Source: Pleurocapsa sp. CCALA 161 (GTDB taxonomy: Bacteria; Cyanobacteriota; Cyanobacteriia; Cyanobacteriales; Xenococcaceae). From it: DNA of 42,664 bases. The translations under genes and the position numbers were made by a program. The stretch is from positions 1 through 42,664 of the forward strand of contig NZ_PVWF01000038.1 of assembly GCF_003003995.1 (NCBI RefSeq), read 5' to 3'. Shown piece after piece: positions 1 through 42,664 of the stretch. The notes under the pieces are model-generated. The model saw only the letters and a program-made list of their open reading frames with translations, was not told where the DNA came from and searched no databases. Position 1 is the stretch's first letter. Every line of letters starts with the position of its first letter.

Positions 1-78
1 GTAAGTGGACTTCGATGAACCATGAATAAGAATCCCCCGCTATATCGGTACTCCGATTAGCGGTGGGAGTATGTCAAT
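1..78 (+). mobile_element. Right end of an IS200/IS605-type element with the last codons of tnpB
   Basis: Positions 3-29 read KWTSMNHE followed by TAA, which I recognise as the usual C-terminal end of cyanobacterial TnpB (OrfB) proteins. Just downstream lies a compound hairpin: 34-41 pairs with about 59-66 (one G-U pair) and an inner stem pairs 44-48 with 53-57. This is the structured right end expected of this family, where the guide (omega/re) RNA of TnpB is also encoded. The sequence ATGTCAA at 71-77 is a plausible terminus. The rest of the element lies outside the window, so activity cannot be judged. Confidence 0.7.
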
Positions 79-139
79 GCTTAAACTTAGTAATACTATC
101 GCTAATACATCGATCCTCTAGCAAAAAAACAAAGTATTT

Positions 140-3100
140 ATGTTTTACCAAAATAATTTTTCATCATCAATTTCCAATGGAGAAATTAATTACTGGCAAA
201 AACAACTTGAAAATATTCCTCCACTATTAGATTTTCCTACAGATCGGGTTCGCTCGCTCTTGGTAGATTCAGAAGCTCAAATTGATTATCCTTCAGCTAA
301 CATCGGGGAAAATTTATTTACCTTTTCTGAAGACTTAAGGCAAGGCTTACAAGAAATTGCTCAACAAGAAACTATTTCAATTTCTATTATTTTGCTTAGT
401 GCTTTTCAAGTTCTGCTATATCGCTATACCAATCAAGAAGATATAGTAGTTGGCTGTTTAAACTGGTATGATAATCGACAAAAAACTGAGCCAGGAATAT
501 TACCAATTAGAGTAACTCTTGAAGGTAATCAAAAGTTCAATGAGTTATTGAAGATCGTTCAATCCCAAATCTCAGAAACTAGTGATTATGTATCTCAACC
601 CATCCCCACCTCAACCACAGCTTCAGAGGCGCAAAACTCAGAATTTCGATTAGCTTCTTTATCTCAGATGTTGTTTAGATTTGATAGCTTATCTTCGACC
701 TCTGAAGTTAAATCCAACAAAAAAATACCTGAACCAGAATTATTTTTAAACATTAGAGAAAAATCGCAGCATTTAATCTGTAGAATCGAATACGACCGCA
801 ATTTATTTGATGCAACAACTATTCAACGCATCTTTGACAACTATCAGGTATTACTCAAGTCAATTATTGCCAATCCTCAATCTTCGATTGCATCTATGCC
901 TTTGCTGTCTTCATCAGAGCAACAGCAGGTTTTAGTTAATTGGAATCAAACTCAAGCAGAGTCTGCACGGCAATGTATTCATCAACTATTTGAAACACGA
1001 GTTAGGCAAAATCCTGAAGCAGTGGCGATTATTTGTCGAGGAGAACAGTTAACTTATGGCGAATTAAATGCCCAAGCCAATCAGCTAGCTCGATATCTAC
1101 AAACCTTAGGCGTTACCAGAGATTCTTTAGTCGGTTTGTGCCTAGAGCGATCGCTCTCCATGGTCGTTGGAGTTTTAGCTATTCTTAAAGCAGGAGGAGC
1201 ATACATACCTTTAGATATTAGCAATCCTCCCGCCAGACTAGCTTTCATCTTAGAAGATGCTCGGGTAAAGGTATTATTGACTCAAGAAAGTTTACTGAAA
1301 AAATTACCTACCCAAATAGAACAGACTATCTGTCTTGAGCGAGATTGGCATTTAATTACCCGACAACCTCAAGATAATTTAGATGAGACTGTAAAAAGCT
1401 CAGATTTAGCTCATATTGTCTATACTTCAGGCTCTACAGGCAAACCCAAAGGAGTGATGCTGACTCACGGTAATCTGAGTCATTATGCTCAATCTTTACA
1501 GTTAGCTTTAGAAATAACTCCCGCAGATATTTATCTCCATCGTGGTTCAATTGCCCTGATAGTCTCAGCAAGACAATTACTAATGCCTTTAGCCCAAGGT
1601 GCGACTGCGGTAATTGTTACGGCAGAAGAAAGCAGAAATCCTTTAGAGTTATTTGAACTAATAAAACGTCATGGAGTGACTATAGTAGACCATGTTCCGT
1701 CTTTTTGGCGTAACTTCTCGGCAATTCTAGAGCGGCAAAATAGCGATTATCGCAAAAACTTATTAGACAATCAGGTGCGGTTAGTGGCAGCAGGAGGAGA
1801 ACAAGTAACCCCAGAAATTTATCAGTGTTGGCGGGAGACTTTTAAACCTGATGTCAAACTAGCTAATATTTACGGTCAAACAGAAGGTACGGGAGTAGTT
1901 ACCATATATCAAATCCCTGCCCAAATAGATCGCCGTTTTAAAACCCTCCCTGTTGGTCGTCCTATACCCAACATGAGAATCTATCTATTAAATTCATACT
2001 TGCAACCAGTACCCATCGGAGTGGCTGCCGAAATTCATATTAGCGGTGCGGGAGTTGCCCAAGGCTATCTCAATCGACTTGAATTGACTGCCGAAAAGTT
2101 TGTCGATAATCCTTATGTTCGGGGGGAACGTTTGTATAAAACAGGGGATTTGGGTCGTTATCTACCCGATGGTTCGATTCAATTCCTCGGCAGAATCGAT
2201 CGCCAAGTCAATATCCAAGGATTGCGGATTGAATTAGGAGAAATTGAAGCAGTATTATCTCAACATCAATTAGTTCAAGAAACCGCCGTAATTATCCGCG
2301 AGAATAGGTTGGGAGAAACTCTTTGCGCCTACGTTGTGCCTAATAAAATTGAACAGCCAACAGTGGAAATTCTTCGCAGTTATCTGCAAGAAAAATTACC
2401 GACCTATATGATACCAGGAACTTTCATTTTTTTAGATGCTTTTCCTTTAACCATTAGTGGCAAAGTAGACTATCGTGCTTTATCCGAACTCAATGTCAGT
2501 GAATCATTAGAATCTGCTATTGCTCCCCGCGATTGCCTAGAATCTGAGCTAGTGCAGATGTTACAAGAGATTTTGATGCTTAAGGCGATAGGCATTCGAG
2601 ATGACTTTATTGAATTAGGAGGTAATTCTCTACTTGCAGCGCGAGTAGTTACTGAAATAGAACATAGATATCGACAAAAAATCCCTGTCTCTGCTGTGTT
2701 CCAAGCGTCAACTCCAGAAGCTTTAGCTAATCTTATTCGTCGAAACGAAAGCATTGGCTATCCGAAAAGCTTTGTGACAATTAAACAAGGTAATTCCCGA
2801 CCAATCTTGTTTTGTATTCACAATTTAGGTCATGGTTTAGAATTTTATCGCCCTCTGGCTAAGTATTTGAATACAGATATCAGCCTTTATGGATTGTCAT
2901 CATTTTTGAGTGATGAACCGTACAAACCTCACCCTAGAAATATTATGGGTTTGGCATCTTACTATACCCCCAATCTACAACAAGTTCAGCCTCAAGGTCC
3001 TTATTATTTAATCGGAGTATCTTTTGGGGGCGTAGTTGCCTATGAAATAGCTCAACGACTTGTAGCTCAGGGACAGGAGGTTAAGTTTTTGGGTTTGCTA

Positions 3101-3580
3101 GATACTTTTTATCCTGACAAAAACTCAATTCGTAAACCTCTTTCCTTAAAAGAGCGTATTTCGGGTCACATTGATAAAGTTCGCACCAAAGGAACAAACC
3201 ACGTCCTAGATCGTGTCAAATGGCGTTTCGAGTTAGGCATGAATACATTTAGGTCGCATTTATACCAAATCGATTGGGTGCGAGAGAATTTTATCGACAC
3301 GACAAGTCGCAATTTTGCTCAAGTTGAACATATTCAATATACACGAGAGTATCAAGCAGTTAATCAAAATTATGTAATACAACCATATCCAGGTCACATT
3401 AACATGTTTCGCGCTACTGATGATATGGACTCTAAACTAGATTGGCAAGAGCTGGCTCAATCGGGTTTGTCTATTTTTGATGTCCCTGGAGAGCATTTGG
3501 AAATACTTCAAGAACCTTATGTTTCAATCTTGGCTAGAAAAATACAGCTAGCGCTACGAGAATCAACGCAGAAAAGATGA
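140..3580 (+). CDS. Nonribosomal peptide synthetase: partial condensation, adenylation, carrier and thioesterase domains
   Basis: A 1146-residue NRPS termination module. Residues 1-260 match only the second half of a condensation domain (NYWQKQLE and FPTDR are visible; no HHxxxDG motif). The adenylation domain (about 280-780) shows YTSGSTGKPKGVML, NIYGQTEGTG, YKTGDLGRYLPDG and SGKVDYRAL. A carrier domain follows with LGGNSLLAA (Ser near 830). The C-terminal thioesterase has GVSFGG (near 960) and would release the product. In the A4 region the Asp that normally holds the alpha-amino group is replaced (SIALIVSARQ), so the substrate may not be a standard alpha-amino acid. There is no good ribosome binding site, and an in-frame stop lies at 119-121 just upstream. 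With an IS end ending near 78, the 5' part of the gene was probably lost; it may not be expressed. Confidence 0.85.
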   Translation: MFYQNNFSSSISNGEINYWQKQLENIPPLLDFPTDRVRSLLVDSEAQIDYPSANIGENLFTFSEDLRQGLQEIAQQETISISIILLSAFQVLLYRYTNQEDIVVGCLNWYDNRQKTEPGILPIRVTLEGNQKFNELLKIVQSQISETSDYVSQPIPTSTTASEAQNSEFRLASLSQMLFRFDSLSSTSEVKSNKKIPEPELFLNIREKSQHLICRIEYDRNLFDATTIQRIFDNYQVLLKSIIANPQSSIASMPLLSSSEQQQVLVNWNQTQAESARQCIHQLFETRVRQNPEAVAIICRGEQLTYGELNAQANQLARYLQTLGVTRDSLVGLCLERSLSMVVGVLAILKAGGAYIPLDISNPPARLAFILEDARVKVLLTQESLLKKLPTQIEQTICLERDWHLITRQPQDNLDETVKSSDLAHIVYTSGSTGKPKGVMLTHGNLSHYAQSLQLALEITPADIYLHRGSIALIVSARQLLMPLAQGATAVIVTAEESRNPLELFELIKRHGVTIVDHVPSFWRNFSAILERQNSDYRKNLLDNQVRLVAAGGEQVTPEIYQCWRETFKPDVKLANIYGQTEGTGVVTIYQIPAQIDRRFKTLPVGRPIPNMRIYLLNSYLQPVPIGVAAEIHISGAGVAQGYLNRLELTAEKFVDNPYVRGERLYKTGDLGRYLPDGSIQFLGRIDRQVNIQGLRIELGEIEAVLSQHQLVQETAVIIRENRLGETLCAYVVPNKIEQPTVEILRSYLQEKLPTYMIPGTFIFLDAFPLTISGKVDYRALSELNVSESLESAIAPRDCLESELVQMLQEILMLKAIGIRDDFIELGGNSLLAARVVTEIEHRYRQKIPVSAVFQASTPEALANLIRRNESIGYPKSFVTIKQGNSRPILFCIHNLGHGLEFYRPLAKYLNTDISLYGLSSFLSDEPYKPHPRNIMGLASYYTPNLQQVQPQGPYYLIGVSFGGVVAYEIAQRLVAQGQEVKFLGLLDTFYPDKNSIRKPLSLKERISGHIDKVRTKGTNHVLDRVKWRFELGMNTFRSHLYQIDWVRENFIDTTSRNFAQVEHIQYTREYQAVNQNYVIQPYPGHINMFRATDDMDSKLDWQELAQSGLSIFDVPGEHLEILQEPYVSILARKIQLALRESTQKR

Positions 3581-3768
3581 CCATAATAGTTAGCAGAGAA
3601 TTATTTGGCAACCGTAAAGCTCCAATATAAACATGATGACCCCATAATATCCGTTTTCTTTTTAACAATGATTTTTGACCAATCTGAAGATGCGAAAAGA
3701 CAATTCGTGTTAAAAATTGATGTTTTCCATCACCCAGAAGTTCTGTCTCACGGATTCTGATTCTAAAT

Positions 3769-4258
3769 GACATCATCGATCGCGATCGCATTATCCAAAC
3801 CTTAACTAACCTCCTTAGCAACGCCATCAAATTCTCATCCCCCCAGACTACGGTTACTCTAGATGCCCGCCTCCAAAATGATGATACAGTCAGATTTCAA
3901 GTGCAAGATTGCGGTAGAGGTATTCCTCCAGAACACTTAGAAACAGTCTTTGATCGCTTTCAACAGGTTGATGCTGCCGATTCTTGCGATCGCGGTGGCA
4001 CGGGTTTGGGACTGGCTATTTGCCGTAGTATTGTGCAGCAACACGTTAGATGTGATGATGCCCGTTATGGATGGTTTGGAAACTTTTTCTGAACTACAGG
4101 CTAATTTGGTCACTCGCTCTATTCCCGTAATTTTATTAACGGCAAAAGCTCAACCAGCTGAACTAAAATCTTTTACTCAACTACAGGTGTTTGATGTAAT
4201 CACTAAACCCTACGATCCGTTTAATTTAGCAGACCGCGTAGCTCAAGTTTTGAGTTAA
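3769..4258 (+). pseudogene. Remnant of a hybrid sensor histidine kinase / response regulator
   Basis: From about 3769 one frame reads a histidine-kinase ATPase domain: N box (LTNLLSNAIKFS), G1 box (DCGRGIPPEHLETVFDRFQ) and G2 box (GGTGLGLAICRSIVQQH). Near 4045 the reading jumps by +1 into the middle of a receiver domain (LDVMMPVMDGLETF, then VILLTAKAQ and a KPYDPF motif), ending at the stop at 4256-4258. The dimerisation/His box, the end of the ATPase domain and the start of the receiver are missing. A deletion fused the two pieces out of frame. No intact start is visible, so I call it a decayed gene. Confidence 0.8.
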
Positions 4259-4371
4259 CAACTATTGATTATGATCGATGCAGTTCTATTGCTCAAAATG
4301 CAGCTTCATCAATTATTCAGATTCTTTGTTTAGTATTTACAAAAAGATGTCAGACTACTGACAATTTAGAG

Positions 4372-4785
4372 ATGCTAACCAAGAAATTCTCAATGTCAAT
4401 TGAAACTCAACGTATTTTGTTGATTAATTGCGATTGTGCAATTGAAGAGATGATGCAGCTTTGTTTTGAGACTATTTTTAACTGCAAAGTAATCATAGCT
4501 AGTTCTGGTGTTGATGCCATTGCCAGAGTTTCAACAGGACAAATTGAGGCTATCTTGCTCGATATTGATGAAATTATCCCCGATTTAAGTTGGTCAGAAA
4601 TAATCAAAGATTTACAGCAAAATTCTTTGACCAACCAGATCCCCATCATTTTGTTGACTTCTGCACCTCAATCTCCAGAGATAGTTAAGCTTCAGCAGAC
4701 AAGAGGAATTAAGGCGATCGCCAAATCCTTCGATCTTTTGACCCTAGCTACTCAAATTTATGGATTACTCAACTGGGATGAATAG
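4372..4785 (+). CDS. Single-domain response regulator (CheY-like receiver)
   Basis: A 137-residue protein made of one receiver domain. The phospho-acceptor Asp lies in ILLDIDE, the conserved Thr/Ser in ILLTSAPQ, and the Lys in AIAKSFD. The first acidic pair is weakened to INCDCAIEE, and the usual MPxMDG loop is changed (IIPDLSW), so phosphorylation may be altered. It follows the decayed hybrid kinase and lies 390 bp before the far-red cluster. FaRLiP clusters often carry a small CheY-like regulator (RfpC) here, but this sequence looks more like the common receiver that accompanies hybrid kinases, and I do not assign it to RfpC. The start could also be the ATG at 4393; neither has a strong ribosome binding site. 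Confidence 0.75.
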   Translation: MLTKKFSMSIETQRILLINCDCAIEEMMQLCFETIFNCKVIIASSGVDAIARVSTGQIEAILLDIDEIIPDLSWSEIIKDLQQNSLTNQIPIILLTSAPQSPEIVKLQQTRGIKAIAKSFDLLTLATQIYGLLNWDE

Positions 4786-4904
4786 ATTAATTCCAGTTGT
4801 TACTAAAATATTCATCCTCTTCATAAGTTTTTCAGATTGTTTGGTTAATATCTTTCCCATAGAGGTAAATTAGTTGCCATCTAACTTTTACTTCTCTTAT
4901 GGGC

Positions 4905-4948
4905 AAACCCCACCGTTCCTGGCCTCGGAAACCGTAACGATGGGGTTT
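4905..4948 (+). terminator. Stem-loop upstream of psbA3 (terminator or 5' leader structure)
   Basis: AAACCCCACCGTT (4905-4917) pairs with AACGATGGGGTTT (4936-4948) over 13 positions with one mismatch and an 18-nt loop. The following stretch is only mildly U-rich, so it could end the receiver gene transcript or be a structured leader of the photosystem cluster. Confidence 0.5.
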
Positions 4949-4982
4949 ATTTCCCTACCCTTTTAGCAAGGAGTTATTAATT

Positions 4983-5042
4983 ATGTTACTGCATTTATTC
5001 GTTTCTAGATACCTAGAGATTCAGATGATCAATCAGACTTAG
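4983..5042 (+). CDS. Possible leader peptide, 19 residues
   Basis: A short frame (MLLHLFVSRYLEIQMINQT) begins 9 bases after AAGGAG (4968-4973) and ends 130 bases before psbA3. The ribosome binding site is among the better ones in the window, but the peptide matches nothing I know. It may be a leader peptide, a remnant or chance. Confidence 0.25.
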   Translation: MLLHLFVSRYLEIQMINQT

Positions 5043-5107
5043 CAGAAAAGGACGATTTTTAATCTGTTGGGTAGATAAAACCGAAATATTCTCTGGCAAA
5101 TATCTTT

Positions 5108-5135
5108 AACCTTCGTTAACACCGAACAAATTTTT
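5108..5135 (+). promoter_or_regulatory. Motif before psbA3 shared with the chlF upstream region
   Basis: ACCTTCGTTAACACCGAACA followed by an A/T run here resembles ACCTTCGGTTAATACAGCAA followed by T residues at 6277-6301 before chlF. Both lie within 65 bases of the downstream start codon. Two copies are a weak basis, so this is only a candidate cis element or duplicated leader. Confidence 0.25.
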
Positions 5136-5172
5136 CTTACCTAATTTTCACTCAAGAGATAATACATAACTT

Positions 5173-6255
5173 ATGACTACAACTATTGGGCGATCGCAAC
5201 AAGCCGATTTATGGGAGCGTTTCTGTCAATGGGTTACTAGCACCGAAAATCGCCTTTATATCGGCTGGTTTGGAGTACTCATGATTCCCTTACTCAGCGT
5301 TTCCATTTGCGTATTCACCATCGCCTTTATTGGCGCACCTCCTGTAGATATCGATGGAATTCGCGAACCTGTATCTGGTTCATTACTCTATGGCAATAAT
5401 ATTATCACCGCCGCCGTCGTACCTACCTCTAATGCGATCGGCTTGCACTTTTACCCCATTTGGGAAGCAGCATCGATGGATGAATGGCTCTATAATGGAG
5501 GTCCTTATCAAATGATTGCTTTTCACTATATTCCTGCTTTATGTTGCTATTTGGGGCGAGAGTGGGAACTAAGCTATCGTTTAGGGATGCGTCCTTGGAT
5601 TTGCGTTGCTTTTAGCGCACCTGTTGCGGCCACAACTTCAGTCTTTTTAATCTACCCCATTGGACAAGGTAGTTTTTCAGATGGCTTACCTATGGGTATT
5701 AGTGGGACGTTTAACTTTATGTTTGTCTTTCAAGCTGAACATAATATTTTAATGCACCCATTTCATATGTTAGGGGTGGCAGGTGTATTTGGTGGAGCTT
5801 TCTTTGCAGCCATGCATGGCTCTTTGGTTACATCTTCTTTAATTAAAGAAACGACTGAGAGCGAGTCACAGAACAATGGTTATAAATTCGGTCAAGAAGA
5901 GGAAACCTATAACATAGTTGCTGCTCATGGTTATTTTGGTCGCTTAATCTTTCAATATGCCAGTTTCCAAAACAGTCGCAACCTCCATTTTTTCCTAGCA
6001 GCTTGGCCAGTGGTTTGTATTTGGTTTACGGCTTTGGGAATATGCATCATGGCATTTAACCTCAATGGCTTTAACTTTAATCAGTCAATTTTAGACTCTC
6101 AAGGTCGAGTATTACCTAGTTGGGCAGATGTGATCAACCGCGCCAATTTGGGATTTGAAGTGATGCACGAACGTAATGCTCATAACTTTCCTTTAGATTT
6201 AGCCTGTGGTGAGGCAACACCCATAGCACTAACAGCACCAGCAATTCAGAGTTAG
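5173..6255 (+). CDS. psbA3: Far-red photosystem II reaction centre protein D1 (PsbA3)
   Basis: A 360-residue D1 protein of the PSII reaction centre in the thylakoid membrane. It aligns with D1 without length change, so standard numbering applies: Tyr161, Asp170 (SFSDG), Glu189 (QAEHN), His332-Glu333 (MHERN), Asp342 and Ala344 (NFPLDLA) are all present. It can therefore hold the Mn4CaO5 cluster and split water. After Ala344 there is a 16-residue tail that would be cut off by CtpA. Its place beside chlF, psbC2, psbD3, psbB2 and psbH2 identifies it as the far-red D1, which replaces the normal D1 in chlorophyll f-containing PSII. It is the first photosystem gene of the cluster; the ribosome binding site is weak. 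Confidence 0.9.
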
Positions 6256-6276
6256 AGAGATTTTGAGTATTAAATC

Positions 6277-6301
6277 ACCTTCGGTTAATACAGCAATTTT
6301 T
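6277..6301 (+). promoter_or_regulatory. Motif before chlF shared with the psbA3 upstream region
   Basis: Second copy of the element described at 5108-5135, immediately before the AAGGAG ribosome binding site of chlF. It may be regulatory or simply left from the duplication that produced the two psbA paralogs. Confidence 0.25.
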
Positions 6302-6317
6302 AGTAAGGAGTAAGTAG

Positions 6318-7574
6318 ATGATACCGCGCGATTACGTCCTCAAGGATACCTCCATTCGAGGGCAAGCCGCTACGCATAAAGTTAGTGCCAAACTATACGG
6401 TACAAGTACCAAACTATACGGTACAAGCCACAGGCATCGCGAAGCCTACCTAGAGGCTAGTCGCATACTTAGATCTTCAACTAAACCAGATTCTAATATC
6501 CCGACAGTTTTTCAACAATTAGAGCAAATTAATCTGTGGGAGAGATTTTGTCGGTGGGTCACAAGTACCAACAACCGTATTTATATTGGCTGGTTTGGTG
6601 TGTTAATGATTCCGACAATGTTAACTGCCAGTATTGTCTTTATTATTGCGATCGCCGCTGCACCACCTGTAGATATGCAAGGATTAGGTTCGCCTATATC
6701 TGGCTCTTTATTAGATGGGAATAATCTGATCACCGCAGCGGTTATACCTACTTCAGCAGCAGTTGGTTTGCACTTTTATCCAATTTGGGAGGCAGGTTCA
6801 ATTGATGAGTGGCTAGTCAATGGTGGTCCTTATCAGCTCATAGTTCTACACTTTCTGATTGGCATCATTGCTTATCAAGATCGGGAGTGGGAATTAAGCT
6901 ACCGCTTGGGGATGCGTCCTTGGATTTCCCTAGCTTTTACTGCACCTGTGGCTGCTGCTGTCTCGGTATTTATTATCTATCCCCTCGGACAAGGTGGTTT
7001 CTCCGAAGGAATGCCTCTAGGGATTTCTGGGACATTTTACTTTATGTTTCGCTTTCAGGCAGACCACAATATTTTGATGAGTCCGTTTCATCAGTTAGGA
7101 GTAATTGGAGTTTTGGGTGGTGCTTTACTCTGTGCCATGCACGGTTCGATTGTGACTTCTACTTTGATTCGCAATACAAATAAACATGAATCAATTAATC
7201 TTGGCTATAAATTAGGTCAAAAGAAGCCAACCTATAGATTTGATAAATCCCAAGACTATCAGCGCAGCCTGTGGGGATTTAGTTTTCCGAGTTCGCGATC
7301 GCTTCATTTCTTCTTGGCTGCCTTTCCCGTCGCGGGTATTTGGTCGGCAGCGATTGGCGTGGATATTGCGGCATTTGACTTTGAAGGCACTAATTTTCAA
7401 CAACCCACGATTATCAGTCAGGGTAGAACAATTCCTACTTGGATGGACGTTATTTTAGATGCCAACTTGGGTTTATCGGAGACTACAAGGCAAACCGATT
7501 CCTTACCTATTTTTTCTAACTGGCAAATTAATTCAGAACAAGAAATAAATAATTTTCCTACCAATTTACCGTAG
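6318..7574 (+). CDS. chlF: Chlorophyll f synthase ChlF (super-rogue PsbA4) with an N-terminal extension
   Basis: A 418-residue PsbA paralog. The D1 fold is intact ([31 protein letters not shown]), but the water-oxidation ligands are gone: position 170 is Glu (FSEG), 189 is Asp (QADHN), and the C-terminus has [10 protein letters not shown] instead of the His332-Glu333 and Asp342-Ala344 motifs. The sequence [12 protein letters not shown] carries the QD motif known to be needed for chlorophyll f synthesis by ChlF. The enzyme is a light-dependent photo-oxidoreductase in the thylakoid membrane that makes chlorophyll f. About 60 residues precede the region matching the start of D1; they include the repeat [13 protein letters not shown]. 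The ATG at 6318 has a strong AAGGAG site and no other in-frame ATG precedes the D1-like part, so the extension appears real. Confidence 0.9.
6388..6429 (+). repeat. Tandem 21-bp repeat inside the 5' end of chlF
   Basis: Two adjacent copies of CCAAACTATACGGTACAAG plus two bases (6388-6408 and 6409-6429), differing only in the last two bases. They are in frame and encode KLYGTS twice. The nearby imperfect palindrome GCGAAGCCTACCTAGAGGCT (from 6439) looks like a dispersed cyanobacterial palindromic repeat. Confidence 0.85.
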
Positions 7575-7627
7575 GGGCGAACGCCCTAAAGGATTAGCTC
7601 CTTCGTCGCGTCGCCGTTCGCCCCTAC
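7571..7627. repeat. Inverted repeat between chlF and psbC2
   Basis: GTAGGGGCGAACG (7571-7583) and CGTTCGCCCCTAC (7615-7627) are perfect 13-bp arms around a 31-nt loop. The left arm contains the chlF stop codon. This is the GTAGGGGCG-type dispersed palindrome that is frequent in cyanobacterial intergenic DNA. It could act as a processing or attenuation structure in the transcript. Confidence 0.75.
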
Positions 7628-7650
7628 AGACCAACAATTAATAAAAACCT

Positions 7651-9066
7651 ATGGAAACACCATTTACCGATTTAACGATCAATATTACCGCTACGGCGGG
7701 GGATGATATCAATCCAGGGCGAGAAGGCAGAGATCAGGCTTCTACTGGCTATGCTTGGTGGGCGGGAAATGCCCGTTTCATTGACCTTTCTGGCAGATTT
7801 TTAGGAGCGCACGTAGCCCATGCTGGCTTAATTGCTTTGTGGGCGGGAGGAATGCTGCTTTATGAGGTAGCACACTATGACCCAGATCTGCCCATGTTTA
7901 GACAGGGTTGTCTCTTGATGCCTCACATTGCCACATTGGGCTTTGGTGTGGGTCATGGAGGAGAAGTTATCAGCCTATTTCCCTTTATGGCGATCGCCGT
8001 TTTACATTTAATCGGTTCGGCTGTATTGGGTATCGGGGGACTATATCATTCTCTGCGCGGTCCTAGTAAGCTAGCTGGTTTTTATGATTTTGACTGGTCT
8101 GACAAGAAAAAGATCACTGACATCCTCGGATATAACCTAATTGCTTTGGGCATAGGTGCATTACTTTTAGTTTGTAAAGCAATGTTCTGGGGCGGTATTT
8201 ATGACACCTGGCTACCTGGAGGTGGCGATGTCCGTCTAGTAACAAATCCAACTCTCGATCCTCGAGTGATTTTCGGTTACTTTTTCCGTAATCCTCTGGG
8301 TGGAAGTGGCTGGCTCGTCAGTGTTGACAACCTCGAAGATATTATCGGCGGTCATATTTGGATGGGTAGTATCTTAATTGCTGGTGGGATCTGGCATATT
8401 TTGACCGTTCCCTTTAAATGGACTGACAAAGTTTTTATCTGGTCGGGAGAAGCCTATCTTTCCCAAAGTTTGGGCAATATAGCAGGACAGGGATTTATTG
8501 CAGCCATGTTTATTTGGTTTAACAATACTGCTTATCCCAGTGAATTTTATGGACCTACTGTTGCCGAATCTTCCCAAGCGCAATCATTAGTATTTCTAAT
8601 TAGAGACCAAGATTTAGGCGCAAATATTGGTTCGACTCAAGGACCAGTGGGTTTGGGTAAATACTTAATGCGATCGCCTACAGGAGAAATTATCTTTGGT
8701 GGTGAAACCATGCGCTTTTGGGATTTTCGCGGCCCTTGGCTAGAGCCTTTACGGGGAGATCACGGTTTAGACCTAGATAAGCTGCGTAACGATGTTCAAC
8801 CCTGGCAAGTTCGTCGAGCTGCTGAGTATATGGTGCAAGCACCGATGGGGTCAATTAACTCTGTAGCAGGTTTAGCGACTGAAATAAACGGCTTTAATTA
8901 TTTATCGATTCGTACTTGGATGACTGGTTCGCATATTATTCTCGCTTTCTTCTTTCTCGTCGGTCATTGGTGGCACGCAGGGAGAGCAAGAGCGCAAGCT
9001 GCTGGCTTTGAACGAGGACTCGATCGCGATGATGAACCTGTCTTATCAATGGGAGATATTGATTAG
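7651..9066 (+). CDS. psbC2: Far-red PSII core antenna CP43 (PsbC2)
   Basis: A 471-residue six-span chlorophyll-binding inner antenna protein of PSII. The family hallmarks are [21 protein letters not shown] at the start, many membrane-embedded His residues, and [19 protein letters not shown], whose Arg contacts the Mn cluster and whose Glu ligates it. The C-terminal [17 protein letters not shown] is typical of CP43. In ordinary cyanobacterial operons psbC overlaps psbD; here it instead precedes psbD3 by about 400 bp and starts with its own ATG. It is the far-red paralog that binds chlorophyll f in induced PSII. Confidence 0.9.
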
Positions 9067-9087
9067 TTGGGTGGAATGGTGAGGAGC

Positions 9088-9134
9088 AAGTAATAAGTAA
9101 CAAGTAGCAAGTAATAAGTAATAAGTAATAAGTT
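9088..9134 (-). repeat. Heptanucleotide tandem repeat after psbC2
   Basis: About six and a half units of AAGTAAT/AAGTAAC/AAGTAGC. It is the reverse-strand form of the same heptamer family that fills 42315-42664. It lies within the far-red cluster, between psbC2 and the miniprotein at 9260. Confidence 0.9.
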
Positions 9135-9259
9135 AAGAATTTTGCAGGTTTGGTTGGGGAAGATACTCGGAATATTCGTTACTTGTTGCCAAAACAAGAG
9201 CATAACCCAACAGGATGATCAGAATTATCAAGTTAACAAAACAATTAAGGAGATAAAAA

Positions 9260-9382
9260 ATGCAGAATTTTCACAAGGTTTTCAATAGTGTACCAATCAT
9301 GTCCATCGTCACTTTGACTATGGCAATGGCAACCTTAATGTTTATCAGCTTTTTCCTAGCAATTGTTCCTAGTGGAATCTAG
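9260..9382 (+). CDS. Single-span membrane miniprotein (40 residues), faintly PsaJ-like
   Basis: The frame starts after a strong AAGGAGAT site and encodes 40 residues with one hydrophobic span (about residues 11-36). It is too short for most gene finders. The start [12 protein letters not shown] can be laid gap-free on PsaJ (compare [12 protein letters not shown] at 29822), sharing Lys6, Pro12, Leu19, Thr20, Leu26 and Phe32. It lacks the conserved Glu28 and the RFFPD motif of PsaJ. It could be a very divergent PsaJ2, a small PSII subunit or an assembly factor. Its position between psbC2 and psbD3 suggests co-expression with far-red PSII. Confidence 0.6.
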
Positions 9383-9471
9383 CCATTATATTAGGACATT
9401 TTTTTCCCTTTTTCCTTTCCCCTTTTCCTCAAGCTCAACTTTTAAATGTTGTATTTCAACAGGACATTAGT

Positions 9472-10536
9472 ATGACTATTGCAATCAATCGCAATCGCTC
9501 ACAATCAAATATAGGCTGGTTTAAACAGGTCGATGACTGGCTGAAGCGCGATCGCTTTGTGTTTATTGGCTGGTCGGGACTGCTACTCTTCCCCTGTGCT
9601 TATTTGTCCATTGGCGCATGGTTTACAGGAACTACTTTTGTCAGTGCTTGGTATAGCCATGGGTTAGTTAGTTCTTATCTTGAAGGATGCAATATTTTAA
9701 CGGCTGCGGTGTCTACTCCTGCCGATAGTATGGGTCATTCTCTCTTGTTTCTCTGGGGTCCTGAAGCTAACTGGAACTTTACGCGCTGGTGTCAAATTGG
9801 CGGTTTATGGAATTTTACGGCTTTTCATGGAGTAATCGGGCTAATCGGCTTTATGTTGAGGCAGATTGAGATTGCCAGACTTATCGGGATACGTCCTTAT
9901 AATGCGATCGCGTTTTCTGCCCCTATCGCTGTATTTGTCTCTGTCTTTTTGGTCTATCCATTAGGACAATCAAGTTGGTTTTTCGCCCCTAGTCTAGGAA
10001 TAGGTGGAATCTTTAGGTTTGTCCTCTTTTTCCAAGGTTTTCACAACTATACTCTCAATCCCTTTCACATGATGGGAGTTGCGGGAGTCCTAGGCGGGGC
10101 TTTACTCTGTGCCATTCATGGGGCGACGGTACAGAATACTTTATTTAAAGATGCTCAGGCGTTTAATACCTTTGGCGCATTTAGTCCCACCCAAGCAGAA
10201 GAAACCTATTCCATGGTCACCGCTAATCGCTTTTGGTCGCAGATTTTTGGCATTGCCTTTTCTAACAAACGCTGGTTACATTTCTTTATGCTGTTTGTGC
10301 CTGTAACTGGCTTATGGATGAGTGCGATCGGCATGGTGGGCTTGGCTTTTAACCTGAGAGCCTATGACTTTATTTCTCAAGAATTAAGGGCAGCAGAAGA
10401 CCCTGGTTTTGAAACTTTCTATACCAAGAATATTCTGCTCAATGAAGGTTTACGGGCTTGGATGGCACCCCAAGATCAAATCCATGAAGGTTTTCAGTTT
10501 CCTGATGAAGTGTTGCCACGGGGTAATGCGCAGTAA
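9472..10536 (+). CDS. psbD3: Far-red photosystem II reaction centre protein D2 (PsbD3)
   Basis: A 354-residue D2 protein, the partner of D1 in the PSII reaction centre. Clear family signatures are [39 protein letters not shown], the redox Tyr160 region ([16 protein letters not shown]) and the C-terminal [23 protein letters not shown]. The quinone and iron ligands around [22 protein letters not shown] are kept. It is the far-red paralog of the cluster. Its stop codon overlaps the start of the next small gene (TAATG), so the two are probably translationally coupled. Confidence 0.9.
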
Positions 10537-10661
10537 TGGAAAATGTTTTTGAAGGTGCAATCATTGTGCTGATCGGACTAGGGATGTCTTTTCTGGCTGT
10601 CGTGGCAATTCTTTCAGCAGTATTAATTCTTGCCACTATTCCCAAACGCGATCGCGATTAG
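10536..10661 (+). CDS. Single-span membrane miniprotein coupled to psbD3 (41 residues)
   Basis: The ATG overlaps the psbD3 stop by one base (TAATG), which favours translational coupling. The product has a short acidic N-terminus (MENVFEG), one hydrophobic helix (about residues 8-34) and a charged tail (PKRDRD). This gives a probable outside-in orientation with the basic tail on the stromal/cytoplasmic side. It resembles no PSII or PSI low-mass subunit I know; the pattern is faintly like short OadG-type anchors. The context suggests a subunit or assembly helper of far-red PSII, but this is inference. Confidence 0.6.
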   Translation: MENVFEGAIIVLIGLGMSFLAVVAILSAVLILATIPKRDRD

Positions 10662-10736
10662 CCGAAGACTACCATAAAGGGCTACGCTACGCGATCGTTA
10701 AATAATCAATTCTGATCGACAATTGGAGGTTTAAAT

Positions 10737-10943
10737 ATGTCTAATCTGTTCAAATACAAAATCGTTGATGCAGACACTGCAACGGAAGAAAAGGAAGAGC
10801 TGCTCTCTCCGGGCTTAATACCCTATCTCGCTTTTGTTCTAGTTTGCACCATTATGATTACCGTTTTTTCAACCATCGTAATGATCTTAGATTATTGCTT
10901 TCCTGGTTCTCTCGACGGTACATATCTCAAGCTTTTTTTCTAA
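10737..10943 (+). CDS. Membrane miniprotein of the far-red cluster (68 residues), function unknown
   Basis: A 68-residue frame begins after a good GGAGG site and lies 38 bp before psbB2. It has a charged N-terminus with acidic residues (DADTATEEKEELL), one long hydrophobic span (about residues 28-54) and a short tail. The sequence is not PsbH, PsbX, PsbT, PsaI or a high-light-inducible protein as far as I can see. It sits among PSII core genes, so I expect a role in far-red PSII or its assembly. Confidence 0.65.
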   Translation: MSNLFKYKIVDADTATEEKEELLSPGLIPYLAFVLVCTIMITVFSTIVMILDYCFPGSLDGTYLKLFF

Positions 10944-10981
10944 TGCTCGCTTTTTGACAACTAATCTAGAGGAGATAACTA

Positions 10982-12532
10982 ATGGGCTTACCTTGGTATC
11001 GCGTCCATACGTCAGTTTTAAACGACCCAGGACGATTGATAGCCGTTCATTTAATGCATAATGCTCTTTGTGCGGGCTTTGCTGGTTCGATGCTATTGTT
11101 TGAACTGGCTTTATACGACCCCAGTGATGCTGTTCTTAATCCAATGTGGCGACAGGGCTGTTTCTTAATGCCTTTTGTAGCTCGTTTGGGAGTAACCAAC
11201 TCCTGGCAGGGCTGGAATATTATGGGTGAAACCTTTACCAATCCTGGTTTCTGGACTTTTGAAACTGTGGCGATCGCGCATATTATTTTATCGGGGCTAT
11301 CGTTTTTAGCCGCTTGTTGGCATTGGGTTAATTGGGATTTGGTTACTTTCTTTGACGAAGAAGGTCAACCAACCTTAGATTTACCGAGAATATTTGGCAT
11401 TCATCTTTTACTTGCTGGTTTACTCTGCTTCGGTTTTGGTGCTTTCCATCTGACAGGCATTTTTGGCCCTGGGATGTGGGTATCAGACTCCTATGGACTA
11501 ACAGGACATATGCAGGGCGTCGCACCAGTTTGGGATGCAAGGGGATTCGATCCCTATAATCCTGGCGGGGTAGTGGCTCATCATATTGCTGCTGGCATTG
11601 TTGGTATTATTGGCGGACTATTTCACATCGTGGTACGTCCTTCAGAAGAACTGTATAAACTGCTGAGGATGGGTAATATCGAAGGTGCATTAGCTAGCGG
11701 TTTAGCAGTCTTCTTTTTTGCTGGTGCGATCGCTAGTGGTTCGATGTGGTATGGTACAGCAACCACCCCTGTAGAACTTTGGGGACCCACTCGTTTTCAA
11801 TGGGATAAAGGTTACTATCAACAGGAAATCAGTCGTCGAGTAGAAAATAATTTAGCTGCGGGAGATAGTCTTTCTCAGGCTTGGTCGAAAATTCCCGAAA
11901 AGCTGGCATTTTACGATTACATTGGCAATAATCCCGCTAAGGGCGGTCTATTCCGCTATGGTCGCATGGTTGATGGCGATGGTTTACCTCTAGCTTGGCT
12001 TGGTCATCCCATCTTTCAAGATGGCGCAGGGAGAGAAGTAACCGTCAGGCGGATGAATAGCTTCTTTGAAACCTTTCCCACTGTCTTAACTGACGAAGAT
12101 AATATTGTTCGTGCGGATATTCCCTTCCGTAGAGTTGAAGCTGAAAATAGCTTTGAACAAACTGGAGTTATGGTTAGTTTCTACGGTGGACTCTTAGACG
12201 GTCAAACTTTTACTGACCCTGTACAAGTTAAAAAATATGCTCGTCAAGCAGTATTAGGGGAAGCCTTTAAATTTGATACCGAAACCTATAATTCCGATGG
12301 CGTATTCCGCACCAGCAATCGTGGCTTTTTTGCCTATTTCCACGCCTGCTTTGCTTTACTGTGGTTTTTTGGTCATATCTGGCATGGTACTCGTGCTTTA
12401 TTCAGCGATGTCTTTGCAGGTATCGATATCGAACTAGAAGAACAAGTCGAGTTTGGAGTTTGGGCGAAAGTTGGCGATGTTACCAGCCGTAAGAAGCCAG
12501 AAGCTTTAGCAGTTAAAAGTCAATCCCAGTAA
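10982..12532 (+). CDS. psbB2: Far-red PSII core antenna CP47 (PsbB2)
   Basis: A 516-residue six-span chlorophyll-binding antenna protein. It starts with the family signature [19 protein letters not shown] and shows [48 protein letters not shown] and the C-terminal [18 protein letters not shown]. The length is usual for CP47. A GAGGAG ribosome binding site precedes the ATG. It is followed after 24 bp by psbH2, the same pairing as in the standard psbB/psbH region. It would replace CP47 in PSII made under far-red light. Confidence 0.92.
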
Positions 12533-12556
12533 TCAGATCTCCCACAGTAATTAGTA

Positions 12557-12781
12557 ATGAGACAATCAAATTTTGCCTCCAAAAAAACAGCCCCTTTACA
12601 GTATTTCTTTAAGTCGATTAACTCTGAAGCAGGAAGAGTTACTCGCGGTTGGGGAACTACACCAATAATGCTAGGAATCATCTTTTTGTTCGGTCTATTT
12701 CTGCTCATTATTACTCAGATTGTTAATTCCTCAATATTGCTTCAGGGGATGGACATAGATTGGACAAGCTTGAAATACTAA
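12557..12781 (+). CDS. psbH2: Far-red PSII small subunit PsbH2
   Basis: A 74-residue single-span protein. The core ARG motif region reads INSEAGRVTRGWGTTPIMLG, followed by one hydrophobic helix and the tail SSILLQGMDIDWTSLKY, all matching PsbH. PsbH sits beside CP47 and helps PSII dimer stability and the quinone side. The N-terminus is about eight residues longer than in common cyanobacterial PsbH. The gene follows psbB2 closely and is the last PSII gene of the cluster. Confidence 0.88.
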   Translation: MRQSNFASKKTAPLQYFFKSINSEAGRVTRGWGTTPIMLGIIFLFGLFLLIITQIVNSSILLQGMDIDWTSLKY

Positions 12782-12826
12782 CAAACAAAAATTCCAATAT
12801 AAACAATAAAAATCAGGAGAAAACTC

Positions 12827-13303
12827 ATGAGTATGGTTGCTGAATTAATTCTCAATGCCGATAGTGAAGCTCGTTATCTTGGTCCTAAAGAAATACATAT
12901 CTTTCAAGACTTTCTCAAAACAGGAGAACAACGGATGAGAATCGCCAGATTCTTAGCTGAAAATGAGCAAAAGATCGTTCAAAATGGGACAAATAAATTC
13001 TGGGAACGTTGTCCTGTAACCCCTAGCAATAGTGGTGTCGAAAGAAAAACTAATTCCTGTATGCGCGATCAAGGTTGGTATGTTCGCCTAATTGCCTATT
13101 CAGTTATGGCAGGCAGCGAAAAACCCTTAGAAGAAATTGGCACTATCGGTATCAAGGAAATGTATAACTCTTTGGAAATACCAATCCGCAACATCGCTGA
13201 GTGTATGCAGTGCCTCAAAGAAGAGGCTGTATCGATGATGAATGAAGAAGATGCTGCTGAGGTTGCACCCTATTTTGATTTCATCATTCAATCGCTTTCA
13301 TAG
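12827..13303 (+). CDS. apcD: ApcD-like allophycocyanin alpha subunit (far-red paralog, first copy)
   Basis: A 158-residue biliprotein alpha subunit with the globin-like fold of allophycocyanin. The phycocyanobilin-binding Cys lies in NSCMRDQGWYVRL, and the end reads VAPYFDFIIQSLS. Trp in the WY position and the ERCPVTPSNSG segment set it apart from normal ApcA and group it with the other two ApcD-like proteins here. In FaRLiP, ApcD2, ApcD3 and ApcD5 pair with ApcB2 to absorb above 700 nm; I cannot say which of the three this is. A good AGGAG site lies before the ATG. Confidence 0.85.
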   Translation: MSMVAELILNADSEARYLGPKEIHIFQDFLKTGEQRMRIARFLAENEQKIVQNGTNKFWERCPVTPSNSGVERKTNSCMRDQGWYVRLIAYSVMAGSEKPLEEIGTIGIKEMYNSLEIPIRNIAECMQCLKEEAVSMMNEEDAAEVAPYFDFIIQSLS

Positions 13304-13305
13304 AA

Positions 13306-13346
13306 AAACTAATAGCTAATAGCCAATAGCTATTAGCTATTAGTTT
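13306..13346 (+). terminator. Perfect 17-bp stem-loop between apcD and apcB2
   Basis: Arms 13306-13322 and 13330-13346 (AAACTAATAGCTAATAG and its complement) are perfectly paired around the 7-nt loop CCAATAG. There is no long U tract after it. It begins 3 bases after the apcD stop and may be a weak terminator, mRNA-stabilising or processing element that sets the ratio of alpha to beta subunits. Confidence 0.6.
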
Positions 13347-13417
13347 AATGAGTTGCCCAGAATTCAAAGCAGACTTAATCATCAATCCCTTAAATAAAAT
13401 AATCAGGAAATAAAATC

Positions 13418-13903
13418 ATGCAAGACCTTATTACTTCCACAATCAATACTTTCGATGTTCGCGCTCAATATCCCGATAGTGACGCGATGAATCGCTTGGA
13501 AGAATATTTTAGAAGTGGCGATTTACGGGCTAAAGCTTCTCTAGCTATTAGTGCCAATGCTAAATCTATCATTACTAAAGCAGTAGCTAAGTCATTGATG
13601 TACACCGATATTACTGCTCCTGGGGGCAATATGTATACCTGTCGTCGCTATGCAGCCTGTATCCGTGACTTAGAATACTTTTTGCGCTATGCCACCTATG
13701 CGATGTTAGCTGGCGATCCTTCTATTCTCGAAGAACGTGTCCTCAACGGTTTACGAGAAACCTATAACTCTTTAGGAGTTCCTATTGGCGGTACGATGCG
13801 AGCCGTTCAAGCCATGAAAGAAGTTACTGCTGACTTAGTCGGAACTGATGCGGGGAAGGAAATGGGTGTGTATTTTGACTACATCTGTTCTGGCTTGAGT
13901 TGA
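13418..13903 (+). CDS. apcB2: Far-red allophycocyanin beta subunit ApcB2
   Basis: A 161-residue allophycocyanin beta subunit. The chromophore Cys is in [22 protein letters not shown], the methylated Asn site in APGGNMYT, and the end [16 protein letters not shown] matches ApcB closely. It is the single beta subunit of the cluster and would form trimers with the three ApcD-like subunits and the ApcE2 alpha-like domain. An AGGAA site precedes the ATG. The flanking palindromes suggest separate mRNA segments. Confidence 0.92.
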
Positions 13904-13908
13904 TTCTT

Positions 13909-13940
13909 TGTAGGGGGCGATCGGCCGATCGCCCCCTACA
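13909..13940. repeat. Perfect 32-bp palindrome between apcB2 and the next apcD
   Basis: TGTAGGGGGCGATCGG (13909-13924) is followed directly by its exact complement (13925-13940). It belongs to the GTAGGGGCG-type dispersed palindromes, fused here with a CGATCG core. The RNA would form a very stable hairpin and may act as terminator or stabiliser for apcB2. Confidence 0.85.
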
Positions 13941-13972
13941 ACATTGCCATTTTCACAAAATAAATATTAATC

Positions 13973-14449
13973 ATGAGCATTATTACCCGTTCGATTAAGA
14001 GTGCAGATCGCCAAGCACGCTATCTAAATCTGGGAGAGTTAAAAGCTGTTGAGGATTTTTATCAGGGAGGAGAAGATCGACTGCGCCTAGCTCAAATTTT
14101 GGTAGCTAATGAGGCTGAGATTGTTAATAAAGGCAGTCAAAGGTTTTGGCAGCGATATCCTAATACTCCTAGCAATACTGGTAATCCTACTTTTAGAGCT
14201 TCTTGTCTGCGAGATCAAGGTTGGTATTTGCGATTAATTACTTATGCGCTCGTTTTGGGGGATACAGAACCAATCGATAAATCTGGGATTAAAGGTGTAA
14301 AGGAGATGTACCAGTCTCTGGAAATTCCGCTTAAAAACCTGGCTGAATGTATGCGTTGTCTAAAAGAAGTAACAGCAGAAATGCTCAGTCTCAAGGATGC
14401 TGCTGCGATCGCACCTTATTTTGACTATATCATTCAAGGATTTCTGTAG
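13973..14449 (+). CDS. apcD: ApcD-like allophycocyanin alpha subunit (far-red paralog, second copy)
   Basis: A 158-residue alpha-type biliprotein. The chromophore Cys is in RASCLRDQGWYLRL, and the C-terminus reads IAPYFDYIIQGFL. It has the same QRFWQRYPNTPSN signature as the other far-red ApcD paralogs of this locus but is clearly diverged from both. It would pair with ApcB2 in the far-red core. No strong ribosome binding site precedes the ATG, which follows 33 bp after the palindrome; translation may be lower than for apcB2. Confidence 0.85.
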   Translation: MSIITRSIKSADRQARYLNLGELKAVEDFYQGGEDRLRLAQILVANEAEIVNKGSQRFWQRYPNTPSNTGNPTFRASCLRDQGWYLRLITYALVLGDTEPIDKSGIKGVKEMYQSLEIPLKNLAECMRCLKEVTAEMLSLKDAAAIAPYFDYIIQGFL

Positions 14450-14525
14450 AGGCTATTCGCAGTCAGGGCGTTTCGCGTCACTAACTTCCTGTCGCGTAAC
14501 ATCTTTGAAGGAGAAATGTCTCTAC

Positions 14526-14553
14526 AAACAATAAACAATAAACAATAAACAAA
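14526..14553 (+). repeat. Short heptamer repeat before apcE2
   Basis: Three exact AAACAAT units plus one imperfect unit. It fills part of the untranslated region just before the apcE2 start. Confidence 0.8.
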
Positions 14554-14567
14554 ATTAGGTTAAACAT

Positions 14568-16901
14568 ATGAATGTCAATACAGGTGGCGGTAGTCCCGTT
14601 GTTCATCCGCAACTATATCAAACAACACCTCTTGCCGTAATTTCTCAAGCTGAACAGCAGGATCGTTACTCCAAACAAAGCGAACTCAATCGACTCGCTA
14701 GTTATTTTGATTCTGGTACAAAGTTATTAAAAATTGTCGATACCTTGAATCAGAATGCCGATGCTATTGTAGCGGCTGGGGGCGATCGCATTTTCTATGG
14801 TGGTAATTCGATGGATTATTTAGAGAAGCCTAAAGAGTTAGTCGATCTGCCTGGTTATGTAAGACCGATAACTGTTGCTAGTGCTGCGATTGCCAAGGCA
14901 AATGCTGCTCAAAATCAGAATCAAGTTAAAATTTTCTCAGAGTCACAATCTTTAATTAAAGGGCGTACTTTTAACTTTGTCGAATTGCTAATGGAAGCAA
15001 TTTACAGATTGCAAGCCACTGGTAAAGAACCTCTACCTGGTGGATTTAAGCCAATTAATATCTCTCGTTATGGCGAGAGAAGAATGAAACGATCAATGCG
15101 AGATTTGGGGTGGTTTCTGCGCTATATTACCTATGCGATTATCGCTGATAATCCCAGCATTTTGGTAGTAAATGCCAGGGGATTACGGGGCGTAATTCCA
15201 GAAGATGTTACTGTCGCTACGATAGTCGCCCTCAAAGAAATGTGCTGGAAGTCTTTGAGTTATTTTCCTGATAATGAGGAGTCACAAAATACGATTAGAT
15301 ATTATTTTAATATTTTAATCAAAGAATACGAAGTCGAAAAGCCTGCTAATCAACTGCGCGAAGGTATATCTAATGACCAACAGGGACTAGAGTTACCTCA
15401 AAGTTATTCCTTAGCAGCAGAATCACGACCAAAGTTTGTGATGAAACATAACGCTTCGGTGAGAGAAAAACAAGCGGTAGTTAAAGCAGCCTATCGACAG
15501 GTATTTAAATGCGACATCGATCGCACCTACGGCATTACTTTTAAACAATTGGAATCTCAGGTTACAGGTGGCAATACCTCGATTAAGGAATTTATCCGCA
15601 GTTTGGGTAAAACCCGTCTCTATCGTCGCTTGTTTTACGAACCATACACCATTTCTAGGGTGATCGAACTGGCATTTCGTCACTTTTTAGGACGGGGTTT
15701 GAGTTCGATGGAAGAGTTTCAAGATTACTTTGAGATTATTTCTCGTGGTGGTTTACCAGCTTTAATTGATGCTTTAGTAGACTCGGTTGAATATGCTGAT
15801 TATTTTGGGGAAGAAACTGTTCCCTATCTACGAGGTTTAGGTCAAGAAGCCCAGGAATGTCGCAACTGGGGAGCGCAATTAAATCTATTTAAATGTAGTG
15901 CTGCGGTACGTAAAGTTCCTCAATTTGTCACGATGTTTGGCAACTATCAACAACCTCTACCCAATCAGCATCCTTACGGTGTAGGCAACGATCCTCTAGA
16001 AACTCAGTTTGGTACAGTTTTTAAAAGTGAAACCAATAATCCTTATGCTCAACCAGCATCCTTTAATCAAGATCATCACCGTCTGCTGGTACATTCTCGT
16101 TCAAGAATTCAAAATGTAACTAACAATTACTCTTCAGAAAGGATTTTAAAGCAAAGCAAAAGTAATCATGAACATCGGCAGCGAAATATTAATCTCTCCA
16201 ACCATTCTGTTGAAGCCATCATTAAAGGAGTATATCAACAAATTTGGGGACAGCAGCCCTTTTCTGGTCAACATTTAACCGTCGCTGAAACTAAACTAAG
16301 AAATAGTGAAATTAGCGTCCGTGAGTTTGTCCGACAGTTAGCTAAATCCACCTGGTTTCGTAATTTATATTGGGATCACCTGTATATTACTAAAGCGATC
16401 GAGTGTATTCATCGGCGTTTATTAGGTCGTCCTACCTACGGGCGTGCGGAAATGAATCAATATTACGATCTTTGCTCCAAAAAAGGCTTTTATACTTTAG
16501 TTGATGAAATCTTAGACAGTGATGAATATTTAGCAACTTTTGGCGAAGATATAGTCCCCTATGAACGCTACCTTACTCCTAAAGGTTGGGCAATGCGATC
16601 GCTGGCTCAACCGATTAATTGGTCGCAAGCTCAACTAGATCGTCAACACACTGCGGGAGAAGTTGTGGGTCAAAAAATTAGGGAAAATCGCGATCGCCTA
16701 GCCAGATTGGCATCCCAAAGCAATGGTCACGTTCCCAAAGAAATAGTAGAAGCCATACAGACAGCATCTGATGCAGTTGATGAAAATAAAGAATTAATTA
16801 CAGTTACGAACTTAGATCCTGCCGAACCAGAATCACTGGATACGGAAAAACACCCCCAAGAAGAGGAAAGCTATGAGTATAGTCAAACAACTGATTATTA
16901 A
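14568..16901 (+). CDS. apcE2: Far-red phycobilisome core-membrane linker ApcE2
   Basis: A 777-residue linker that holds the far-red allophycocyanin core and docks it to PSII. The N-terminal biliprotein-like domain (about 1-240) lacks the usual chromophore Cys; instead it has RGLRGVIPEDVTVATIVALKEM near residue 210. VIPEDV is the known mark of ApcE2, which binds phycocyanobilin without a covalent bond and so shifts absorption to the red. Two linker repeats follow: about 295-430 (SIKEFIRSLGKTRLYRRLFYEPY) and about 540-665 (SVREFVRQLAKSTWFRNLYW). Two repeats fit a two-cylinder core. The start has only a weak ribosome binding site; the 3' end overlaps the next apcD by 29 bp. Confidence 0.93.
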   Translation: MNVNTGGGSPVVHPQLYQTTPLAVISQAEQQDRYSKQSELNRLASYFDSGTKLLKIVDTLNQNADAIVAAGGDRIFYGGNSMDYLEKPKELVDLPGYVRPITVASAAIAKANAAQNQNQVKIFSESQSLIKGRTFNFVELLMEAIYRLQATGKEPLPGGFKPINISRYGERRMKRSMRDLGWFLRYITYAIIADNPSILVVNARGLRGVIPEDVTVATIVALKEMCWKSLSYFPDNEESQNTIRYYFNILIKEYEVEKPANQLREGISNDQQGLELPQSYSLAAESRPKFVMKHNASVREKQAVVKAAYRQVFKCDIDRTYGITFKQLESQVTGGNTSIKEFIRSLGKTRLYRRLFYEPYTISRVIELAFRHFLGRGLSSMEEFQDYFEIISRGGLPALIDALVDSVEYADYFGEETVPYLRGLGQEAQECRNWGAQLNLFKCSAAVRKVPQFVTMFGNYQQPLPNQHPYGVGNDPLETQFGTVFKSETNNPYAQPASFNQDHHRLLVHSRSRIQNVTNNYSSERILKQSKSNHEHRQRNINLSNHSVEAIIKGVYQQIWGQQPFSGQHLTVAETKLRNSEISVREFVRQLAKSTWFRNLYWDHLYITKAIECIHRRLLGRPTYGRAEMNQYYDLCSKKGFYTLVDEILDSDEYLATFGEDIVPYERYLTPKGWAMRSLAQPINWSQAQLDRQHTAGEVVGQKIRENRDRLARLASQSNGHVPKEIVEAIQTASDAVDENKELITVTNLDPAEPESLDTEKHPQEEESYEYSQTTDY

Positions 16902-17394
16902 TGCTGATGAAGAACTTCGCTATCCGAGTTTAAGCGAAATTAATTTATTACAAAATTTCTGCCAAACGGGAGCAAATAGAATTCGGATTGCGAGAATCCT
17001 AGCTGACAATGAAACCAGGCTCGTACAAAGAGGCTCCCGCAGGTTCTGGAAACGGCGTCCTATTACTCCTAGTAATAGCGGGAATATGAGAAAAACTAAT
17101 TCCTGTCAGCGCGATCAGGGTTGGTACATTCGTTTAATTGCTTACTGTGTGTTAGCTGGAAACAGTCAACCTTTAGACGAAATTGGGATAGAAGGTATGA
17201 GAGAAATGTACCAGTCTCTTGGGATTCCCTTGGGAAACTGGGTTGAAGCCTTAATCTGTCTGAAAGAAGAGGCGATCGCTCTACTAGAAAATGAAGATGC
17301 TGTCGAAGTTATTCCCTATTTTGATCACATTATTCAAGCTCTTGTTAATCCTGGTCCTCCTTACCGTATTAATGATGGCTGGGCAGAATATTGA
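16873..17394 (+). CDS. apcD: ApcD-like allophycocyanin alpha subunit with C-terminal tail (third copy)
   Basis: A 173-residue alpha-type biliprotein, about 14-15 residues longer than its two paralogs because of the tail NPGPPYRINDGWAEY. The chromophore Cys is in TNSCQRDQGWYIRL. Its ATG lies inside the end of apcE2, with AGAGGA before it, which suggests translational coupling with the linker. The tail could mediate a specific contact in the far-red core, for example with ApcE2 or a photosystem; this is inference. I cannot tell whether it is ApcD2, ApcD3 or ApcD5. Confidence 0.87.
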   Translation: MSIVKQLIINADEELRYPSLSEINLLQNFCQTGANRIRIARILADNETRLVQRGSRRFWKRRPITPSNSGNMRKTNSCQRDQGWYIRLIAYCVLAGNSQPLDEIGIEGMREMYQSLGIPLGNWVEALICLKEEAIALLENEDAVEVIPYFDHIIQALVNPGPPYRINDGWAEY

Positions 17395-17412
17395 TTTTGT
17401 TAAGCCAAATTT

Positions 17413-17446
17413 GGGTAGTGGGTAGTGGGTAGTAGGTAGTAGGTAA
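17413..17446 (+). repeat. Heptamer repeat GGGTAGT/AGGTAGT
   Basis: Nearly five units of GGGTAGT, the later ones AGGTAGT, at the 3' border of the far-red cluster. The unit differs from the TTACTT(G/A) family. Confidence 0.85.
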
Positions 17447-17514
17447 AATCAGTTAAGTAACTTATATGAAACTATGAAACAGATTTAATATCATCTGGTT
17501 TTTGCAACCTGAAA

Positions 17515-20418
17515 CTAAATAGGAAAACGCTTCATCATCGCATTAGCCTCTCTAGCATTGCTAGACAAGGTGTTAGAAATATTCGGAATTTGTGGAATTT
17601 GCGACAGCACATCAACAGTACGGCGGAGCATTCTAACAATATCTCCTTCTGCTAAACTAACGCTGTCACAAAGATCTTGCCAATTCATCCCTAACGCCCA
17701 CTGTTCGCATAATCCCACCAGTCCATATTCGCGCCAAACGGGTAGACCGACTCCATGACGGCGCTGTACCTGAAACAGACGAGTTCTAATTTCTCTGATG
17801 GCTGAACTGCTTTCGCTTGATTTGTTGACTCCCAAAACTTCTAACACTTCAGGTGGGGGAGGAAAGTCACACCAAACATCAGCGCGGGGAGTTTCGGTAA
17901 TTAAAGCACAGACGGTAGCTGCTAGGTGATGGGGTTCAAGATGTTCTAATTCCCCAGAGACAAAGACTAAGGCTAACCAAAGTTCATTGTCACCGCGAAT
18001 AGTTGCTGCTGCTTGACCTAAAAAACTGGGACTGTATTCTTTTAATGCTTCAAATTCCTGTAAAACACCAATTAGATTGAGAAACTCTTCCCAATAATAG
18101 GACTGATTTAATTTTTGCTTTTGATATTTAATCTGAGTTTTGTGTAATTTGTCTCGTAGTTGCAATCGCTTTTGATATTTTTTGAGCAGTTGATTCGGAT
18201 TATCCACCTGCTGCACGGGATGGGAATCGATTTCTCGCTGTAAGCGATCTAGTTTCTGCTGCTGTTCAGCTACTTCAGCAGCAGGAGGGATGGGAATAAG
18301 GCGATCGCTAATTTGTTTGACAATGAGCGCCGTAAGTTCATCTCCTTTACGCCATTTCCCTAATTTGAGGTTATCTAAAGGGGGTACAGCAATTTCAGCA
18401 ATCTCAGCCTCAGCCAAAGTTCCTTCGTTGATTTCCGTAACGTCAGCGTTAGCGGCAACATACCAGTAATTATCTGCACCTAAACAGAGTAAGTTAAGCG
18501 CTCTACCCGAACCAGGAATTTTAGCGACTAATACGGCAGCCAGAGGGGAGTTGAGGCGAATATGCTTACCTTTTAAACCGATAATTCTGCCAGGCTCGAT
18601 TTGAGGAATTAGAGGCTTAAGCTGATTTTTTTGCGTAATTTCTGCCTGTTGTTGCAAAATTTCGAGTAGGCGCTGTTCTTCGACCGCTCGTTCTCGCAGT
18701 TTCTGATAGCCAGCTAATTTTCCTGGAGGAATCGCAGCGAGGGAAATATCTAACTTAGCTAATTCGGTAGTAATTTCGGCGATCGCCGTTTGTTCGGGAG
18801 CGAGTCTCTTTTGCGACAGATATTCGGCAAAGCTGCGCTCTAATAGTTCTTTTACTTCGGGTAAAGTATATTTCTGTAATAGGTTTAACACCATGCCATA
18901 GGAAGGAGTAAACCAGCTTCTTAAGGGTTCGGCGCTGGAAGTTGCCAGAAATGCAGCCTCTTTCGCCCCTTCAAAGGGAGTTTGCATGGTGACTACATGA
19001 CCTACTCGATCTTTTCCTCTTCTCCCTGCTCTACCAGCGATCTGCAAGAATTCTGAAGGACTTAACATACTGTGTCCCCCGTCGGTGCGTTTGGAAAGAG
19101 CAGACATGACCGTAGTGCGCGCGGGCATATTAATTCCTGCTGCTAGAGTAGCCGTGGCAAAAACAATCTTGACGAGTCCCATTTCAAACAGCCTTTCCAC
19201 TAGCTCTTTCCAAGCGGGTAGTAAACCTGCATGGTGGGAAGCAATTCCCCGCATTAAAGGCTCAATCTGGTCGATACGGGCAATTTGAGAATTTTCACAT
19301 AAAAATTGCCAGAGCAAATATTTTTGATTGGGGTTTGCTGCTAAATAATTAGCCAAGTTGACCTCTGCCTGCTCATTATCGGCTAGATAATCTCGCAGTA
19401 ATTCAGCTAATTCGGCATTAACTGAACCAAAATGAGTTAATAATCCTGTCTGTAGCTCAACATTATTAGTTAAAAAGAAATATAGCAGGATACTTTCAAT
19501 TTGCTGTCCTTCTTCGGGGGAGACTAAAGCTAAACCCTCGATCATCTCTACTGCCTTATCACACCCCCGTCGGCTAAAGATAATATAGATCGCTGGCAAC
19601 ATATCTTTATTTTGTAGCTGCTGCACCACCTGATAAATTTTGGGACAGTCTTTAATTTTAAGGCGTTTGAGCTTTTGTCCTTGACGAGAAGCGGAGGACT
19701 TTAGTTTAGGGTTAATCTCTGTTTCCGTTTGATTCAACAGTCGGTGCAACCCACTGCGATCGCAAAAGTAATAGCGCAAAGGGACAGGGCGAAAATCAGA
19801 ATTAATTAGTTCGCACTCATATCTGGTTGTACTGTTCGGCTTAGAATTCCTTACCTTGGTAATCCAGTCCGTCAACTCTTGAGGATTACCGATGGTTGCG
19901 GATAAGGCTACTAGCTGAATTTGCGGGGGACAATAAATAATTGACTCTTCCCATACTGTACCTCGAAAGCGATTGCTAATATAGTGACACTCATCCAGCA
20001 CCACCGCTTCAACATCGGCAAGAGACGTGCCTAATTGCCCGATCGGCGTCTCATAGAGCATATTCCGAAAGATCTCTGTAGTCATCACTACCACATCAGC
20101 ATTCGGATTCACAATTGTATCCCCTGTCAGAAGCCCAATCTTGCGGGAGTCTCCTTGGGCAAACTGTTCTTGAAAATCACGAAATTTTTGATTGGAAAGA
20201 GCCTTGAGTGGAGTGGTATAGAATACTCGCTTGCCGTGGCTGAGAGCGCGATAAATGGCATATTCACCGATTAAAGTCTTCCCCGAACCTGTAGGGGCGC
20301 AGATAACTACAGATTTGTCAGCAGCTAAGGCAGCGATCGCTTGATGTTGGAATTCGTCTAGCTCAAAAGGAAATAATTCTTGCAGATTTAACTCAGAATT
20401 AGAGGCAATTAGATTCAC
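17515..20418 (-). CDS. Ski2/Mtr4-type DEAD-box RNA helicase
   Basis: A 967-residue superfamily 2 helicase. Walker A is APTGSGKT (near 41-48), motif II is LDECHYIS, motif III is ALSATIG, and motif VI is QIAGRAGRRGKD. The C-terminal third is the DSHCT-like region. Such helicases are conserved in cyanobacteria and probably unwind structured RNA in turnover or processing. The reading frame starts with GTG at 20418, since no ATG precedes the helicase core. It converges on the far-red cluster and belongs to the conserved background. Confidence 0.88.
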   Translation of the reverse strand: MNLIASNSELNLQELFPFELDEFQHQAIAALAADKSVVICAPTGSGKTLIGEYAIYRALSHGKRVFYTTPLKALSNQKFRDFQEQFAQGDSRKIGLLTGDTIVNPNADVVVMTTEIFRNMLYETPIGQLGTSLADVEAVVLDECHYISNRFRGTVWEESIIYCPPQIQLVALSATIGNPQELTDWITKVRNSKPNSTTRYECELINSDFRPVPLRYYFCDRSGLHRLLNQTETEINPKLKSSASRQGQKLKRLKIKDCPKIYQVVQQLQNKDMLPAIYIIFSRRGCDKAVEMIEGLALVSPEEGQQIESILLYFFLTNNVELQTGLLTHFGSVNAELAELLRDYLADNEQAEVNLANYLAANPNQKYLLWQFLCENSQIARIDQIEPLMRGIASHHAGLLPAWKELVERLFEMGLVKIVFATATLAAGINMPARTTVMSALSKRTDGGHSMLSPSEFLQIAGRAGRRGKDRVGHVVTMQTPFEGAKEAAFLATSSAEPLRSWFTPSYGMVLNLLQKYTLPEVKELLERSFAEYLSQKRLAPEQTAIAEITTELAKLDISLAAIPPGKLAGYQKLRERAVEEQRLLEILQQQAEITQKNQLKPLIPQIEPGRIIGLKGKHIRLNSPLAAVLVAKIPGSGRALNLLCLGADNYWYVAANADVTEINEGTLAEAEIAEIAVPPLDNLKLGKWRKGDELTALIVKQISDRLIPIPPAAEVAEQQQKLDRLQREIDSHPVQQVDNPNQLLKKYQKRLQLRDKLHKTQIKYQKQKLNQSYYWEEFLNLIGVLQEFEALKEYSPSFLGQAAATIRGDNELWLALVFVSGELEHLEPHHLAATVCALITETPRADVWCDFPPPPEVLEVLGVNKSSESSSAIREIRTRLFQVQRRHGVGLPVWREYGLVGLCEQWALGMNWQDLCDSVSLAEGDIVRMLRRTVDVLSQIPQIPNISNTLSSNAREANAMMKRFPI

Positions 20419-20514
20419 AAGGGGTTCTATAAAGTCGGACTCTGGGTCACTATATTAGATTTAATTCTTTATATTGTGACATTTTTGCCAGATTTGTGAT
20501 TCAAACCCGCAATC

Positions 20515-20736
20515 TTAAGACCCAGCGATGTCTCTAATCAACATCATTTTAGAGCTAATATAGCCAATTAAATTCTGACGATCTTCTGAACTCAAGTTCG
20601 AAGATTTATCAATCTGGCGCATAATTTGCTGAATTAAATCCTGATCGTCTAGCTGTAACAACACTTGCTGGTTGATAGCAGATACAGAAGACCAAACCGC
20701 ATGGACGATTCTTGATTCTATACTTGTATTTCTCAT
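20515..20736 (-). CDS. Conserved-looking small protein, function unknown
   Basis: A 73-residue helical protein starting MRNTSIESRIVHAVWSSV. A TTG 33 bp upstream is in frame, but the ATG at 20736 is the better start. It has no membrane span or signal peptide. It is rich in Gln, Asp and Ser, with a predicted helical QQVLLQLDDQDLIQQIMRQI stretch. I know similar small proteins in cyanobacteria only as hypotheticals. Confidence 0.55.
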   Translation of the reverse strand: MRNTSIESRIVHAVWSSVSAINQQVLLQLDDQDLIQQIMRQIDKSSNLSSEDRQNLIGYISSKMMLIRDIAGS

Positions 20737-20981
20737 AATGTTGAATTTTAGCCTAACGACTATTCTCAATAAAGTAATTTTTGATACTCTAAGAAGCTAA
20801 CACAAATATAAAGAAAATCTTAAGAATTTTCCGAATTATCAACATAACTTCACTGGTGACAAAATAAAAGACTGTGCTGTTAGTCAATCAGCTTTGAGCT
20901 TTGAGCTATTTTTGCTTAATTTGACAAAATTACAAAACTTAAAGATGGCGATCGCTAAATTTATAATTAGAGGGTTTCACT

Positions 20982-21500
20982 TTAAGGACAATATAAAGTA
21001 TCTTTGGTGTTTCGACCCGTAGTGGGGTTAGTGCCACTGGCAACTTCACAGAGCTTTTTTTCCGTGGTAGGACTGAGCAAAGCATCGGTAAAATCTGCTC
21101 CTGTAATAATTGTTTCATTCATTAAAGCGTTAGTTAGATATGCTCCTGTTAAGATCGCGTTAGTCAAATTGGCACGGGTGAGACGCACTGATTCTAAACT
21201 AGCGAAACTGAGGTTAGCACCTTCTAAGTTAGATTGAGCCAAATTTGCCCCAAAAAAACGCACCCCCGTAGCATCAATAAAACTGAGATCGCTGTCTCGC
21301 AGATTAGTATGGTCGAAACTAGCATCCTTCAAATCTTGATGAGAGAAATCTGAGTTGATTAAAGATTGTTTATTATAGTCAGCACTCCAAGCAGGAGAGA
21401 CTCCCCAGGAAATTGTCACGATCAAGGTAATAACTAAAATCCAAAAGCTTGAAATAAGTGTCGATCCAGTGGGTAGATAAAATTGACTGTTGAGTTTCAT
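20982..21500 (-). CDS. Secreted or lumenal pentapeptide-repeat protein
   Basis: A 172-residue protein with an N-terminal hydrophobic signal (about 15-40, ending SPAWSA) and then a run of pentapeptide repeats of A(D/N)Lxx type (NLRDSDLSF, NLAQSNLEGANL, NLTNAILTGAYL). The C-terminus carries two Cys (KLCEVAS and LYC), which could form a disulphide. It probably sits in the thylakoid lumen or periplasm. The role is unknown; lumenal proteins of this type occur widely in cyanobacteria and plastids. Confidence 0.8.
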   Translation of the reverse strand: MKLNSQFYLPTGSTLISSFWILVITLIVTISWGVSPAWSADYNKQSLINSDFSHQDLKDASFDHTNLRDSDLSFIDATGVRFFGANLAQSNLEGANLSFASLESVRLTRANLTNAILTGAYLTNALMNETIITGADFTDALLSPTTEKKLCEVASGTNPTTGRNTKDTLYCP

Positions 21501-21529
21501 CTTGTGATTAAATCTTGCTAAAGCTTATT

Positions 21530-22105
21530 TTAAAATATTTCCTGTAAATCTACAGTTAATTTAGGCATTAAGTCTTCTCCTGAAAGGTTTTTAGGTTCAA
21601 GCAAGACTTCAGTTTCTCTGCCTACACGATATATCTCTACTCTTTTCTCATCAGGATAAATTAACCATCCTAATTTAACTCCACAAGCTTGATATTCGGT
21701 CATTTTACTTTGCACATCAGACAAGCGCTCATTAGGAGAAAGAAGTTCTATTACAAAGTCTGGAGCTATGGGAGCAAATTTTCTTTTTTGCTTGGTAGTT
21801 AGTTCATCCCAGCGAGATTTTTTAATCCAGCTAACATCGGGAGAACGTTTGGCATCGTTAGGGAAAGTAAAGCCCGTTGAGGAATCAAAGACGATACCTA
21901 GCTTAGTCTGACGATTCCAATACCAAATTTGCCCAAACAAGTCACCATTTTGTCTGCCGCTTTCACTCCCTGTTGGGGACATAACGATTAATTCTCCTTG
22001 GCTAGTCAGCTCAAATTTGGTATCCCGATTTTGAGCGCAAAGCTGCTCGAATTGTTCGTCAGTGATGGAATTAGCTAAAGCTTTAATGTTAATGGTTTCG
22101 ATCAC
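21530..22105 (-). CDS. Uma2-family (DUF820) putative endonuclease
   Basis: A 191-residue protein of the family that is greatly expanded in cyanobacteria. The PD-(D/E)xK-like core appears as RSPDVSWI, PDFVIELLSPNE and a following Lys in QSKMTEYQ. The end IYRVGRE plus LTVDLQEIF is typical. It begins with GTG at 22105, supported by AGGAG eight bases upstream. The real biological role of the family is not settled. Confidence 0.85.
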   Translation of the reverse strand: MIETINIKALANSITDEQFEQLCAQNRDTKFELTSQGELIVMSPTGSESGRQNGDLFGQIWYWNRQTKLGIVFDSSTGFTFPNDAKRSPDVSWIKKSRWDELTTKQKRKFAPIAPDFVIELLSPNERLSDVQSKMTEYQACGVKLGWLIYPDEKRVEIYRVGRETEVLLEPKNLSGEDLMPKLTVDLQEIF

Positions 22106-22223
22106 TGATTATTCTCCTAAGTAGATAATCGAATATCGATGAGTGTAATAATATTCTACATTTACATTTATGGATAAAAATGGAAAAAAGCGGAGCGCTG
22201 CTTGTTAAGTTTACTACAAACAT

Positions 22224-22775
22224 TCAAACATTTAGATAAGCCCGCGCCATATAAAAACTGGCAATAGATTTGCCGTCAATTGGTTCACCGTTAAGAATAG
22301 CTGCTTCGAGTTCTGACTCGCTCATTAGCACTACCTCAATATCTTCATCCTCATCCTGCTGTGGAGGAGTAGCTAGCTTTTCCAGATCTTGTGCCAGAAA
22401 AGCATAAATATATTCATCAGAATATCCAGGGGCGAGAATAAATTTGCCCATATCTTGCCATTTATTCGCTCTATAGCCCGTTTCTTCCTCTATTTCACGC
22501 TTAATTGTCTCAAAAGGAGATTCATTGGCTTCTACTGTTCCTGCGGGAAATTCGAGTAATCTACCTTCTACAGTAAAGCGGTATTGTTTAACCAAGACAA
22601 ACTTACCATCGGCTGTCACGGGAACGGCCAAAGCTCCCCCAGGATGGCGGATACATTCCCATTCTCCCGCTACACCATTAGGTAAACGCAGCTTAATAAC
22701 TTCATAGTCAAACTTGCGCCCTTTGTAAGATAGCTTACGCTCTAAAATTTCTGATGGTTCGTTGCCTACAGCCAT
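22224..22775 (-). CDS. Nudix hydrolase, ADP-ribose pyrophosphatase type
   Basis: A 183-residue enzyme with a full Nudix box: Gly of GTVEANE followed by REIEEETGY (G-x5-E-x7-REUxEExGU). The N-terminal strand region, KLSYKGRKFDYEVIKLRLPNG, and the APGYSDE segment are typical of ADP-ribose pyrophosphatases, which hydrolyse ADP-ribose to AMP and ribose 5-phosphate. Substrate choice cannot be proven from the sequence. It appears to be a single gene. Confidence 0.85.
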   Translation of the reverse strand: MAVGNEPSEILERKLSYKGRKFDYEVIKLRLPNGVAGEWECIRHPGGALAVPVTADGKFVLVKQYRFTVEGRLLEFPAGTVEANESPFETIKREIEEETGYRANKWQDMGKFILAPGYSDEYIYAFLAQDLEKLATPPQQDEDEDIEVVLMSESELEAAILNGEPIDGKSIASFYMARAYLNV

Positions 22776-22859
22776 GATGATTAATTAATACTGCTAATAC
22801 TGCCTTAATTGCACAAATATCATATCTTGCTACTGTTATTAGGACACAACGTATTTTAA

Positions 22860-22878
22860 GGGCGAATACCATTCGCCC
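22860..22878. repeat. Small GGGCGAAT palindrome
   Basis: GGGCGAAT (22860-22867) and ATTCGCCC (22871-22878) around a 3-nt loop, followed by CTAC. It belongs to the same dispersed family as 7571-7627. It lies between the Nudix gene and the next minus-strand gene. Confidence 0.75.
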
Positions 22879-22955
22879 CTACATCTAAATCTAAAAAAAC
22901 AATTACAACAAGCTCAAGGATTCGCTTCGCAACCTCTTTGGGACTATCAATAACA

Positions 22956-23690
22956 TTAAAACTGAAAATCAAGACCTATTTCGGTGCCGAAAAAATTAAC
23001 AGTATCTTCCTCGAATTGGCTAGCATATCTTACTTGTCCAAAGGTACTTAATCTTTTACTAACTGGTACGGATATACCTATTTTGGCTTGCCAAGTAAGG
23101 CGAGTATCGTCTGTTACTGTCACATCTCCATCACCTACACCTATCGCTGAAATGCCAATACCAGGACTGAAATATACGGATGCACTCTTTTCTTCGTCAC
23201 TGAAAGGGTAAATGAATCTAGGATTAATAAACGCTGCAAATACTCCATAAGCAACATCTGATTCTATAGTTCCACCACCTAGTAGATCGAGTTCTATATC
23301 AGTTGCGATATATTGATTGAATTTAGCACCTCCGTAAAGGCTGACCCCAAATCCAGTATTCAAAATATCTGTGTCTGGAAAAAATAAGCCTATGGAAGCC
23401 CCGATATAACCTTTGACATCATTATCACTTGATTCTCGTTGAGTACTTTCTTGTATTTCAGTATTTCTTCTCGTCCGTTGAGAATCTAACTCTTGTTTAT
23501 ACCTTTCTCCATAAATATTTTTAAACTTATCGCAGTCTGGATTTGCAATGTCATATTGATAAGCTGCGGGGCTGCAATATCCTCTATAATCTTCGTAACT
23601 TTCAATGTCTTTTGCTTGAGCAATACTAGGCACCGATAATAATCCTGAAATGGTTATTATCAATGCTATGCAACTATTTTTAGATGACAT
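22956..23690 (-). CDS. Putative outer-membrane beta-barrel protein
   Basis: A 244-residue protein with a cleavable signal peptide (ends SIAQA). A short region with two Cys (GYCSPAAYQ and NPDCDKF) follows, then a charged linker. The remaining 150 residues alternate hydrophobic and polar positions with many Gly and end LDFQF. The C-terminal Phe and the pattern fit an eight-strand OmpA/OmpW-like barrel. No specific function can be assigned. Confidence 0.7.
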   Translation of the reverse strand: MSSKNSCIALIITISGLLSVPSIAQAKDIESYEDYRGYCSPAAYQYDIANPDCDKFKNIYGERYKQELDSQRTRRNTEIQESTQRESSDNDVKGYIGASIGLFFPDTDILNTGFGVSLYGGAKFNQYIATDIELDLLGGGTIESDVAYGVFAAFINPRFIYPFSDEEKSASVYFSPGIGISAIGVGDGDVTVTDDTRLTWQAKIGISVPVSKRLSTFGQVRYASQFEEDTVNFFGTEIGLDFQF

Positions 23691-23932
23691 TTATGTAAGA
23701 TAAGAGCTAATTTTTTTGTAAGAGCTAATTTTTTTGTTTGACTCGTTTATAATTCCCAAAAATAAAAGAAAAATCTCAAAATAGTTTAGATATTAGATAA
23801 TATGCTCGATTTTTCTGCTCACCTCTGCTCGCATCTTGTTAATTCGTAAGCGATCGCTTGGATATAAAATAATTACAAGCATTTAGCTAATAGCTATCAA
23901 TTATTAGCAAGTTAAGGATTAATTAAATAAAT

Positions 23933-24280
23933 ATGGCTGGTCAAAAGAAATCAAAGCAAAATCCTATTGCCTATCAAGAGTTCGGCAACGTAGATAACTC
24001 CCAAGCTATGGTAAGGGGAGTGGCTGATCTACCACCCAACCAACAAGATTTAAGAATACAGTCAACGCGGTCGGGTAGAAAGGGCAAGACTGTCACTATT
24101 ATTAGTGGGTTTCAGCATAAGCCTGAAACTCTTAGTCAGCTATTGAAGAAGCTAAAAAGCCAGTGTGGGAGTGGCGGTACAGTTAAAGATAATAGCTTGG
24201 AAATTCAGGGAGATCATAAACAGAAACTATTAGAGACACTGACTAAAATAGGCTACAAAGCCAAAATAAGTGGCGGATAA
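23933..24280 (+). CDS. SUI1/YciH-type translation initiation factor
   Basis: A 115-residue protein. The C-terminal half has the SUI1 fold signature: QSTRSGRKGKTVTIISGFQ, LLKKLKSQCGSGGTVKDNSLEIQGDH and a closing TKIGYKAK. It is the bacterial homolog of eIF1. In bacteria its role in start-site choice is only partly known. It stands alone and has a weak ribosome binding site. Confidence 0.9.
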   Translation: MAGQKKSKQNPIAYQEFGNVDNSQAMVRGVADLPPNQQDLRIQSTRSGRKGKTVTIISGFQHKPETLSQLLKKLKSQCGSGGTVKDNSLEIQGDHKQKLLETLTKIGYKAKISGG

Positions 24281-24307
24281 AGCAGTATCGATAGCGTGAT
24301 TCTGTAA

Positions 24308-24327
24308 GGGCGATTGGCCAATCGCCC
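24308..24327. repeat. Perfect 20-bp palindrome GGGCGATTGG/CCAATCGCCC
   Basis: Two exact 10-bp arms without loop. It lies between the SUI1 gene and the convergent inositol-phosphate synthase gene, so it could terminate both transcripts. Confidence 0.8.
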
Positions 24328-24398
24328 CAACGATCAATTTGGCAATCCTAACTACTTGCTCTCAACAATTGATCGTATAGACTTGTCACTAACTGGGA

Positions 24399-25493
24399 CT
24401 ATTGCTCGACAATAAAAGCCTCAGTCATTTGATAAGCTTGATCATCAGTGAACTGTTCTGGGGGATGCTTCATAAAGTAGGCAGAAGGTGCTGTCAGCAC
24501 GCCACCAATACCGCGATCCAAACCTAACTTACAACAGCGAATAGCATCGATGACCACACCTGCTGAATTGGGCGAATCTTCTACTGAAAGTCTCATTTCC
24601 AAATTCATTGGCACATCGCCAAACAATTTACCTTCGATGCGAATAAATGCCACCTTGTTGTCTTTTTGCCAAGGAACATAATCACTAGGTCCGACGTGAA
24701 TATCTTCATCTTCTAAGCGTTTAGCAATTACGCCTTGTACTGCTTCGGTTTTCGACTCTTTCTTAGAATCTAAACGAGTGCGATCGAGCATATTGCGGAA
24801 ATCAGTATTTCCCCCAGTGTTTAACTGATACGTTCGTTCAACTTTAACCCCGCGTTTTTTGCACAAATCAACTAAAGTACGATGACTAATGGTAGCTCCA
24901 AATTGAGATTTAATATCATCGCCAATGATGGGAATCCCATGACTTTTAAACTTTTCTGCCCACAACATCTTGCTAGCGATAAATACGGGAATACAGTTAA
25001 CAAAAGCGACTCCTGCATCCAAGGCGCATTCTGCATAAAACTCTACAGCTTCTTGGGAACCCACAGGGAGGTAATTGACTAAAACCTCTGTCCCAGACTG
25101 TTTAAGACTGCTGACAATATCTGCCTTTGACTGTTCAGGGCGATCGCTAATTACAAAAGTATATTTTTCATCAGCATCTTGCATGTGGGCTGCCACACCA
25201 TCTAAAACTGCGCCCATTTGTACCGTTACACCAGTTTGAGGCACATTTTCACAGAAAACAGTTGTACAGTTAGGAGGAGCAAAAATCGCCTCGGCGACAT
25301 CTTTGCCTACTTTGCGCTGGTCAATATCAAACGCAGCAACTACCTCAAGATCGAAAGGCTTATAGCCTCCCAGATCCCAGTGCATTAAGCCAATAGCATC
25401 TTCTGCCTGTTTATCTCGGTAGTATTCGATTCCTTGGATAAGAGAACTGGAACAGTTTCCTATACCGACAATTGCTACTTTTATACTCCCCAC
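24399..25493 (-). CDS. myo-Inositol-1-phosphate synthase
   Basis: A 364-residue NAD-dependent enzyme that turns glucose 6-phosphate into inositol 1-phosphate. The nucleotide-binding loop is VGIGNCSSSLIQGIEYY at the N-terminus. Further family segments are FVNCIPVFIA, IPIIGDDIKSQFGATI and YQLNTGGNTDF. The length matches the short bacterial/actinobacterial form. The start is GTG at 25493 after GGAGGAAGG. It is divergent from the acyl-AMP ligase gene with about 75 bp between them. Confidence 0.9.
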   Translation of the reverse strand: MGSIKVAIVGIGNCSSSLIQGIEYYRDKQAEDAIGLMHWDLGGYKPFDLEVVAAFDIDQRKVGKDVAEAIFAPPNCTTVFCENVPQTGVTVQMGAVLDGVAAHMQDADEKYTFVISDRPEQSKADIVSSLKQSGTEVLVNYLPVGSQEAVEFYAECALDAGVAFVNCIPVFIASKMLWAEKFKSHGIPIIGDDIKSQFGATISHRTLVDLCKKRGVKVERTYQLNTGGNTDFRNMLDRTRLDSKKESKTEAVQGVIAKRLEDEDIHVGPSDYVPWQKDNKVAFIRIEGKLFGDVPMNLEMRLSVEDSPNSAGVVIDAIRCCKLGLDRGIGGVLTAPSAYFMKHPPEQFTDDQAYQMTEAFIVEQ

Positions 25494-25567
25494 GATTTTA
25501 CCTTCCTCCGTTATTGGACTACATTATAGGGAAATCTTACAGTCATTGTTTAAAGAATGGTAAACGA

Positions 25568-27361
25568 ATGGTAATTAATTCCACCATAGTAGATGTTTTA
25601 CTTAATAGAGCGACAATTGTACCCCATCAAAAGGCATATACTTTCTTAGCCGATGGAGAACATGAATCCGCTAGCTGTACATACCAAAAGTTGGATCTTC
25701 AGGCACGAGCGATCGCCGTAGAATTATCAGCTAAGGTAAGACCAGGCGATCGCGCTTTATTGGTTTATCCCTACACGGCTGGTTTAGAGTTTATTGCTGC
25801 TTTTATGGGTTGTCTTTATGCTGGAGTTGTTGCCGTTACCGACTACCCCCGACAGCATATTAAATCCCTTAGCCAGTATCAAGACCGTATTGTCGATTGT
25901 CAAGCCTCAATTGCCTTAACTACCCACGAATTTGCTGACCGCGTCAAAGGGCAGTTAATGGCTCATCCCACGATGGCGATCAAGCTTAAAGCTCTACCTT
26001 GGATCGAAAGCGATCGGGTCGATCTCAGTTTGGCTGACTCCTGGCAACCGCCTAAAATAGACGGTGATACTTTAGCGTTCTTACAATATACATCTGGGTC
26101 AACAGGACAACCAAAAGGGGTAATGGTGACCCATGGTAATGTGCTACACAACTCCGAAGTTATTTATCAATCTTTTGGTCATCATGACCAAACAAAAATA
26201 TTGATGTGGTTGCCCATGTTTCATGATATGGGCTTAATTGGCGGGGTGATGCAGCCTTTATTTGCGGGATTACCTGCGGTATTAATGTCGCCCATTGCTT
26301 TGGCACAAAACCCTTTTCTCTGGCTTCAGGCATTATCTAAATATCAGATAACTACCAGTGGTGGTCCAAATTTTGCTTACGATTTACTTTGTCACAAGAT
26401 TACTGATGAGCAACGGGCTAGTTTAGATCTGAGTCATTGGTCAGTGGCGTTTACGGGGGCTGAACCTGTGCGGGCAGAAACCCTAGCCAAGTTTAGTCAA
26501 CTATATGAACCCTGTGGATTTAAGAAAGAAGCCTTCTACCCCTGTTATGGTATGGCTGAGGGGACGTTATTTATCACAGGTATCGACCCACGGAAATATC
26601 CAACTATTACCTATGTGGATAAACAAGCTTTGACTGAGGATAAAGTGCTGGCAGTAGCCCCAGAACATCCTAACTCTAAAGCCGTCGTTAGCTGTGGTCA
26701 TCCTTGGTTGGGAGATGAAGTAATTATCGTTAATCCTGAAGCTAAGATTCACTGTAGCAGCGATCAAGTAGGAGAAATTTGGGCAGCAGGGGCAGGTATT
26801 GGCAGAGGATATTATCAAAGAGAAGAACAAACTGAAGCAACTTTTCAGGCGACATTAGCTAATAACCCAAATAAGAATTATCTTCGTACAGGGGATCTGG
26901 GATTTATTAAAGACGGTGAACTATACATCACAGGACGCATCAAAGACATGATGATTCTTTGGGGACGCAATCACTATCCTCAACACATTGAAGAAACAGT
27001 CGAAAACTGTCATCCCGCCCTTCGTCCTAATCATGGTGCTGCCTTTAGCGTTGATGTAGGGGGAGAAGAACAGTTAGTGGTTGCTCATGAGATCAATCGT
27101 ACTGATTTACGTACCCTCAATGCTGAGGAAGTTATTGGGGCAATTCGTTTAGCGGTAGGAGAACAAAATATGGCGAATGTTTTTGCTGTAGTCTTGCTCA
27201 AAACTGGCAGCATCCCGAAAACCTCCAGTGGTAAAATCCAACGTCGCGCCTGCCAAAGTATGTTTCTTGATGGTAGTTTAAATGCGATCGCGCAATGGCA
27301 GCAGTCAGAAATACCCGAAACCGATATTACTGATTTAGCAGGGCAATTTTTTAGTGATTAA
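25568..27361 (+). CDS. Fatty acyl-AMP ligase (FAAL)
   Basis: A stand-alone adenylate-forming enzyme of about 597 residues. Motifs: YTSGSTGQPKGVMVTHGN, WLPMFHDMGLIGG, YPCYGMAEGTLFITG, LRTGDLGF and SGKIQRRACQ. The PMFHDMGL and GMAEGTL forms and the absence of a fused carrier domain fit FAALs, which activate fatty acids as acyl-AMP and pass them to an acyl carrier protein. I chose the ATG at 25568 (MVINSTIVDVLL); an in-frame upstream start would overlap the divergent gene and adds nothing conserved. Confidence 0.88.
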   Translation: MVINSTIVDVLLNRATIVPHQKAYTFLADGEHESASCTYQKLDLQARAIAVELSAKVRPGDRALLVYPYTAGLEFIAAFMGCLYAGVVAVTDYPRQHIKSLSQYQDRIVDCQASIALTTHEFADRVKGQLMAHPTMAIKLKALPWIESDRVDLSLADSWQPPKIDGDTLAFLQYTSGSTGQPKGVMVTHGNVLHNSEVIYQSFGHHDQTKILMWLPMFHDMGLIGGVMQPLFAGLPAVLMSPIALAQNPFLWLQALSKYQITTSGGPNFAYDLLCHKITDEQRASLDLSHWSVAFTGAEPVRAETLAKFSQLYEPCGFKKEAFYPCYGMAEGTLFITGIDPRKYPTITYVDKQALTEDKVLAVAPEHPNSKAVVSCGHPWLGDEVIIVNPEAKIHCSSDQVGEIWAAGAGIGRGYYQREEQTEATFQATLANNPNKNYLRTGDLGFIKDGELYITGRIKDMMILWGRNHYPQHIEETVENCHPALRPNHGAAFSVDVGGEEQLVVAHEINRTDLRTLNAEEVIGAIRLAVGEQNMANVFAVVLLKTGSIPKTSSGKIQRRACQSMFLDGSLNAIAQWQQSEIPETDITDLAGQFFSD

Positions 27362-27530
27362 CTCCAAAAAGCTAGAAGGCAAGTTAATAGTTAATGAACC
27401 TTTGTCTTCAAGCGATCGCTGAGTTATCTAAAATCTACATTTACTAATATTATTAGTCTAGTAGTAATTATGGCTCTCGGCGTTCTTGTTACTAAAAAAT
27501 AACACTGTTTCTAGGATTTAGATATATATA

Positions 27531-28079
27531 ATGGGCTGGACACAATACTTTATTCCAGATACTTTAAATCTACTTTGGCTAGCTCTTAGTCTATTTATTG
27601 CTGGAGTTATTGAAGCTTTTTTGTGGAAAACCAGTCCGTTTCAAGCCTTAAATATTCCCATTCAAATTGATTGGTTTGGGGAAAACAAAAAGTGGCGCGG
27701 CTTAATAAGTTTACCACTGGCGATGGTTACGAGTGTTTATCTATTAAACTTTTCAGAAATAATAATTCCTGTTCTTTCTCGGCAAGCAATCTCATTTTCT
27801 AACTTCAATCTAATTGAGTTTGGTTTATTAGTTGGTTTTATGTTTAATCTTGCTGAATTACCCAATTCCTTTATCAAACGTCGCTTAAATATTCCCCCTG
27901 GTGATGAAAATAACAAGCTGTTTTATTTGATCGATCACATGGACTCCACCTACGGGGTACTAATTTTGTGGTATTTCTATTTCCACTTTCCCCTTCACTT
28001 TATTGTCACAGGTTTGATTGTTACTCCATTGTTATTTATGGGGGCAACAGAGTTGAGAAAAAAACTAGGATTGAAATAA
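27531..28079 (+). CDS. CarS/DUF46-like integral membrane protein
   Basis: A 182-residue protein with about five membrane spans. Conserved features are the segment WRGLISLPL, LAELPNSFIKRRLNIPPGDEN and LIDHMDSTYGVLILWY. These match the loop and Asp motif of the CDP-archaeol synthase (CarS) family, which moves CTP onto a lipid alcohol. In cyanobacteria the substrate is unknown. It lies 170 bp after the acyl-AMP ligase on the same strand; a link through lipid biosynthesis is possible but unproven. Confidence 0.7.
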   Translation: MGWTQYFIPDTLNLLWLALSLFIAGVIEAFLWKTSPFQALNIPIQIDWFGENKKWRGLISLPLAMVTSVYLLNFSEIIIPVLSRQAISFSNFNLIEFGLLVGFMFNLAELPNSFIKRRLNIPPGDENNKLFYLIDHMDSTYGVLILWYFYFHFPLHFIVTGLIVTPLLFMGATELRKKLGLK

Positions 28080-28157
28080 TTATGACGCACAATAAATATT
28101 AAGTGCATAACTCTCTTCTGCCTAGAATAGTATAACAAAACTAAAACGTACTACCGT

Positions 28158-29195
28158 TTACTTATATAGCTCCATTACCCGATCGATGGGCATACGCGAT
28201 CGCACTTCTAAATCTAAACTAGAAGTATGTCCCAGATTGAAATGCTGAGCCGCTGCACAAGCAATCATCGCTGCATTGTCAGTACAAAATTTTAAAGGGG
28301 GAAAATATATCTTCAGATTATGTTTCTCGGCTGCCTGTTGTAGATGTTTTCTTAATCCACTATTAGCAGCTACCCCACCACCAATAGTAATCGTATCTAA
28401 ACCGTAATCAAGAGCGCATTTGACGCTGCGCTTAGTTAACACCTTAGCGACAGTATATTGAAAACTGGCTGCCACATCAGCAACAGGGAGATCAACTTCC
28501 TCCTGTAGTTGCTCTACCAGTCTCAAAACTGCTGTTTTTATCCCGCTAAAACTATAGTCATAGGGATGATATCCCCCTTCAGAGAGGGAAATTCTGCCCT
28601 CTGGCAGAGGAAACGCCAAGGGGTTACCCTGTTGTGCCAGGCGATCGATTATTGGTCCGCCTGGATAACCTAAGTCCATTAACCGTGCTACCTTATCAAA
28701 GGCTTCGCCTGCTGCATCGTCTCTAGTTGAGCCAAGAAGTTTATATTCGCCATAATCTTTAACGTAGATGCTGCTGGTATGTCCACCAGAAACCAAAAGA
28801 CATAAAAAAGGCGGTTGTAATTCTGGTTGAGCCAAGTAAGAAGCATAAATATGTCCTTCTAGATGATGTACCCCTAAAAACGGCTTATTGTGAATCATAG
28901 CTAGGGTTTTGGCTGCTGCCATCCCGACTAATAATGCACCCACCAAACCAGGAGTACAGGTAACCGCGATCGCATCAATATTTTGCCAGGTTAAATCTGC
29001 CTCTGAGATGGCGCGATCAATACAGGGATTAATTATTTCTAGGTGCTGCCGAGAAGCTAATTCAGGGACAACTCCACCATAAATTTGATGCAGTTCAATC
29101 TGAGAAGAAACAATACTACTTAAAACTTGACGGTTCTTTACGATTGCCACCGCTGTTTCGTCACAACTTGTTTCGATCGCTAAAATTGTTGCCAT
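28158..29195 (-). CDS. tsaD: tRNA N6-threonylcarbamoyladenosine transferase TsaD
   Basis: A 345-residue member of the Kae1/TsaD family, which attaches threonylcarbamoyl to A37 of ANN-decoding tRNAs. Motifs: [12 protein letters not shown] at the start, [13 protein letters not shown] (metal-binding His pair), [11 protein letters not shown], and [13 protein letters not shown]. Length is typical. It is divergent from psaF, an arrangement common in cyanobacteria, and its ATG follows AAAGG. Confidence 0.95.
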
Positions 29196-29290
29196 CCTTT
29201 GATAAATTTATCTATTAGTTAGCGTCTAGAATATATCTTGGCGCTTTTGTACAAACACCATAATTATCTGTCACAAAAGGAAACATATTC

Positions 29291-29788
29291 ATGAGAAAAT
29301 TGTTTGCTTTGATATTAGTATTTACGCTTTGGTTTGGTTTTGCACCCACAGCGAATGCTGATGATGTAGCTAATTTAACTCCCTGTGGAGAAAATCCTGC
29401 CTACGTCCAAAAAGCTAAAAATTTCCGCAACACTACAGACGATCCAAACTCTGGTCAAATTAGAGCCGAGCGCTATGCAGAAGCTCTTTGTGGTCCTGAA
29501 GGATACCCCCATTTAATCGTAGATGGTCGCTGGTCACACATGGGAGACTTTTTTATTCCTAGTGTTTTATTCTTATATATTGCTGGCTGGATTGGTTGGG
29601 CTGGTCGCTCATACGTCATTGCAGTTAGAGATGAGAAAAATTCCGAAATGCAGGAGGTTGTGATTAACGTTCCCTTGGCTATTAGCAAAATGTTAGCTGC
29701 TGCTACATGGCCGCTGCTTGCCTTTGGCGAATTTACCAGTGGTAAATTGATTGCCGACGAATCGGAAATCACTGTCTCTCCGCGCTAA
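29291..29788 (+). CDS. psaF: Photosystem I subunit III PsaF
   Basis: A 165-residue precursor with a signal peptide (ends TANAD) leading to the thylakoid lumen, followed by VANLTPCGENPAYVQKA, RYAEALCGPEGYPHLIVDGR and one or two C-terminal membrane spans. The two Cys are usual. It helps plastocyanin/cytochrome docking in plants, less so in cyanobacteria. Its position next to tsaD and psaJ suggests the housekeeping copy, not the far-red paralog. Confidence 0.95.
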   Translation: MRKLFALILVFTLWFGFAPTANADDVANLTPCGENPAYVQKAKNFRNTTDDPNSGQIRAERYAEALCGPEGYPHLIVDGRWSHMGDFFIPSVLFLYIAGWIGWAGRSYVIAVRDEKNSEMQEVVINVPLAISKMLAAATWPLLAFGEFTSGKLIADESEITVSPR

Positions 29789-29821
29789 ATCACATTCTTT
29801 ATTGTTTCACAGGAGGATACT

Positions 29822-29950
29822 ATGGGAGACTTACAAAAGTTTCTTTCTACTGCCCCAGTTTTAATTATGGCTCTGCTCACATTTACCGCAGGGATTTTGA
29901 TTGAATTTAATCGTTTTTTTCCAGACCTATTATTTCACCCCCTAACTTAG
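29822..29950 (+). CDS. psaJ: Photosystem I subunit IX PsaJ
   Basis: A 42-residue single-span protein that reads [12 protein letters not shown], then [21 protein letters not shown]. Glu28 and the RFFPD motif are conserved. It follows psaF by 33 bp with AGGAGG before the ATG, so the two form an operon ended by the hairpin at 30035-30068. Confidence 0.95.
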
Positions 29951-30034
29951 AGTAAAATCTAATGCTTTAAAATCTTCTTAACTTAATAAAGTGTTCGTTT
30001 TCGGTAGAGGTGCTGATTATTTACACTTAATGAT

Positions 30035-30068
30035 CTGCGATTAATTTGGTTGTTAGTCGCAGTTTTTT
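30035..30068 (+). terminator. Rho-independent terminator of psaF-psaJ
   Basis: CTGCGA (30035-30040) pairs with TCGCAG (30057-30062), directly followed by TTTTTT. It lies 85 bp after the psaJ stop. Confidence 0.75.
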
Positions 30069-30280
30069 ATGTGTTGAATTTGACGAAATAACAAGTGGAT
30101 TATCCATCATATTGGAGATTTTAGATAATTTAAACTTTAGCTCAATTGATTTGCGGTGCAATTTCTAATTAAGTTAACTACAGCAAGGAAGAAATCATGC
30201 AGACTAAGGCAGCAAAAGTTATCGTCCGTTAGAGAAAAACTGAACTTATAACCTATCTTTTAAGCTATTTTTCTTAATCC

Positions 30281-30543
30281 ATGAGCGATTCTCCAGTATG
30301 GACACACCTAAGACCCAATATGCTGATGCAGAATATGCGTTGGTTCGCCCAAATGATCGCCGAAAATGGAGTGTTTTATAATTGCGTCGGCGATACCAAA
30401 ATCTCTCATGTTGACGGGCGAATTGTTTGCCCCCAGATGATTTTATAGATAATCTGCCCAAACGTAGTTCATTTGCAAGAGTATATCCGCGATCGCTACA
30501 AGAAAAAGTATTGAGCAATTGGCAGGCTTACGGATTTCGTTAA
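30281..30543 (+). pseudogene. Fragment of an NmrA-type NAD(P)-binding protein, followed by an unplaced C-terminal fragment
   Basis: A 55-codon frame at 30281-30448 reads VWTHLRPNMLMQNM and later GDTKISHVDGR, a form typical of the middle of NmrA-family NAD(P)-binding proteins; both the Rossmann start and the remaining C-terminus are missing. An adjacent frame to 30543 reads NLPKRSSFARVYPRSL and NWQAYGFR, which I cannot place. The region looks like decayed genes. Confidence 0.6.
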
Positions 30544-30671
30544 ATTGTAAATTTCAAAAAAATCTTCAAAACTTTATTCTCAGGAGGAATTAATGGTTAA
30601 CGCAGTATCGAACGGTATAGTCATTTTAATTAATTTCCCTATGGTTACTTTGTATTAATGATGATGGTGAA

Positions 30672-30694
30672 TTTTACTTGTTACTTGTTACTTC
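30672..30694 (+). repeat. Short TTACTTG heptamer repeat
   Basis: Three units of the TTACTTG family in the pseudogene region. Confidence 0.8.
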
Positions 30695-30731
30695 GTTATA
30701 AGATCCACTGGTTGCTATTTGAAATGACTAT

Positions 30732-30979
30732 AAAGTTGCTCTTGTGATTGGCGCAAACAAAGAAACAAAGGACTGGGATTTGAGATGAGTCGTCGAAATA
30801 CTCCTTTAAAGGTCAACAGCACTCATCCTGGCTGAGTAAAAACAGAATTGGGCGGTGACGGCGCGATGATGGACATTGCCGAAGGCGCAAAAACGGGCGT
30901 TCGCGTTCAGTTAGCCACACTTCCTGATGATAGACTTAGCGCTGGCTTTTTTCATCTCGGTCAGCCCGTACCTTGGTAA
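30732..30979 (+). pseudogene. Decayed short-chain dehydrogenase/reductase
   Basis: The start KVALVIGANK matches the SDR cofactor loop. An 8-bp tandem duplication (AAACAAAG at 30755-30762 and 30763-30770) then shifts the frame; removing one copy restores GANKGLGFEMSR. Most of the catalytic middle (including the YxxxK site) is missing. The C-terminus, VNSTHPG-stop-VKTELGG and LPDDRLSAGFFHLGQPVPW, is typical of carbonyl-reductase-like SDRs but carries a TGA (30833-30835) where Trp is expected. Duplication, deletion and nonsense change together show a pseudogene. Confidence 0.85.
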
Positions 30980-31077
30980 GCAACTTTGATTTCTATCGAA
31001 TCAGAAATTGGACGGTCGGGAATAACCCAATCGTCTCAATGAAACCCGAAGCTGTGTAAGTTTGTACAATAACTAGT

Positions 31078-32136
31078 TCAAGAGCTAACCGCCACACCAG
31101 AGGTCTTGTTGCAACACTGCCTAATATAGTTTGGTAAAAATTTCTCAGGGGATAAAAGTTGATGGTAAGCTAAACGATTTTCTCGTTTCATTTCTTTTAA
31201 TTCTTGTTCGGTGGTGGTTGCAAAATGCTCTGCAATTACTTCTGGCAACTTGTTGAGCGAATTGACTGGAACTTTAATCAGATGTAGCTGTTCTTCATAG
31301 GGAATTACCCCATCAGTATCGATGACCACTGGGATTCTCCCTGCATTTAACGCCATATAAAAGCGTCCCGAAAAATTACCGCCACCTCTGACACACAATA
31401 CATAATCGCTTTTGTCAGTGTTAGTAATAAACAAGTTTTCTAGGGCAATTTTATTAGATTCATTATGAACGTAATAACTTTGACGATTGTTGGTAACATC
31501 AAAACACACTTCAAGTCTTGAATCGATAGCCAGGATCTTCATTACCGTTTCCCTAAGCTGAAGACTCATCCCTTCAATTATTCTGGGATCTACCCGACGA
31601 GATAATTTTCCTTGAGATAAGACTAATCTGGTCACAGCATCAGGCACAATAGATTTACTCAAGTTTGCCAACTTGCCGCGAGAGGATGTAGTTCCACAAA
31701 AGCCAATAACTGGTTTTTTGCCTTTGGGGGAAATATCTAGAGAATCCAAACCTCTTTTTGTTCGCTCATTGCTCCAGTAAGGACATTCTGTTTCAAATGA
31801 TTTTTTTAAACTTTTATACAAACCATTGCGTAAAATGTTTGCCCAAGGTATATCCAATAACACATCCGAGTCGCTCGTTGCATCGATAATCAGCGGTTTA
31901 CGGTAAGTTTGTGCTGATTGGGCTGCCTGATACACAGAACTATCAAAAGCTAAAGTTTCTGGAGTAAAGGCTTTGTTGGGATAAATTGCTACGTCACAAT
32001 CCTGAATTGAGTCAACTTCTGTATAGCGGTTTTCGGCTATAAATTGACTAAAGATCTTGTCTCTATTTTGAGATCTCAATGACCATAACATTTCGACACG
32101 AGTATCTTCAGCGGCGTTAAATGTATAAATTTTCAT
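31078..32136 (-). CDS. Exostosin-like glycosyltransferase
   Basis: A protein of about 352 residues, MKIYTFNAAEDTR at the start (ATG at 32136; a TTG two codons upstream is also possible). Features that fit the exostosin (GT47-like) family are VIGFCGTTSSRGK in the middle, NTDKSDYVLCVRGGGNFSGR and FYMALNAGRIPVVIDTD towards the C-terminus, where these enzymes bind the sugar nucleotide. Donor and acceptor are unknown. It follows the FkbM-type gene on the same strand and may serve the same pathway. Confidence 0.75.
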   Translation of the reverse strand: MKIYTFNAAEDTRVEMLWSLRSQNRDKIFSQFIAENRYTEVDSIQDCDVAIYPNKAFTPETLAFDSSVYQAAQSAQTYRKPLIIDATSDSDVLLDIPWANILRNGLYKSLKKSFETECPYWSNERTKRGLDSLDISPKGKKPVIGFCGTTSSRGKLANLSKSIVPDAVTRLVLSQGKLSRRVDPRIIEGMSLQLRETVMKILAIDSRLEVCFDVTNNRQSYYVHNESNKIALENLFITNTDKSDYVLCVRGGGNFSGRFYMALNAGRIPVVIDTDGVIPYEEQLHLIKVPVNSLNKLPEVIAEHFATTTEQELKEMKRENRLAYHQLLSPEKFLPNYIRQCCNKTSGVAVSS

Positions 32137-32312
32137 TGGCAAATTTTTAGGCGTTTTTTACATGAGCCTAGATATAAAGTGTTTAGACACAATAGATTTA
32201 GACCGAACTAGATAAACAATTACAAAATAATTACCAGAATATTCAAGCCAAGATTTATCAAGAAAGACTATGAAAGACTATATTAATAGCATGGTTACTC
32301 CAATTGATCCAG

Positions 32313-33044
32313 TCAATTAACCAAGCTTTGCTGTACTGCAACTATATCTCGACCAACCTTGAGATAAGAATATCCTTTTGAAGCCAGTAAATTTCCGCAT
32401 TCTATAGTTATTTCTGGCTGAAGATGAGTGTATTCAAAGTTGATAATATCTGGTAATAGGTTGCTTTGAAATGCCATTTTAAGAATTTCGTAATCAAAAC
32501 CTTCAGTATCTATTTGTAATAGATTTACGTGTTGAATACTGTGCTTTTCGATCAGCGAAGCCAGACTCATTGCCGGCACTTCAACAACTTCAATAAGTTG
32601 CTCAATATTAGGAATTAATGGCTTTTGTTTAAGAATAATATTGCGATCAAAACTGGCAAGTAACCTAACATATTTGGGTAGTGATTCATCCGCCATAACT
32701 CGATAGAGTTTAACCATCCCATCTTCTTTGGCGATCGCACAATTTTCTAATTTGAGCTTTGATAAATGGCTATATGTATGACAAAGTTCATGATATAAAT
32801 TGGGCAGAGGCTCAACTAAAATCCCCGACCAATTACCTTGGGTAATTATTAAATGAACTGGGTCACCTGTTTTGCCGTCGTTGGCTCCAATCTGGAGAAT
32901 GACAGCTTCAGAAGTATTTTGAAATAACTGCTTGACTAATAATTTTAATAAGTCAATATTTTCTTCGGGAAAATCACGAATTCGCTGAAGATTGTAACCA
33001 TTTTTCCAGAGCAGTGACTGAGCTACATCTTTTATTAATTTCAT
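32313..33044 (-). CDS. FkbM-family methyltransferase
   Basis: A 243-residue SAM-dependent methyltransferase. The SAM loop is LQIGANDGKTGDPV, followed by ILVEPLPNLYHEL and, near the end, LLQIDTEGFDYEIL, all typical FkbM motifs. Such enzymes O-methylate sugars or secondary metabolites. It lies between the sugar-phosphate cyclase and the exostosin-like gene on the same strand, which suggests a joint role in a glycosylated or methylated product. Confidence 0.85.
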   Translation of the reverse strand: MKLIKDVAQSLLWKNGYNLQRIRDFPEENIDLLKLLVKQLFQNTSEAVILQIGANDGKTGDPVHLIITQGNWSGILVEPLPNLYHELCHTYSHLSKLKLENCAIAKEDGMVKLYRVMADESLPKYVRLLASFDRNIILKQKPLIPNIEQLIEVVEVPAMSLASLIEKHSIQHVNLLQIDTEGFDYEILKMAFQSNLLPDIINFEYTHLQPEITIECGNLLASKGYSYLKVGRDIVAVQQSLVN

Positions 33045-33298
33045 ATCAATCCTGCTGATTAAACTACTTTAATTTTACAAAGTTTATCTGAGGTTACCAT
33101 AGAATGAAAAAGTAAATGAAAAGGTAGGGTTGCTCAGTTTGGTTTGATGACATTACTTTCTTTTCTAACAGTCCTAATGGGTATTATGCAACTTCCCCTG
33201 TTCAAAATATTTAGCAAAAAATATTGGATAGTCAGGAACAACCTGACTATCCAACTATAGCTTTGATATCTAATCGGGGAAAATCTCTAAATCTTGTT

Positions 33299-35059
33299 CT
33301 ACACAGCAGAAAGTGGTTGCGAATTGATGCCTATCGATTCTAGAGGCGCATGAGCCACTGTGGAAGGATCTTCCAACCCGACATCACTACAGTGAGGTTC
33401 GATTCCTAAACCTTTACGAGGATACTCAAGGCAAATTAACCGATACTCCGCAACTGCCCGATCTAATTCTGCGCGAGTTAGATAATTGAGATAACCACAT
33501 TGCCCAATTTCACCTTTAGGTAATGGTGCAGCTAAATTGCCGCCACGCTTCTCAAAGATCTTTTGCTGAGATGCCCACAGAGTATCTGTTCTATACATAA
33601 TATCGTGCCACAGGCTCAAGCCAAAGGAACTAATTAGGCGCATGATTCGCTGGAATTGTGCTTCATCAATCCAATTCAGACGAAGACTTAAATAAGCACC
33701 AAAACCCATGCCGATAGAAACTGCGTGTCCGTGTAACAAACCAGCCTCAATTTCAAACCCAGGTGACCAAGTATGACCATAGGCATGAGGGCGACATTGG
33801 TGGGTTTCATAAAGGTTGTCGTATTCTGCTGCTACATAGCTGCGTAGCGCCGCACCCAAAATCTTCTGGGAGAGAAGATTAATCTCAGCATCAGCATCAG
33901 CATCTACAGTACCAAAGCGCGTTTCGATCAATCGAGGCCCTGCCTGTTCCATCATCTCAAATAACTGCGCATCTTTAGTCACAGCCATTTTGATGATTTC
34001 AATGATGCCGTGACGCAACCATCCTTCTTTCAAAGTCTTGAAGAAATAGCGATCGGTAATTGATAATATTGGGGGATGATAAGCGCCAAAAAGATTCTTA
34101 TAACCAAAGCCATCACAACAGGTGCGAGGAGAAGGACCTGCATCGATACCCGCTACAATCGACGTAGAAAGCATGATATAAGGTGTATTGCGATGATATA
34201 GGGCGCAGGCTAATCCACCAGTGTCAGCTAATACTCCACCACCGACAATTAAGACTGGTTCGTTGCGCGATACTCCTAAGTTTTTAAAATCACCGAGCAT
34301 TTTTTCGACAGTGTAGATCCCTTTATCTACTTCCATTGCTCGATATACTAACTTGTCAAGCTGAATACCGTGATAATCAAAATAATGTTCTAGCTGTTCA
34401 CCAAAGTAGCCATCGACGTTTTGGTCAACAAGACAGACACAGCGTCCATGAGAAATATACATATCTCTCAGTAACAACTGCTCAGGATCGAGAGAATTAT
34501 CCACAACTTTTATGGAAGTAAAAGTGCTTGACCTCATTACTGCTTCAATAGTTTGGTCGTCAGGGGTACTTTCTACATAACCACGGCTTTCACGGTAGCT
34601 AGAAGTAGGATAAATGGCGTGGGGATTTTCTCTGACTAAACGTTCTGCCAAGTCTTGATAAAATTTTCCTTCGGCACTATTTTTTAAATAATCGATCAGC
34701 TTAATTGTGCCTAATTCTGAGGAGTGTATTTTGTTTGCAAACTCATACCAATCCTGAGCTTTAGCTTCGTCAAAGGCTGCTAAAAGTTCGGCTAAAACGC
34801 CAAAAAAGTTGCTAAAAGAGAGATTAAGACAGGTGCGCAGTTTACGACAAGCGGATATACCCTTGACCGCATCCACTTGAGCAAACTCTCTTCCTAGTTC
34901 CTGAGAAAAAGCAGGGCTATCAATTAATGAAAGCAACAAGCTTCTAAATTGTTCGCTACAGCAAATAGCTTCTACAGCTCTTTCCACGTTCTGATACGCC
35001 AGAGGCTCACAGTTTTGCTTGGAGATAAAAGCCTTAACTGCCGAAGTAGTCTTTGTCAT
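33299..35059 (-). CDS. Sugar-phosphate cyclase (dehydroquinate synthase superfamily) with an unassigned N-terminal region
   Basis: A 586-residue protein. Residues about 185-560 form a sugar-phosphate cyclase: NAD loop LIVGGGVLADTGGLACALYHR (about 270-290), AGIDAGPSPRTCCDG, KNLFGAYHPP, and AYGHTWSPGFE with LLHGHAVSIGMG for metal binding. The relatives are 2-epi-5-epi-valiolone, epi-valiolone and desmethyl-4-deoxygadusol synthases, which cyclise sedoheptulose 7-phosphate; the exact product cannot be told. The first roughly 180 residues (EPLAYQNVERAVEAICCSEQ) are helical, have no equivalent in ordinary cyclases of about 400 residues, and are unfamiliar to me. The methyltransferase and glycosyltransferase genes downstream suggest a C7-cyclitol product, perhaps mycosporine-like or a glycosylated cyclitol. 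Confidence 0.85.
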   Translation of the reverse strand: MTKTTSAVKAFISKQNCEPLAYQNVERAVEAICCSEQFRSLLLSLIDSPAFSQELGREFAQVDAVKGISACRKLRTCLNLSFSNFFGVLAELLAAFDEAKAQDWYEFANKIHSSELGTIKLIDYLKNSAEGKFYQDLAERLVRENPHAIYPTSSYRESRGYVESTPDDQTIEAVMRSSTFTSIKVVDNSLDPEQLLLRDMYISHGRCVCLVDQNVDGYFGEQLEHYFDYHGIQLDKLVYRAMEVDKGIYTVEKMLGDFKNLGVSRNEPVLIVGGGVLADTGGLACALYHRNTPYIMLSTSIVAGIDAGPSPRTCCDGFGYKNLFGAYHPPILSITDRYFFKTLKEGWLRHGIIEIIKMAVTKDAQLFEMMEQAGPRLIETRFGTVDADADAEINLLSQKILGAALRSYVAAEYDNLYETHQCRPHAYGHTWSPGFEIEAGLLHGHAVSIGMGFGAYLSLRLNWIDEAQFQRIMRLISSFGLSLWHDIMYRTDTLWASQQKIFEKRGGNLAAPLPKGEIGQCGYLNYLTRAELDRAVAEYRLICLEYPRKGLGIEPHCSDVGLEDPSTVAHAPLESIGINSQPLSAV

Positions 35060-35605
35060 TATTGATTCCGAAAAAAAACGGTGTGTGCAAAATTTTTAGG
35101 GATGTGTTAGTCCCTGATTTGAGTTAAAATAACTGCTTCAAAAAGCTTGGAAAATATTGTGGAAAAGTTTTTGAAAGGCAGATTATAGTGATAACAAATA
35201 CAGCTATTCTATTTTTGTGTTCGTGACGCAATTGCTCAATTTTGATTGTCACCTTAAAACCAAGCCAATCATAAATAGGCGTTGAGTATCAATTGAACAG
35301 GATGGAATTTTAATAATGCTGTTCAATCAAATAAGATTCAAGTAACGAGAAAAATTTAGCAAAAACGCTTAACTCACCTTGTTATGTTAACTAAAAATTA
35401 CACTCAATAGTTAATTTTATCCGTATATTTAACTAGATTACAATAGACGATCGCCTGTCAACAAGACACGTAAAGGGATACAGTCATGCCTTAAGACAGA
35501 TAAATTTTTTATTAAGATATTTCGAGGTTTTTTTTATATTTTAAGCAGGATAGATAGCTGCCAAAAAGATCGAATTTGTCAACAATCTTTAGTTATATAG
35601 TTGGA
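35060..35605. other. AT-rich intergenic stretch without a recognisable gene
   Basis: About 545 bp between the cyclase and the ABC transporter. I see no gene, RNA or convincing terminator; only poly-T runs near 35500 and 35530. It should hold the promoter of the minus-strand cyclase operon. Confidence 0.6.
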
Positions 35606-37414
35606 TCATGGTAACTTGTAACTAGATGCCTGTTTAAGAAACATCTCAGCATACAGACCGTTGTGAGTCATTAATTCTTGGTGAGAGCCAACTTCGACGA
35701 TCTGGCTATTTTCTAAAACCACAATGCGATCCGCTAGCTGTACTGTAGAGAAGCGGTGGCTGACAAAAAAGGTCATCTTACCTGCGGTTAGAGTACGAAA
35801 CTTGTCAAATAATTCATATTCAGCGATCGCATCTAGAGCAGCGGTAGGTTCATCCAAAATTAGGATCGGTGCATCGCTCATAAAGGCTCTTGCCATACCG
35901 ATCTTTTGCCACTGTCCCCCCGAAAGATCGACTCCTCCTTTGAACATTTTGCCCAGACGAGTTTGATAGCCATCTTTCAAAGTATCAACTACGCGATCTG
36001 CTCCTGAAGCGATCGCTGCTTGCTCAATACGGAACTGATTTTCTCTTTGAGGTAAATTACCAAAGCCAATATTATCTCTGACACTAAGCTGATAGCGGGC
36101 AAAGTCTTGATTTAAGACACCGATATTTTGATGTAGCTCGGATAGCTTAATTTCGGCTAAGGGAATACCGTCGATCGCGATCGCCCCTGAATCAACATCG
36201 TATAATCTAGTAATTAGCTTGAGCAGAGTTGTTTTGCCCGCACCGTTTAAACCAACTAGGGCAATACTTTCTCCTGGTTTAATTTCCAGATTTAAATTAC
36301 TTAAAGTCGGCTTACTCGCACCTGAATAGGTGAAACTGACATTTTTGAGAGATAACCCCTGCATAATTGGGTGAGGAAAAGGCTGAGGACCAGAGGCATT
36401 AATCACCTGGGGCTGGAGAGCAAGAAAATCGAAGTATTGCGAGACATATAAATTAGATTCATAGACACGGGCAATATTCTCTAAGATGGACGGCAATACC
36501 TGTTGCGCTTGGCTAAATGCTCCTGTATACATCGTAAAGTCCCCCACCGAAATTTGACCCGCGATGGTTTTAATTAACGTCCAGATATAGGCAAGATAAA
36601 AACCGCTATCCACCAGCACTCCAGAGATACCGCGCATGCGCGTATATTCAGAAGCGATCGCTGCTGACTTTTGGTTAAAATCAAGGCGAATATCCTGCCA
36701 CTGTCCTAATAAATGCTTACCCAAATTAAATAACCTTACTTCCTTAGCAAATTCAGGATTAGTTAGCACCTGCTGAATATAGTTAGATACACGTCCGCTT
36801 TCCGTCTCCATACGAGTCATCCAAAACCGTCTGCCAGAATAGACAATACTCGTCCAAAAAGAAGGTAAAGCCGTAAAAAACAATAAAGGCACAATTGCCA
36901 CGTTAAACTGCAACAGCAAGCCCAACAAACTAACTAAAGTAACTCCCTGACCAAATAATCCCGTCAGTGTTTGAATTACTCGCACAGGATGATTACTACC
37001 GCTATCTTGAGCGCGGGCGAGAGTATCGTAAAACTCAGGAGATTCAAAATGCCCTAAATCTAGTTGAGCAGACTTTTCCAGTAGAACAAATTTAGTATGT
37101 AGATTGAGGCGATCGTTGAAAATCTGACCCACATAAAGACTGGCTTGAGTTAATACCGCTTGCACAAAGGTAACCCCAAACCGCAACGCCACTAAAACAA
37201 TTAAAGGTCGCCAGACAAAATTAGCGTTCCCCCAGTTAGCAATTACCAAATCGACGATCGCCTTATTAATCAGCAACATCAAAGCAGGTATTAAAGACTG
37301 AAATCCTTGGATTGCCAAAGATAAACACAAATAAAGAGGTGTTGCTTGCCAGACCAAGCGTAGCAGCAGGAAAATATTCACCAGGATGGCTTGAAATCGT
37401 CTGTTAGAAGTCAA
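35606..37414 (-). CDS. ABC exporter, fused membrane and ATPase domains
   Basis: A 602-residue half transporter. The first 330 residues contain about six membrane spans; the ATPase domain has Walker A (GLNGAGKTT), signature LSGGQWQKIG, Walker B (ILILDEPTAALD) and the switch His (FVSHRFST). It probably works as a homodimer and exports a small molecule, peptide or lipid. It lies upstream of the cyclase operon on the same strand, separated by 546 bp, so a role in export of its product is possible. The listed start codon is TTG; a GTG 33 bp further in is an alternative. Confidence 0.88.
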   Translation of the reverse strand: MTSNRRFQAILVNIFLLLRLVWQATPLYLCLSLAIQGFQSLIPALMLLINKAIVDLVIANWGNANFVWRPLIVLVALRFGVTFVQAVLTQASLYVGQIFNDRLNLHTKFVLLEKSAQLDLGHFESPEFYDTLARAQDSGSNHPVRVIQTLTGLFGQGVTLVSLLGLLLQFNVAIVPLLFFTALPSFWTSIVYSGRRFWMTRMETESGRVSNYIQQVLTNPEFAKEVRLFNLGKHLLGQWQDIRLDFNQKSAAIASEYTRMRGISGVLVDSGFYLAYIWTLIKTIAGQISVGDFTMYTGAFSQAQQVLPSILENIARVYESNLYVSQYFDFLALQPQVINASGPQPFPHPIMQGLSLKNVSFTYSGASKPTLSNLNLEIKPGESIALVGLNGAGKTTLLKLITRLYDVDSGAIAIDGIPLAEIKLSELHQNIGVLNQDFARYQLSVRDNIGFGNLPQRENQFRIEQAAIASGADRVVDTLKDGYQTRLGKMFKGGVDLSGGQWQKIGMARAFMSDAPILILDEPTAALDAIAEYELFDKFRTLTAGKMTFFVSHRFSTVQLADRIVVLENSQIVEVGSHQELMTHNGLYAEMFLKQASSYKLP

Positions 37415-37491
37415 ATTAGGTTCGGATCTTTTTGAGTTTATTTAATTTAAAGTAGTACAATAATATTGGAATTTTCGGATTTTTACTTAAG

Positions 37492-38082
37492 ATGGCAAAA
37501 ACCCCAGCAGTTTCTCATTTTGTGGCAGTTAGCGATCTTTCTAAGCCAGCAACCGAACAAGAAGGTATTTTAATCGAAGTAGCGGGAACAGGAGATAATC
37601 AAAAAAATCGCGCTAAGGCCTTGGATCTTGTGCAGGAGATGTGGGAAAAAGAAGAAATCGATGTCAATCGTTTTCCCGATGGTTTAACTCCAGACCACAT
37701 TTTCTATGTACCAAGCGATAGTCCTCAAGTAAAATCTAGCAAAACCGTGTCAGATAGTCAGAAATTGTTGCCCATTGTCCAGGGCGCTCAAGAAATTATC
37801 CAATTAACCAAGCTTCAGCTTGAGGTTCAAGAAGCATCAGAACAGGCAGAACAATATATACCCATTATTAAAGTAGTTTTAGAGCGATCGCGTCCTCTAA
37901 CTACAGAAGAAAAAGAATTAGCTAAAGACAAAAAATACGGCAAAACTATCGAAAGGCTGGGTTCAATCGTCGCCGAACAGGAAGAATTTCAAGAATCCTG
38001 TTCGGGTAACGGCAGTTTAGTTTTAAATGCGATCTCCTGGCAGCTTAGTCAAGGTACTGAACCTCAAGCCGACAAGAATTAA
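37492..38082 (+). CDS. Uncharacterised protein, 196 residues
   Basis: A soluble, acidic protein with no signal or membrane segment. The N-terminal part (MAKTPAVSHFVAVSDLSK) and the middle (IEVAGTGDNQKNRAKALDLVQ) suggest a small alpha/beta domain; the C-terminal half is charged and helical. I do not recognise the family. Its last 76 bases, including the stop codon, recur almost exactly at 39018-39093. Confidence 0.7.
   Translation: MAKTPAVSHFVAVSDLSKPATEQEGILIEVAGTGDNQKNRAKALDLVQEMWEKEEIDVNRFPDGLTPDHIFYVPSDSPQVKSSKTVSDSQKLLPIVQGAQEIIQLTKLQLEVQEASEQAEQYIPIIKVVLERSRPLTTEEKELAKDKKYGKTIERLGSIVAEQEEFQESCSGNGSLVLNAISWQLSQGTEPQADKN
38007..38082 (+). repeat. 76-bp direct repeat, left copy (3' end of the upstream gene)
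   Basis: Identical to 39018-39093 except at 38035 (T here, G there). It covers the last 25 codons and stop of the preceding gene. The right copy has a complete HIP1 octamer, GCGATCGC, where this copy has GCGATCTC. The two copies bracket the nitrilase-family gene. Confidence 0.95.
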
Positions 38083-38098
38083 CAATTCCTAATTTAGG

Positions 38099-38884
38099 AT
38101 GAGCAACTTTATTCCTGTACTTGTGGCACAATTCCCAGTAACACTTGATATTCAATACAATTTGGATGTGATTCTGTCTATTCTTTCACAAGCCGAACCC
38201 AATACACTGGTGATCTTACCCGAAGGCGCACTCTCTGGTTATGCAGAAGACACCGAATTTTTAAGTAAAATTAATCAGCAAATTCTAACGCTCTCACTGC
38301 GAAAACTACAAGAAACTGCCACACAGTCGAATATTCATTTGGTCTTTGGGTCGTGCTTACTGGAACATGGGAAGTGGTACAACGCGGGAATATATTATGG
38401 CCCACAACAAGCGCAATTTGTCTACCGTAAAGTTAATTTAGCCACGAGCGAACGTGCTGTGTTTACCGCAGGTTCTCAGCTTTCCGTAGTAGAACTTGAT
38501 ATCAGCGGTCGTAGGATCAAGCTAGGAATTCAACTTTGTCGTGAAATTCGTTTTCCTGAACAATGGCAGTATTTAGCCCGTAGGGGCGCTGACATATTTG
38601 TCTATCTTACTAATGCTGTTGGTGATGCAACCCAAGCTCCTGTTTGGCGAAGCCACCTTATTAGTCGTGCTGCTGAAAACCAACGCTTTGTTATGTGCGC
38701 CAACAATGCTCATGTTGCTCAAAAGTGTCCAAGTATGATTGTGACTCCCACAGGTTCAGTTGCCTGGGAGGCCTGTTCGTCTGAGCGCGAAGTAAAAAAT
38801 TATCTGATTGACCCATCAGCTGTCTCAGATTGGTACTTAAGTCAATCGCGAATTGATTTGTTTACGTCAAATGTAGAACACTAA
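38099..38884 (+). CDS. Carbon-nitrogen hydrolase (nitrilase superfamily)
   Basis: A 261-residue enzyme with the full catalytic triad: Glu in ILPEGALSGY, Lys in YRKVNLAT and Cys in IQLCREIRFPEQW. The family hydrolyses nitriles, amides or N-carbamoyl compounds; the substrate cannot be told. It starts 16 bp after the preceding gene with only a weak ribosome binding site. It lies between the two copies of a 76-bp repeat, so it may have entered as an insert. Confidence 0.87.
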   Translation: MSNFIPVLVAQFPVTLDIQYNLDVILSILSQAEPNTLVILPEGALSGYAEDTEFLSKINQQILTLSLRKLQETATQSNIHLVFGSCLLEHGKWYNAGIYYGPQQAQFVYRKVNLATSERAVFTAGSQLSVVELDISGRRIKLGIQLCREIRFPEQWQYLARRGADIFVYLTNAVGDATQAPVWRSHLISRAAENQRFVMCANNAHVAQKCPSMIVTPTGSVAWEACSSEREVKNYLIDPSAVSDWYLSQSRIDLFTSNVEH

Positions 38885-38959
38885 CTTTGACAATGTTGAA
38901 GAATTCTCCAATCGTAAAGGTAATATAAAATCTACAAATGTTTGCTACAAATAAAAAAT

Positions 38960-38983
38960 TTGGGGATTTGGGGACTTGGGGAC
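38960..38983 (+). repeat. TTGGGGA heptamer/octamer repeat
   Basis: Three units TTGGGGAT, TTGGGGAC, TTGGGGAC after the nitrilase gene. They resemble the G-rich heptamers described for cyanobacterial STRR repeats. Confidence 0.7.
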
Positions 38984-39017
38984 TATTTATCTATCTGTAT
39001 CATTTTTGTATTTCATA

Positions 39018-39093
39018 TAACGGCAGTTTAGTTTTAAATGCGATCGCCTGGCAGCTTAGTCAAGGTACTGAACCTCAAGCCGACAAGAATTAA
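39018..39093 (+). repeat. 76-bp direct repeat, right copy
   Basis: Second copy of 38007-38082, with 75 of 76 bases equal, ending in the same GACAAGAATTAA. No gene lies upstream in frame, so this copy is not translated as part of an intact gene. Confidence 0.95.
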
Positions 39094-39109
39094 TTGTTTC
39101 TACAATCGA

Positions 39110-39835
39110 CTAAATCAACAGTCTTAAAGCCGACACCAGCAGCAAAGCTAGGGTAATACGCTTAAATATCAAAGGATTTATTTTTTGAGAAAGGATTATT
39201 CCTAGCCAAAGTCCAAGGGCAAAACCAGGCAAACTATAAACTGCGAACTGACTGACAGATAAAGTTATATTTCCCTGAAAACCATGAGTTAGGGCAGCAA
39301 GCAAAGAACTAAAAAAAAATAAGGCAGTCAAATTGCCTTTAAACTCTTGAGGATTCCAGCGCCGACAATGGGCATAGATAATTACTGGAGGTCCGCCAAC
39401 GGTATATGCACCATTGAGAATACCTGACATTCCCCCCAGTAGACAAGCCCAGATTGCAGATTTTAAGCTGGGTAAAGACAAATTAAACCCATCATAGATA
39501 ACATAGCTAAAAATCAATATTCCCAATCCTTTTAAGGCGATCGCTTCAGGAATATAGTCCAGTAATAAAACACCAAGCGGGGTAGCAACTAAAGAGGCAA
39601 TAGTTAGTACCCCAACTGTTTTAAAGCTACAATCACGCCGATAGTAATACCAAATTACCAGATTACCCACAATACTGACTAAGGTAACTAACGGTACTGC
39701 GATTTGCAAACCAACTACCCCTGGCAAGAAAGACATGGCAACGATGGCAAAACCAAATCCAGTGATGCTCTGAGTTAGAGCAGCTAGAAAAATAATTCCC
39801 CCCACCATTAAATACTCATTGCCGTATAGCTCCAT
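39110..39835 (-). CDS. TauE/SafE-type membrane permease
   Basis: A 241-residue protein with about seven membrane spans. Family marks: AALTQSITGFGFAIVAMSFL near the start and GGMSGILNGAYTVGGPPVIIYAH in the middle. Proteins of this type export sulfite, sulfoacetate or related anions; the substrate is unknown. It lies 2 bp after the universal stress protein gene, so it is co-transcribed. Confidence 0.88.
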   Translation of the reverse strand: MELYGNEYLMVGGIIFLAALTQSITGFGFAIVAMSFLPGVVGLQIAVPLVTLVSIVGNLVIWYYYRRDCSFKTVGVLTIASLVATPLGVLLLDYIPEAIALKGLGILIFSYVIYDGFNLSLPSLKSAIWACLLGGMSGILNGAYTVGGPPVIIYAHCRRWNPQEFKGNLTALFFFSSLLAALTHGFQGNITLSVSQFAVYSLPGFALGLWLGIILSQKINPLIFKRITLALLLVSALRLLI

Positions 39836-39837
39836 TT

Positions 39838-40263
39838 TTATTTAAGAACTAATACAGGACAAGGAGACAAGCGCACTACTCTTTCTGCTACCGAACCCAA
39901 TAAAAAGCGACTTACGCCCTTACGTCCGTGGGAAGGCATGACGACTAGCTCTGTTCCTGTTTCCTTGGCATAATCGACAATTTCCGTACTTGGATCGCCT
40001 ATTTTTACTTCAATGGGAATTTCTTGATATCCCATCTCGACTAGCTTATCTTTGAGAAACACTTTGACCTTTTGTTTTCTCTGCTCATGATCGAGAGTAT
40101 TCCACATCGACGCTGGATCAGCAGGATGCAGAGGTGTCAGAACGTGAATTAGTTTTAAAGAAGTTTCAGTTTCAACGTATTCTTTAGCAGTGGCGATCGC
40201 GCTATAAGACCATTCAGAAAAATCAATAGGAACTAGAACAGATTTTTTTCTCAGCCAACTCAT
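39838..40263 (-). CDS. Universal stress protein (UspA family)
   Basis: A 141-residue protein. It starts LVPIDFSEWSYSAIATAKE and ends with the ATP-binding motif of the family (VVMPSHGRKGVSRFLLGSVAERVVRLSPCPVLVLK, first part SHGRKG). A GGAGGT site precedes the ATG. It is probably regulatory or protective; linked in one operon with two transporters, it may regulate their activity. Confidence 0.92.
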   Translation of the reverse strand: MSWLRKKSVLVPIDFSEWSYSAIATAKEYVETETSLKLIHVLTPLHPADPASMWNTLDHEQRKQKVKVFLKDKLVEMGYQEIPIEVKIGDPSTEIVDYAKETGTELVVMPSHGRKGVSRFLLGSVAERVVRLSPCPVLVLK

Positions 40264-40276
40264 AGTTTACCTCCGT

Positions 40277-41839
40277 TTATTTAAGGACAGGTTCTTTAAC
40301 TTGTTCTTCAATTCTTGTTGACATCCTGCCAGATTTGAGGCGAGTCATATAGCTATCTAGCTCTTTAGCAATTACACCAGACAGTAGAAAACAGCCTAAA
40401 AGATTGGGTAAAGACATCGCCAGCAGGACAATATCGCTAAATTCTAAAACCAGATTGAGATCGATCACCGTACCAATAAATCCACAAATGAGAAATAACA
40501 CTTTGTAGATGTTGACGGTTTTGTCCCCAAATATATAAGCCCAAGCCATCTGTCCGTAATAACTCCAAGAAATCATGGTGGAAACGGCAAACAAAAGACC
40601 AGCAAGCGCAATCACATAGGGAAACCAGCTAATCACGGTGCCAAATGATGCAGCAGAAAGTCTCGATCCATCCAGTTCAGCAGAAGTTGGATCGGCATAA
40701 ACTCCTGTCAGCACAATCACAATTGCCGTCATGTTACAAATAAAGATCGTGTCGATAAACGGCTCTAGCAATGCCACAATTCCTTCTCTAACTGGTTCAT
40801 CGGTACGAGCAGCAGAATGAGCGATCGCAGCTGAACCAATCCCCGCCTCATTAGAAAACACCGCTCGTTGAAACCCAACGACAATCGCGCCAATAGCTCC
40901 TCCTCCCACTGCTTGAGGATTAAAGGCTGTAGTAATGATTGTGCCGAGCGCTGCTGGTACTGAGGTAAATTTAACTAAGATCACCCAAAAACAGGCTAAG
41001 GCATAAATTACTGCCATGACTGGGACTAAAACCCCTGCCACCGAACCGATACGCTCGATCCCGCCAAGAATTACCAACCCGACAATAGTTACCAAGATGA
41101 TGCCAAACAGCCAGCTATAATTCTCAAAAAAGGGAAAAACGTTAGCCACAGCAGCATAACCTTGATTTGCCTGAAACATATTTCCTGCGCCCATAGCAGC
41201 GATCGCACAGCAGGCTGCATATAATACCCCTAATCCTTTTCCTAGTTTGCTCATGCCGATCGAGGATAAACCACGAGAAAGATAGTACATTGGCCCTCCT
41301 CCCACCGTACCGTCGGGCTTGATGATGCGATATTTCTGACCGAGAGTACATTCAGCAAACTTACTCGACATTCCGATAAAGCCTGCTACCGTCATCCACA
41401 AAGCTGCTCCAGGCCCACCCATACGTATGGCGATCGCTACCCCTGCAATGTTGCCAATACCTACTGTCCCTGAAAGGGCTGCTGCTAGTGCCTGAAAGTG
41501 GGATACATCACCTTCATCGTTGGGGTTATCATATTTACCCTGCACTACTTCAATCGCATGTTTAAAGCCTCTCACATTGATAAATTTCATGCGTAGAGTA
41601 AAGAAAATTCCCCCAGCAATTAACCAAAGTACGATTAGGGGAAATCCGTTTTCACCACCAATTTTGAAGTACAAAAAGAGATTAAGAACATCGACAATAC
41701 GTTGAAATACTCCTTCAAATATTCCGCTGATACCTCCTGACGTAGCTTGTTCTTGAGCTAAAGCAATTTGGGGGATTGATACTATCAATAAAATTGGCAA
41801 CCAAAAATATTTTTTAACTTCAAACAATAGTTGTTTCAT
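40277..41839 (-). CDS. Sodium:alanine symporter (AGCS family)
   Basis: A 520-residue inner-membrane transporter. The family pattern is clear: GNIAGVAIAIRMGGPGAALWM, VGGGPMYYLSRG, and AVFSNEAGIGSAAIAHSAARTDEPVREG. The N-terminal hydrophobic stretch ending in LALAQ may be a signal or the first span. It imports alanine or glycine with sodium. It is the first gene of the operon with the Usp and TauE/SafE genes (13 bp gap). Confidence 0.93.
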   Translation of the reverse strand: MKQLLFEVKKYFWLPILLIVSIPQIALAQEQATSGGISGIFEGVFQRIVDVLNLFLYFKIGGENGFPLIVLWLIAGGIFFTLRMKFINVRGFKHAIEVVQGKYDNPNDEGDVSHFQALAAALSGTVGIGNIAGVAIAIRMGGPGAALWMTVAGFIGMSSKFAECTLGQKYRIIKPDGTVGGGPMYYLSRGLSSIGMSKLGKGLGVLYAACCAIAAMGAGNMFQANQGYAAVANVFPFFENYSWLFGIILVTIVGLVILGGIERIGSVAGVLVPVMAVIYALACFWVILVKFTSVPAALGTIITTAFNPQAVGGGAIGAIVVGFQRAVFSNEAGIGSAAIAHSAARTDEPVREGIVALLEPFIDTIFICNMTAIVIVLTGVYADPTSAELDGSRLSAASFGTVISWFPYVIALAGLLFAVSTMISWSYYGQMAWAYIFGDKTVNIYKVLFLICGFIGTVIDLNLVLEFSDIVLLAMSLPNLLGCFLLSGVIAKELDSYMTRLKSGRMSTRIEEQVKEPVLK

Positions 41840-42201
41840 GATTTAATTTGCTTAAATACAACAGATATTTTTAAATATTTGCATCATAAAAATATAAATC
41901 AGCTATTGTCTTCTGCTTAATAAAAATTGCCTTTTATATTTTTATGTCTTAGCTTAAGTTTGCAATTCTTTAATTATTAAAACTGTAATTAAAGATACCA
42001 GTGATTATAAAAACTAAAAAATAATTGGCTTTTATTTTGTTGATTAGCTTGATTTTTCTCTCTTATAAATTAAAGATAGATTTTTATATTTATAGACTAT
42101 TATAAAAACATAATACAGAATGTTATCAATAACAAAAGTAGTCAATGATAATATTCTGTATTATTATTAGTATCTTTAAAAAACTATTAATTATCAAAAA
42201 A
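41840..42201. other. AT-rich intergenic DNA
   Basis: About 360 bp with very high AT content and no recognisable gene or RNA. It would hold the promoter for the minus-strand symporter operon. Confidence 0.6.
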
Positions 42202-42263
42202 GGCGTTGCTGAATCGAGGTATAGTTTTTCAACAGTATCTATATAATTCAAATCAGCAACGTA
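42202..42263. repeat. Small inverted-repeat element (MITE or IS remnant)
   Basis: CGTTGCTGA (42204-42212) and its complement TCAGCAACG (42253-42261) lie 40 bases apart. The end GGCGTTGCTGAATCGAGGTA resembles termini of cyanobacterial IS elements, so this may be a short non-autonomous copy or remnant; no transposase is present. Confidence 0.45.
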
Positions 42264-42314
42264 TATCAAAAAAGAGGCGATTTCTCCCTTTAACTGGAAG
42301 TAAAAAAAGCAGCT

Positions 42315-42664
42315 GTTACTTGTTACTTGTTACTTGTTACTTATTACTTATTACTTGTTACTTGTTACTTATTACTTATTACTTGTTACTTGTTACTTAT
42401 TACTTATTACTTATTACTTGTTACTTGTTACTTGTTACTTGTTACTTATTACTTGTTACTTGTTACTTGTTACTTGTTACTTGTTACTTGTTACTTGTTA
42501 CTTGTTACTTGTTACTTATTACTTATTACTTATTACTTGTTACTTGTTACTTGTTACTTGTTACTTATTACTTATTACTTATTACTTGTTACTTGTTACT
42601 TGTTACTTGTTACTTGTTACTTGTTACTTATTACTTGTTACTTGTTACTTGTTACTTGTTACTT
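42315..42664 (+). repeat. 50-unit heptanucleotide array (G/A)TTACTT, running off the window
   Basis: From 42315 to the end the sequence is exactly 50 contiguous 7-bp units, each GTTACTT or ATTACTT, with no other change and no phase break. Single or paired A-type units are set among runs of G-type units. It is of the STRR type known from cyanobacteria. The true length is not visible. Confidence 0.97.

Follow-up and report, generated by a model that had tools for sequence, protein, structure and literature searches.

A far-red photosystem II and allophycocyanin locus of Pleurocapsa sp. CCALA 161 as the probable downstream half of a complete FaRLiP cluster cut into contigs

Can a cyanobacterium whose FaRLiP locus shows only photosystem II and allophycocyanin genes be taken as a strain that makes the far-red forms of PSII and antenna but lacks far-red PSI? 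The question was raised by a stretch of DNA from Pleurocapsa sp. CCALA 161, here called the window, which is the entire contig C136 of 42,664 bp. Since the window is a whole contig, "absent" in this context means absent from C136 only. A preliminary description, made from the sequence of the window, had listed the far-red genes, noted that PSI genes and regulators were missing, and left a choice between a split cluster and a strain without far-red PSI.

The gene list itself was confirmed in full, with all genes on the plus strand between 5173 and 17394. The far-red D1 gene psbA3 (5173..6255; above the NCBIfam psbA cut-off, 94% identical to the cluster copy of the same-genus genome G249) is followed by chlF, or psbA4, encoding the Chl f synthase (6318..7574; 82–87% identical to three same-genus cluster copies), and then by the genes for far-red CP43 (psbC2, 7651..9066), far-red D2 (psbD3, 9472..10536) and far-red CP47 (psbB2, 10982..12532), which exceed the cut-offs of the NCBIfam psbC, psbD and CP47 models, respectively, and by psbH2 (12557..12781; Pfam PsbH, 1.6e-18), whose presence is optional in the far-red PSII set of psbA3, psbB2, psbC2 and psbD3. 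In NCBIfam, chlF reaches 509 against psbA's 596; its product carries the QD site as YQDREW at residue 186, and its C-terminus differs from that of PsbA3 and is unlike that of a water-oxidising D1. The antenna part begins with an alpha-type allophycocyanin gene (12827..13303), which, standing upstream of apcB2, is designated ApcA2/ApcD5 following PMC4390838 in the part available, and continues with apcB2 (13418..13903), an ApcD-like alpha-type gene (13973..14449), apcE2 (14568..16901; VIPEDV motif at residue 209) and another ApcD-like alpha-type gene (16873..17394) that overlaps apcE2 by 29 bp. All of these match Pfam Phycobilisome, and the apc genes score under the NCBIfam ApcA/ApcB equivalog cut-offs, as can be the case for paralogs. 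VIPEDV and the QD site are used as markers in the accessible text of PMC7608106 and PMC9386421. A genome-wide search returned one copy each of chlF, apcE2, psbB2, psbC2 and psbD3.

When the window was searched by tblastn with the strain's own far-red PSI proteins, no far-red PSI gene was found in it, and the sole match was the visible-light psaF at 29291–29788, followed by a psaJ frame. The reported absence of PSI genes and regulators stands for far-red PSI and for intact rfp genes, but the regulators have left traces in the window, namely a fused rfpA/rfpC remnant (3775–4347) and an intact receiver gene (4372–4785). The search of the rest of the genome for psaA2/psaB2 and rfpA/B/C, which the preliminary description had proposed, was run and found all of them: psaA2, psaB2, psaL2, psaI2, psaF2 and psaJ2, together with intact rfpB, rfpA and rfpC, lie on contigs C193 and C85 of the same genome. 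There are five PF00223 stretches in the genome, one pair being on C51 and the second on C193 and C85, where the contig ends interrupt psaA; the ends of these two contigs overlap exactly over 77 bp. In a PsaB tree of 36 rows, the C193 protein falls within the far-red clade (100/100) and the C51 protein within the visible-light clade (100/100). The strain's own far-red PsaL, PsaF and PsaJ are above the Pfam cut-offs, and PsaI, at 16.4 bits against a cut-off of 19.8, is yet 91–94% identical to cluster copies. On C85, the open frames of rfpA, rfpB and rfpC encode 821, 647 and 122 residues with the expected domains; RfpA, which is 75% identical to that of four relatives, has the order GAF-PHY-PAS-HisKA-HATPase, the same as in known FaRLiP clusters as given in the available part of PMC4658448. 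Like chlF and apcE2, psaA2, psaB2 and full-length rfpA occur once in the genome.

These genes refute the reading that the strain has a far-red PSII and antenna but no far-red PSI. A reduced cluster of this kind does exist and work in Chroococcidiopsis CCMEE 010 (PMC9386421, seen in part), which has PSII and antenna genes as here; according to the portions available of PMC9386421 and PMC11424453 it is without psaA2, psaB2, psaL2 and psaI2, in contrast to the present genome, which has all four. Such a reading could be kept for CCALA 161 only if C85 and C193 were contaminants, and the rfp remnant of the window has 97–99% identical counterparts on C85, so that the probability left to it is negligible. 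The assembly has an estimated contamination of 2.13%, and the rfpA/rfpC copies differ by 1–3%, as might be expected if the two halves came from two strains mixed in one assembly. Against this, psaA2, psaB2, full rfpA, apcE2, chlF, psbB2, psbC2 and psbD3 are single-copy genome-wide, and the remnant in the window is no full-length allele but a truncated piece with a deletion, which makes a mixture exceedingly improbable. One supposed instance of a strain with far-red PSII but no far-red PSI thereby falls away, and the present case shows that draft contigs can mimic that condition.

What the contigs say about each other is found to the left of psbA3. The window begins, at 1..77 (plus strand), with the 3′ end of an element at the contig edge that matches the start of C109 exactly over 77 bp in reverse complement; ends like it, at 89–90%, are present on at least 10 further contigs. 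By its look the element is presumably of the IS200/IS605 type. It is followed by an NRPS-like module (140..3580, plus strand), in which Pfam recognizes a partial condensation domain and AMP-binding, carrier and thioesterase domains. The flank described earlier as a decayed signalling region lies next and proved to be a duplicate of the rfpA–rfpC tail of C85: codons 707–796 of rfpA (3775..4045, plus strand) are 98.9% identical over 271 bp to L009:7157-7427, and rfpC from codon 53, with 89 bp downstream (4046..4347, plus strand), is 97.4% identical over 302 bp to L009:7698-7999, with 270 bp missing between the two pieces as a deletion relative to the C85 copy. On its right side the remnant runs into the gene of an intact CheY-like receiver of 137 residues (4372..4785, plus strand; Pfam Response_reg, 9.8e-9), relatives of which adjoin rfpC and/or psbA3 in other genomes. 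At the left border of the duplication sits the sequence GCGATCGC, which we take to be HIP1-like.

At its left edge the window opens in the tail of this IS200/IS605-type element, and the end of C85 lies inside an element of the same type. One 77-mer is common to the ends of C85 and C195, and one to the starts of the window and C109; the searches for shared 77-mers scored the best 40 of 80 and the best 40 of 72 candidates, and among the matches listed two contigs lead into the element and two lead out. When C195 and C109 are rejoined at TTAC, a single open frame of 76 residues results, whereas the pairing of C195 with the window gives no continued frame. The best Pfam match of the rejoined frame, DUF892 (4.2e-4), spans the junction and is below the cut-off, and no convincing relative was seen among the loci examined; the frame suggests the pairing of C195 with C109 without proving it. 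With C195 and C109 rejoined in one frame, C85 probably leads into the window, being the only partner left for it among the contigs seen, and this join, through one copy of the IS element, also brings back the ancestral order and orientation.

From these contig ends and the rejoined frame it is probable that C85 continues into the window, and the most likely reading is a complete FaRLiP cluster that was cut into contigs, its halves contiguous across an insert. The earlier suggestion that the genes lie elsewhere, in a split cluster, is correct insofar as other contigs carry them; the contig ends would place them directly upstream of position 1, the arrangement that the preliminary description had named as refuting its claim. 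No continuous sequence spans the IS element between C85 and the window. Among 24 of the strain's contigs compared by length, the six smallest measure 3091–3271 bp; contigs below this size were therefore probably left out of the draft, and more copies of the element could lie undetected. Any such copies would leave room for a truly split cluster, in which complete PSI-plus-rfp and PSII-plus-antenna halves are far apart in the chromosome and the Rfp proteins act in trans. No single contig holds both halves, and the ends that face each other carry IS-type sequence; in the relatives G342 and G227 the halves also lie on separate contigs, and in a third relative, G135, they are flipped, with the full rfpA on another contig. 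Relocated far-red PSI genes have been published (PMC9386421, in the part available). Given the contig-end pairing and the restored order, a true split is nevertheless unlikely.

In the contiguous cluster, psaJ2-F2-I2-L2-B2-A2 would face away from rfpB-rfpA-rfpC (C193 and C85), and an insert of about 7.4 kb would then separate rfpC from cheY-psbA3-chlF-psbC2-psbD3, a PsaJ-like gene (see below), psbB2-psbH2 and the apc genes of the window. The insert would comprise a decayed response regulator, the IS200/IS605-type element, itself split by a DDE-transposase element, and the NRPS module. On either side of it would stand one copy of the directly repeated rfpA tail and rfpC, the copy on the window side having decayed. 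Two routes to such a structure can be envisaged: a single crossover that integrated DNA bearing an rfpA–rfpC piece, or a tandem duplication and a subsequent insertion. In the accessible part of PMC4658448, it is proposed that RfpA is the far-red sensor and passes its signal, perhaps via RfpC, to the activator RfpB; the Rfp proteins would presumably switch on both halves in trans, and the seam would be functionally silent.

The FaRLiP clusters of Leptolyngbya JSC-1, Chroococcidiopsis thermalis PCC 7203, Chlorogloeopsis fritschii PCC 9212 and others have, like the present genome, 17 photosynthesis paralogs and rfpA/B/C (PMC4390838 and PMC4658448, each in part). The present cluster differs from them in its G249-like order, in the probable insert between rfpC and cheY/psbA3 and in the decayed rfpA–rfpC duplicate alongside. 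In Hyellaceae cyanobacterium CSU_1_1 (G249, locus L110), of the same genus, the order is identical from psaF2 to the last apcD; most structural genes are 82–98% identical (psaF2 63%, the PsaJ-like gene 70%), and the rfp genes and cheY 58–73%. Its gap between rfpC and cheY is 150 bp, with no insert and no remnant, unlike the present cluster; its psaF2 is partial and psaJ2 is not seen at the contig start, and the matches to psbB2, apcE2 and rfpB each come in two pieces. In Calothrix NIES-3974 (G270, L132), no PSI genes were found within 10 kb of rfpA; relocation of its PSI genes is published, as are relocated or missing far-red PSI genes in general (PMC9386421, as far as available), whereas in CCALA 161 an insert laden with IS sequence probably accounts for the gap. 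In several relatives the junction of rfpC with the PSII half is truly open, and inserts, flips or separation have opened it in several genomes of this and nearby groups, as would be expected if the Rfp proteins act in trans.

Canonical psbC was not found anywhere in the draft genome, nor was a full canonical psbD. A loss of the visible-light genes, with the far-red copies as the only ones, was considered and rejected: contig C91 ends exactly in the tail of a canonical psbD (51401–51509 of 51,509, 92%). G135, G227 and G162 equally lack a full canonical psbD, and in these three genomes the matches to canonical psbC are no more than 200 bp away from the end of a contig. From this pattern, the tail on C91 and the apparent 3-kb contig cut-off, repeat collapse is inferred as the cause. 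An Rfam match to the antisense RNA IsrR on the minus strand of psbC2 (8095–8281) was likewise discarded, the same model matching six of six control loci: the canonical psbC of G162 (187 bits) and of G249 (178 bits), both of which exceed the window score, psbC2 of G249, and three loci of the strain with isiA-like genes. The model follows CP43/IsiA coding sequence and gives no evidence for an RNA at psbC2.

Directly upstream of psbB2 lies the unannotated PsaJ-like gene of 68 codons (10737..10943, plus strand), which had been missed in the preliminary description. Its product scores 12.9 bits with Pfam PF01701 (PsaJ), below the cut-off of 22.4, and of four more members scanned one reached 15.3 bits and three had no match; a profile of eight members matches solved PsaJ chains (6pnj_J, 5.6e-6; 9eys_J, 8.7e-6; 7s3d_J, 1.4e-5). 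The protein keeps the GTY part of a C-terminal insertion that is specific to far-red PsaJ2. Orthologues of the gene occur in Fischerella thermalis PCC 7521 (G349, L139) and in G148, taken to be Chroococcidiopsis thermalis PCC 7203. Tyr40 of PsaJ2 is reported to hydrogen-bond Chl f; by the numbering of 6pnj_J, presumably the structure to which that numbering belongs, it is within QYG. The GTY tyrosine is not its equivalent, as the alignments show D, S or T in the PsaJ-like proteins at the place of Tyr40. A far-red PSII structure of Synechococcus PCC 7335 includes a modelled single-helix subunit of unidentified nature, for which, according to the available text of PMC8689208, mass spectrometry gave its authors no unannotated hypothetical protein as an explanation; in the part available of PMC9843442, this subunit is absent from a later dimeric far-red PSII structure. 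Tentatively, and by homology and gene position, the PsaJ-like protein might be a small far-red PSII subunit descended from PsaJ, or else an alternative PsaJ of far-red PSI. It is thus a concrete candidate for a subunit of a far-red photosystem that has so far gone undescribed. Its gene is linked to psbB2, not to psaF2, and in 14 of 18 genomes it stands immediately 5′ of the far-red psbB2.

The far-red genes that the preliminary description had listed for the window (5173–17394, PSII and allophycocyanin genes only) were confirmed by gene calls, Pfam, NCBIfam and a motif check, and three features in or beside that range can be added: remnants of rfpA and rfpC fused to each other (3775–4347), an intact gene for a CheY-like receiver of 137 aa (4372–4785) and, between psbD3 and psbB2, an unannotated gene for a PsaJ-like protein of 68 aa (10737–10943, plus strand). 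Relatives of the receiver, at 39–59% identity, adjoin rfpC and/or psbA3 in several genomes, and the sections of the FaRLiP literature consulted do not name it within the rfpA/B/C set.

The CCALA 161 draft (5.37 Mb, 249 contigs) is estimated to be 99.99% complete and 2.13% contaminated, and since the window is an entire contig (C136), a gene missing from it is not thereby missing from the genome. Two explanations had been offered for the absent genes, a split cluster or a strain without far-red PSI, together with a genome-wide search for psaA2/psaB2 and rfpA/B/C; that search located all of them on two other contigs, with psaB2, psaL2, psaI2, psaF2 and psaJ2 on C193, and most of psaA2 followed by rfpB, rfpA and rfpC as open frames on C85. 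The ends of these contigs overlap by an exact 77 bp. Using PF00223, two psaA/psaB pairs were found in the genome, one on C51 and the other divided between C193 and C85. The PsaI of C193 scored 16.4 bits against a Pfam cut-off of 19.8, and is 94% and 91% identical to the copies in G227 and in the congeneric Hyellaceae cyanobacterium CSU_1_1 (G249). A maximum-likelihood tree was built from 36 PsaB sequences (identical rows merged; loci L152–L188, genes cut by a fetched boundary, and matches of <690 query residues, <60% identity or with stops omitted); in it, the PsaB of C193 clustered with PsaB2 of far-red clusters (100/100) and, inside that group, with four members of the same family (100/100), and that of C51 fell into the visible-light group (100/100). 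The second pair, with its PsaB in the far-red clade at 100/100, refutes the suggestion that the strain has no far-red PSI. The most likely reading is that of an ordinary far-red cluster, complete but interrupted at its seam, with one small candidate subunit in addition. Relocated PSI genes are described in the consulted sections of PMC9386421 for some FaRLiP strains (psaF2/J2 in C. thermalis PCC 7203; psaA2/B2/L2/I2 in Calothrix NIES-3974), as is the acclimation of CCMEE 010 without psaA2, B2, L2 and I2, so that split or reduced clusters are already known. Deletion of rfpA, rfpB or rfpC abolished the transcripts of all five cluster genes tested, according to the part of PMC4658448 consulted, which is consistent with regulators that control every part of the cluster.

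The seam is the junction of rfpC with cheY–psbA3. Positions 3775–4045 of the window match rfpA of C85 at 98.9% over 271 bp, and 4046–4347 match rfpC plus 89 bp downstream at 97.4% over 302 bp, with 270 bp missing between the two parts. On its right the remnant leads into cheY, the neighbour of rfpC in G249; on its left the full copy on C85 leads into rfpA and rfpB, an arrangement shared with relatives. One native border thus survives in either half, and the insert would have a direct rfpA–rfpC copy on each side. A single crossover integrating DNA with an rfpA–rfpC piece could produce this pattern of duplication and insert; a tandem duplication followed by an insertion would produce the same.

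C85 terminates within the reading frame of an element, and the window starts with the 3′ end of one; we take both to be of the IS200/IS605 family. The terminal 77-mer of C85 recurs elsewhere only at the end of C195 (40 of 80 candidates scored), and that of the window start recurs exactly only in C109 (40 of 72 scored), matches far shorter than 77 bp being detectable in both searches; ten other contigs have ends 89–90% similar to the latter. Among the contigs seen, two therefore enter the element (C85, C195) and two leave it (the window, C109). The left flank of C195 stops in a gene fragment ending in QLLEKL, the right flank of C109 opens with RQEDMKHAEEV, and joining them at a TTAC target gives a single 76-aa frame, across whose junction runs a weak DUF892 match (4.2e-4, below the Pfam cut-off). 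The pairing of C195 with the window was rejected, as no frame continued on joining. Judged from the sequences, C85 would lead into the window if the copies seen are the only ones, a join that no single sequence spans across the element and that would restore the order and orientation found in G249, where the cluster is unbroken from psaF2 onward. The draft seems to leave out contigs shorter than about 3 kb (of 24 whose size was noted, six measure 3091–3271 bp and none is smaller), so further copies could be hidden. The insert is estimated at about 7.4 kb: 2.6 kb of C85 past the repeat, some 1 kb for the unseen part of the element, with its TnpB presumed to be about 400 aa long, and 3.8 kb of the window.

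RfpA was searched for in 388 genomes, a sample of a larger group in the order, and regions were taken from 17 genomes besides CCALA 161 whose RfpA match was judged orthologous. The following cases are from the same family or near it. In G303 and G315, rfpC and cheY are separated by about 5.5 kb containing other open frames, one of them ferritin-like; in G227 and G342 the PSI–rfp and PSII halves are on separate contigs. In G135 (L098/L099 and L041) the PSI–rfp half is flipped to the opposite end and its rfpA is cut to about 107 bp; this first site keeps rfpB and rfpC, and a second contig carries rfpA in full, rfpC and no more than the tail of rfpB. This suggests that the regulator block was duplicated a second time in the genus and that reciprocal loss followed. 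Among named genomes, at least 79 RfpA loci occurred among the best 80 matches, and the first 44 (L110–L153) were profiled, a partly redundant set (some loci are from the same organism or duplicate the G-numbered genomes; Mastigocoleus testarum, for one, supplies both L130 and L143). One locus, L152, matches the kinase half only. An RfpA match of at least 50% was present in 43 of the 44, 28 of them with at least 9.9 kb on both sides. Within 10 kb of rfpA, these 28 had PSI and PSII genes in 18 cases, PSII only in three, PSI only in one and no PSI, PSII or antenna gene in six, psbA3 being scored from 60% identity, so that visible-light psbA would count as PSII. Five Calothrix/Dulcicalothrix loci (L128, L129, L142, L144, L147) carry rfpA and rfpC, four of them also rfpB, and none of the five has a far-red gene for a photosystem or antenna within 10 kb; in the assemblies of two of these genomes with orphan Rfp (G352, G379), apcE2, chlF and psbC2 were not found. 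Hyella patelloides LEGE 07179 (G162; L043, L101) has far-red psaA2, B2, L2 and I2, rfpB, A and C, and cheY, and apcE2, chlF, psbC2 and psbB2 were not found in its assembly at the thresholds used, which is either the mirror image of a cluster lacking far-red PSI or an assembly gap.

The candidate subunit was examined with a profile of eight PsaJ-like members, which placed PsaJ chains at the top in the PDB (best three 5.6e-6 to 1.4e-5); the protein itself does not reach the Pfam PsaJ cut-off. Of the 18 distinct genomes in which the psbB2 start is present, 14 have the gene immediately before far-red psbB2; seven of these 14 contributed to the profile that found them, and three pairs are close (G303/G315, G148/G197, G270/G385). 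No such gene precedes far-red psbB2 in L127, L136, L145 and L150, or the strain's own canonical psbB (L215). The G270/G385 copies score 41 and 35 bits, which does not set them apart from some true psaJ2 (up to 38 bits), and are thus assigned by position. A true psaJ2 next to psaF2 exists separately in CCALA 161, and in L115 the two genes lie about 1 kb apart. Over 37 C-terminal codons, dN and dS are 0.09 and 0.48 against G249, and 0.08 and 0.59 against G227; from these codon comparisons, the gene looks to be under purifying selection. GTY near the C-terminus is kept in all eight aligned members; in G148 the copy reads RTY. Residues 39–43 of chain 6pnj_J are QYGTF, on a numbering that we take to be that of the PsaJ2 study cited next. 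In the sections consulted of that study, PsaJ2 has a far-red-specific insertion of five residues, 39–43, and the Tyr40 within it forms a hydrogen bond to Chl f at site B30 (PMC10694217). The PsaJ-like proteins have the GT(Y) end of this insertion in common with PsaJ2, and where PsaJ2 has Tyr40 they carry D, S or T, so a Chl f contact of the PsaJ2 type is unsupported for them. The consulted parts of the FaRLiP literature draw a "conserved hypothetical protein" in a cluster figure (PMC4390838) and report a small protein of 48 residues downstream of psbH2 (PMC9325196), either of which could be this gene; a PsaJ-like gene within the PSII half was not found described in them.

Elsewhere in the draft, canonical psbD is present only as a contig-end tail (C91:51401–51509) and canonical psbC was not found, probably through repeat collapse and the contig size cut-off. 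An Rfam match to IsrR on the minus strand of the window (8095–8281) was dismissed as a cross-match, since canonical psbC and isiA-like loci also match. A short tandem repeat with a period of about 7, by self-match spacing, closes the contig (42314–42664), and related copies lie in the psbC2/psbD3 gap (9087–9133) and in the psaL2/psaB2 gap (L008:2205–2242).
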